Shown one piece after another: positions 1-33,849 of a stretch of 33,849 nucleotides of DNA. A program made the position numbers and the translations under genes. Source of the DNA: Planctomycetota bacterium (GTDB taxonomy: Bacteria > Planctomycetota > Phycisphaerae > UBA1845 > JANYLN01); NCBI GenBank assembly GCA_025357795.1, contig JANYLN010000245.1, forward strand, positions 1 to 33,849, written 5' to 3'. The notes beneath the pieces were generated by a model. The model searched no databases. It was not told the DNA's origin and was given only the letters and a program-made list of their open reading frames with translations. How positions within the stretch are numbered: the first letter of the stretch is position 1; every line of letters begins with the position of its first letter.

Positions 1-78
1 GCCTTTTTCTTGTCCGCATCCGTCAGATCAGGGCTGATCTGCAGCAGCGCCAGCATGTTGGCGTCCGGGTAAAACTCC
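1..78 (-). other. Coding-like fragment on the minus strand, cut by the window edge
   Basis: Read on the minus strand from about position 78 to 1, this stretch gives an open, normal-looking peptide that starts EFYPDANMLALLQ and ends with a lysine-rich DADKKKA, with no stop before the edge. The plus strand here is blocked by a TGA at 35-37 in the frame used by the neighbouring gene tail. It meets that plus-strand gene tail at about 78-85 with no start codon or spacer, so it looks like a piece of coding sequence joined in inverted orientation. I do not recognise the protein. It may be an inverted piece of the same gene or a contig-end artefact. Confidence 0.4.
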
Positions 79-79
79 G

Positions 80-409
80 TACCAGATCCTGGAGCAGTGC
101 GTGCAGTGTTGGACGGCGGTGGCGCGGCAGGAAGAGGGGGCGCCGGTTGAGCCGGAGAACCCGTACAACCAGTACTCGGTTCGCGATTGGCATCTGCGGT
201 ACCAGCTGGCGCGGACGACGCAGGAGGTCGAGGTGCTGCTCAAGAAGCGGCGCAGCGCGGGTGCCAGCACGCCGGATGTGTCGGGGCTGATGACCACGCT
301 GTCGACAGCCGAACAGGTCCACGGGGCATTCGAGAAATGGCAGGCGGTCATACAGCCGGCGACGGCGTCGACCCCGGCGGCCGCGACGCAGCAGGCCTTA
401 CAGAAGTGA
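80..409 (+). pseudogene. C-terminal part of an unrecognised protein, 5' end missing
   Basis: The plus-strand frame is coding-like from about position 80 to the TGA at 407-409. An ATG-initiated reading at 101 gives 102 residues, but the coding character begins before it (YQILEQCVQ), so 101 is probably internal. The product is hydrophilic and helix-rich (RYQLARTTQEVEVLLKKR), and ends in an Ala/Thr/Pro/Gln tail typical of this genome. There is no signal peptide, no membrane segment and no family I recognise. It is followed 42 bases later by a strong intrinsic terminator, which supports this being the true 3' end of a gene. The upstream part was lost at the junction near position 80, through rearrangement or assembly error. 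Confidence 0.5.
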
Positions 410-451
410 CGTGAGGCCAAGGAGTGATAGGGGTTGGGCGAGAAGATCGAG

Positions 452-489
452 GGCCCGTCTGCTCGAAAGGCAGACGGGCCTGTTTTTTT
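452..489 (+). terminator. Strong rho-independent terminator
   Basis: A perfect 10-bp stem pairs 452-461 (GGCCCGTCTG) with 471-480, around a 9-base loop, and is followed by a T-rich tail at 481-489. It ends the plus-strand gene tail at 409. The stem has no matching T tract on the minus side, so it should act only on plus-strand transcripts. Confidence 0.9.
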
Positions 490-596
490 GCGACCGGCGG
501 GGCGATTGCAGCCTGGTGGGTTGCTCGCGACTGGCCGGGCGGGCCCGTTGTTGGAGAAGGGAGGCTGTTTTCGCGGCAGAAGGCGCGATCGGCCGA

Positions 597-788
597 CTAC
601 AGATTTGCCAGCCTGTCGCCGCCGAGGGCAGCGATACCTGCGGTCGTGCCTTGTGCCCGGATTGAGATAGTCGTGGTCTCGCCGAGCCAGATTATCTGCC
701 TGTCGGGGACCATAGTGACGTTGATCAGGCCCAGGCTCGGGGCCGTCAGCAGACCAACGAGCAGCGTCAGCAACAGAAGACTCCGCAT
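597..788 (-). pseudogene. Short secreted protein, probable N-terminal remnant of a longer exported protein
   Basis: The start is fixed by a Shine-Dalgarno sequence (GGGAGG, 795-800 on the minus strand) seven bases before the ATG at 788. The 63-residue product begins with a classic signal peptide (MRSLLLLTLLVGLL, cleavage near APSLG). About 40 residues follow (VTMVPDRQIIWLGETTTISI) that resemble the first beta strands of an immunoglobulin/cohesin-like or PEP-CTERM-type surface protein. It then stops abruptly after GGDRLANL. No fold of this type would be complete at 63 residues, so I infer a truncated gene whose 3' part was lost. A genuine tiny exported protein is the alternative. Confidence 0.5.
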
Positions 789-1063
789 ACACGTCCTCCC
801 TTGATGTGTGTCCCTTGGATCCGAGGTGTGCAAGTAAAGGCTTATGGTGAGTCGGCTGTCCGATCGACCGGGGCAGGATCATCGTGCGACCGGAAGGACT
901 TGGCGGGCAATGAGTAAGGGGCAAAAGGCAGAGGGTGAGGCAAGGGCGAGACAATTGGCGGGCGGGCTGGACGTTGGGGGATCGGCTATTGTAAAATCGC
1001 GACTTGTCCGCGCTGGCGATAGTGCTGCTCAGGAATTCAGCCGGCGCTTCATTGGGTGCAAGC

Positions 1064-1687
1064 ATGACTGCATCACAGGCGACATCCGCTCCGGTTTCAC
1101 AGGAAAAAGAAATACGCCTCGCTCGATGGTCAGCGGAGGCGGTGTTCTGGTGTTTCCTGGTTTCCGGCGGCACAAGTCTGATCCTCCAAGGCACGTTGAC
1201 GCGGCTACTGCGGTTCGTCCTGGGCAATACGACCCTAGCCATCACCACGGTATTGTGCGCCTTCCTGGCGGGGCTGGCGCTGGGCAGTTACATCGGGGGC
1301 CGGTTGTGCGATCGGAACCGCCGACTGCTGAGGACGTACGGGCTGCTGGAGGGTTCGGCGGCGGTGTTCTGCCTGCTGCTACCGGTGTGCATCGAGGCGC
1401 TCGAGCCGGCGTACCGCTGGATGTACGCGAATCTGCAGGATTCGCCTTTGACGCTAAGCCTGGCGCGGTTCCTGTTGTGCGGCGCGCTGGTCATCGGCCT
1501 GGCCAGCGGGATCACGCTGGGGTCGGCCGCGTACGCGGAAGCCAGCCGGTTCGAGGAGGCTGTCCGTGTAGCCCAGGATGCCTTGAACCTCGCCCGTCCT
1601 TCGAGGCAGATGATGCTGGCTGGGGAGATCGAGACGCAGCTGTCGCTCTACCGCGAGGGTAAGGCATATCACCTGCCTGAGAGATAA
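1064..1687 (+). pseudogene. Chimeric remnant: spermidine-synthase-type membrane N-terminus joined to a TPR C-terminus
   Basis: The 207-residue product has two unlike parts. Residues about 20-155 look like the membrane region of fused MFS/spermidine-synthase proteins: a first helix, then TRLLRFVLGNTTLAITTV and an AGLALGSYIGGRLCDRN motif, then two further helices. At about nucleotide 1520 the sequence switches without a frame change to a soluble segment (AAYAEASRFEEAVRVAQDAL ... LYREGKAYHLPER) that reads like the last tetratricopeptide repeat and end of a TPR protein. The spermidine-synthase catalytic domain is absent. Some planctomycete proteins of this class carry C-terminal TPRs, so one internal deletion in a single gene would explain it. 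An ATG at 1064 was chosen over a TTG at 1004 because conserved sequence begins after it; neither has a clear ribosome site. Its TAA overlaps the next ATG by one base. Confidence 0.6.
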
Positions 1688-3516
1688 TGGGCGCAGTCAT
1701 CCGGAACACGATCGCGATGCTGGGTTTGCTGGCGGGGCTGATGCCCTTGCCAGGTGGGCTCGTCGGGTGCGGCCGGGAGGGGCAGGTGGGCGAGGGGCAG
1801 CCGGTCCGGCCCCTGCGGGTGCTAAACCAGTCGGAGGTGCAGACGCTCGACCCGGCGCGAATCAGCTGGCAGATAGATATCCGGGCGGCTGACCTGCTGT
1901 TCGACGGGCTGACGCAGACGCACCCCAGGACGCTGGAGAACATCCCCTGTATCGCCGAGCGCTGGGACCTTAGCGAGGACGGAAAGACGTACACCTTTCA
2001 TCTGCGGCGGGACGCTACCTGGAGCAACGGCGACCGGGTGACGGCGCATGATTTCGCGTGGTCGTGGCAGCGGGTGCTTGATCCGGAGACGGCTGCGGAC
2101 TACGTCTACCTTATGTACGTCATTCGGAACGCCCAGCGATACAACGAGGGGCGGGCGTGCAGCCTGGAGCCGCTCCCGCGGCAAGCGGAACTGAAGGTCA
2201 AGGGCAAGTTCGTCGAGGCGATGCCATTCGATCAGGTCGGCATCAAGGCGATGGATGACTATACGCTGCGGGTTGAGTTGGTGGCGGCGCTACCGTACTT
2301 CCTCGACCTGACCAGTTTCATCACCTTCAAACCGGTGCATCGGCCAACCATCGAGAAGTTCACGATTCGCCAGGACGGCCGCGTCGTGGACGTTGATACC
2401 GATTGGTACCTGCAGCCCGGCAACCTCGTGTGCAATGGCCCGTACGTGCTGGAGAGTTGGGTGCAGCGGCAGTACATGCGGTACGTCAAGCGGGCGGGCT
2501 ATTACGATGCAGAGAAGATCCCCAGCCAGCGGATCGAGATCCTGCCGATATCCGATCCATCGACCGCGTTCAAGATGTATGACCAAGGCGAGGCGGACAT
2601 CATGCCGTTTCCGCCGTTGCGACGGGTGAGCGAGGCGCTCATTCGGCGGGCGGAGCAGGGGCGGCGCGACGATGTGCATGTGTCGCTGAAGTTCGGGACG
2701 TACTTTTATCGCCTGAACACGCAGCGAAAGCCCTTCGATGATCCGCGGGTGCGGATGGCCTTCTCGCGGGCGATCGATCGCGAGCTGCTGACGCGCAGGC
2801 TGTGCTGGCTGGGAGAGAAGCCCGCGACGTCGCTGGTGCCGCCGGGGGTTCGCGGCTACGAGAGCCCGACGATGGCGGGGTTCGACCCCGAGGCGGCCAG
2901 GAAGCTGCTGGCGGAGGCGGGCTATCCAGCGGGCAAGGGGCTGCCCGTGGTTGGGATCATGTTCAACAAGGAGGCCTCGCACCAGGCGATCGCCGAGTCG
3001 ATCAAGGACATGTGGAGCAAGTATCTTGGGGCGACGGTGGAGCTGCTGAGCCTGGACCGCGGCTCGCTGCGGCAGAAGGTGCAGTCGCTGGATTATTCGG
3101 CGGCCCGGGCGGGCTGGTATGGGGACTATCTCGACCCGATCACGTTCCTGGACATGTTCATGACGGCCCCGGAGGGGGGCGGCGGGAATAACGACACGGG
3201 CTTTTCCAATCCGGAGTACGACCACTTGATCACCGAAGCGATGCGGGAGTCCGACGCGAAGCGGCGCAACGGACTGATGCGCCGGGCGGAGGAGATCCTC
3301 GTGGTTGAGCAGTTGCCGATCATCCCGCTGTACTACTATGCGGATATGTACCTGTTCCGGCCGGAGGTGAAGGGGTTCTGGCCGAACCAGATGGGGATAA
3401 ACCCGCTGCGGTGGGCAGAGGTGGGAATGGCGGGGGACAGCAAACAGGGAGACAAGGAGGCAGGGAGACAAGGAGCCGCGACACAGGCGAAGGGAACGGC
3501 AGGGGGGCGGTCATGA
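1687..3516 (+). CDS. Peptide ABC transporter substrate-binding lipoprotein, first copy (OppA/DppA family)
   Basis: This 609-residue protein is a family 5 extracellular solute-binding protein that captures peptides outside the inner membrane and delivers them to the permeases encoded next. A signal sequence ends in a lipobox (LVGC, Cys28), so it should be lipid-anchored. Family signatures are visible: LDPARISWQID, the lobe segment AADLLFDGLTQTHPRTLENIPC, YTFHLRRDATWSNGDRVTAHDF at about residues 100-120, and DDPRVRMAFSRAIDREL in the second half. Length is normal for the family. The ATG overlaps the TAA of the upstream remnant, and its own TGA overlaps the permease ATG, so it is translated as part of the operon. 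The last 25 residues are low-complexity and are encoded by a 15-bp direct repeat (3445-3475), which has probably altered the original C-terminus. The natural ligand cannot be read from sequence. Confidence 0.9.
   Translation: MGAVIRNTIAMLGLLAGLMPLPGGLVGCGREGQVGEGQPVRPLRVLNQSEVQTLDPARISWQIDIRAADLLFDGLTQTHPRTLENIPCIAERWDLSEDGKTYTFHLRRDATWSNGDRVTAHDFAWSWQRVLDPETAADYVYLMYVIRNAQRYNEGRACSLEPLPRQAELKVKGKFVEAMPFDQVGIKAMDDYTLRVELVAALPYFLDLTSFITFKPVHRPTIEKFTIRQDGRVVDVDTDWYLQPGNLVCNGPYVLESWVQRQYMRYVKRAGYYDAEKIPSQRIEILPISDPSTAFKMYDQGEADIMPFPPLRRVSEALIRRAEQGRRDDVHVSLKFGTYFYRLNTQRKPFDDPRVRMAFSRAIDRELLTRRLCWLGEKPATSLVPPGVRGYESPTMAGFDPEAARKLLAEAGYPAGKGLPVVGIMFNKEASHQAIAESIKDMWSKYLGATVELLSLDRGSLRQKVQSLDYSAARAGWYGDYLDPITFLDMFMTAPEGGGGNNDTGFSNPEYDHLITEAMRESDAKRRNGLMRRAEEILVVEQLPIIPLYYYADMYLFRPEVKGFWPNQMGINPLRWAEVGMAGDSKQGDKEAGRQGAATQAKGTAGGRS
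3445..3475 (+). repeat. 15-bp direct repeat inside the end of the first binding-protein gene
   Basis: CAGGGAGACAAGGAG occurs twice, at 3445-3459 and 3461-3475, with one base between. On the minus strand it reads CTCCTTGTCTCCCTG, a low-complexity unit of a kind scattered in many bacterial genomes. It is translated in frame as part of the hydrophilic tail of the binding protein. Confidence 0.8.
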
Positions 3517-4472
3517 GCACGTGGTTGATCCGCCGACTGCTTGCGCTGCCGGTGGTGCTGCTGGTGATCTACACGGTATCGTTCCTGCTGGTAGAGGCGG
3601 CGCCGGGCGATCCGGTGCTGGGGCAGCGGGATCGCATCCCGCCGCGGGTCGTGGTCGATCGGCTGCGGTACATGTACAACTATGATATGCCGATGTGGCA
3701 GCGGTATGGGGTGTGGCTGGGGCAGTACGTGAGGGGGGACCTGGGCACCAGTACCAGCTACGGCCATCAGCCTGTGGCGCAGCTGGTCGGGCCGGCGTTT
3801 GTGCGGTCGGCGGCGCTGGGGTTTATGGCGTTAGCGCTAGCGGTGGTGGTTGGGACGGTGGTTGGGATCGTCGCGGCGACGCATCAGAACCAGTGGATCG
3901 ACCAGGCATCGCTCGTGCCGGTGCTTTTGGGGATCAGTCTGCCGAGTTTCGTGACAGCCGCGGTGCTGCAGATTCTCTTTGCGGTAGTGGTGCCGGTGTT
4001 CGCGCTGGGGGGCTGGCCGGATGGCTGGGGCGAGGTGCTGTATCATCTGACGCTGCCGGCGATCGCGCTGGCGATGCCGATCGTGGCGTACGTGAGTCGA
4101 TTGATGCGGGCGAGCATGATCGAGACGCTGCGGATGGATTTCGTGCGGACCGCGAGGGCCAAAGGGGCCTCGCCCGGGCGGGTCGTGTTCAAGCATGCGC
4201 TGCGGAACGCCTTTTTGCCGGTGCTGAGCTTCCTGGGGCCGGCGGCCGCGGCGGTTATGACGGGTTCGTTCGTGGTCGAGCAGGTGTTCCGGTTGCCAGG
4301 GATGGGAGATTTCTTCGTCAAGGCGGTGCTGGACCGCGATCGGCGGATGGTGCTGAGCATCGTGCTGGTCTATGCGGCACTGCTGGTGACGTTCAATGTC
4401 GTGACAGACATGATGTACGGTGTGCTGGACCCGCGGATCCGGGTGCAGGAAGAGAAGGGGGCCGGCTCATGA
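3513..4472 (+). CDS. Peptide ABC transporter permease, first copy (OppB/DppB family)
   Basis: This 319-residue inner-membrane protein forms half of the first peptide pore. It opens with the standard first helix (MSTWLIRRLLALPVVLLVIY) and the SFLLVEAAPGDPV motif of OppB-type permeases, followed by about five more hydrophobic segments. The ATPase-docking EAA loop is clear (DFVRTARAKGASPGRVVFKHALRNAFLPVL), as is the C-terminal VLDPRIR. Start: the ATG at 3513 overlaps the previous TGA (ATGA) and lies behind a G-rich stretch that can serve as ribosome site; a longer reading from 3411 merely runs through the preceding gene. Its TGA in turn overlaps the ATG of the OppC-type gene. Confidence 0.93.
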   Translation: MSTWLIRRLLALPVVLLVIYTVSFLLVEAAPGDPVLGQRDRIPPRVVVDRLRYMYNYDMPMWQRYGVWLGQYVRGDLGTSTSYGHQPVAQLVGPAFVRSAALGFMALALAVVVGTVVGIVAATHQNQWIDQASLVPVLLGISLPSFVTAAVLQILFAVVVPVFALGGWPDGWGEVLYHLTLPAIALAMPIVAYVSRLMRASMIETLRMDFVRTARAKGASPGRVVFKHALRNAFLPVLSFLGPAAAAVMTGSFVVEQVFRLPGMGDFFVKAVLDRDRRMVLSIVLVYAALLVTFNVVTDMMYGVLDPRIRVQEEKGAGS

Positions 4473-5374
4473 CGCTTGCCCATAGCGGCACGACCCTGCC
4501 GCCGTCATCCCCGGCGAGTGGGCCCCAGGCACAAAGTTACTGGTCAAAGGCGTTCAAACGGTTGCGGCGTAACCGCACGGCCGTCGCCAGCGGTGTGCTC
4601 CTGGTCGTGATCTTCCTGGCGTGCTTTGCGGCATGGCCCTGGGCGGCGAAGATGTATTCGCAGACCGACTACCAGCACACGTTCGCGGGTCCGAGCGTGA
4701 AGCATGTGCTTGGGACTGACGAGCATGGGCGGGACTACTTCGCGCAGATCCTCTACGGCGGGCGGATTTCGCTAACGGTGGGGTTCCTGGCGGCGAGCGT
4801 GGCTGTGTGCATCGGGACGGTCTGGGGGCTGGTGGCTGGGTACTTCGGCGGGCGAACCGACGCATTCATGATGCGTATAGTAGATGTATTGTACTCGCTG
4901 CCGTACATATTACTGGTTGTGTTACTTACACTTGTGTTCGGTCGCGACTGGAGAGTGCTGTTCCTGGCGATCGGGGCAGTCAGTTGGCTGACGATGGCCC
5001 GGGTGATCCGCGGGCAGGTGCTGCAGTTGAAGGCGATGCCGTTTATCGAGGCGGCGCGGGCGCTGGGGCTGCCGACCCGGCGGATCCTGCTGGTGCACAT
5101 GCTGCCGAACCTGGCTGGTCCGATATTGGTCTACGCGACGTTGACGGTGCCGCAGGCGATCCTGCAGGAATCCTTTCTCAGTTTCCTGGGAATTGGAATG
5201 CCGCCGGATTACCCCACGTGGGGGGCGCTAGCCCAGCAGGTAACGCAGATCAATTCGATCGCCAACGACTGGCATTTGATCTTGCCGCCTTGTGTGGCCT
5301 TGAGCATTACGCTGTTGGCCCTGAACTTTCTGGGCGACGGCCTGCGGGATGCGCTGGATCCGCAGAGCAGGTAG
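4469..5374 (+). CDS. Peptide ABC transporter permease, first copy (OppC/DppC family)
   Basis: The 301-residue partner permease has the usual OppC N-terminal cytoplasmic lead (SYWSKAFKRLRRNRTAVASG), the LGTDEHGRDYFAQILYGGRISLTVGF motif after the first helix, the EAA loop (MPFIEAARALGLPTRRILLVHMLPN) and the closing LNFLGDGLRDALDPQ. The start ATG overlaps the previous stop (ATGA). A patch at about 4866-4945, coding for one membrane helix, uses many A/T-ending codons (ATA, GTA, TTA, CTT, ACA) unlike the GC-rich codons around it. The stop codon sits inside a 9-bp tandem repeat that starts the following intergenic mosaic. Confidence 0.93.
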   Translation: MTLAHSGTTLPPSSPASGPQAQSYWSKAFKRLRRNRTAVASGVLLVVIFLACFAAWPWAAKMYSQTDYQHTFAGPSVKHVLGTDEHGRDYFAQILYGGRISLTVGFLAASVAVCIGTVWGLVAGYFGGRTDAFMMRIVDVLYSLPYILLVVLLTLVFGRDWRVLFLAIGAVSWLTMARVIRGQVLQLKAMPFIEAARALGLPTRRILLVHMLPNLAGPILVYATLTVPQAILQESFLSFLGIGMPPDYPTWGALAQQVTQINSIANDWHLILPPCVALSITLLALNFLGDGLRDALDPQSR

Positions 5375-5558
5375 AACAGGTAGAAGAAGGTGTTGGGCGT
5401 TGTCGGCGGAGCCCGGCATGGCAAGCGTTCGTTGCTATTTGTCAGTGGTTATTGGCAAAGGATCGGCGGGCGGCGTAGGCTATCGTCGAGGCAATGGCCG
5501 CAATCTGTTACAAATAACGATTAACAAGCAACAATTGAGAGCTGTTACAGGAATTCGC
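5368..5558 (+). repeat. Repeat-bearing, AT-richer intergenic mosaic before the second transporter set
   Basis: The interval opens with CAGGTAGAA twice in tandem (5368-5376, 5377-5385), overlapping the stop of the permease gene. It continues with an AT-richer stretch (about 5430-5460 and 5508-5550) that contrasts with the GC-rich genes on either side. No gene is visible in it. It is the only sizeable gap between the two transporter sets and may hold a secondary promoter, but I see no convincing -35/-10 pair. Confidence 0.5.
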
Positions 5559-7877
5559 ATGCGTATACGGACCATTCTTCTGGCCGCCCCGGTCGTGGTG
5601 TTGATGGCCTTCGCGGCTGCCTACCTGGTCGCCAGGCCATACTTCAGCCATCGCGTCGACCAGATGACGATGATGTACCCGTCCGAGCCGGAGACTCTCA
5701 ACCCGATCCTATCGACGACGCTGTCGGCGGGCATTATCGAGAGTTTCCTGTTCGACGGCCTGACTGATCTGGATGAAAACCTCGAGATTATCCCGCAACT
5801 GGCGGAACGGTACGATCTGGCGCAGGGGAGCCGGCTGTACTTCTCGACGCCGGACGATGCGGCGGCCGGGGCGGCCAGGATCCGCGAGCACCAGGCCGAC
5901 TGGGCGAAGGTCAAGATCCGCGAGGTGTCCGTTGAGGCGGATACGGTGAGCCTGCGGCTCGATCAGGCGGGGACGGCCTACCAGGAGACCGTTTTCGGCT
6001 GGATCGCGCCGCTGAAGACCGTGCCAGTGCGGCGCTGGACGGGGGGCTTTGCCAAGGACCTGTCGCTGCAGGGCAAGCCGGTTACCACCGATACGCTGAA
6101 CCAGTGGGTCGAGAAGAACAAGGCGGCGGCTTCGGCCTGGCCGCGGGTGTTGTACGTCTGGAAGAACACGTCGGCCAGTTACGAGATCTTCACCGTTGGG
6201 GCGGACGCGGCGTTTGTCGACGACCTGCAGAGGCGGTTCGCGGAGTTCGTGGGTGCCAAGGTCGAGCCGGTCAAGCCGGCGGTTGTGACGGCAGAAGTGC
6301 CGGCCAAGGCGGTGGCGAGTGGTCCTGCGTCCGGTCCAGCGCAGGCTTCGGCGTCAGCCCCCGCGACGGTCCCGGCGAGTTCGGCGGTCCCGGAGGGCAT
6401 GCGTCTGAACCTGGCGGGCCCGCTGAAGGTCCGCTTCGAGAGCGAGTGGCCCGCCCAGGACGAGCCGGTGATCACGTTCCATCTTCGCAAGGACGCCATC
6501 TGGCATGATGGCAAGCCTCTGACCGCCCGGGACGCCCGTTTCACCTACGAGGCGCTCATGAGCGAGCAGAACGCCTCGCCACGGCGGTCGGACTTCGAGC
6601 TGATCCGTCGCGTGGACGTGCCCGACGACTATACCTTCGTCGTGACGTACAAGGAGCCGTACTCGCCTTGCCTGTACTCGTGGGGGATGCCGCTGCTGCC
6701 TGAGCACCTGCTGGGCGACAAGCCGAACCTACGCAAACTCGAAGGCGACTACAATCGCCTGCCCGTGGGGACGGGGCCGTTCCGCATCGCCGAGTGGGTG
6801 ACGGATCAGTACATCAAGCTGGAGCGATTCGACGGGTACTGGGAGGGCAAGGCGCACCTGCCGGCGATCACGTTCCGGGTGATCCCGGATACCACGATCA
6901 GCCAGATGGAGTTCCAGACGCGTGGCTTCGATTATACGGCCCTGGATCCGCACCAGGTCCAGCGGTTCAAGAAGGATCCGCAGTACGATACGCACCGCTA
7001 CCCGAGCAACAGTTATGCGTACGTCGGCTGGAACCTCCAGCGGCCGATCTTCAAGGACAAGCGGGTCCGGCACGCACTGGCGCACGCGATCGACATCGAT
7101 GCGGTGATCCAGTACGTCATGTACGGCAACGGCACGCCGTGCACGGGTCCGTATGCCCCGGTGACCCCGTGGTTCAACCCGGACATCAAGCCCCTGGAGT
7201 ACAACCCGCAAAAGGCGAAGCTGTTGCTGGCGGAGGCGGGCTGGAAGGACACGGACGGCGATGGCGTGGTGGACAAGGACGGCCAGCCGTTCCACTTCAC
7301 GATCATCATTCCCAGCGGCAACCCGATCGGCCAGGACTTCGCTGTGCTGGTCAAGGATTACCTGCGGGTGGTGGGCATCGGCGTCAACATCAACATCTAC
7401 GAGTGGACGGTCTACATCGAGAAGTACATCGATGTGCGGAACTTCGATGCGTGCATCATGTCCTGGTCGCTGGGCTACGACCAGGACCTCTACCAGATCT
7501 GGCATTCCAGCCAGATCCAATTGCCGCGGTCGCTGAACTTCATCTCGTATGCGAATCCGGAGGTCGACCGGCTGATCGAGAAGTCGCGGACAGAGTTCGA
7601 CCTGGAGAAGGTCAAGCAGTACACCCACCGCATTCAGGCGCTGATCTACGACGACCAGCCGTACTGCTTCCTGTTCTACCGGATGGCGAACGTCGCGATC
7701 CCGAAGAACTCGTACTTCGTCAAGCGGCCTGATCCAGAGCGGCCTAGGCAGTGGCTGGAAGAGCCGATCCGGCCGACGAAGCGCGGCGTGACGTTCTACC
7801 AGCGGTGGTGGGCGCGGACATCGCCGCAGATGGCGCCGGTGGGGGATGCCGTGAAAGTGATCGATACCGGAAACTAG
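5559..7877 (+). CDS. Peptide ABC transporter substrate-binding protein, second copy, with large internal insertion
   Basis: At 772 residues this family 5 binding protein is clearly longer than its roughly 500-600-residue relatives. The first 90 residues are typical (MMYPSEPETLNPILS; ESFLFDGLTDLDENLEIIPQ), and normal similarity resumes at about residue 303 (ITFHLRKDAIWHDGKPLTARDARFTYEALM). Between them, residues about 88-302 form an extra segment: a mixed alpha/beta part, then an Ala/Pro/Ser-rich linker (about 250-278). Later landmarks are intact (LPVGTGPFRIAEW; FKDKRVRHALAHAIDIDAVI; a DTDGDGVVDKDG loop that looks calcium-binding). The N-terminus is one hydrophobic helix without a lipobox cysteine, so it is probably membrane-anchored. 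The ATG at 5559 has only a modest CAGGA site; longer upstream readings lack coding character. Confidence 0.9.
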   Translation: MRIRTILLAAPVVVLMAFAAAYLVARPYFSHRVDQMTMMYPSEPETLNPILSTTLSAGIIESFLFDGLTDLDENLEIIPQLAERYDLAQGSRLYFSTPDDAAAGAARIREHQADWAKVKIREVSVEADTVSLRLDQAGTAYQETVFGWIAPLKTVPVRRWTGGFAKDLSLQGKPVTTDTLNQWVEKNKAAASAWPRVLYVWKNTSASYEIFTVGADAAFVDDLQRRFAEFVGAKVEPVKPAVVTAEVPAKAVASGPASGPAQASASAPATVPASSAVPEGMRLNLAGPLKVRFESEWPAQDEPVITFHLRKDAIWHDGKPLTARDARFTYEALMSEQNASPRRSDFELIRRVDVPDDYTFVVTYKEPYSPCLYSWGMPLLPEHLLGDKPNLRKLEGDYNRLPVGTGPFRIAEWVTDQYIKLERFDGYWEGKAHLPAITFRVIPDTTISQMEFQTRGFDYTALDPHQVQRFKKDPQYDTHRYPSNSYAYVGWNLQRPIFKDKRVRHALAHAIDIDAVIQYVMYGNGTPCTGPYAPVTPWFNPDIKPLEYNPQKAKLLLAEAGWKDTDGDGVVDKDGQPFHFTIIIPSGNPIGQDFAVLVKDYLRVVGIGVNINIYEWTVYIEKYIDVRNFDACIMSWSLGYDQDLYQIWHSSQIQLPRSLNFISYANPEVDRLIEKSRTEFDLEKVKQYTHRIQALIYDDQPYCFLFYRMANVAIPKNSYFVKRPDPERPRQWLEEPIRPTKRGVTFYQRWWARTSPQMAPVGDAVKVIDTGN

Positions 7878-7923
7878 CGTAACGCAAGGTGTGCGTTGCA
7901 CACGAGGATGGGACCAGGCAACC

Positions 7924-8886
7924 ATGCTGACGTTCATTATACGACGATTGCTGATCAGCATCCCGATTTTGATCGGGATCACGCTGGTCAGCTTCTTCAT
8001 CATCCACCTGGCGCCGGGCAGTCCATATCCGGGCCTGGAGATGAACCCCAAGGTCAGCCCCGAGGTTCGGGAGCTGATGAAGAAGGCCTATCATTTCGAC
8101 GAGCCGCTGCCGAAGCGGTACTACATGATCATGCGCGACATGCTGACGGGGGAGCTGCGGAGTTTCAAGGATGACCAGCCCGTGCTGCAGAAGATCGGCA
8201 ACCGGCTGCCGGCGACGTTGGCGCTGAACGCGGTGGCCCTGATCTTCACGGTGGCCGGGGCGGTTCCCTTGGGGATCTACGCCGCCCGGTATCGAGGGAC
8301 GTGGCGGGACCAGGCGGTGACGGTGATCAGCTTCATGGGCATTGCGCTGCCGGGGTTCTGGATCGCGTACATGCTGCTGCTGGTGGTGGTGGGCCAGATG
8401 CACGTTCCGGTGCTGGGCATGACGACGTACGGCATGCTCGTGCCGAATTCAGGCGTCGGCCTGGCGGACCGGATCTGGCACCTGTTCCTGCCGTCGCTGA
8501 TCCTGTCGCTGGGCGGGATCGCGGCCGAGAGCCGTTACATGCGCGGCAGCATGACCGACACGCTGATCCAGGACTATGTGCGGACAGCGCGGGCGAAGGG
8601 GCTGCCCGAAGAGCAGGTAGTCTACAAGCATGCCCTGCGGAACGCCCTTTTGCCGATGATCACGATCCTGGGCTTGATGCTGCCGGGCCTGCTGGGGGGG
8701 GCGGTGATCATCGAGACGATCTTCGCCTATCCGGGCATCGGCCGGATGGCGTATGACTCAGTGCTCTCGCGGGACTATCCGACCATTATGACCCTGAATA
8801 CGATTACCGCTGCGCTGGTGCTGACGGGCAACCTGATCGCCGACGTACTGTACGCCGTGGTCGATCCGAGGATTCGTTTCGAATGA
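7924..8886 (+). CDS. Peptide ABC transporter permease, second copy (OppB/DppB family)
   Basis: This 320-residue inner-membrane permease is the OppB partner for the second binding protein. It begins MLTFIIRRLLISIPILIGI, followed by SFFIIHLAPGSPYPG, several helices, the EAA loop (DYVRTARAKGLPEEQVVYKHALRNALLPMI) and VVDPRIRFE at the end. It differs from the first copy in a longer periplasmic segment after helix 1 (MNPKVSPEVRELMKKAYHFDEPLPKRY), so the two sets are diverged paralogues rather than a recent duplication. The ATG at 7924 lies 46 bases after the binding-protein stop. Its TGA overlaps the next ATG. Confidence 0.93.
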   Translation: MLTFIIRRLLISIPILIGITLVSFFIIHLAPGSPYPGLEMNPKVSPEVRELMKKAYHFDEPLPKRYYMIMRDMLTGELRSFKDDQPVLQKIGNRLPATLALNAVALIFTVAGAVPLGIYAARYRGTWRDQAVTVISFMGIALPGFWIAYMLLLVVVGQMHVPVLGMTTYGMLVPNSGVGLADRIWHLFLPSLILSLGGIAAESRYMRGSMTDTLIQDYVRTARAKGLPEEQVVYKHALRNALLPMITILGLMLPGLLGGAVIIETIFAYPGIGRMAYDSVLSRDYPTIMTLNTITAALVLTGNLIADVLYAVVDPRIRFE

Positions 8887-9806
8887 CGATTGCACAGACA
8901 CAACCCGTATCCGACCCGATGGGCCTGCCGGCGACGCGGCGGTACTCGCCGTGGGACGAGTTCGTGAAGCGCTTCCGGCGGAACAAGCCGGCGGTGCTGT
9001 CGCTGGCGATCCTGGTGGTCCTGGCGACCTGCGCGGTGGTCTTCTTCACGATGGACGTGACGGGCCATTACTGGCCGTACAACCCGATGGCCCCGGACCT
9101 GAAGGCCAAGATGGAGGGGCCGAGCGCCGCTCATCCGCTGGGCACGGACAACCTGGGCCGCGACGTGATGACGCGGATGCTGCACGGCACGCGGATCAGC
9201 CTGACGGTCGGGTTTGTGGCTGTGAGTGTTTCGGTCACGATCGGTGTTTTGATCGGGGCGATTGCGGGCTATTTCGGCGGGATGGTCGACGGCATCCTGA
9301 TGCGCTTCGTTGATATGATGATGTGCTTTCCGACGTTCTTTTTGATCCTGACGGTGGTGGCCCTTTTGGAGCCGAACATCTGGAACATCATCATCGTGAT
9401 CGGCCTGACAAGTTGGACGGGCACCGCGCGGTTCGTGCGGGCGGAGTTCCTGTCGCTGCGCGAGCGGGACTTTGTACTGGCGGCGAGGGCGGGGGGGCTG
9501 AGCAACCGGCGGATCATCTTCCGGCACATCCTGCCCAATGCGCTGGCGCCGGTGGCGGTATCGGCGGTCCTGGGCATTGCCGGGGCGATCCTGACCGAGG
9601 CGAGTTTGAGTTTCCTGGGCTTTGGGGTGCAGCCGCCGGCCCCGACGTGGGGGAACATTCTGGCGGACGGGAAGAGCTACATCCTGGATGCCTGGTGGCT
9701 GATCGTGTTCCCGGGCGTGGCGATTTTCGTGACGACGCTGAGTTTTTACCTGGTGGGCGAGGGGATGCGCGAGGCGCTGGATCCGAGGCTGCGGATTGGT
9801 ACGTGA
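8883..9806 (+). CDS. Peptide ABC transporter permease, second copy (OppC/DppC family)
   Basis: This 307-residue permease pairs with the gene before it through an ATGA overlap. It shows the OppC lead (PWDEFVKRFRRNKPAVLSLAI), LGTDNLGRDVMTRMLHGTRISLTVGF, the EAA loop (RDFVLAARAGGLSNRRIIFRHILPN), the helix-capping SLSFLGFGVQPPAPTWGNIL motif and VGEGMREALDPRLR at the end. All family landmarks are in order and the length is normal. A gap of 88 bases, without clear signals, separates it from the ATPase gene. Confidence 0.93.
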   Translation: MTIAQTQPVSDPMGLPATRRYSPWDEFVKRFRRNKPAVLSLAILVVLATCAVVFFTMDVTGHYWPYNPMAPDLKAKMEGPSAAHPLGTDNLGRDVMTRMLHGTRISLTVGFVAVSVSVTIGVLIGAIAGYFGGMVDGILMRFVDMMMCFPTFFLILTVVALLEPNIWNIIIVIGLTSWTGTARFVRAEFLSLRERDFVLAARAGGLSNRRIIFRHILPNALAPVAVSAVLGIAGAILTEASLSFLGFGVQPPAPTWGNILADGKSYILDAWWLIVFPGVAIFVTTLSFYLVGEGMREALDPRLRIGT

Positions 9807-9894
9807 CGGCGAAGTCAGTTGTGAACGGCAACGATGATGACACCCCTGGACTGCGGCAAGGGGCTAGTTGGGTCGGTCAAGGTGCGAGGCGCTT

Positions 9895-10920
9895 GTGAAC
9901 AACGATACGGTACTGGATGTTCGGAACCTTAAGACGTACTTTTTCGGCGACAACGGGACGATCCCGGCTGTCGACGACGTCTCGTGGTCCGTCAAACGGG
10001 GTGAGACGCTGGCGCTGGTCGGCGAGAGCGGCTGCGGTAAGACGGTTTCGGCCCTGTCGGTCATGCGGCTGATCCCGATGCCGCCGGGCAAGATCGTCGG
10101 CGGGCAGATCCTGCTGCGGACCGATGGGCAGGAGGCCGACCTGGTGCAGGTGTCCGAGCCGCAGATGCGCAGGATCCGCGGCAGCCGGATCGCGATGATC
10201 TTCCAGGAGCCGATGACGAGTCTGAACCCGGTCTTTACGATCGGCGATCAGATCGCGGAGGCGGTGCAGTTACACGAGAACGTCTCGCGGCGCGAGGCGT
10301 GGAACCGCGCGGTGGAGATGCTCAAGCGCGTGGGCATCCCTGACCCGATGCGCCGGGCGGAGGAGTACCCGCACCAGATGTCGGGCGGGATGCGCCAGCG
10401 GGTGATGATCGCGATGGCGCTTTCCTGCAGCCCGGACCTGTTGATCGCGGATGAGCCGACGACGGCCCTGGATGTGACGATCCAGGCCCAGATTCTGGAC
10501 CTGCTGGCGAAGCTGCAGGCCGAGACGGGCATGAGCGTCCTTCTGATCACGCACGACCTGGGGGTGGTTGCCCAGATTGCGAACCGCGTGGCGGTGATGT
10601 ACGCCAGCAAGATCGTCGAGATGACCGACGTGAACAACCTTTTTGCCGACCCGCTGCACCCGTACACGCAGGGGCTGTTCCGGAGCGTGCCGCGGCTGGG
10701 TGCCAAGGAAGGGCGGCTCGAGACGATCCCCGGCGTGGTGCCCAGTCCGACGCACTTCCCGCCGGGCTGCAAGTTCCACCCGCGATGCCCGTTGGGCAGC
10801 GGTGACAAGCGGTGCCAGACGCAGGAGCCGGCACTGCTGGAGGTCAAGCCGGGGCACTGGGTGGCCTGCTGGAAGACGTGCGGCTACGAGGAACTCCACA
10901 AGAAGATTGTTGGCGGTTAA
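9895..10920 (+). CDS. Peptide ABC transporter ATP-binding protein (OppD/DppD family)
   Basis: This 341-residue cytoplasmic ATPase powers peptide import. Motifs in order: Walker A GESGCGKT (residues 43-50), Q-loop in [13 protein letters not shown], signature SGGMRQR, Walker [13 protein letters not shown], and switch histidine in ITHDLG. The C-terminal oligopeptide/dipeptide extension carries [12 protein letters not shown] and further cysteines, the conserved set seen in OppD/DppD proteins. A GTG at 9895 is chosen because a GAGG site lies five bases before it and family similarity starts just after ([11 protein letters not shown]); a TTG at 9868 would add nine unrelated residues. With the next gene it supplies the only ATPase pair for both permease sets upstream. 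Confidence 0.92.
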
Positions 10921-10951
10921 CTGTCGGCCGAGAACGGCGGACGGCTAACTG
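10914..10951 (+). repeat. Imperfect direct repeat between the two ATPase genes
   Basis: CGGTTAACTG (10914-10923) and CGGCTAACTG (10942-10951) lie 18 bases apart, with purine-rich GGCCGAGAACGGCGGA between. The first copy contains the TAA of the OppD-type gene. The pattern resembles degenerate AACTG-type low-complexity repeats found scattered in many genomes. No gene or terminator is visible in the 57-base gap. Confidence 0.5.
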
Positions 10952-10977
10952 CTGAGTGTTGACGGGATCTTTAGACG

Positions 10978-12078
10978 ATGAACGAATCTGATCCGCGTGG
11001 TGCCGCGACAATGAAGAATACGGAACATGCGTCCGCCCGCCCGCCGAGCGAACGGCCTCTGCTGCAGGTCGACGACCTGCGGACGTGGTTTCCCATTCGG
11101 GCCGGGGTGTTCAGCAAGACAGTCGGCCACGTCAAGGCGGTCGATGGCGTTTCGTTTTCGCTACAGCGGGGCAAGACGCTGGGCCTGGTGGGTGAGAGCG
11201 GTTGCGGCAAGACGACCGTTGCACGGACGGTGCTGCGGCTGATCCCAGCGACGTCGGGGCAGGTGCTTTTCGACGGACTGGACGTGCTTGCGCAGGGCCA
11301 GCAGGAGATGCGGCAGTTGCGCCGGCGGATACAGATCATCTTCCAGGACCCGATCGGTTCGTTGAACCCGCGCATGACGGTTGCCCAGATCGTCGGCGAG
11401 ACGCTGCGGGTTCACAAGGTCGTCGGGCGAAGCGAGTGGCGCGACCGCGTGCAGGAACTGCTCCGCAAGGTGGGTCTGCCTCCCGAGGCAATGAACCGCT
11501 ACCCGCACGAGTTTTCCGGGGGGCAGCGGCAGCGGATCGGCATCGCGCGGGCGCTGGCCCTGGAGCCGGATCTGATCGTCTGCGACGAGCCGGTCTCGGC
11601 CCTGGACGTCTCGATCCAGTCGCAGATCCTGAACCTGCTGCAGGACCTGCAGGACGAGATGAAGCTCAGCTACCTGTTCATCGCGCACAACCTGGCTGTC
11701 GTCGAGCATTTCTGCGACGAGGTAGCGGTGATGTACCTGGGCAAGATTGTCGAGCAGGCCTCCTCGGGTGCGCTCTATGCCGACCCGCGGCATCCGTATA
11801 CCCAGGCACTGCTGATGGCGGTACCCGAGCCCGATCCGACCAAGCGGATGAAGCGGGCGACCCTGTCAGGCGAGGTGCCTAGTCCGGTTAATCCGCCATC
11901 TGGATGTGTTTTCAGCCCGCGGTGTCCGTTTGCGACGGATCAGTGCCGGCAGGTCCGGCCCGAACTGCGGCCGCTGCCGGGCGACCCGACACACCTGGTT
12001 GCCTGCCACTATGCCGAGCAGATGCGGCCGGACAGCCTGAGAAAGAAACTCGCCGAAGGCGCCCCATCTCAGCAATAA
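10978..12078 (+). CDS. Peptide ABC transporter ATP-binding protein (OppF/DppF family)
   Basis: This 366-residue ATPase is the heterodimer partner of the OppD-type protein. It has Walker A GESGCGKT (72-79), Q-loop [13 protein letters not shown], signature SGGQRQR, Walker [13 protein letters not shown] and switch histidine in IAHNLA, then the C-terminal peptide-transporter extension ([21 protein letters not shown]). The segment [20 protein letters not shown] before Walker A is typical of OppF rather than OppD. The start is uncertain: ATG 10978 (used) and ATG 11011 both lack a good ribosome site, and conserved sequence begins after both. It is the last gene of the transporter operon; a 6-bp hairpin follows at 12088-12106. 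Confidence 0.92.
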
Positions 12079-12087
12079 GATCTGTCG

Positions 12088-12106
12088 CCGGCCGACTACA
12101 GGCCGG
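12088..12106 (+). other. Hairpin after the transporter operon
   Basis: CCGGCC (12088-12093) pairs with GGCCGG (12101-12106) around a 7-base loop, ten bases after the OppF-type stop codon. There is no T tract after it, so it may be an mRNA 3'-end stabiliser rather than an intrinsic terminator. Confidence 0.4.
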
Positions 12107-12268
12107 ATGTGAGATCGGTTGACCCAGGCAGCGGCGGCGGGGCCGTGCCTGGTGTGGCCGTGCGAATTTTGCGCTGGCGGTTCTGGCTTTCCAAGCCATT
12201 GGCGGATAACATTCTTAGCGATTCTGGCAAGACCTGTCGTTTACCGTTGCGCTATCAAGGAGCAGACA

Positions 12269-14212
12269 ATGACCTCGAGAGGGAAGCTCGTTGCAGGGGT
12301 TGCACTTTTCGGCCTGTTGTTTGGCGCCAGTTGGGGCTTTGCCCAGACCACCCAGCCGGCGGAACGGGCGGTTGGCGCGGTGAGCCGCGCTGCCGGTTCG
12401 ATTCTGGACGTGGTCCCGGCGGACGCCTGGGGCGCGGTGGGTGTGAACAATCTTGACGAATTCGATACGGAAGTGATGCGGCTGGGCCAGAAGCTTGGCC
12501 TGCCGATCATGTTCGCTCCGTCAGGCCTGATCCAGATGGGCCTGAACATCACGCAGGGCTTCAATCCGGCCGGGGGGATCGGCGCGATCGTCCTGAACGG
12601 GGCGAAGTACCCCGGCGCGGCCACGTGGGGCATGTTCCAGGGCTTCCCGGTACCGGTGGTGCTGGCGATCGCGGCGTCGGACAGCAAGGCCCTCATCCAG
12701 TCGATGAGCGGCAAGGAGACCGAGGATCCGAATGTTTCGGCCGTGACGCTGCAGGGCGAGTCGGTCTTTGCGGTGGTGAAGGGCGGGTACGTCCTGATCG
12801 GTCCGGACGTCGAGATCCTCAAGAGCTTGGTGGTCGAAGGTGCCGCCGCGACACAGATGGCGACCGAAGCCCTCAAGCCGGGCTTCGTCAAGCAGGCTAC
12901 CAGCTCAAAGGTGTTCATCTACGTCAATGCCAAGCCGGTGCTGGCGACGTACGGGCCGGTGCTCAAGGGCGTGCTGGCCTTTGCGGCGGCGGCTGCGCAG
13001 GGCGCCCAGGCGGGCGCCGGGACGGGGCCGGCGCTGATGATGATGGGGAGTTCCTACATTGACGTGCTGAGCAAGCAGGTCGACAAGCTGCTGATCTTCC
13101 TGGACCTGGAGCCCAATGGCCTGCACCTGTCGGCGCTGGCGACGTTCCAGCCGAACACCCTGCTGGGGAAGGTCTTTGCGGCCGCCAAGCCGAGCGGCAA
13201 GCCGTTGCTGGCGGGCCTGCCGGGCGGGACGTTCATCGTTGCGGCGGCGCAGGAGCAGACGGGCACCGAGTTTGCCCAGCAGTTGGCGGACATGTTCCTC
13301 AAGCCGTACCTGGATGCGATGCGGGCTTCGGGCCAGCCGGCGATGGCGGCTGCCGCCAGCCAGCAGGCCGAGCTCACCAGCGTCCGCATTCAGCTGGCCA
13401 AATTGCAGAAGACCGTGCAGATGGCCGCGTACGCACTGCCCAAGGGCGAGGAAGGGTCACTGGCGATCGTGCTGACGGGCCAGTTCACCGATACCGCCAA
13501 GGCGTATGAGCTGATCAAGCAGAACGTCAACAGCGAGGTGCAGTCGGCGGGCGAGCAGCAGCCCAAGGTCAAGGACTTCCTGCAGGCCGTGACCTATACC
13601 GAGGCCGCCGAGACGGTCGAGGGCGTGAAGGTGCACACCCTGTTGGTGGATCTGACGCAGTTGCCCAAGCTTCTGGACGTCCCCGAGAACAAGGCTAACG
13701 AGGCCATCAAGGCTAGCGAGGCCATCAAGGTCATCAAGGTCCTGTTCGGCTCGGACGGCCTGAAGGTTCGGATCGCCGTTGGCGAGAAGAACATCATAGC
13801 GACCCTGGGTGGCGGCGAGACGTTCCTGAAGGACGCGCTGGCGGCGGCCAAGAGCGGCAAGGCCCCCTTGGCAACGCAGCCGGCGGTCGTGAAGGTCTCG
13901 GAGCGTCTGCCGAAGGATCGCGTGAGCGTAATGTACATCTCGGCCGAGAATCTGCTGCGGGTGGTCGATCGCGTCTCCAAGGCGGTCGGCGAGCCGGGCC
14001 TGCCGTTCCAGGCGGGCGAGACCAGTGCCCCGCTGGTGCTGGCGGTGATCGGCGATCCGCTGGGTCTGCACGTGACGCTGTACGTGCCGACGGAGCTGGC
14101 GGTGAGCGTTCGGGGTATGATCAACCAGGCCCAGATGCAGCAGCAACGGTCACAGGAACTGCGTGGCCAGACGACCGAGCCGAAGACTGCCGAGCCGGCG
14201 CCGGAGTTCTAA
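12269..14212 (+). CDS. Large secreted protein of unknown function, tandem copy A
   Basis: I do not recognise this 647-residue protein. It has a clear signal peptide (MTSRGKLVAGVALFGLLFGA, cleavage near GFA/Q) and then an ATQPA-type linker, so it is exported. The body is Ala/Val/Leu-rich with alternating strands and helices. Landmarks are VPADAWGAVGVNNLDEFD (about 49-66), GYVLIGPDVEILKSL (about 171-185), LLAGLPGGTFIVAA, and the C-terminal block PLVLAVIGDPLGLHVTLYVPTEL (about 588-610). The next gene has the same landmarks at nearly the same positions and is one residue shorter, so the two are diverged tandem paralogues. Start: ATG 12269 follows AAGGAG at a 6-base gap. An 18-bp in-frame tandem duplication occurs at 13691-13726. 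A substrate-sensing or surface role is possible but not shown. Confidence 0.85.
   Translation: MTSRGKLVAGVALFGLLFGASWGFAQTTQPAERAVGAVSRAAGSILDVVPADAWGAVGVNNLDEFDTEVMRLGQKLGLPIMFAPSGLIQMGLNITQGFNPAGGIGAIVLNGAKYPGAATWGMFQGFPVPVVLAIAASDSKALIQSMSGKETEDPNVSAVTLQGESVFAVVKGGYVLIGPDVEILKSLVVEGAAATQMATEALKPGFVKQATSSKVFIYVNAKPVLATYGPVLKGVLAFAAAAAQGAQAGAGTGPALMMMGSSYIDVLSKQVDKLLIFLDLEPNGLHLSALATFQPNTLLGKVFAAAKPSGKPLLAGLPGGTFIVAAAQEQTGTEFAQQLADMFLKPYLDAMRASGQPAMAAAASQQAELTSVRIQLAKLQKTVQMAAYALPKGEEGSLAIVLTGQFTDTAKAYELIKQNVNSEVQSAGEQQPKVKDFLQAVTYTEAAETVEGVKVHTLLVDLTQLPKLLDVPENKANEAIKASEAIKVIKVLFGSDGLKVRIAVGEKNIIATLGGGETFLKDALAAAKSGKAPLATQPAVVKVSERLPKDRVSVMYISAENLLRVVDRVSKAVGEPGLPFQAGETSAPLVLAVIGDPLGLHVTLYVPTELAVSVRGMINQAQMQQQRSQELRGQTTEPKTAEPAPEF
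13691..13726 (+). repeat. 18-bp tandem duplication in coding sequence
   Basis: AAGGCTAACGAGGCCATC (13691-13708) is followed directly by a copy with one A-to-G change (13709-13726). It is translated as KANEAI KASEAI and followed by a partial third unit (KVIK). It lies in a helical charged stretch of secreted protein A. Confidence 0.9.
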
Positions 14213-14253
14213 CGGCGGCGGCAGGACTGCGAATTCGCAATCGATGAATTCCG

Positions 14254-14286
14254 GAGGGCGACGCCTTGTGCGTCGCCCTCTTTGTT
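14254..14286 (+). terminator. Rho-independent terminator after secreted protein A
   Basis: A perfect 11-bp stem pairs GAGGGCGACGC (14254-14264) with 14270-14280 around the loop CTTGT, followed by TTTGTT. It lies about 40 bases after the stop codon at 14212 and separates the two paralogous genes into different transcripts. Confidence 0.88.
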
Positions 14287-14377
14287 CGTGCAAGAGTCCG
14301 TGCAACGATAATTCCGCAGCCGGGTGATTCAGTCGTCCCTCCGGGACGAACAGCAACAGCGATGTTGTTCTTGCACG
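14287..14377. repeat. Nested palindromic element between the two secreted-protein genes
   Basis: CGTGCAAG (14287-14294) and its reverse complement CTTGCACG (14370-14377) flank an inner hairpin CGTCCC-TCC-GGGACG (about 14334-14348) and further partial pairing (GAACA/TGTTC). The arrangement, with a GTCCCTCCGGGAC core, looks like a short dispersed palindromic (REP-like) unit. Only one copy is evident in this window. The rest of the 280-base gap up to 14492 shows no gene. Confidence 0.5.
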
Positions 14378-14492
14378 GGTCCTAACTGGTGGGCTGTCGG
14401 TGACTGGCCTGCCAGTGGGTGCGATGGTAACATTGCTGATGCTCTGTGAAGGCATATCACGTGCAGGCGGTCGATAGGGCAGAGGTTTTTTC

Positions 14493-16433
14493 ATGAGATC
14501 AACAAATTGCGTACTCCCGCGGATGCTTCTGGCTGCTATGCTCGCATGGCCCGTATGCCTCGCCGCGGCAGTTGAGGACAGGGCGGCGGGCCAGGTCGAA
14601 CGGGGGCCGGCCATCAAGGCGTTTCTACAGGCGCTGCCCGCGGATGCCCAGGTTGTGGTCGCGGTGCAGGACCTGGAGAACCTCGATTTCGACTTCATGC
14701 ACCTGACGCGGGCGCTGCGTTCGCCGCTCGGGGTTTTGCCATCGGGCCTGGTGCAGTACCTGCTGGGCAGCAGTGAGCAGGTGGACCTGGCGGGCGTGCA
14801 CGGATTCGTCGTGCTGGACGAGTATCGTTTCAAGGACGCGGTGTCGTTCCAGTGGCTGGGCGATCAGGCTGCCCTACTGCTGGCGATCTCCGCCAAGGAC
14901 CCGACCAAGCTGCTCGAGGCCCTGGGGGCGGAGCGGGCGGAAGCCAAGGACTACTGGACGTTCAGACTGCAGGAGCAGCAGGTCTTCGCGACGATCCGCG
15001 AGAAGGTCGTGCTCGTCGGCCCGGACTTGAAGGTGCTCCGCGAGGTCACCCAGCCGGTGAGGGAAAGGGCGCCGGCCGGGATGCAGGCTGACCTTGCCGC
15101 GGTAGAGGCCTGTGCGGACAGTGATGTCTGGATGCTGGGGAGCGTGCGGCAGATGCTGGCGGCGAATCGCGGGGTGCTGCGCAGCCTGTGCACGATGGGG
15201 ATTGCGATGGCTCGTGGCCAGTCGGACGCGCCCAAGACGACCGGCGTGTGCGATGCGGCGTTTGCCTCGCTGTACGTTGAAATGTTGATGATGCAGGTGA
15301 ACGACCTGGCGGTGACGGTGGACATCAGCCGGCAGGGGGTGCGGATGAGCTACGTGGTGACCTATCCGCCTGGCAGCGTGCTGGGCCAGGCGTGGGAGGC
15401 CGGGGAATCGATGAATCTTCGGTCGCTAGCGGGGTTGCCGGCCGGGAAGTTCATCTTTGCAGGTTGGATGGGCAAGCGCGCCGTGGCTGCGATGCAGACA
15501 GTCGCGGATCTTGCGATGCCGCTGTGGGGGATGATGGCGGGCGCCTTGGACATCGATCACAAGGAATGGCCTGCGAGCGGACCTGCCTGGCTGGGCTCTG
15601 CGCGGCAGATCCTCGAGCAGTTCGAATGCGCCGGTTTGGCGTGTTACACGCAGCCGGAAGGGGCCAAGGGGCTGTTGGCGGTGGTGGGTACGGTCGGCTG
15701 CAAGGACGTCGATAAGGCGCTGTCGATGATTCGGCATTACGCGGGCAGGGATCGCAAGGGCGACGACGCGCCGTCGGAGGATGCGGGCGGCAAGAAAGGC
15801 TCTGGTTTGCGGTACGTGGCGGATGCGGAGGAGGTCGAGTCGGTGCCGGTGGATCACGTGCGGTTTGGCGAGACTCCAGCGCCTGCGGCTTCCGAGGCGG
15901 CTTGCGACGAGGACCATGTGTTGCGGGTTCTGCTGGGCGAGCCGTCTTTCCTGGTCCGCCTGGCGCGTAAGGAGGGGCTAATCGTTGCCGGTGTCGAGGG
16001 CGAGCCGAAGATGCTGGCCCGGGCGCTGTCGCTCAAGGCGGGCGAGGGGAGTCTGGCGGACGACCCACGGATCGTCTCGGCTGGCGACGGCATGCCGACC
16101 CGGCGGGCGGTCGAAGGGTATCTTGCGACGGATACCTTCGCCGCGTTCGTTGCCCGCAGTGTGACCGAGGCGATGAAACTGGGTGGCCAGGCCGTACCCG
16201 GAGCCTGGTCTGAGCACAAGAGCGACAATCTCATTTGGCTGGCGGTTTCGGGTGATTCCGCTGCGACGCGGGCGGACCTGTACATGCCGACCCAGGAGAT
16301 TCAGACGCTGCGAGACCTGGGTATGTGGGGCGTGGGCTACGCGACCCAGCGGGTCGTGCAGAAGCAGGGGATCCGCATGCCGAATGGGCCCGCCGAAGTG
16401 AAGGACGAGAAGGGGTCGGCGGCGCCGTTCTAA
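14493..16433 (+). CDS. Large secreted protein of unknown function, tandem copy B
   Basis: This 646-residue exported protein is the diverged partner of copy A; I do not recognise the family. A signal peptide (MLLAAMLAWPVCLAAA, cleavage near residue 26) precedes LPADAQVVVAVQDLENLDFD (about 48-67), which matches the start of the mature part of copy A. EKVVLVGPDLKVLREV (about 169-184) and the C-terminal IWLAVSGDSAATRADLYMPTQE (about 580-601) also match in order and position. It has about seven cysteines, most of them in the mature part, whereas mature copy A appears to have none. Charged low-complexity sequence lies at about 410-435 (GRDRKGDDAPSEDAGGKKG). ATG 14493 has an AGAGG site about eight bases upstream. 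The stop overlaps that of the convergent peroxiredoxin gene by three bases or so. Confidence 0.85.
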   Translation: MRSTNCVLPRMLLAAMLAWPVCLAAAVEDRAAGQVERGPAIKAFLQALPADAQVVVAVQDLENLDFDFMHLTRALRSPLGVLPSGLVQYLLGSSEQVDLAGVHGFVVLDEYRFKDAVSFQWLGDQAALLLAISAKDPTKLLEALGAERAEAKDYWTFRLQEQQVFATIREKVVLVGPDLKVLREVTQPVRERAPAGMQADLAAVEACADSDVWMLGSVRQMLAANRGVLRSLCTMGIAMARGQSDAPKTTGVCDAAFASLYVEMLMMQVNDLAVTVDISRQGVRMSYVVTYPPGSVLGQAWEAGESMNLRSLAGLPAGKFIFAGWMGKRAVAAMQTVADLAMPLWGMMAGALDIDHKEWPASGPAWLGSARQILEQFECAGLACYTQPEGAKGLLAVVGTVGCKDVDKALSMIRHYAGRDRKGDDAPSEDAGGKKGSGLRYVADAEEVESVPVDHVRFGETPAPAASEAACDEDHVLRVLLGEPSFLVRLARKEGLIVAGVEGEPKMLARALSLKAGEGSLADDPRIVSAGDGMPTRRAVEGYLATDTFAAFVARSVTEAMKLGGQAVPGAWSEHKSDNLIWLAVSGDSAATRADLYMPTQEIQTLRDLGMWGVGYATQRVVQKQGIRMPNGPAEVKDEKGSAAPF

Positions 16434-17008
16434 TGAGCGGGGCGCGTGGCGGGGGTTGTAGCCGGGCCAACCGGCTGGCTGGCGACGTCGGGATGGGCGC
16501 CGGCCTCGTCGATCTTTGCCAGCAGGACCTTGTTCTGGCCGGGGATGTCGGTCACCTTGCCAATCACGTGGATGACCTTGCCGGCCTTGTCGATCAGGAA
16601 GGTGCTTCGCCGGCCGTATTCCTGGCCCACGCCGAAGGCCTTGGCGACATTGTCATTGGGGTCCGACAGCAGGGTGAAGGGCAGTTCGTACTTGCCGCAG
16701 AATTCCTGGTGGCTCTTCTCGGAGTCTTTGCTGATGCCGATGACGACGGCATCGCGGCCAGTGAACTTCGGGTAGTCCTCCGCGAATTTCTGGGCCTCCA
16801 GCGTGCAGCCGCCGGTGAAGTCCTTGGGGTAGAAGTAGAGCACGACGAATTTCTTGCCGTGGTAGTCCTTGAGATGGATGGTCTGGCCGGACTGGTCTTT
16901 GGCCGCAACCGCTGGGGTCGGGTCGCCGACCTTGATTTCGGCGCGAGCATGGCTGGTCGACCAGCCGACGGCGGCGAGCAACAACACACACATGGTTCCG
17001 GTTTTCAT
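16430..17008 (-). CDS. Periplasmic peroxiredoxin, PrxQ/BCP type
   Basis: This 192-residue thiol peroxidase reduces hydrogen peroxide and organic peroxides. It carries a signal peptide (MKTGTMCVLLLAAVGWSTS, cleavage at ARA/E), so it acts outside the cytoplasm. The core is PrxQ-like: GDPTPAVAAKDQSGQTIHLKDY, then VVLYFYPKDFTGGC with the peroxidatic cysteine, then LPFTLLSDPN and STFLIDKAG. The second cysteine is not five residues on, as in E. coli BCP, but 36 residues on in HQEFCGKY, the spacing of the PrxQ subgroup that forms its disulfide through helix 3. ATG 17008 is fixed by a GGAGG site (minus strand, near 17015-17020); a start 33 bases earlier would spoil the signal peptide. The C-terminus is a Pro/Ala/Thr tail. 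Confidence 0.9.
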   Translation of the reverse strand: MKTGTMCVLLLAAVGWSTSHARAEIKVGDPTPAVAAKDQSGQTIHLKDYHGKKFVVLYFYPKDFTGGCTLEAQKFAEDYPKFTGRDAVVIGISKDSEKSHQEFCGKYELPFTLLSDPNDNVAKAFGVGQEYGRRSTFLIDKAGKVIHVIGKVTDIPGQNKVLLAKIDEAGAHPDVASQPVGPATTPATRPAH

Positions 17009-17188
17009 GCCAAGTTCCTCCGTCGCGATGCAGGGATGCAAAGCGAATCTTGTGATCCAGCCGCGATGCCAGATTCTTGGGGCTCTTCAGCATGCGGGCA
17101 AATTGGCGGCCTTCTTGTCCAAAAGCTGGCCTGGTCAGCCAAGCGAGTTCTGGTTGCCGTTGTCAGAACCAATCACTAACCCTGCCGT

Positions 17189-17728
17189 CTATAGCTGATC
17201 CCTCAGCATCTTGTAATAGCGGTTGAGGACCGGGCGCGGGACGTCCTGCAGGCCGGCGGGGGGTGGGTCGGCCATGGCGATCTTCTGCAGGGTCTGGCGG
17301 GCGGCGGCGCGGTTGTTCTGGAGCTGCATCATGGAGCGGTCGGCGTCGCCGAGGTCGCCGTCGGCCATCGAGCGGACCCACTCGACGATCATGGACTCGA
17401 CGTCCTCGTCGTTGGCCGGTCCGCTCACGCTGGGCGGCGGCGCGGCGGGAAGATCGGCGGCGGCGCGGCTGGGGGCGGCGCCTTCGGCGGCGGCCAGTTT
17501 TTCCTTGAGGAGTTGCCGTTCGGTGGCGCGGGCCTGCTCCTCCATCTTGCGCTTCTTGCGCTCCTCGTGCTCGTCGACGGGGGCCAGGTCGAACTCCTCG
17601 ACGGCGCCTTCGGCCATGGGCACGTAGAGGATATTCTGGCAGGTCGGGCACTTGCCCTTTTTGCCGCCGGCCTCGTCAGGGGCGCGGACCAGACTACCAC
17701 AGAAATTGCAGTGGAATTCGATCGCCAT
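17189..17728 (-). CDS. Zinc-ribbon protein of unknown function, coupled to der
   Basis: This 179-residue cytoplasmic protein begins with a CxxC...CxxC zinc ribbon (HCNFCG, KCPTCQ; residues about 7-32) of the form RAPDEAGGKKGKCPTC common in planctomycete proteins. A charged, probably coiled helix follows (EHEERKKRKMEEQARATERQLLKEKLAAAEG, about 58-90), then an Ala/Pro-rich linker and a C-terminal helical part (MIVEWVRSMADGDLGDADRS ... LNRYYKMLRDQL). No catalytic motif is visible. The ATG at 17728 comes one base after the der TGA and its GGAGG site lies inside the end of der, so translation is probably coupled. A role alongside Der in ribosome assembly is only a guess from position. Confidence 0.8.
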   Translation of the reverse strand: MAIEFHCNFCGSLVRAPDEAGGKKGKCPTCQNILYVPMAEGAVEEFDLAPVDEHEERKKRKMEEQARATERQLLKEKLAAAEGAAPSRAAADLPAAPPPSVSGPANDEDVESMIVEWVRSMADGDLGDADRSMMQLQNNRAAARQTLQKIAMADPPPAGLQDVPRPVLNRYYKMLRDQL

Positions 17729-17729
17729 G

Positions 17730-19091
17730 TCATTCCTCCAACTTCGAGTCTCGATGGTGCGACCGGAAGAACAATCTGATCGGCACCTCACCGTAGGGCA
17801 AGATTTCGCGCAGGCGGTTGAGCATGAACCGCCGGTAATCCTCGGCCAGCAGGCCCGGATCGTTGACGAAGGCGACGACCGTAGGCGGCTGGACGGCCAC
17901 CTGCGAGAGGTAGTAGAACTTGGGGATCTTGCCGCCGAAGGCCCCCATGGGCTGGCGGGCTTCGATCGCTTTACGCAGGGCCTTGTTCAGTTCCGAGGTA
18001 CTCACGCGGATCTGGCTCTGGCGGAAGAGTTCCAGCGCCAGGTCAACGACCTCCCAGACGCCGCGCTCGTCCTTGGCGGCGGTCAGGGCGATCGGGGCGT
18101 ATTCGATGCCGGGCAGGGCGTCGCCGAGGTACTTCTGGTAGGCCTCGGAGTCGTCCTTGTTTTTATCTTCCACCAGGTCCCACTTGCTGACGACGATGGC
18201 CATCGGCTTGTAGAGATCGGCGACGTAGCGGGCGAGTTTCTTGTCGACCTCGGTGATCGGCTGGGTGGCGTCAATGAAGAGCAGGGCGACATCCGCCCGT
18301 CGGATCGACCACTGGGCCCGGCTGAAGCTGTAGAACTCGATGTCGCTACTGAATTTGCCCTTCTTGCGGACGCCGGCGGTGTCGATGGCGACGAAGGTTT
18401 GGCCATCGCGCTCGAAGCGGACGTCGATGCTGTCGCGGGTCGTGCCGGGGACCTCGCTGACGATCACCCGCTCGTGGCCGGCCAGGGCGTTGATGAAGGT
18501 GCTCTTGCCGACGTTGCGCTTGCCCACCACCGCCAGCCGCATCACCGGCTGGATCGGGGCGGCCTCGCTGTAGCCGACGTACTCCATGACGCGATCGAGC
18601 AGCTCTTCGATGCCGCGCTTGTGGGCGGCGGAGGTTGGCTGCGGATCGCCGAAGCCCAGGCTGTAGAACTCGCCGACCTGGACATCCATGTTGCGGTTGT
18701 CGGCCTTGTTGGCGACCAGGATGACGGGTTTGTCGATCCGTCGGAGCATCTCGGCGACCTGGACATCGAGCGGTTGGACGCCGGCCTGGTTATCCACGAT
18801 AAACAGGATCAGGTTGGCCTCGGCGACGGCGTAGCGGATCTGGGCCTCGACGTGCTCGGTCAGCCGGTCGGAGTCTTCGATCCCCAGTCCGCCGGTGTCA
18901 ACGAGTTCGAAATAGGCGTCGCGGTGTTCGACGATCGTGCTGACGCGGTCGCGGGTGGTGCCGGCGGTCGGATCGACAATGCTGATCCGACGGCGGGCCA
19001 GAGTATTCAGCAGCGAACTCTTGCCGACATTGGGCCGGCCCACGATCGCGATCACGGGCAGTTTGTGCATCGGTGCGGGTATATCAGCCAT
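17730..19091 (-). CDS. der: Ribosome-assembly GTPase Der (EngA)
   Basis: This 453-residue protein has the two tandem GTPase domains unique to Der, which acts in maturation of the large ribosomal subunit. Domain 1 shows G1 GRPNVGKS (18-25), G2 TAGTTRDR, G3 DTGG and G4 NKAD. Domain 2 shows G1 GKRNVGKS, G2 PGTTRDS, G3 DTAG and G4 SKWD. The C-terminal KH-like domain follows (GGKIPKFYYLSQVAVQPPTVVAFVND ... RRFMLNRLREILPYGEVPIRLFFR). In domain 2 the usual GRPNVGKS is GKRNVGKS, a conservative change. ATG 19091 is preceded by GGAAG very close by; the ATG at 19070 would be a shorter alternative. It heads a two-gene unit with the zinc-ribbon gene. Confidence 0.96.
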   Translation of the reverse strand: MADIPAPMHKLPVIAIVGRPNVGKSSLLNTLARRRISIVDPTAGTTRDRVSTIVEHRDAYFELVDTGGLGIEDSDRLTEHVEAQIRYAVAEANLILFIVDNQAGVQPLDVQVAEMLRRIDKPVILVANKADNRNMDVQVGEFYSLGFGDPQPTSAAHKRGIEELLDRVMEYVGYSEAAPIQPVMRLAVVGKRNVGKSTFINALAGHERVIVSEVPGTTRDSIDVRFERDGQTFVAIDTAGVRKKGKFSSDIEFYSFSRAQWSIRRADVALLFIDATQPITEVDKKLARYVADLYKPMAIVVSKWDLVEDKNKDDSEAYQKYLGDALPGIEYAPIALTAAKDERGVWEVVDLALELFRQSQIRVSTSELNKALRKAIEARQPMGAFGGKIPKFYYLSQVAVQPPTVVAFVNDPGLLAEDYRRFMLNRLREILPYGEVPIRLFFRSHHRDSKLEE

Positions 19092-19123
19092 ATCTTCCAG
19101 CAAACCTTCCGGGGCAGTCGAAT

Positions 19124-19289
19124 GGCAGGCATAGGCCTGCCTTATGTTGAGTGGTGGGCAACAACCCACCCGATGGCCGGGGCAAACCGGCCCTTAGCCC
19201 TTTATTCTATCCGATTCCTGCGAGAGTGGCAGCAGGACGGGGGCTTTTCCGTGGCGCCGGCCAAAGCCGGAACCTCAAGATTGCCACTC
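19124..19289. repeat. Cluster of hairpins between der and the oxidoreductase gene
   Basis: The 207-base gap carries at least four palindromes. GGCAGGC/GCCTGCC (19124-19130 with 19135-19141). GGTGGG/CCCACC (19153-19158 with 19165-19170). GGCCGG/CCGGCC (19175-19180 with 19187-19192). CCGGC/GCCGG (19257-19261 with 19266-19270), itself enclosed by an 8-bp stem GAGTGGCA/TGCCACTC (19224-19231 with 19282-19289). The CCGGCCAAAGCCGG core resembles REP-type intergenic palindromes known from many bacteria. No gene is visible. The cluster lies upstream of der and downstream of the oxidoreductase gene on the minus strand, so it may act at an mRNA 3' end or as the leader of der. Confidence 0.65.
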
Positions 19290-19298
19290 CAGTTTCTA

Positions 19299-20357
19299 TT
19301 ATAGCGGTAGATCAACCGCCTTGCGGCGACGGGCGCTCTCGTAAATTGCCAGGATAATCTCGACGCTCTTGCGGGCCTCCAGGCCGGTGACGGCGGGCTC
19401 GCGGTTGTTTTCCAGGGCGTCCAGGAACTCGGCGATAATGCGGCGATGGCCCTCAAAACTCAAGCCGCCACCGGGGCTGGAGGCGCCCGTTGAGACCGTC
19501 GGGAAGGAGACCTTTTCCTGGCGGATCTTGTCGTCTGCCTCGGATTCGCGTTTGAACTTCCAGACGAAGAAGTTGGCGTCGGCCATGGCAACGCTGCCCT
19601 CGTCGCCGGCGACCTCGACGATCCGGAAATGGCCCGGCCACATGCTGGTCGTGCAGGCGATCGTGCCGAGGGCGCCGTTCATGAACTCCACCGCGGCCGA
19701 GCCGGTGTCCTCGACCTCGATCCGCTTGTGGGCGAGGGTCGCGACGAAGGCCTGGACGGATTTTACCGGGCCCATCAGCCACTGGAGCATGTCGATGGTG
19801 TGGATGCCCTGGTTCATCAGGGCGCCGCCGCCGTCGTACTGGATCGTGCCCTTCCAGCCGCCCTCGTCGTAATAGCTCTGGTCGCGCCACCATGGCCCGT
19901 AACCCATGCCGAAGGTGAGCCGGCCGAAGCGGCCCTGGTCGACCGCGCTCTTGAACAATTGGGCGGCGTCGTTGAAGCGGCCGTTGAAGATGCCGCCGAT
20001 TTTGGTGCCAGCCTTGTCGTGGGCCTCGAGGATGCGGTCGATGCGTTGGAGGGTGATCTCGATGGGCTTTTCGATGATCACATGCTTGCCGGCCTTGGCG
20101 GCGTCGATGGCGGGCTCCATGTGCGAGCCGCTGGGGGAGGCGATAGTGACGACGTCGATGGCGGGGTCCTTGAGCATGTCGCGATAGTCGCGGTACATCT
20201 TTGCCTGGGGGAACTTCTCAGAGAACTTCGCGACGCTCTTGTCGGAGCGGGCACAGGCTGCGATGAGTTTGGCGTTGGGCAGTGCCTGGATCGCCTGGGC
20301 GTGATACTCGCCGATGAAGCCCGAGCCGATAATGCCGAAACCGTATGTCTTGGCCAT
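19299..20357 (-). CDS. Gfo/Idh/MocA family NAD(P)-dependent oxidoreductase
   Basis: This 352-residue cytoplasmic dehydrogenase has an N-terminal Rossmann fold (GIIGSGFIGEYHAQAIQ, GxGxxG) and the family lysine motif EKPIEITL at about residues 95-102. Substrate-side landmarks are YDGGGALMNQGIHTIDMLQWLMGP (the His-Asp pair) and a C-terminal beta sheet ending in FLDALENNREPAVTGLEARKSVEIILAIYESA. Members oxidise or epimerise sugars, inositols and related alcohols; the substrate cannot be told from sequence. Length is normal. ATG 20357 is preceded by GGAG at about eight bases; five extra residues from an upstream start have no support. It stands alone, with the hairpin cluster after it. Confidence 0.92.
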   Translation of the reverse strand: MAKTYGFGIIGSGFIGEYHAQAIQALPNAKLIAACARSDKSVAKFSEKFPQAKMYRDYRDMLKDPAIDVVTIASPSGSHMEPAIDAAKAGKHVIIEKPIEITLQRIDRILEAHDKAGTKIGGIFNGRFNDAAQLFKSAVDQGRFGRLTFGMGYGPWWRDQSYYDEGGWKGTIQYDGGGALMNQGIHTIDMLQWLMGPVKSVQAFVATLAHKRIEVEDTGSAAVEFMNGALGTIACTTSMWPGHFRIVEVAGDEGSVAMADANFFVWKFKRESEADDKIRQEKVSFPTVSTGASSPGGGLSFEGHRRIIAEFLDALENNREPAVTGLEARKSVEIILAIYESARRRKAVDLPL

Positions 20358-20512
20358 AAGCCGTCTCCGCACCTGGACTGTCGAATACGTCGGTTGTTAT
20401 GGGCGAAAGTATAGCAGCAGAAGGGGCTCGCCGCGAGGGATGCGTGGCCAGAGACGCTAACAACAGCCGTTACAGAGACCCGGCTTAGAGGCGGGGCTTT
20501 GTCTCAGATTGT

Positions 20513-21145
20513 CTACCTCTGCAGGGCGTACTGCCGCGTCGCCAGCAGTTCCTCCAGGGGCCTGGCGGCTTCGCCGGGGACGGGGGTGATTTCGACGGCT
20601 TCGAGGATCCGAGGATTGCCCTGGCGGAAGGAGGCGAGCTGGCCCGTACCGATCTCGACCATCTCCCCGCCCTGGTAGTTGAGGGACAGGAGGAAACGGC
20701 TGACGTCTTCCGTGTGGTCGGCTGGGTAGATCAGCACGGTCAGGAAGGGCCAGTCGCGGCCGGCGATCTCCGCCAGTTCCAGGCGGGCGGGACAAGGGAA
20801 CTTGCCCTCGGCCAGATCGCGAAGCGTGTCGAAGTCGTCGCGGGCGAGGGGTTCATCATCCCGCAGGAAGAAGAGGGCCTCCTGGGCTTGCGAGCGGAAC
20901 CGTTCTTTCGAGACGCTTACCAGCGATACGGTGCCGTCGGGCAGGGCCCTGTAAATGCGGAAGGCCCGCATCCGGGGGAACTGGTTGGTGTCGAAGAGCG
21001 CAGCGACCTCGGCGGCGACGTAGCCCACGGAGATGCCGTCGCCGAAGTCGATGACGTAGCGGCCCTGGTAGCGTTCGGGGTTGGTCAAACGCGGCAGCCG
21101 GCCAAGCGGTGGTTCATGATCTGCGTGGTTCATCAATGGGTACAC
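20513..21145 (-). CDS. Hypothetical protein downstream of tyrS
   Basis: I do not recognise this 210-residue protein. It has no signal peptide or membrane segment. It looks like a compact alpha/beta protein: ERYQGRYVIDFGDGISVGYVAAEVAALF (about 24-51), FRIYRALPDGTVSLVSVSKERF, then DWPFLTVLIYPADHTEDVSRFLLSL in the second half. Codon use matches its neighbours, so I take it as a real gene. The start is either GTG 21145 (used) or ATG 21133; neither has a clear ribosome site, as expected if it is translated together with tyrS, whose stop is only 13 bases upstream. The 155-base gap after it holds imperfect pairing near 20478-20505 but no convincing terminator. Confidence 0.7.
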   Translation of the reverse strand: MYPLMNHADHEPPLGRLPRLTNPERYQGRYVIDFGDGISVGYVAAEVAALFDTNQFPRMRAFRIYRALPDGTVSLVSVSKERFRSQAQEALFFLRDDEPLARDDFDTLRDLAEGKFPCPARLELAEIAGRDWPFLTVLIYPADHTEDVSRFLLSLNYQGGEMVEIGTGQLASFRQGNPRILEAVEITPVPGEAARPLEELLATRQYALQR

Positions 21146-21158
21146 GCGGTGCAGGCTT

Positions 21159-22385
21159 TTAGCCGATTTTCAGTTTCGCCATGCGGCGCTTGCCGATCTG
21201 GACGATCATGCCGTCCTTGATCTCGATCTGGGCGTTCGGGTCGGTGACCTTCCGCTCGTCGATCATCACGCCGCCACCCTGGACCGACCGCTTGCCGTCG
21301 CTGCTCGACTGGGCAAAGCCGATCACGTGCAGCAGCTTGGCGACCCAGATCTTGCCGCTATCGAGCTGGCTGGGCTGGACGGCGACCTCGGGCATATCCT
21401 CGCGGAGCGCGCCTTCCTTGAAGACCTTCACGAATTGCTCGGCCTCGTGGTCGGCGGCCTGCCGGCCATAGTAGGTCTCGACGATGTCCTTGCCGAGGAT
21501 TTCCTTGGTCTTGCGCGGGTGGGTCTTCTCGCCGTCGCACAGGATAGCGATCTCCTCGGCCGGGCGGCTGGTCAGGAGCGTGAACCACTGCTTCATGAGA
21601 GTGTCGGGGATCGACATCGCCTTGCCGAACATGTCCCTGGCCGAGTCGGTCAGGCCGACGTAGTTGCCCAGCGACTTGCTCATCTTCTGCGTGCCGTCCA
21701 GGCCGGTCAGGATCGGCATGATCATGACGCACTGCGCATCCTGACCGGCGTCCTTCTGCAGGTCCCGGCCGACGAGGTTGTTGAAGGTCTGGTCGGTGCC
21801 GCCGAGTTCGAGGTCGCTCTGGATGGCGACGCTGTCGGTGCCCTGCAGCAGCGGGTACATGAACTCGTGCAGGTAGATCTCGACGCCGGCCTTGTAGCGT
21901 TTCTCGAAGGTATCGCGCTCGAGCATGCGGGCGACGGTCATCTTGCTGGCCATCTTGAGGGCGTCAGCGAGGTTCATCGGGCCGAGCCAGGAGCTGTTGC
22001 GGACGACCTCGATGGACTCTGAGTCCATCTTGAGGATCTTGCCGGCCTGGTTGAAGTAGCTCTGGGCGTTAACCTCGACCTGGTCGGGGGTGAGCATCGG
22101 GCGGGTCTTGTTCTTGCCGGTGGGGTCGCCGATCATCGCGGTGTAGTCGCCGACGATCAAGACCGCCTTGTGGCCGAGGTCCTGGAACTGGCGGAGCTTG
22201 CGTAGGACGACGCTGTGGCCCAGGTGGATGTCCGGGGCGGAGGGGTCCAGGCCGAGCTTGATCCGCAGGGGCTTGCCGGTCTTGGCGGACTTGTCAATCT
22301 TGGCCCGCAGTTCCTGCTCGGTGTAGAGGGCCTCGCAGCCCCGCAAGAGGACCTTCACCTGCTCGTCAACTGGGAGAAAGGCCAT
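21159..22385 (-). CDS. tyrS: Tyrosyl-tRNA synthetase
   Basis: This 408-residue class I aminoacyl-tRNA synthetase charges tRNA-Tyr. The HIGH-type motif is PDIHLGHS (about 51-58), the tyrosine-site region is VLIVGDYTAMIGDPTGK, QSDLELGGTDQTFN binds the substrate, and KMSKS occurs in DGTQKMSKSLGN. The C-terminal S4 RNA-binding domain is present (SDGKRSVQGGGVMIDERKVTDPNAQIEIKDGMIVQIGKRRMAKL). The length and the HLGH form fit the shorter TyrS branch. ATG 22385 follows GAAGGA at about eight bases. It heads a two-gene unit with the hypothetical protein downstream. Confidence 0.96.
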   Translation of the reverse strand: MAFLPVDEQVKVLLRGCEALYTEQELRAKIDKSAKTGKPLRIKLGLDPSAPDIHLGHSVVLRKLRQFQDLGHKAVLIVGDYTAMIGDPTGKNKTRPMLTPDQVEVNAQSYFNQAGKILKMDSESIEVVRNSSWLGPMNLADALKMASKMTVARMLERDTFEKRYKAGVEIYLHEFMYPLLQGTDSVAIQSDLELGGTDQTFNNLVGRDLQKDAGQDAQCVMIMPILTGLDGTQKMSKSLGNYVGLTDSARDMFGKAMSIPDTLMKQWFTLLTSRPAEEIAILCDGEKTHPRKTKEILGKDIVETYYGRQAADHEAEQFVKVFKEGALREDMPEVAVQPSQLDSGKIWVAKLLHVIGFAQSSSDGKRSVQGGGVMIDERKVTDPNAQIEIKDGMIVQIGKRRMAKLKIG

Positions 22386-22527
22386 GTCGTCGCATCCTTC
22401 GTGCTAATAGGTCCGTCAAAAACCCACAATATCAATTGTATATCAGCCAGGCCCAAGTCCTTGGGCGTCCGGACGTCTAAGACCGAAATGGTACACGCGG
22501 ACGGGCTGCGGTTCAACGCGGACGGGG

Positions 22528-23586
22528 TTAGACGGATTCGCCGCCCGGCAGGGCGGTCAGGATCAGGGTCCGCAAGTTGAAGACGGCGTGGAACAGGATC
22601 ACCAGGGTCAGCGAGCCGGTGCGGGCGTAGAGATAGCCCAGTACCAGGCCCAGGGCGGTCAGGGCCGGCACCAGGTGCCACTGTGGGGCGTGGATGATCC
22701 CGAAGGCCAGGCCGGTAAACACGATTGCCAGCCAGGTCGAGCCGCTGGTCTTGCGGAGCCAGGACAGCAGCAGGCCGCGGAAGAAGACTTCCTCGAAGAA
22801 CGGGGCGACCACGCCCGCCAATATCCAGGCCAGTGTGTTCCAGAGCAGCGAGATGCCCGGTTCCTTCAGGAAGACCAGGACCTTGTGCTCCGGCGGCTTG
22901 TAGGAGGGGGCCAGCAGTTCCAGCAGGACGGTGGTGCTTTCGGCCAGCAGTACGCAAATCGGCCAGAAGGCCAAGTAGCCCACGATCGCCCAGAATAGGT
23001 AATAGCCGAAGTGCCGGGTCCCCAGGCCAAGACCCGCCCGCCCGCCGGCAAACAGGCCGCGGGCAGCGCTGAGCATTACGACGATCAGAACAGCCTCCGT
23101 CACGGCCTGGACCACCAGGCTGAACATCTCGTTTTCGGGTGAGGGAGACTCAGGATTGAGTGACGGGCCGGAGTCGGACTGCGAGGCGGCGGCCTGGGAC
23201 TCCGCAGCTTGCTGTGTGGCCGGGGCGAGCAGATCCTCGTCGGACTCGGGTTCGCCGGATTCGACCTCGTCCGGCTCGGCAGGGGCTAGCTGTGTCTGGG
23301 CCGGGGCGGTTTGGGTGGCGGTCACACCGGCTGTTTTGGTTGGCGGGCTCAGGCCGACGGCCTGGAGCGTCAGCGAAATCAGGAAGGTCACGCCGAAAAA
23401 GGCCGCCAGGATCAGCACGAGGTGCCCGCCTGTCAGGTCGTTGGGCACAGCCGGGGGGAAGCGGAACGCCTGTCGCAGCCGACCCGTGCCGTGCAGGTAC
23501 GCCAGGACAACGCCGAGCAGGACCAAGCCGGCATAGACCTGGACCGCGCTGAGTTGTTCTGCCAATGACAGTGGGGTGGGCTGCAT
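22528..23586 (-). CDS. CPBP-family intramembrane metalloprotease (CAAX protease/Rce1-like)
   Basis: This 352-residue polytopic membrane protein carries the CPBP/ABI catalytic motifs: EEVFFRG (Glu265-Glu266), FGIIHA (His299) and HAVFN (His333, Asn337). Relatives cleave within or next to the membrane and include prenyl-protein and bacteriocin-maturation proteases; the target here is unknown. Unusual is a soluble acidic Ala/Pro/Gln/Ser-rich insert between membrane segments (about residues 82-153, with EPDEVESGEPESDEDLL). ATG 23586 fits the membrane topology; an upstream in-frame extension to 23724 runs into the trpC promoter region and has no coding character. It diverges from trpC with a 171-base gap. 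Confidence 0.88.
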   Translation of the reverse strand: MQPTPLSLAEQLSAVQVYAGLVLLGVVLAYLHGTGRLRQAFRFPPAVPNDLTGGHLVLILAAFFGVTFLISLTLQAVGLSPPTKTAGVTATQTAPAQTQLAPAEPDEVESGEPESDEDLLAPATQQAAESQAAASQSDSGPSLNPESPSPENEMFSLVVQAVTEAVLIVVMLSAARGLFAGGRAGLGLGTRHFGYYLFWAIVGYLAFWPICVLLAESTTVLLELLAPSYKPPEHKVLVFLKEPGISLLWNTLAWILAGVVAPFFEEVFFRGLLLSWLRKTSGSTWLAIVFTGLAFGIIHAPQWHLVPALTALGLVLGYLYARTGSLTLVILFHAVFNLRTLILTALPGGESV

Positions 23587-23677
23587 GGCGGACACTTTCG
23601 CCGGATTATGGGCGGCGTCAAGGGCTGGGACAGCGGATTCAAACGTTTGCCGCGCACGGCATACGGGACGGTTCGCA

Positions 23678-23705
23678 TTGACCCGGTTGGGGCTGCTGAT
23701 AGACT
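23678..23705 (+). promoter_or_regulatory. Possible sigma-70-type promoter of trpC
   Basis: TTGACC (23678-23683), a 16-base spacer and TAGACT (23700-23705) lie about 52 bases before the trpC start. The -35 box matches five of six consensus bases. It falls in the short divergent gap between the membrane protease gene and trpC, where a promoter is expected. Confidence 0.45.
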
Positions 23706-23757
23706 TCTGGCAGCGAAGTACCACTGGGGCAAGTTACCTGAGTGACGGAGGCCATTT

Positions 23758-24573
23758 GTGTCCGCCCAGACGAATATCCTGGACAGGATCCTGGAGAATA
23801 AACGGCAGGAGGTCGAGGCAGCCAAGGTCCGCACGCCGCTGGCGGATCTGAAAAAGGCCGTCGCCGACCTGCCCAGGCCCCGCAATTTCTACGCCACCAT
23901 CGCCGCCAAGCCACCTTGCGGCATCCACGTCATCGCCGAGATCAAGAAGCGCAGTCCCTCGGCCGGGTTGATCCGCGAGGACTTCGACCCGGTCCGGATC
24001 GCGAAGATCTACTACGAGAACGGGGCCAGTGCGTTATCGGTCCTTACCGACCGGAATTATTTCGATGGCCAGTTGGAGTACGTCCAGCAGGTCAAGCAAG
24101 CGGTGCCGATCCCGGTCCTTCGCAAGGACTTCATCGTCGACGAGTACCAGATCTACGAGAGCCGGGTTGCCGGGGCGGATGCGATCCTGCTGATCGCTGA
24201 CGCCCTGAATCCGCGCGAGCTGCTGGACATGCTGATCCTGGCCAGCGAGATGTACCTGACCAGCATCATCGAGGTGCATGAGGCCGACACGGTGATGAAG
24301 ATCCGCAGCGTGGTGGGCTTCCCGCACGAGCGGTACAGCATCCTGGGCATCAACAATCGCAACCTCAAGACCCAGACGACCGACCTGGGGACGACCGGCC
24401 GAATCGCTGATATGCTTGAAGATCCGATGATGTTCATCTCCGAAAGCGGGGTGAAGACCCGCGCCGATGTCGAGCGAATGATGCGGATGGGCGCCCGCGG
24501 CATCCTGATCGGGGAGACTCTCATGCGCAGCCCGGACATCGCCGCGAAGATGAATGAGCTGTTTCCGGCCTAA
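23758..24573 (+). CDS. trpC: Indole-3-glycerol-phosphate synthase
   Basis: This 271-residue TIM-barrel enzyme closes the indole ring in tryptophan synthesis, converting carboxyphenylamino-deoxyribulose phosphate to indole-3-glycerol phosphate. Signature pieces are all present: NILDRILENKRQEVEAAK, VIAEIKKRSPSAG (about 59-71, catalytic Lys and phosphate site), VLRKDFIVDEYQIYE (catalytic Lys), LGINNRNLKT, FISESGVKT and ILIGETLM. The GTG at 23758 is supported by GGAGG seven bases before it. No other trp gene is in the window, so the pathway is split in this genome. Confidence 0.96.
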   Translation: MSAQTNILDRILENKRQEVEAAKVRTPLADLKKAVADLPRPRNFYATIAAKPPCGIHVIAEIKKRSPSAGLIREDFDPVRIAKIYYENGASALSVLTDRNYFDGQLEYVQQVKQAVPIPVLRKDFIVDEYQIYESRVAGADAILLIADALNPRELLDMLILASEMYLTSIIEVHEADTVMKIRSVVGFPHERYSILGINNRNLKTQTTDLGTTGRIADMLEDPMMFISESGVKTRADVERMMRMGARGILIGETLMRSPDIAAKMNELFPA

Positions 24574-24605
24574 GAGATGACAACCGACCCCGGTCCACTT
24601 TTCCC

Positions 24606-24634
24606 TTGACTCAGGTACAAATCTACGAGATAAG
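24606..24634 (+). promoter_or_regulatory. Promoter of the blaI-like remnant
   Basis: TTGACT (24606-24611), a 17-base spacer and GATAAG (24629-24634) form a good sigma-70-type promoter, 33 bases before the probable start of the BlaI-type remnant. It lies directly next to a TACA/TGTA operator. Confidence 0.6.
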
Positions 24635-24638
24635 CAGG

Positions 24639-24648
24639 TACAGTTGTA
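24639..24648 (+). promoter_or_regulatory. BlaI/MecI-type operator
   Basis: TACAGTTGTA is the TACA-N2-TGTA dyad bound by BlaI/MecI/CopY-family repressors. It sits just after the -10 box, where a bound repressor would block the gene's own transcription. A further TACA half-site occurs at 24616-24619. The fit between operator type and the encoded protein remnant makes autoregulation of the original gene likely. Confidence 0.6.
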
Positions 24649-24666
24649 CTTGAACGAGGTGCAACC

Positions 24667-24762
24667 ACGCCTTCCAAACCCGTGTTGTCCAAGGCCGAAC
24701 TCGAAGTGGTCCGCGTGATCTGGGACTTGGGCGAGGCTGCCCGGATCAAGGCTTCGGTCTGA
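24667..24762 (+). pseudogene. 5' remnant of a BlaI/MecI-family repressor gene
   Basis: The frame reads PSKPVLSKAELEVVRVIWDL followed by GEAA, which is the first helix of BlaI-type winged-helix repressors (LSxxELEVMxxIW). The start codon appears to be ACG at 24667, placed six bases after a GAGGT ribosome site where an ATG would be expected, so it may be a mutated ATG. After GEAA (about 24741) similarity ends and a TGA follows at 24760. The remaining DNA-binding and dimerisation parts are missing. Whether anything is made is doubtful. Confidence 0.65.
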
Positions 24763-24893
24763 TCCTCGAAATCGACAAAGAGCGACCCCTTGAGCGGTAC
24801 TTGCTCACCGGCCGGGATCAGCCGGTCCAACGGGGCTCGGAATGCCTTGAGAATCCGATCCGGCGCCTCTTGCCGTGTGCTCCGTGCTGGCAT
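24735..24893 (-). pseudogene. 5' remnant of an unrecognised gene, convergent with the blaI-like remnant
   Basis: A strong ribosome site (AAGGAGGAAG) precedes the minus-strand ATG at 24893. The first 53 residues look like real protein (RILKAFRAPLDRLIPAGEQV, then GSLFVDFEDQTEALIRAA). At about 24735 the frame enters the antisense of the BlaI remnant and loses coding character, though it stays open to 24570. So two gene beginnings are fused face to face and both lack their 3' parts. I do not recognise the protein. The 236 bases between here and the protease start at 25130 hold no further gene that I can see. Confidence 0.5.
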
Positions 24894-25129
24894 GGTTCAC
24901 TTCCTCCTTGAAGTTCCCTGGCGGCTGGCTCCCTGCCACTAACCCTGCCTGTCTTACCAGAAATGGCCCACGGAAACTGTCACGGACCCCGGACCGGACG
25001 AATTCGGATGTCGCGCTTGCGAATATAGGCCGGCTCGGGCAGACTGTGGGGCTATCCGTGCCGTACGTGCAGTGGAAGTATGGCCCGCGGGTATGGATGT
25101 GATTGGCCATGGGATTCAAGGAGTTGCAC

Positions 25130-27307
25130 ATGGCGACAGACCGGTTGAGTGGTCTACGGTCGTACGGTTGGGTAGTGGTGGTTGGAACGGCTGTGCTGGC
25201 GAGCGGTCTGCTTGCCGGCTGCGCTGGTGGTCTCAAGGCTGGCAACTCGGTCAGCCCCGTCGAGGTTGATCGGCTGCGGACGAACCTCCGCAAAGTCGTC
25301 GCCCAGAGCCGCGACCGCGTCTTTCCCGCCTTGGTCAACATCCATGTGGTCACGGTCGATTACTATGGCGGTAAGGAACACAAGAACCGCTCGGTCGGCA
25401 GCGGCACGATCATCTCCAACGATGGCTTCGTCGTCACCAACCAGCACGTGACCAACGACGGCAAGAAATTCCGCTGCACCCTGGCCAACGAGGAGGAGAT
25501 CGGTGCCGCACTGGTCGGCGAGGACCCGCTCACCGACCTGGCCGTGCTGAAACTCAACCTCGCCGAGCGCAAGAGCAAGCAGCCCCTGCCGGTGGCCCTT
25601 TTCGGCAACTCCGAGGAACTGGAGATCGGCGACTACGTCATGGCGATGGGCTCGCCCTTTGCTTTGTCGCGGTCGGTGACTCTGGGCATCGTCTCGAATT
25701 CCAAGCGTGTCTTCGCCGGCGGGATGATGGGCGATGACGCCGAGGAGATGCAGCTCGAGGTCGGCCAGCGGACCGGCCTGTTCACCCAGTGGATCCAGCA
25801 CGACGCCGCCATCAACCCCGGCAACAGCGGCGGCCCGCTGGTCAACCTCAACGGCGAGATCGTCGGTGTGAACGAACTGGGCGGTGGCAGCGGCCTGGGC
25901 TTTGCCATTCCGAGCAACCTCGCCCGCAAGGTCGTCGATGAACTGATCACCCACGGCGAGGTGCCGCGCAGCTACATCGGCTTGAGCCTCAAGCCGATTG
26001 AGAAGACGGGCCTGGAAAAGGGTGTCCTGGTCACCAGCGTCGTCAAGGACGAGCCCGCCTACAAGGCCGGCATCCGTGCGGGTGACGTCATCCTGGAAAT
26101 CGACGGTGCGGCCGTGACCGTCCGCTTCGCCGAGGAGGTTCCCCCGCTGGCCAAGCGGGTCGCCGACCTGCCGATCGGGTCGAGCCTCCGCGTCAAGTTC
26201 GAGCGCGACGACAAACTCACCGAGACGAGCATCAAGACCGTCAAGCTGCAGAAGGACCGCGGCAAGGAAGTTGCCTTCCGGCTCTGGGGACTGACGGGCA
26301 TGGAGATCACCGACAAAATGGCCTTCGATCACCACCTCGACAGCATCGAGGGCGTGATGGTCTCGGGCGTGCGCGACGGTGGCCCGGCGGCCATGGCCGA
26401 GCCGGCCTTGGCGGGCGGCGACGTGGTCCAGGTGGTGGATGGCCAGAAGGTCAAGGACCTCGATGGCTTTATCGCGACCTACGGGAACCTGACCGGCGCG
26501 GACAAGCCCAAGCCGATCCTCGTGCAGTTCGATCGCAACGGCAAGAACCACGTTACGCTGGTCAAGCCCAAGCCCAAGGACGAGGAAGACCCGCCCCGCG
26601 AGGTCGCCAAGGCCTGGATCGGCATTGACACCCAGCCCGTGCTCAAGGACCTCGCCGAGAAGCTCGGCAACGCCAAGGGCCTGGGCTTCCGCATCACCCG
26701 GATCTATCCCAACACCCAGGCCGCCAGGAGCGACCTGAAGGTCGGCGACATCATCGTCAGCCTCAATGGCGACGACATCAAGCCGCGCGGCATGCAGGAT
26801 GCCGCCATGCTTGCCCGGCAGGTTCGCAAGCTGAAAATCGGCGAGTCCGCCAATCTCAATGTGCTCCGCGAGGGCAAGGCGGTCCAGGTGGCCATTGACC
26901 TCGAGCGGACGCGACTGACACCCGATGAGGCCCTGCACGACCAGAACCGCGACTTCGAGGTGTCGGTCCGCGAACTGACGTTCTTCGATCGTGACGACAA
27001 CCGCTGGAGTGACGACGTGACGGGCGCGATCGTCTCGCAAATGGAACCGGCCGGGTGGGCAGGGCTTGGCGGCATTCGCCCCGGCGACCTGATCCAGCGG
27101 ATCGGCAGCTATGATATCAAGGACATTGATGCGTACCGCAAGGCCATGAAGGCAATCACCAAGGCCCAGCCGGACCGCGTGGTCTTCGTAGTGCTTCGGG
27201 ACCAGCGGACGCATTTCCAGTACATCGAGCCGGATTGGAAGCCGGTCTCGAACGATGACGCGTCCAAGACAAAGAGCAAGGCTACGCTCACCAAGGTAAA
27301 GGAGTAG
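25130..27307 (+). CDS. HtrA/DegP-like serine protease lipoprotein with about four PDZ-like domains
   Basis: This 725-residue exported protein starts with a signal sequence ending in a lipobox (LLAGC, Cys31). The trypsin-like domain has the full triad: His106 in VVTNQHVTN, Asp136 in DPLTDLAVLKL and Ser233 in NPGNSGGPLVN. Behind it come about four PDZ-like modules: YIGLSLKPIEK...KAGIRAGDVILEIDG (about 287-350), VMVSGVRDGGPAAMAEPAL (about 405-460), AWIGIDTQPVLKD...LKVGDIIVSLNGDDI (about 500-560) and AIVSQMEPAGWAGLGGIRPGDLIQRIG (about 640-700). E. coli DegP has two and DegS one, so this is an expanded form. Relatives degrade or sense misfolded envelope proteins. ATG 25130 has AAGGAG six bases upstream. 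The pseudoprotease gene follows after six bases. Confidence 0.93.
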   Translation: MATDRLSGLRSYGWVVVVGTAVLASGLLAGCAGGLKAGNSVSPVEVDRLRTNLRKVVAQSRDRVFPALVNIHVVTVDYYGGKEHKNRSVGSGTIISNDGFVVTNQHVTNDGKKFRCTLANEEEIGAALVGEDPLTDLAVLKLNLAERKSKQPLPVALFGNSEELEIGDYVMAMGSPFALSRSVTLGIVSNSKRVFAGGMMGDDAEEMQLEVGQRTGLFTQWIQHDAAINPGNSGGPLVNLNGEIVGVNELGGGSGLGFAIPSNLARKVVDELITHGEVPRSYIGLSLKPIEKTGLEKGVLVTSVVKDEPAYKAGIRAGDVILEIDGAAVTVRFAEEVPPLAKRVADLPIGSSLRVKFERDDKLTETSIKTVKLQKDRGKEVAFRLWGLTGMEITDKMAFDHHLDSIEGVMVSGVRDGGPAAMAEPALAGGDVVQVVDGQKVKDLDGFIATYGNLTGADKPKPILVQFDRNGKNHVTLVKPKPKDEEDPPREVAKAWIGIDTQPVLKDLAEKLGNAKGLGFRITRIYPNTQAARSDLKVGDIIVSLNGDDIKPRGMQDAAMLARQVRKLKIGESANLNVLREGKAVQVAIDLERTRLTPDEALHDQNRDFEVSVRELTFFDRDDNRWSDDVTGAIVSQMEPAGWAGLGGIRPGDLIQRIGSYDIKDIDAYRKAMKAITKAQPDRVVFVVLRDQRTHFQYIEPDWKPVSNDDASKTKSKATLTKVKE

Positions 27308-27313
27308 AAACGC

Positions 27314-28216
27314 ATGCGCGGATGCATCCAGGGTCGTCTGATGGCGACAGTCGTGGCGTTGGCGGTGCTGCTGGCCGGTACAGCCGGCGTACAAGCACAG
27401 TCAGCTGCCGACTACCATAAGCTGCTGCAGGAGAAGTCTCCGGCGTTCGTGACGATCAAGTTCGTGCTGAAGATGAAGATGGGCGGCATGGGCGAGACCG
27501 AGAGCGAAACCGAAATCACCGGTGCGATGATCGACCCCAAGGGGCTGGTCATCTGCTCGAATACGCAGCTGGGCGGCATCGCCGGCTTCATGCGCAGCAT
27601 GGGCCGCGAAATCTCCGCCATCCCGACCGAGATCAAGGTCCTGGTCGGCGAGGATACCGAAGGCCTCGATGCCCGGTTGATCGCCCGGGATACCGAACTC
27701 GACCTGGCCTGGGTGCAGATCAAGGAGCCTGGCGAGAAGAAGTTCGCCCACGTCAACCTGGCCAGTTCCGTTGATGCCAAGGTCGGCCAGTCGGTGGTGG
27801 GCGTTCGGCGGATGGCGAAGTTCTTCGACCGCACGACCGTTGTCAACGAGAGCCGCGTGGCGGGCGTCACCAAGAAGCCGCGCAAGCTGTACGTCCCGAT
27901 GCTGCCGCTGACGGGCAACCTGGGCCTGCCGGTTTTTGCGCCCGATGGCAAGGTGCTTGGCGTGGCGATCATGCAGATGCCCAGCGACGAGGACCAGGAT
28001 GAAAGCCCGGCCGCGATGTTCTCCCGCATGTCCAGTCTGCAGGACATGATGGCCGGCGTGATCCTGCCCGCTGCGGAAGTCATTGAAGCGACCCAGCGAG
28101 CCAGGCAGACCGCCGCGACGCAGCCTGCGGACCAGGAAGAGGCCGCCCCGGCCCAGCCCAAGGCAGCCCAGCCCAAGGCCCGGCCGGCCCCCTCGGACGT
28201 GGAAGACGAGCAATAA
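27314..28216 (+). CDS. Secreted trypsin-fold pseudoprotease, partner of the HtrA-like protein
   Basis: This 300-residue protein has a signal peptide (MATVVALAVLLAGTAGVQA, cleavage near residue 28). It then follows the order of the HtrA protease domain: GAMIDPKGLVICSNTQLGG aligns with the histidine region, RDTELDLAWVQI with the aspartate region and GNLGLPVFAPDGKVLGVAI with the serine region. The catalytic His is replaced (Thr84 or near), the Ser is Leu203, and only Asp130 remains, so it should not cleave peptides. It ends in a Pro/Ala/Gln/Lys tail with a 15-bp tandem repeat (28151-28180, AQPKA twice). ATG 27314 lies six bases after the protease stop with AAGGAG in reach, so the two are co-expressed. 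A binding or regulatory role for the protease is inferred. The 213-base gap after it shows no gene. Confidence 0.82.
   Translation: MRGCIQGRLMATVVALAVLLAGTAGVQAQSAADYHKLLQEKSPAFVTIKFVLKMKMGGMGETESETEITGAMIDPKGLVICSNTQLGGIAGFMRSMGREISAIPTEIKVLVGEDTEGLDARLIARDTELDLAWVQIKEPGEKKFAHVNLASSVDAKVGQSVVGVRRMAKFFDRTTVVNESRVAGVTKKPRKLYVPMLPLTGNLGLPVFAPDGKVLGVAIMQMPSDEDQDESPAAMFSRMSSLQDMMAGVILPAAEVIEATQRARQTAATQPADQEEAAPAQPKAAQPKARPAPSDVEDEQ
28151..28180 (+). repeat. 15-bp tandem repeat at the end of the pseudoprotease gene
   Basis: GCCCAGCCCAAGGCA (28151-28165) is followed directly by GCCCAGCCCAAGGCC (28166-28180), translated as AQPKA AQPKA in the low-complexity tail. Confidence 0.85.
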
Positions 28217-28429
28217 TCGGATGTGGCGTGCCAGGACTGATTCACCCTGAGATTGCCGAGGGGCCTGTCGGGCCGCGACCGTGCCTAAGATACCAGGACG
28301 GGCGTCAGCATCGCGAAACCCCAATGTGGGTGGCGGTGCCGGCGCCCGGTTCTTTTCCCTTCGTCACCACCTCGAGGCCGAGGCGCTCGTGTTGCAGCCG
28401 CTTCCTGCCGCCGCCTCCGCCCTCGACCC

Positions 28430-29656
28430 TCACTCCTTGCGCTGGATCCCGTCCTTGCCGTCGCCGCACTCCTGCACGGCTCCCGGCGCGGGGCGGATGT
28501 GCTCGATAAAGAGCGTCTTTCGCTGTTGGACGCATGCGGCCGCATAGAGGTACATTGCCGCCGACCAGGTCTGCCAGTCCCGCCCGCGAGGCGTGCCATC
28601 CTGGGCCCTGATCCACTCGTTGAAACCCCACTCTACGTCCGTCTCGTGCGCCGGCTTGACCAGGTCCGTCAGGGCGGCCAGCCTCTCCTCCGCCAGGCGG
28701 AACCGCCCGGTCGCCACGATCGCAGCGACGTAGAAACCGCAGATGAAAGGCCAGATCCCGCCGTTGTGATAGTCGCCCGGCATGTTGAAGTGCTGGTATC
28801 TGGGCCGCCAGTCCGCCTGCCCAGGCTGAATGTATGGGAACAGGCAGGGGGGCAGATCGACCGCGAGCAGCCCCTTTTCCCGCATCGCGTCGCACTCGGC
28901 TTCGGCCCAGGAGATCATGTTGTTCGCCCGGCAGGGCGCCGCCACCCCCGACAGGATCGCCAGGCTGTTGCCCAGGAGGTCGAACCGTTCGTCGTTGAGG
29001 ACCTTGTAGGCCCACAGGGCGTAGTACGGCTTGTGCGGCACGACGAGTCCCTCGTGCGCGTGGTCGTGCCGATTGCCCGCCAGGATGTCGAAGCGGTTCA
29101 TCATCTTGCGAAGGGCGAGGGCCTGCTTCTCCCGGCCGTACAGCCGCAGGTAGAGATAGACCAGCGTGTTGACGAAAAGGCCGTAGCCCAGCACCCACTG
29201 CTCGTCGCGCCAGTCGCTGGTGGGCTGCTGGGCGACCATGATGGAGTCGTCGGGGCTCTGGTAGTCCATCCAGGTGAGGGCCTTCCCGGCGGCCTCGTCG
29301 AGGAACCGCTTTTCGCCGGTGTACTGCCGATATAAGGCCAGGCCGACCAGGAACAGGGGAGTCGTGTCGCTGGCCCCCACGTCCTGGGGATCGTGGGCCA
29401 GAGAGGGGATGTGGCCCCGCTTGGTCTGGTTCGTGGCCAGGGCCTCCAGCGTGCGGCGCAAGGCGTCGATGAGTTCCTCGTTGCCGCTGGCCAGGATCCC
29501 GAAGGCGGAGATCATCAAATCGCGAGTGTACGGTTCCGGGTAGCCCGATCCAGCCGTCCGCGGCAACCCGTGGAAGGGGCCGCGGGCGTTGTGCAGTAAT
29601 ACCGCCAGCGCCGCCTGCTTGGCCTGTTCGACCGGGACGTACAAGTCCTGCTTCAT
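28430..29656 (-). CDS. Glycosidase of the (alpha/alpha)6-barrel type, GH100/glycogen-debranching-like
   Basis: This 408-residue cytoplasmic protein looks like a six-hairpin glycosidase. GYPEPYTRDLMISAFGILAS (about 38-57, with an acidic residue after Arg), GHIPSLAHDPQD, MPGDYHNGGIWPFICGFYVAA (about 297-317), VEWGFNEWIRAQDG (about 349-362) and DWQTWSAAMYLYAAA (about 367-381) parallel blocks in alkaline/neutral invertases (family GH100) and in debranching-enzyme C-terminal domains. Invertases split sucrose and debranching enzymes split alpha-1,6-glucosidic bonds; which applies is undecided. It has no signal peptide. ATG 29656 has only a weak ribosome site. It is the third gene of an operon with a GT4 glycosyltransferase and a PIG-L deacetylase, which suggests work on a small glycoside or compatible solute. 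Confidence 0.75.
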   Translation of the reverse strand: MKQDLYVPVEQAKQAALAVLLHNARGPFHGLPRTAGSGYPEPYTRDLMISAFGILASGNEELIDALRRTLEALATNQTKRGHIPSLAHDPQDVGASDTTPLFLVGLALYRQYTGEKRFLDEAAGKALTWMDYQSPDDSIMVAQQPTSDWRDEQWVLGYGLFVNTLVYLYLRLYGREKQALALRKMMNRFDILAGNRHDHAHEGLVVPHKPYYALWAYKVLNDERFDLLGNSLAILSGVAAPCRANNMISWAEAECDAMREKGLLAVDLPPCLFPYIQPGQADWRPRYQHFNMPGDYHNGGIWPFICGFYVAAIVATGRFRLAEERLAALTDLVKPAHETDVEWGFNEWIRAQDGTPRGRDWQTWSAAMYLYAAACVQQRKTLFIEHIRPAPGAVQECGDGKDGIQRKE

Positions 29657-29686
29657 ATCTAACTTTATGCCTGCGCACGTGCCGGG

Positions 29687-29706
29687 GCTCGTTCGGTAAA
29701 ACGAGC
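29687..29706. other. Hairpin between the glycosyltransferase and glycosidase genes
   Basis: GCTCGTT (29687-29693) pairs with AACGAGC (29700-29706) around a 6-base loop in the 72-base gap. There is no T tract on the minus-strand downstream side, so it is more likely an mRNA processing or stability element than a terminator. Confidence 0.5.
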
Positions 29707-29728
29707 GCGCCCTTTTGGGGAGAGCCGT

Positions 29729-30871
29729 TCAACGGATCCCTAATTTGTCCTGCAGGATCTGCAGCAGCTTCGCGGCGACGACGCGGTAGTCGTAGCAATC
29801 GACGGCCCGTTTCCGGCCGGCCTGGCCCATCTGCCGGCGCAGGTTCGCGTCGGTCATCAGGTCCATCAGGTAGTTGGCGATATCGTGAACGCTTGCGCGG
29901 TAATCGGATGTACGCGGCGTGTCGAAGACGATGCGGTGGCCGTTCTCAAAGCCTGCCTCCTCGCCCAGCACCGTCTCGCCGATGCGGATCTCGGTGGCGA
30001 CCCCCGCCAGGAAGGCCGTCTTGCCGTGGACCAGCGTGTCGAGCATCGCCATTGCCTTGATGCTGATGACCGGCTTACCGCAGGCCCCGGCTTCGATCTG
30101 GGGCATGCCGAAGCCCTCGATCCGGCTGGGGGCGGCGTAGATGTCGCACGCCGCCATCAGGTACGGCATGAAGTTCCGGCTGACGACGTTGGTGGTGTAG
30201 ATCACCCGTCGCTCGATGCCCAGGTGGCTGGCCAGTTGCAGGTCCTCGAGGTTCTGCCGCAGCGTCCGCGGCTGGGGCCATACCTTGCAGACGTACCGCC
30301 AGTCCGGGGCCTTGTGGTCGATGATCGACAGGGCCTGCATGACCTCCTGGGCGCCCTTGCTGGCGGCGTCGCCTCCGACCGTGAGGATCATGCACTGCTC
30401 CGGCAAGACGCCCAGGGCCTCGCGGACCGTGGCGACCTGCGGGTCGCTGGTATCGCGGGGGACGAACTGGTCCGTATCAATTCCCACCGGCAGGACATGG
30501 ATCTTCTCGCCATCGATGCCGTCGCGGATGTAGACCTCCTTGACCCATTGGCTGGTCACCAGGATCAAGGGCAGGGCGTTGAGCACCTCCCGGTAGTTGG
30601 CGATGTAGCCGTCGGCCACCAGCCACGGTACCGCCGCCACGCCGTAGCGCTGCGGGTGCAGCACCAGGTGGGGCACGTGCCCCCAGTAGCCGATGCCGAC
30701 CACCACGTCCGGCTTGAACCAGCGGTAGTACCACTCCTTTTCCTGGCCCGACTCCAGGTGGACCGAATGGACGTCCACCCCCAGCGCCTGCAGGCCCTTG
30801 AAGAGCATGTAGCCCTGGGTCGCCAGCCCGCCGGGCTGCGGCGGGTATTCGTACAGCACGAGGATTTTCAT
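29729..30871 (-). CDS. GT4-family glycosyltransferase
   Basis: This 380-residue GT-B glycosyltransferase opens with MKILVLYEYPPQPGGLATQG, the usual glycine-rich acceptor-side loop. It carries VLPVGIDTDQFVP at the domain border (about 125-140) and the donor-site block APSRIEGFGMPQIEAGACGKPVI (about 245-267), with the EGFGMPxxEA signature of family GT4. The product transfers a sugar from a nucleotide donor; the acceptor is unknown. Its ATG overlaps the TGA of the deacetylase gene (ATGA), and the glycosidase gene follows after 72 bases. A GT4 enzyme beside a PIG-L deacetylase recalls the BshA/BshB and MshA/MshB thiol-cofactor pairs, but nothing else of those pathways is here. Confidence 0.88.
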   Translation of the reverse strand: MKILVLYEYPPQPGGLATQGYMLFKGLQALGVDVHSVHLESGQEKEWYYRWFKPDVVVGIGYWGHVPHLVLHPQRYGVAAVPWLVADGYIANYREVLNALPLILVTSQWVKEVYIRDGIDGEKIHVLPVGIDTDQFVPRDTSDPQVATVREALGVLPEQCMILTVGGDAASKGAQEVMQALSIIDHKAPDWRYVCKVWPQPRTLRQNLEDLQLASHLGIERRVIYTTNVVSRNFMPYLMAACDIYAAPSRIEGFGMPQIEAGACGKPVISIKAMAMLDTLVHGKTAFLAGVATEIRIGETVLGEEAGFENGHRIVFDTPRTSDYRASVHDIANYLMDLMTDANLRRQMGQAGRKRAVDCYDYRVVAAKLLQILQDKLGIR

Positions 30872-31584
30872 GTTTCTCCCTCCGACTGTTGGATCCGGTG
30901 GATAGCGGCAGCCGGGGTGTCAAAGCACCAGTAGCCTTCCTGGCGGGGCGTTGCGCGCGCCTCCCAGCTGTCGGCCGCAAAACCGTAGACGTCCGTTATC
31001 AGACGGTACTTTTCCCGCCAGAGACCCTCGGGCAGTTCCTGCCGCACGTCAGCATCGCTGCGGGGTCGCGGCAGGTACCGCCGCTGGCCATCCTCGTAGG
31101 CGAACATCCACAGCCGCTCGGCTGTGAGTTTCTGCCCCGCCCAGAGCGCAACGACTGCTCGGCACACCTCTTCGTGTCGGCGGTGGCGCGTGTATTCGCC
31201 CGCGGGCCCGTGCGTGAAGACGTGCCGGAATCGCCCGCGCGGCAGCGCGGTCTCAATCGCCCGCTGCACGAGGTCGCAGGGGAGGGTGGCTTGTTCGGGG
31301 CCATCGTCGAGATCCGCCATTTTGCCGTTTGCCCGTAGAACTCGCAGGATCCTGGCGAATCGGCGCGCGCGGTCCGGGTCGCTCGCGCGGCACAGCGTGA
31401 GAATGAACCAGTCCCAATCCGGATGGTTCAGGATCGCGCCGCCCGCCCAGAGAATCTCGTCGTCCGGGTGAGCGACGATCACCGCTGCTGCGGCAGTGGC
31501 GCGCGATATGTGACTTTCTGCAGAGCGACGCATAGATTGCTCGAAAGATCTATTGAAATCGCGCCCAGTAATGGATATTAACAT
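30868..31584 (-). CDS. PIG-L/LmbE-family deacetylase
   Basis: This protein of up to 238 residues is a zinc-dependent N-deacetylase of the PIG-L superfamily, which removes acetyl groups from N-acetylglucosamine-type sugars. The metal motif AHPDDE (VIVAHPDDEILWAGGAIL, about 36-53) and the second metal-site region THGPAGEYTRHRRHEEV (about 124-140) are clear. The C-terminal part (YLPRPRSDADVRQELPEGLWREKYRLITDVYG) resembles no thiol-cofactor deacetylase in particular. The start is open: ATG 31584 (used) or ATG 31533, which would give 221 residues; neither has a good ribosome site, and the first 20 residues are not conserved-looking. It is the first gene of the operon and overlaps the glycosyltransferase start. 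Confidence 0.85.
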   Translation of the reverse strand: MLISITGRDFNRSFEQSMRRSAESHISRATAAAAVIVAHPDDEILWAGGAILNHPDWDWFILTLCRASDPDRARRFARILRVLRANGKMADLDDGPEQATLPCDLVQRAIETALPRGRFRHVFTHGPAGEYTRHRRHEEVCRAVVALWAGQKLTAERLWMFAYEDGQRRYLPRPRSDADVRQELPEGLWREKYRLITDVYGFAADSWEARATPRQEGYWCFDTPAAAIHRIQQSEGET

Positions 31585-31968
31585 TATAGGTTTGCACGTC
31601 AGACGTGAGCGCGGGAATCTCTGAGGAGATCTGAGCGGCCGGCGGCAGACTTAGCGGAGACCCAGAAAGTGGATAGTCCTCCTCACTCCTGTTGACGCCG
31701 GAGGCTCGCAGCAGCCTCACGACCGGCGCGGCGCAAAGTTCGTCTGCCCTCCCGAAGAAAAACCATTGACATAGTTCGGCCGGTTGGCATTATGAATGCT
31801 GGCACATCTGCGTGGTGAGGGCAGGTGGGCGTCCCCCGTGCAGTGCGAACGATTCCAGACGGATACAATAGGGGCAGTCTGCACATTTGAACCCGCCTTG
31901 CGAGGTCCGCAGGGGCTACAAGGGGTTTGGGTAGACCGCAAGCAGAAAGAAAGAGGTTCCAGCAGACA
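31585..31968. other. Divergent intergenic region, 384 bases
   Basis: This gap separates the deacetylase operon (minus) from the methyltransferase/ligase fusion (plus). It is less GC-rich near the deacetylase start (about 31540-31600). Open frames inside it have no coding character and no ribosome sites. Promoters for both directions are expected here; one plus-strand candidate is listed separately. Another -10-like TACAAT occurs at 31864-31869 without a good -35 box. Confidence 0.6.
31766..31793 (+). promoter_or_regulatory. Candidate sigma-70-type promoter of the fusion gene
   Basis: A perfect TTGACA (31766-31771) is followed after 16 bases by CATTAT (31788-31793). Transcription from here would leave a leader of about 170 bases before the start codon at 31969. 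Confidence 0.5.
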
Positions 31969-33849
31969 ATGGGCAAGAAAGTCGCACCAACCAATGGCGC
32001 TCCCAAGACCATCGGTCCGGTTGCCGATCTCGAGCGTCACCTGCCGAGCGACTGGTGGCGGACCCTGTTCAACTCACTCTACCTCAAGACCGATGGCGAT
32101 GTTGTCGAGAACAACAAGAACACCGCCCAGGAAATCGACATGCTCGTCAAGCATGCCAGCCTGGAGATGAATGACCGCATCCTGGATCTGTGCTGCGGCC
32201 AGGGCCGGCACTGCCTGGAACTTGCGCGCCGCGGATTCAAGAATGTCACAGGCGTCGATCGCTCCCGCTACCTGATCCGCCTGGCCAAGAAACGCGCCAA
32301 GAAGGAAGGCGTGCCCGTCAACTTCCACGAGGGCGACGCCCGCAAGTTCCGCCTGCAGGAGAATTTCTTCCACTGCGTCACCCTGATGGGCAACTCCTTC
32401 GGCTACTTCGACCGCGAGGAGGACGATTTCCAGGTTCTCGACGCCGTTAAGCGGGTCCTGGTGCCCAGCGGCCTGGTCGTGATGGACCTAACCGATGGGG
32501 AGTGGATCAAGGCCCACTTCGACAAGCGGTCCTGGGAATGGATCGACGAGGACCACTTCGTCTGTCGCGAACGGTCCCTCTCGGCTGACAGTCGCCGGCT
32601 GATCAGCCGCGAAGTCGTCGTCCACGCCGAAAAAGGCGTCATCGCCGACCAGTTCTACGCCGAGCGGCTCTACACCCGCGATCAGATCAAGGACCTGCTG
32701 GAAAGCGTCGGGTTCGGCGCGGTGCGGTTCTTCGACTGGGTGACCACCGACTCGACCCGCGACCAGGATCTGGGCATGATGGCCCACCGGATGTTCCTGA
32801 CCAGCCGGGCGCCCCGCGAGGTCAGCCTGCCGGCCCGCACCAGCCGCGCCCCCGTCTTCCCGGAGGTCACCGTGGTCATGGGCGACCCAGGCCTCTCCGA
32901 CCCGGTGAAGCGGGAAGGCCAGTTCAACGCCGAGGACTTCGAGACGATCAACAAGCTCAAGGACGCCCTCAACGAGCTGCCGGGCTACAAGTACAGGTAC
33001 GTCAACAACCATACCGGCCTAGTCAACGAGCTGCGCAGCAACCCGCCGCAGTTCGTCTTTAACCTCTGCGACGAGGGCTATATGAACGACCCGTTCATGG
33101 AGCTGCACGTCCCGGCCGCGATGGAGATGCTGGGCATCCCGTATACGGGGGCGGGGCCTGCCTGCCTGGGCCTGTGCTACAACAAGGCCCTGGTCAACGG
33201 CATTGCCCAGAGCCTGGACATCCCCGTGCCGCTCGAGACGTTTTTCAACCCGGATGACCAGTCGGCGACCCTGCCGAGCGTCCTGCCGGCCCTGGTTAAG
33301 CCGAACAGCGGCGACTCCAGCATGGGCATCACCCAGAAGGCCGTCGTCTACTCCGCCGAGGAACTGATCGCCTACATCGACGAGCTGCGGGCGACCCTGC
33401 CGGGCCGCGCCCTGCTGATCCAGGAATACCTGACCGGCCCTGAGTACAGCGTGGGCATCATCGGCAACCCAGGTCAGGCGTATCGCGTGCTGCCCGTCCT
33501 GGAGGTCGACTACAGCGGCCTGCAGGCCGGTCTGCCCAGGATCCTCTCGTACGAGTCGAAGTGGGAGCCGGACTCGCCGTACTGGACCCAGATCAAGTAC
33601 CACGAGGCCCGGATCGACGAGGAGACCCGCCGCAAGCTGATCGACTACTCCAGCCTGCTGTTCGAACGGCTGGCCTGCCGCGATTACGCCCGCTTCGACT
33701 TCCGCGCCGACGCCAGGGGCGAGGTCAAGCTGCTCGAAGTCAACCCCAATCCCGGCTGGTGCTGGGACGGCAAGGTCAACCTCATGGCGGGCTTCTCCGG
33801 CATGCGCTACGCCGAGCTGCTGCGCCAAATTCTGGCCGCCGCCGAGGAG
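31969..33849 (+). CDS. SAM methyltransferase fused to a D-Ala-D-Ala-ligase-like ATP-grasp domain (3' end outside the window)
   Basis: The frame runs open from ATG 31969 to the window edge (627 residues visible). Residues about 25-275 are a class I methyltransferase: motif I LDLCCGQGRHCLELARRG (72-89), GVDRSRYLI, NFHEGDARKF, MGNSFGYF and the post-motif VLVPSGLVVMDLTDGEW. After a linker (about 285-300) comes an ATP-grasp ligase of the D-Ala-D-Ala ligase type: VKPNSGDSSMGITQ (ATP loop), LIQEYLTGPEYSVGIIG, CRDYARFDFRADARGEVKLLEVNPNPGW (metal and ATP residues, about 570-595). Such ligases join amino acids or peptides through an acyl phosphate. Fusion suggests that one enzyme methylates and the other ligates the same small molecule, but the substrate is unknown. 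The ribosome site is weak (AGAGG about 13 bases upstream), so the start is moderately certain. Confidence 0.85.
   Translation, partial: MGKKVAPTNGAPKTIGPVADLERHLPSDWWRTLFNSLYLKTDGDVVENNKNTAQEIDMLVKHASLEMNDRILDLCCGQGRHCLELARRGFKNVTGVDRSRYLIRLAKKRAKKEGVPVNFHEGDARKFRLQENFFHCVTLMGNSFGYFDREEDDFQVLDAVKRVLVPSGLVVMDLTDGEWIKAHFDKRSWEWIDEDHFVCRERSLSADSRRLISREVVVHAEKGVIADQFYAERLYTRDQIKDLLESVGFGAVRFFDWVTTDSTRDQDLGMMAHRMFLTSRAPREVSLPARTSRAPVFPEVTVVMGDPGLSDPVKREGQFNAEDFETINKLKDALNELPGYKYRYVNNHTGLVNELRSNPPQFVFNLCDEGYMNDPFMELHVPAAMEMLGIPYTGAGPACLGLCYNKALVNGIAQSLDIPVPLETFFNPDDQSATLPSVLPALVKPNSGDSSMGITQKAVVYSAEELIAYIDELRATLPGRALLIQEYLTGPEYSVGIIGNPGQAYRVLPVLEVDYSGLQAGLPRILSYESKWEPDSPYWTQIKYHEARIDEETRRKLIDYSSLLFERLACRDYARFDFRADARGEVKLLEVNPNPGWCWDGKVNLMAGFSGMRYAELLRQILAAAEE

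Follow-up and report, generated by a model that had tools for sequence, protein, structure and literature searches.

A tandem pair of putatively exported planctomycete proteins from a DUF3352-like family often encoded downstream of oligopeptide transporter genes

Background

Operons of Opp/Dpp importers are built from standard parts, namely SBP_bac_5 binding proteins, permeases and ATPases with the oligo_HPY domain. The transporter genes upstream of the two genes described here, A and B, are all of these kinds. In contrast, neither A nor B shows a match to any family of Opp components, and the family to which they belong persists in genomes without Opp. A second point of comparison is provided by the proteins of DUF3352 (PF11832), which are similar in length to A and B. 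We know of no function for DUF3352, and membership of it would therefore explain little. A search of the available literature on DUF3352 and DUF4836 returned no papers. A third is TP0453 of Treponema, which is described as an outer-membrane protein of the inner face with amphipathic helices, proposed to carry lipids and glycolipids (PMC5421087). TP0453 differs from A and B in being a putative lipoprotein of only 287 aa, whereas A and B have about 647 aa and carry no lipobox or lipid anchor.

The two genes and their products

The window, that is, the whole stretch of planctomycete DNA that was analysed, is 33,849 nucleotides long and contains the pair at these positions:

12269..14212, + strand: gene A, putatively exported protein of 647 aa, an Opp-linked member of a class-wide, probably DUF3352-like family
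14493..16433, + strand: gene B, 646 aa, the tandem paralogue of A and the faster evolving copy

Both open reading frames are intact, with ATG at 12269 and 14493 and stop codons ending at 14212 and 16433, in agreement with an earlier note made from this DNA, which had described tandem proteins of 647 and 646 residues. As seen by BLASTP, A and B share 28% identity over about 600 residues (174 bits, E=9e-51), a similarity far beyond chance that extends over nearly their full length. The three common blocks that had been noticed are all aligned in register: VPADAWGAVGVNNL in A with LPADAQVVVAVQDL in B, YVLIGPDVEILKSL with VVLVGPDLKVLREV, and LYVPTELA with LYMPTQEI.

Protein A has no cysteines. Protein B has nine: two (C6 and C22) within the signal-peptide region, the remaining seven (207, 233, 253, 379, 384, 403 and 471) in the mature part, where the earlier note had counted several. 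This contrast has little informative value, because cysteine counts vary freely among family members, from 0 to 15, and it was rejected as a sign of function. From signal peptides assessed by eye, we infer that both proteins are exported. A lipobox was found in neither; A has no cysteine, and C22 of B is preceded by WPV.

Distribution of the family and its relationship to DUF3352

Within the order, 45 of the 61 genomes searched contained relatives of A; in the class, a profile of 43 sequences detected family members in 127 of 150 sampled genomes. Searched alone, A and B gave no convincing Pfam or NCBIfam match, and the family is without a model of its own in either collection. No convincing relative of solved structure was found by sequence. 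DUF3352 was not matched by A or B even at E<=10, so its curated cut-off was not reached; a search of the home genome with the DUF3352 model also returned zero matches, and none was seen in the f7 upstream copies (U, see below), which were scanned together with three f3 members. Among the 43 family members, 8 matched DUF3352 weakly (best E=1.6e-4), and every other Pfam family listed was matched by one member apiece. When profile A6 was compared by hhalign with nine planctomycete proteins that the DUF3352 model had picked up, a probability of 97.8 was obtained over 357 columns (E=1.1e-12, the value for a single comparison). The weak Pfam matches and the profile-profile match together indicate that the family is probably remote kin of DUF3352. 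Therefore, the description of the family as unrecognised stands as regards Pfam and NCBIfam models, but is too strong given the profile tie to DUF3352 and the presence of the family in most of the sampled class genomes.

An internal duplication, suggested by two similar halves in the predicted secondary structure, was rejected; the profile comparison of the halves gave a short and weak match (P=0.009).

History and maintenance of the pair

Trees were built from 61 and from 100 sequences, and both group A with B as sisters (supports of 99 and 100); they carry no bootstraps, the larger was made with FastTree, and their long branches were flagged. When B was searched against 114 genomes of the order, which apart from the home genome all come from taxonomic families other than that of the window, A was the closest sequence (163 bits, against at most 70 elsewhere) and no orthologue of B was found. 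The A/B pair itself was seen in the home genome only. The end branch of B (1.77) is about twice as long as that of A (0.89).

Other tandem pairs exist in related genomes. In f7, a much more distant paralogue, U, lies directly upstream of the A-like gene in 12 of the 13 loci having that gene; the possibility that B is the orthologue of U was rejected by the AU test (p=4e-11). Further pairs occur in four f11 loci, one f13 locus and one f17 locus, which were picked for having two matches close together in the search output, so that the frequency of pairs cannot be estimated from them. Since the pairs are placed separately in the trees, pairing appears to have arisen at least five separate times and would thus be recurrent.

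Conservation among the other 41 members reaches at least 80% in 34 columns; 26 of these are retained in A and 25 in B. The conserved residues lost by each partly differ: A has lost the Asp at 214 and 456, and in B the GGG motif is short of two glycines (A 514-515) and the proline at A 588 is missing. With conserved columns kept about equally well, both copies look maintained, and a decaying B is disfavoured. On sequence grounds, the pair is an old and genuine tandem duplication. The earlier statements that the two are too diverged for a recent duplication and that the pair is probably maintained are thus borne out, the second as an appearance.

The oligopeptide transporter neighbourhood

A long cluster of oligopeptide transporter genes precedes A, with two genes for binding proteins, two for ATPases and permease genes in pairs:

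1687..3516, + strand: first SBP_bac_5 oligopeptide-binding protein (Pfam domain)
3411..4472, + strand: first OppB-like permease (open reading frame; true start probably later)
3695..5374, + strand: first OppC-like permease (domains from about residue 281 of the open reading frame, and therefore a true start that is probably later)
5349..7877, + strand: second SBP_bac_5 oligopeptide-binding protein (842-aa open reading frame)
7891..8886, + strand: OppB-like permease
8883..9806, + strand: OppC-like permease
9868..10920, + strand: oppD-like ATPase (ABC_tran and oligo_HPY)
10978..12078, + strand: oppF-like ATPase (ABC_tran and oligo_HPY), the recurrent upstream neighbour of the family

The oppF-like gene ends 190 bp before A, and the two ATPases directly upstream of A are the only oligo_HPY ATPases of the home genome. 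The strongest new observation is a genomic one: a family gene is often located directly 3' of an Opp operon, in this order and in one relative outside it. A set of 88 loci contained 28 OppD/OppF-like matches above 200 bits, every one of them upstream of the family gene, on the same strand and within 5.5 kb; the 28 matches come from 17 loci, and the sampling of loci was non-random. In one of the 17 (L037), the match is probably a different ABC ATPase, because the oligo_HPY match of that genome sits on another contig. In L048, the genes for OppD, OppF, U and the A-like protein overlap by 4 nt. The same arrangement is displayed outside the order by L110, whose protein is sister to the main clade of the order in the tree. 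The association with peptide transporters that the earlier note had proposed to look for is therefore real.

The family does not occur only together with Opp, although the adjacency is conserved. An oligo_HPY match is absent from eleven f7 genomes, ten of which keep the family gene, and nearly all of the other class loci examined lack Opp in the vicinity. Since many relatives without Opp keep the family, Opp is not required, and as judged from these genomes the link between the family and peptide import is not obligatory.

Other genes near the family

Directly downstream of B, a peroxiredoxin (AhpC-TSA) gene (16430-17041, - strand) runs towards B, and the ends of the two genes share 4 nt. It is followed on the same strand by a gene for a 200-aa protein without a Pfam match (17189-17791) and an EngA/Der GTPase gene (17730-19169). 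In L044, L055, L061, L065 and L121, relatives of the last two are encoded 2-3 kb 3' of the family gene, a recurrence that may reflect an ancient, conserved neighbourhood. In L046, L047, L053, L057, L059, L060, L071, L072 and L110, the surroundings of the family gene include a Rex-like redox regulator (Put_DNA-bind_N and CoA_binding), mostly encoded upstream in divergent orientation; some of the same loci also share a protein of about 360 aa that has no clear match in Pfam. Additionally, a cobalamin adenosyltransferase gene lies directly 3' of the family gene on the same strand in f7 (L038, L039, L043, L059, L060, L072). Elsewhere in the window, 25103-28216 (+ strand) holds two adjoining genes for trypsin-like proteases, the first with PDZ domains and the second shorter, with a weaker Trypsin_2 match.

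Transcription and the intergenic region

One feature of the gap between A and B bears on transcription:

14253..14281, + strand: intrinsic-terminator-like hairpin, with a 12-bp stem and then a T-rich tail

The 190-bp gap between oppF and A yielded no such hairpin, and neither did all but one of the corresponding gaps in relatives. Read-through from the transporter operon is therefore possible. A may be transcribed as part of the Opp transcript, and B would be transcribed separately. No sigma-70-like promoter was found for A or B. The earlier suggestion that each gene has its own transcript is thus half borne out: the hairpin between A and B favours it, but with none detected in front of A, that gene may be read through from oppF.

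After the terminator-like hairpin, 14283-14377 contains more inverted repeats, CGTGCAAGA and TCTTGCACG, 73 nt apart. The A-B intergenic region folds better than its shuffles (z=-2.6).

Predicted structures

AlphaFold models of A (mean pLDDT 70, pTM 0.71) and B (mean pLDDT 65, pTM 0.67), both built on five-row alignments with the same rows, display a similar order of elements. In Foldseek searches of the PDB, TP0453 was the top match for both models, with a probability of 0.99. The match is weak: the best E values were 1.3e-3 for B and 6.6e-3 for A, none passing 0.001, with a TM of 0.35-0.41 by target length and an rmsd of 8-12. The two matches are not fully independent, because the models share alignment rows. 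The hydrophobic moments of the helices of A and B are mostly in the shuffled range, and amphipathicity is not clearly above that of shuffles.

Discussion

Taking identity and history jointly, A and B are best read as Opp-linked members of a DUF3352-like family, separated by a lineage-specific tandem duplication, a reading to which we give a probability of roughly 0.85. On this reading, both are non-lipidated, putatively exported paralogues of a family common across the class. A represents a subfamily inherited beside an oligopeptide ABC importer and possibly transcribed with it, and B came from a tandem duplication of A in this lineage, lies behind the terminator-like hairpin and has diverged faster with the core residues of the family kept.

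As to function, it can tentatively be proposed, from the resemblance of the models to TP0453, that A and B are periplasmic binders or carriers of hydrophobic or lipid-like ligands. They might act on the inner side of the outer membrane, and ligands would be bound or carried as has been proposed for TP0453. A may then be an envelope factor that is co-expressed with peptide import and dispensable for it, and the divergence of B may lie in its ligand or partner.

It is also possible, though again tentative, that the proteins are general envelope, stress or structural proteins without a ligand-carrier role, the synteny with Opp being inherited and functionally meaningless. The class-wide presence of the family and its persistence in genomes without Opp would be expected of such proteins; the survival of the Opp-to-family order across families at only about 25% protein identity would not.

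Rather unlikely is the view that A is a specific accessory of the oligopeptide importer, with B as a spare or specialised copy. Such an accessory might, for example, hand peptides over to the binding protein in the periplasm or open the outer membrane to them. This view draws on the recurrence of the family gene immediately behind oppF, which was seen in several of the order's families and in one outside relative, on the confinement of Opp matches to the upstream side of the same strand, and on the 4-nt overlaps in L048. However, the family gene is kept by ten of the eleven f7 genomes without an oligo_HPY match, Opp is absent near most class members examined, and the synteny may be mere inheritance. 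A heteromeric complex had been suggested by the earlier note, but evidence for one, or for a system of the two proteins, was not found, and an obligate heteromeric envelope complex of A and B is improbable. Pairs do recur (in f7 at 12 of the 13 loci that have the gene, at four loci in f11, and at one each in f13 and f17), but they look like separate duplications, and the locus holds a single copy in most relatives. In addition, A and B have a terminator-like hairpin between them, and B was found in the home genome only.

Least probable of all, and offered as speculation, the family might be a new periplasmic factor acting in outer-membrane permeability to peptides or in the hand-over of peptides or lipids to Opp, with repeated duplications giving specialised pairs.

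Conclusions

Returning to the DUF3352-like reading, the family is widespread and often follows a peptide transporter, and the tandem pair is therefore less unusual than the unnamed family behind it. Gene order links this putatively exported family to the uptake of oligopeptides over part of its distribution. It merits more attention than the A/B pair, which illustrates how family copies diverge after duplication. Being present in most sampled class genomes, unmodelled and repeatedly tied to peptide import, the family is a good target for the question of how nutrients or lipids are handled in planctomycete envelopes. If the resemblance to TP0453 is true, it would extend a spirochaete lipid-carrier or permeability fold to the planctomycetes.
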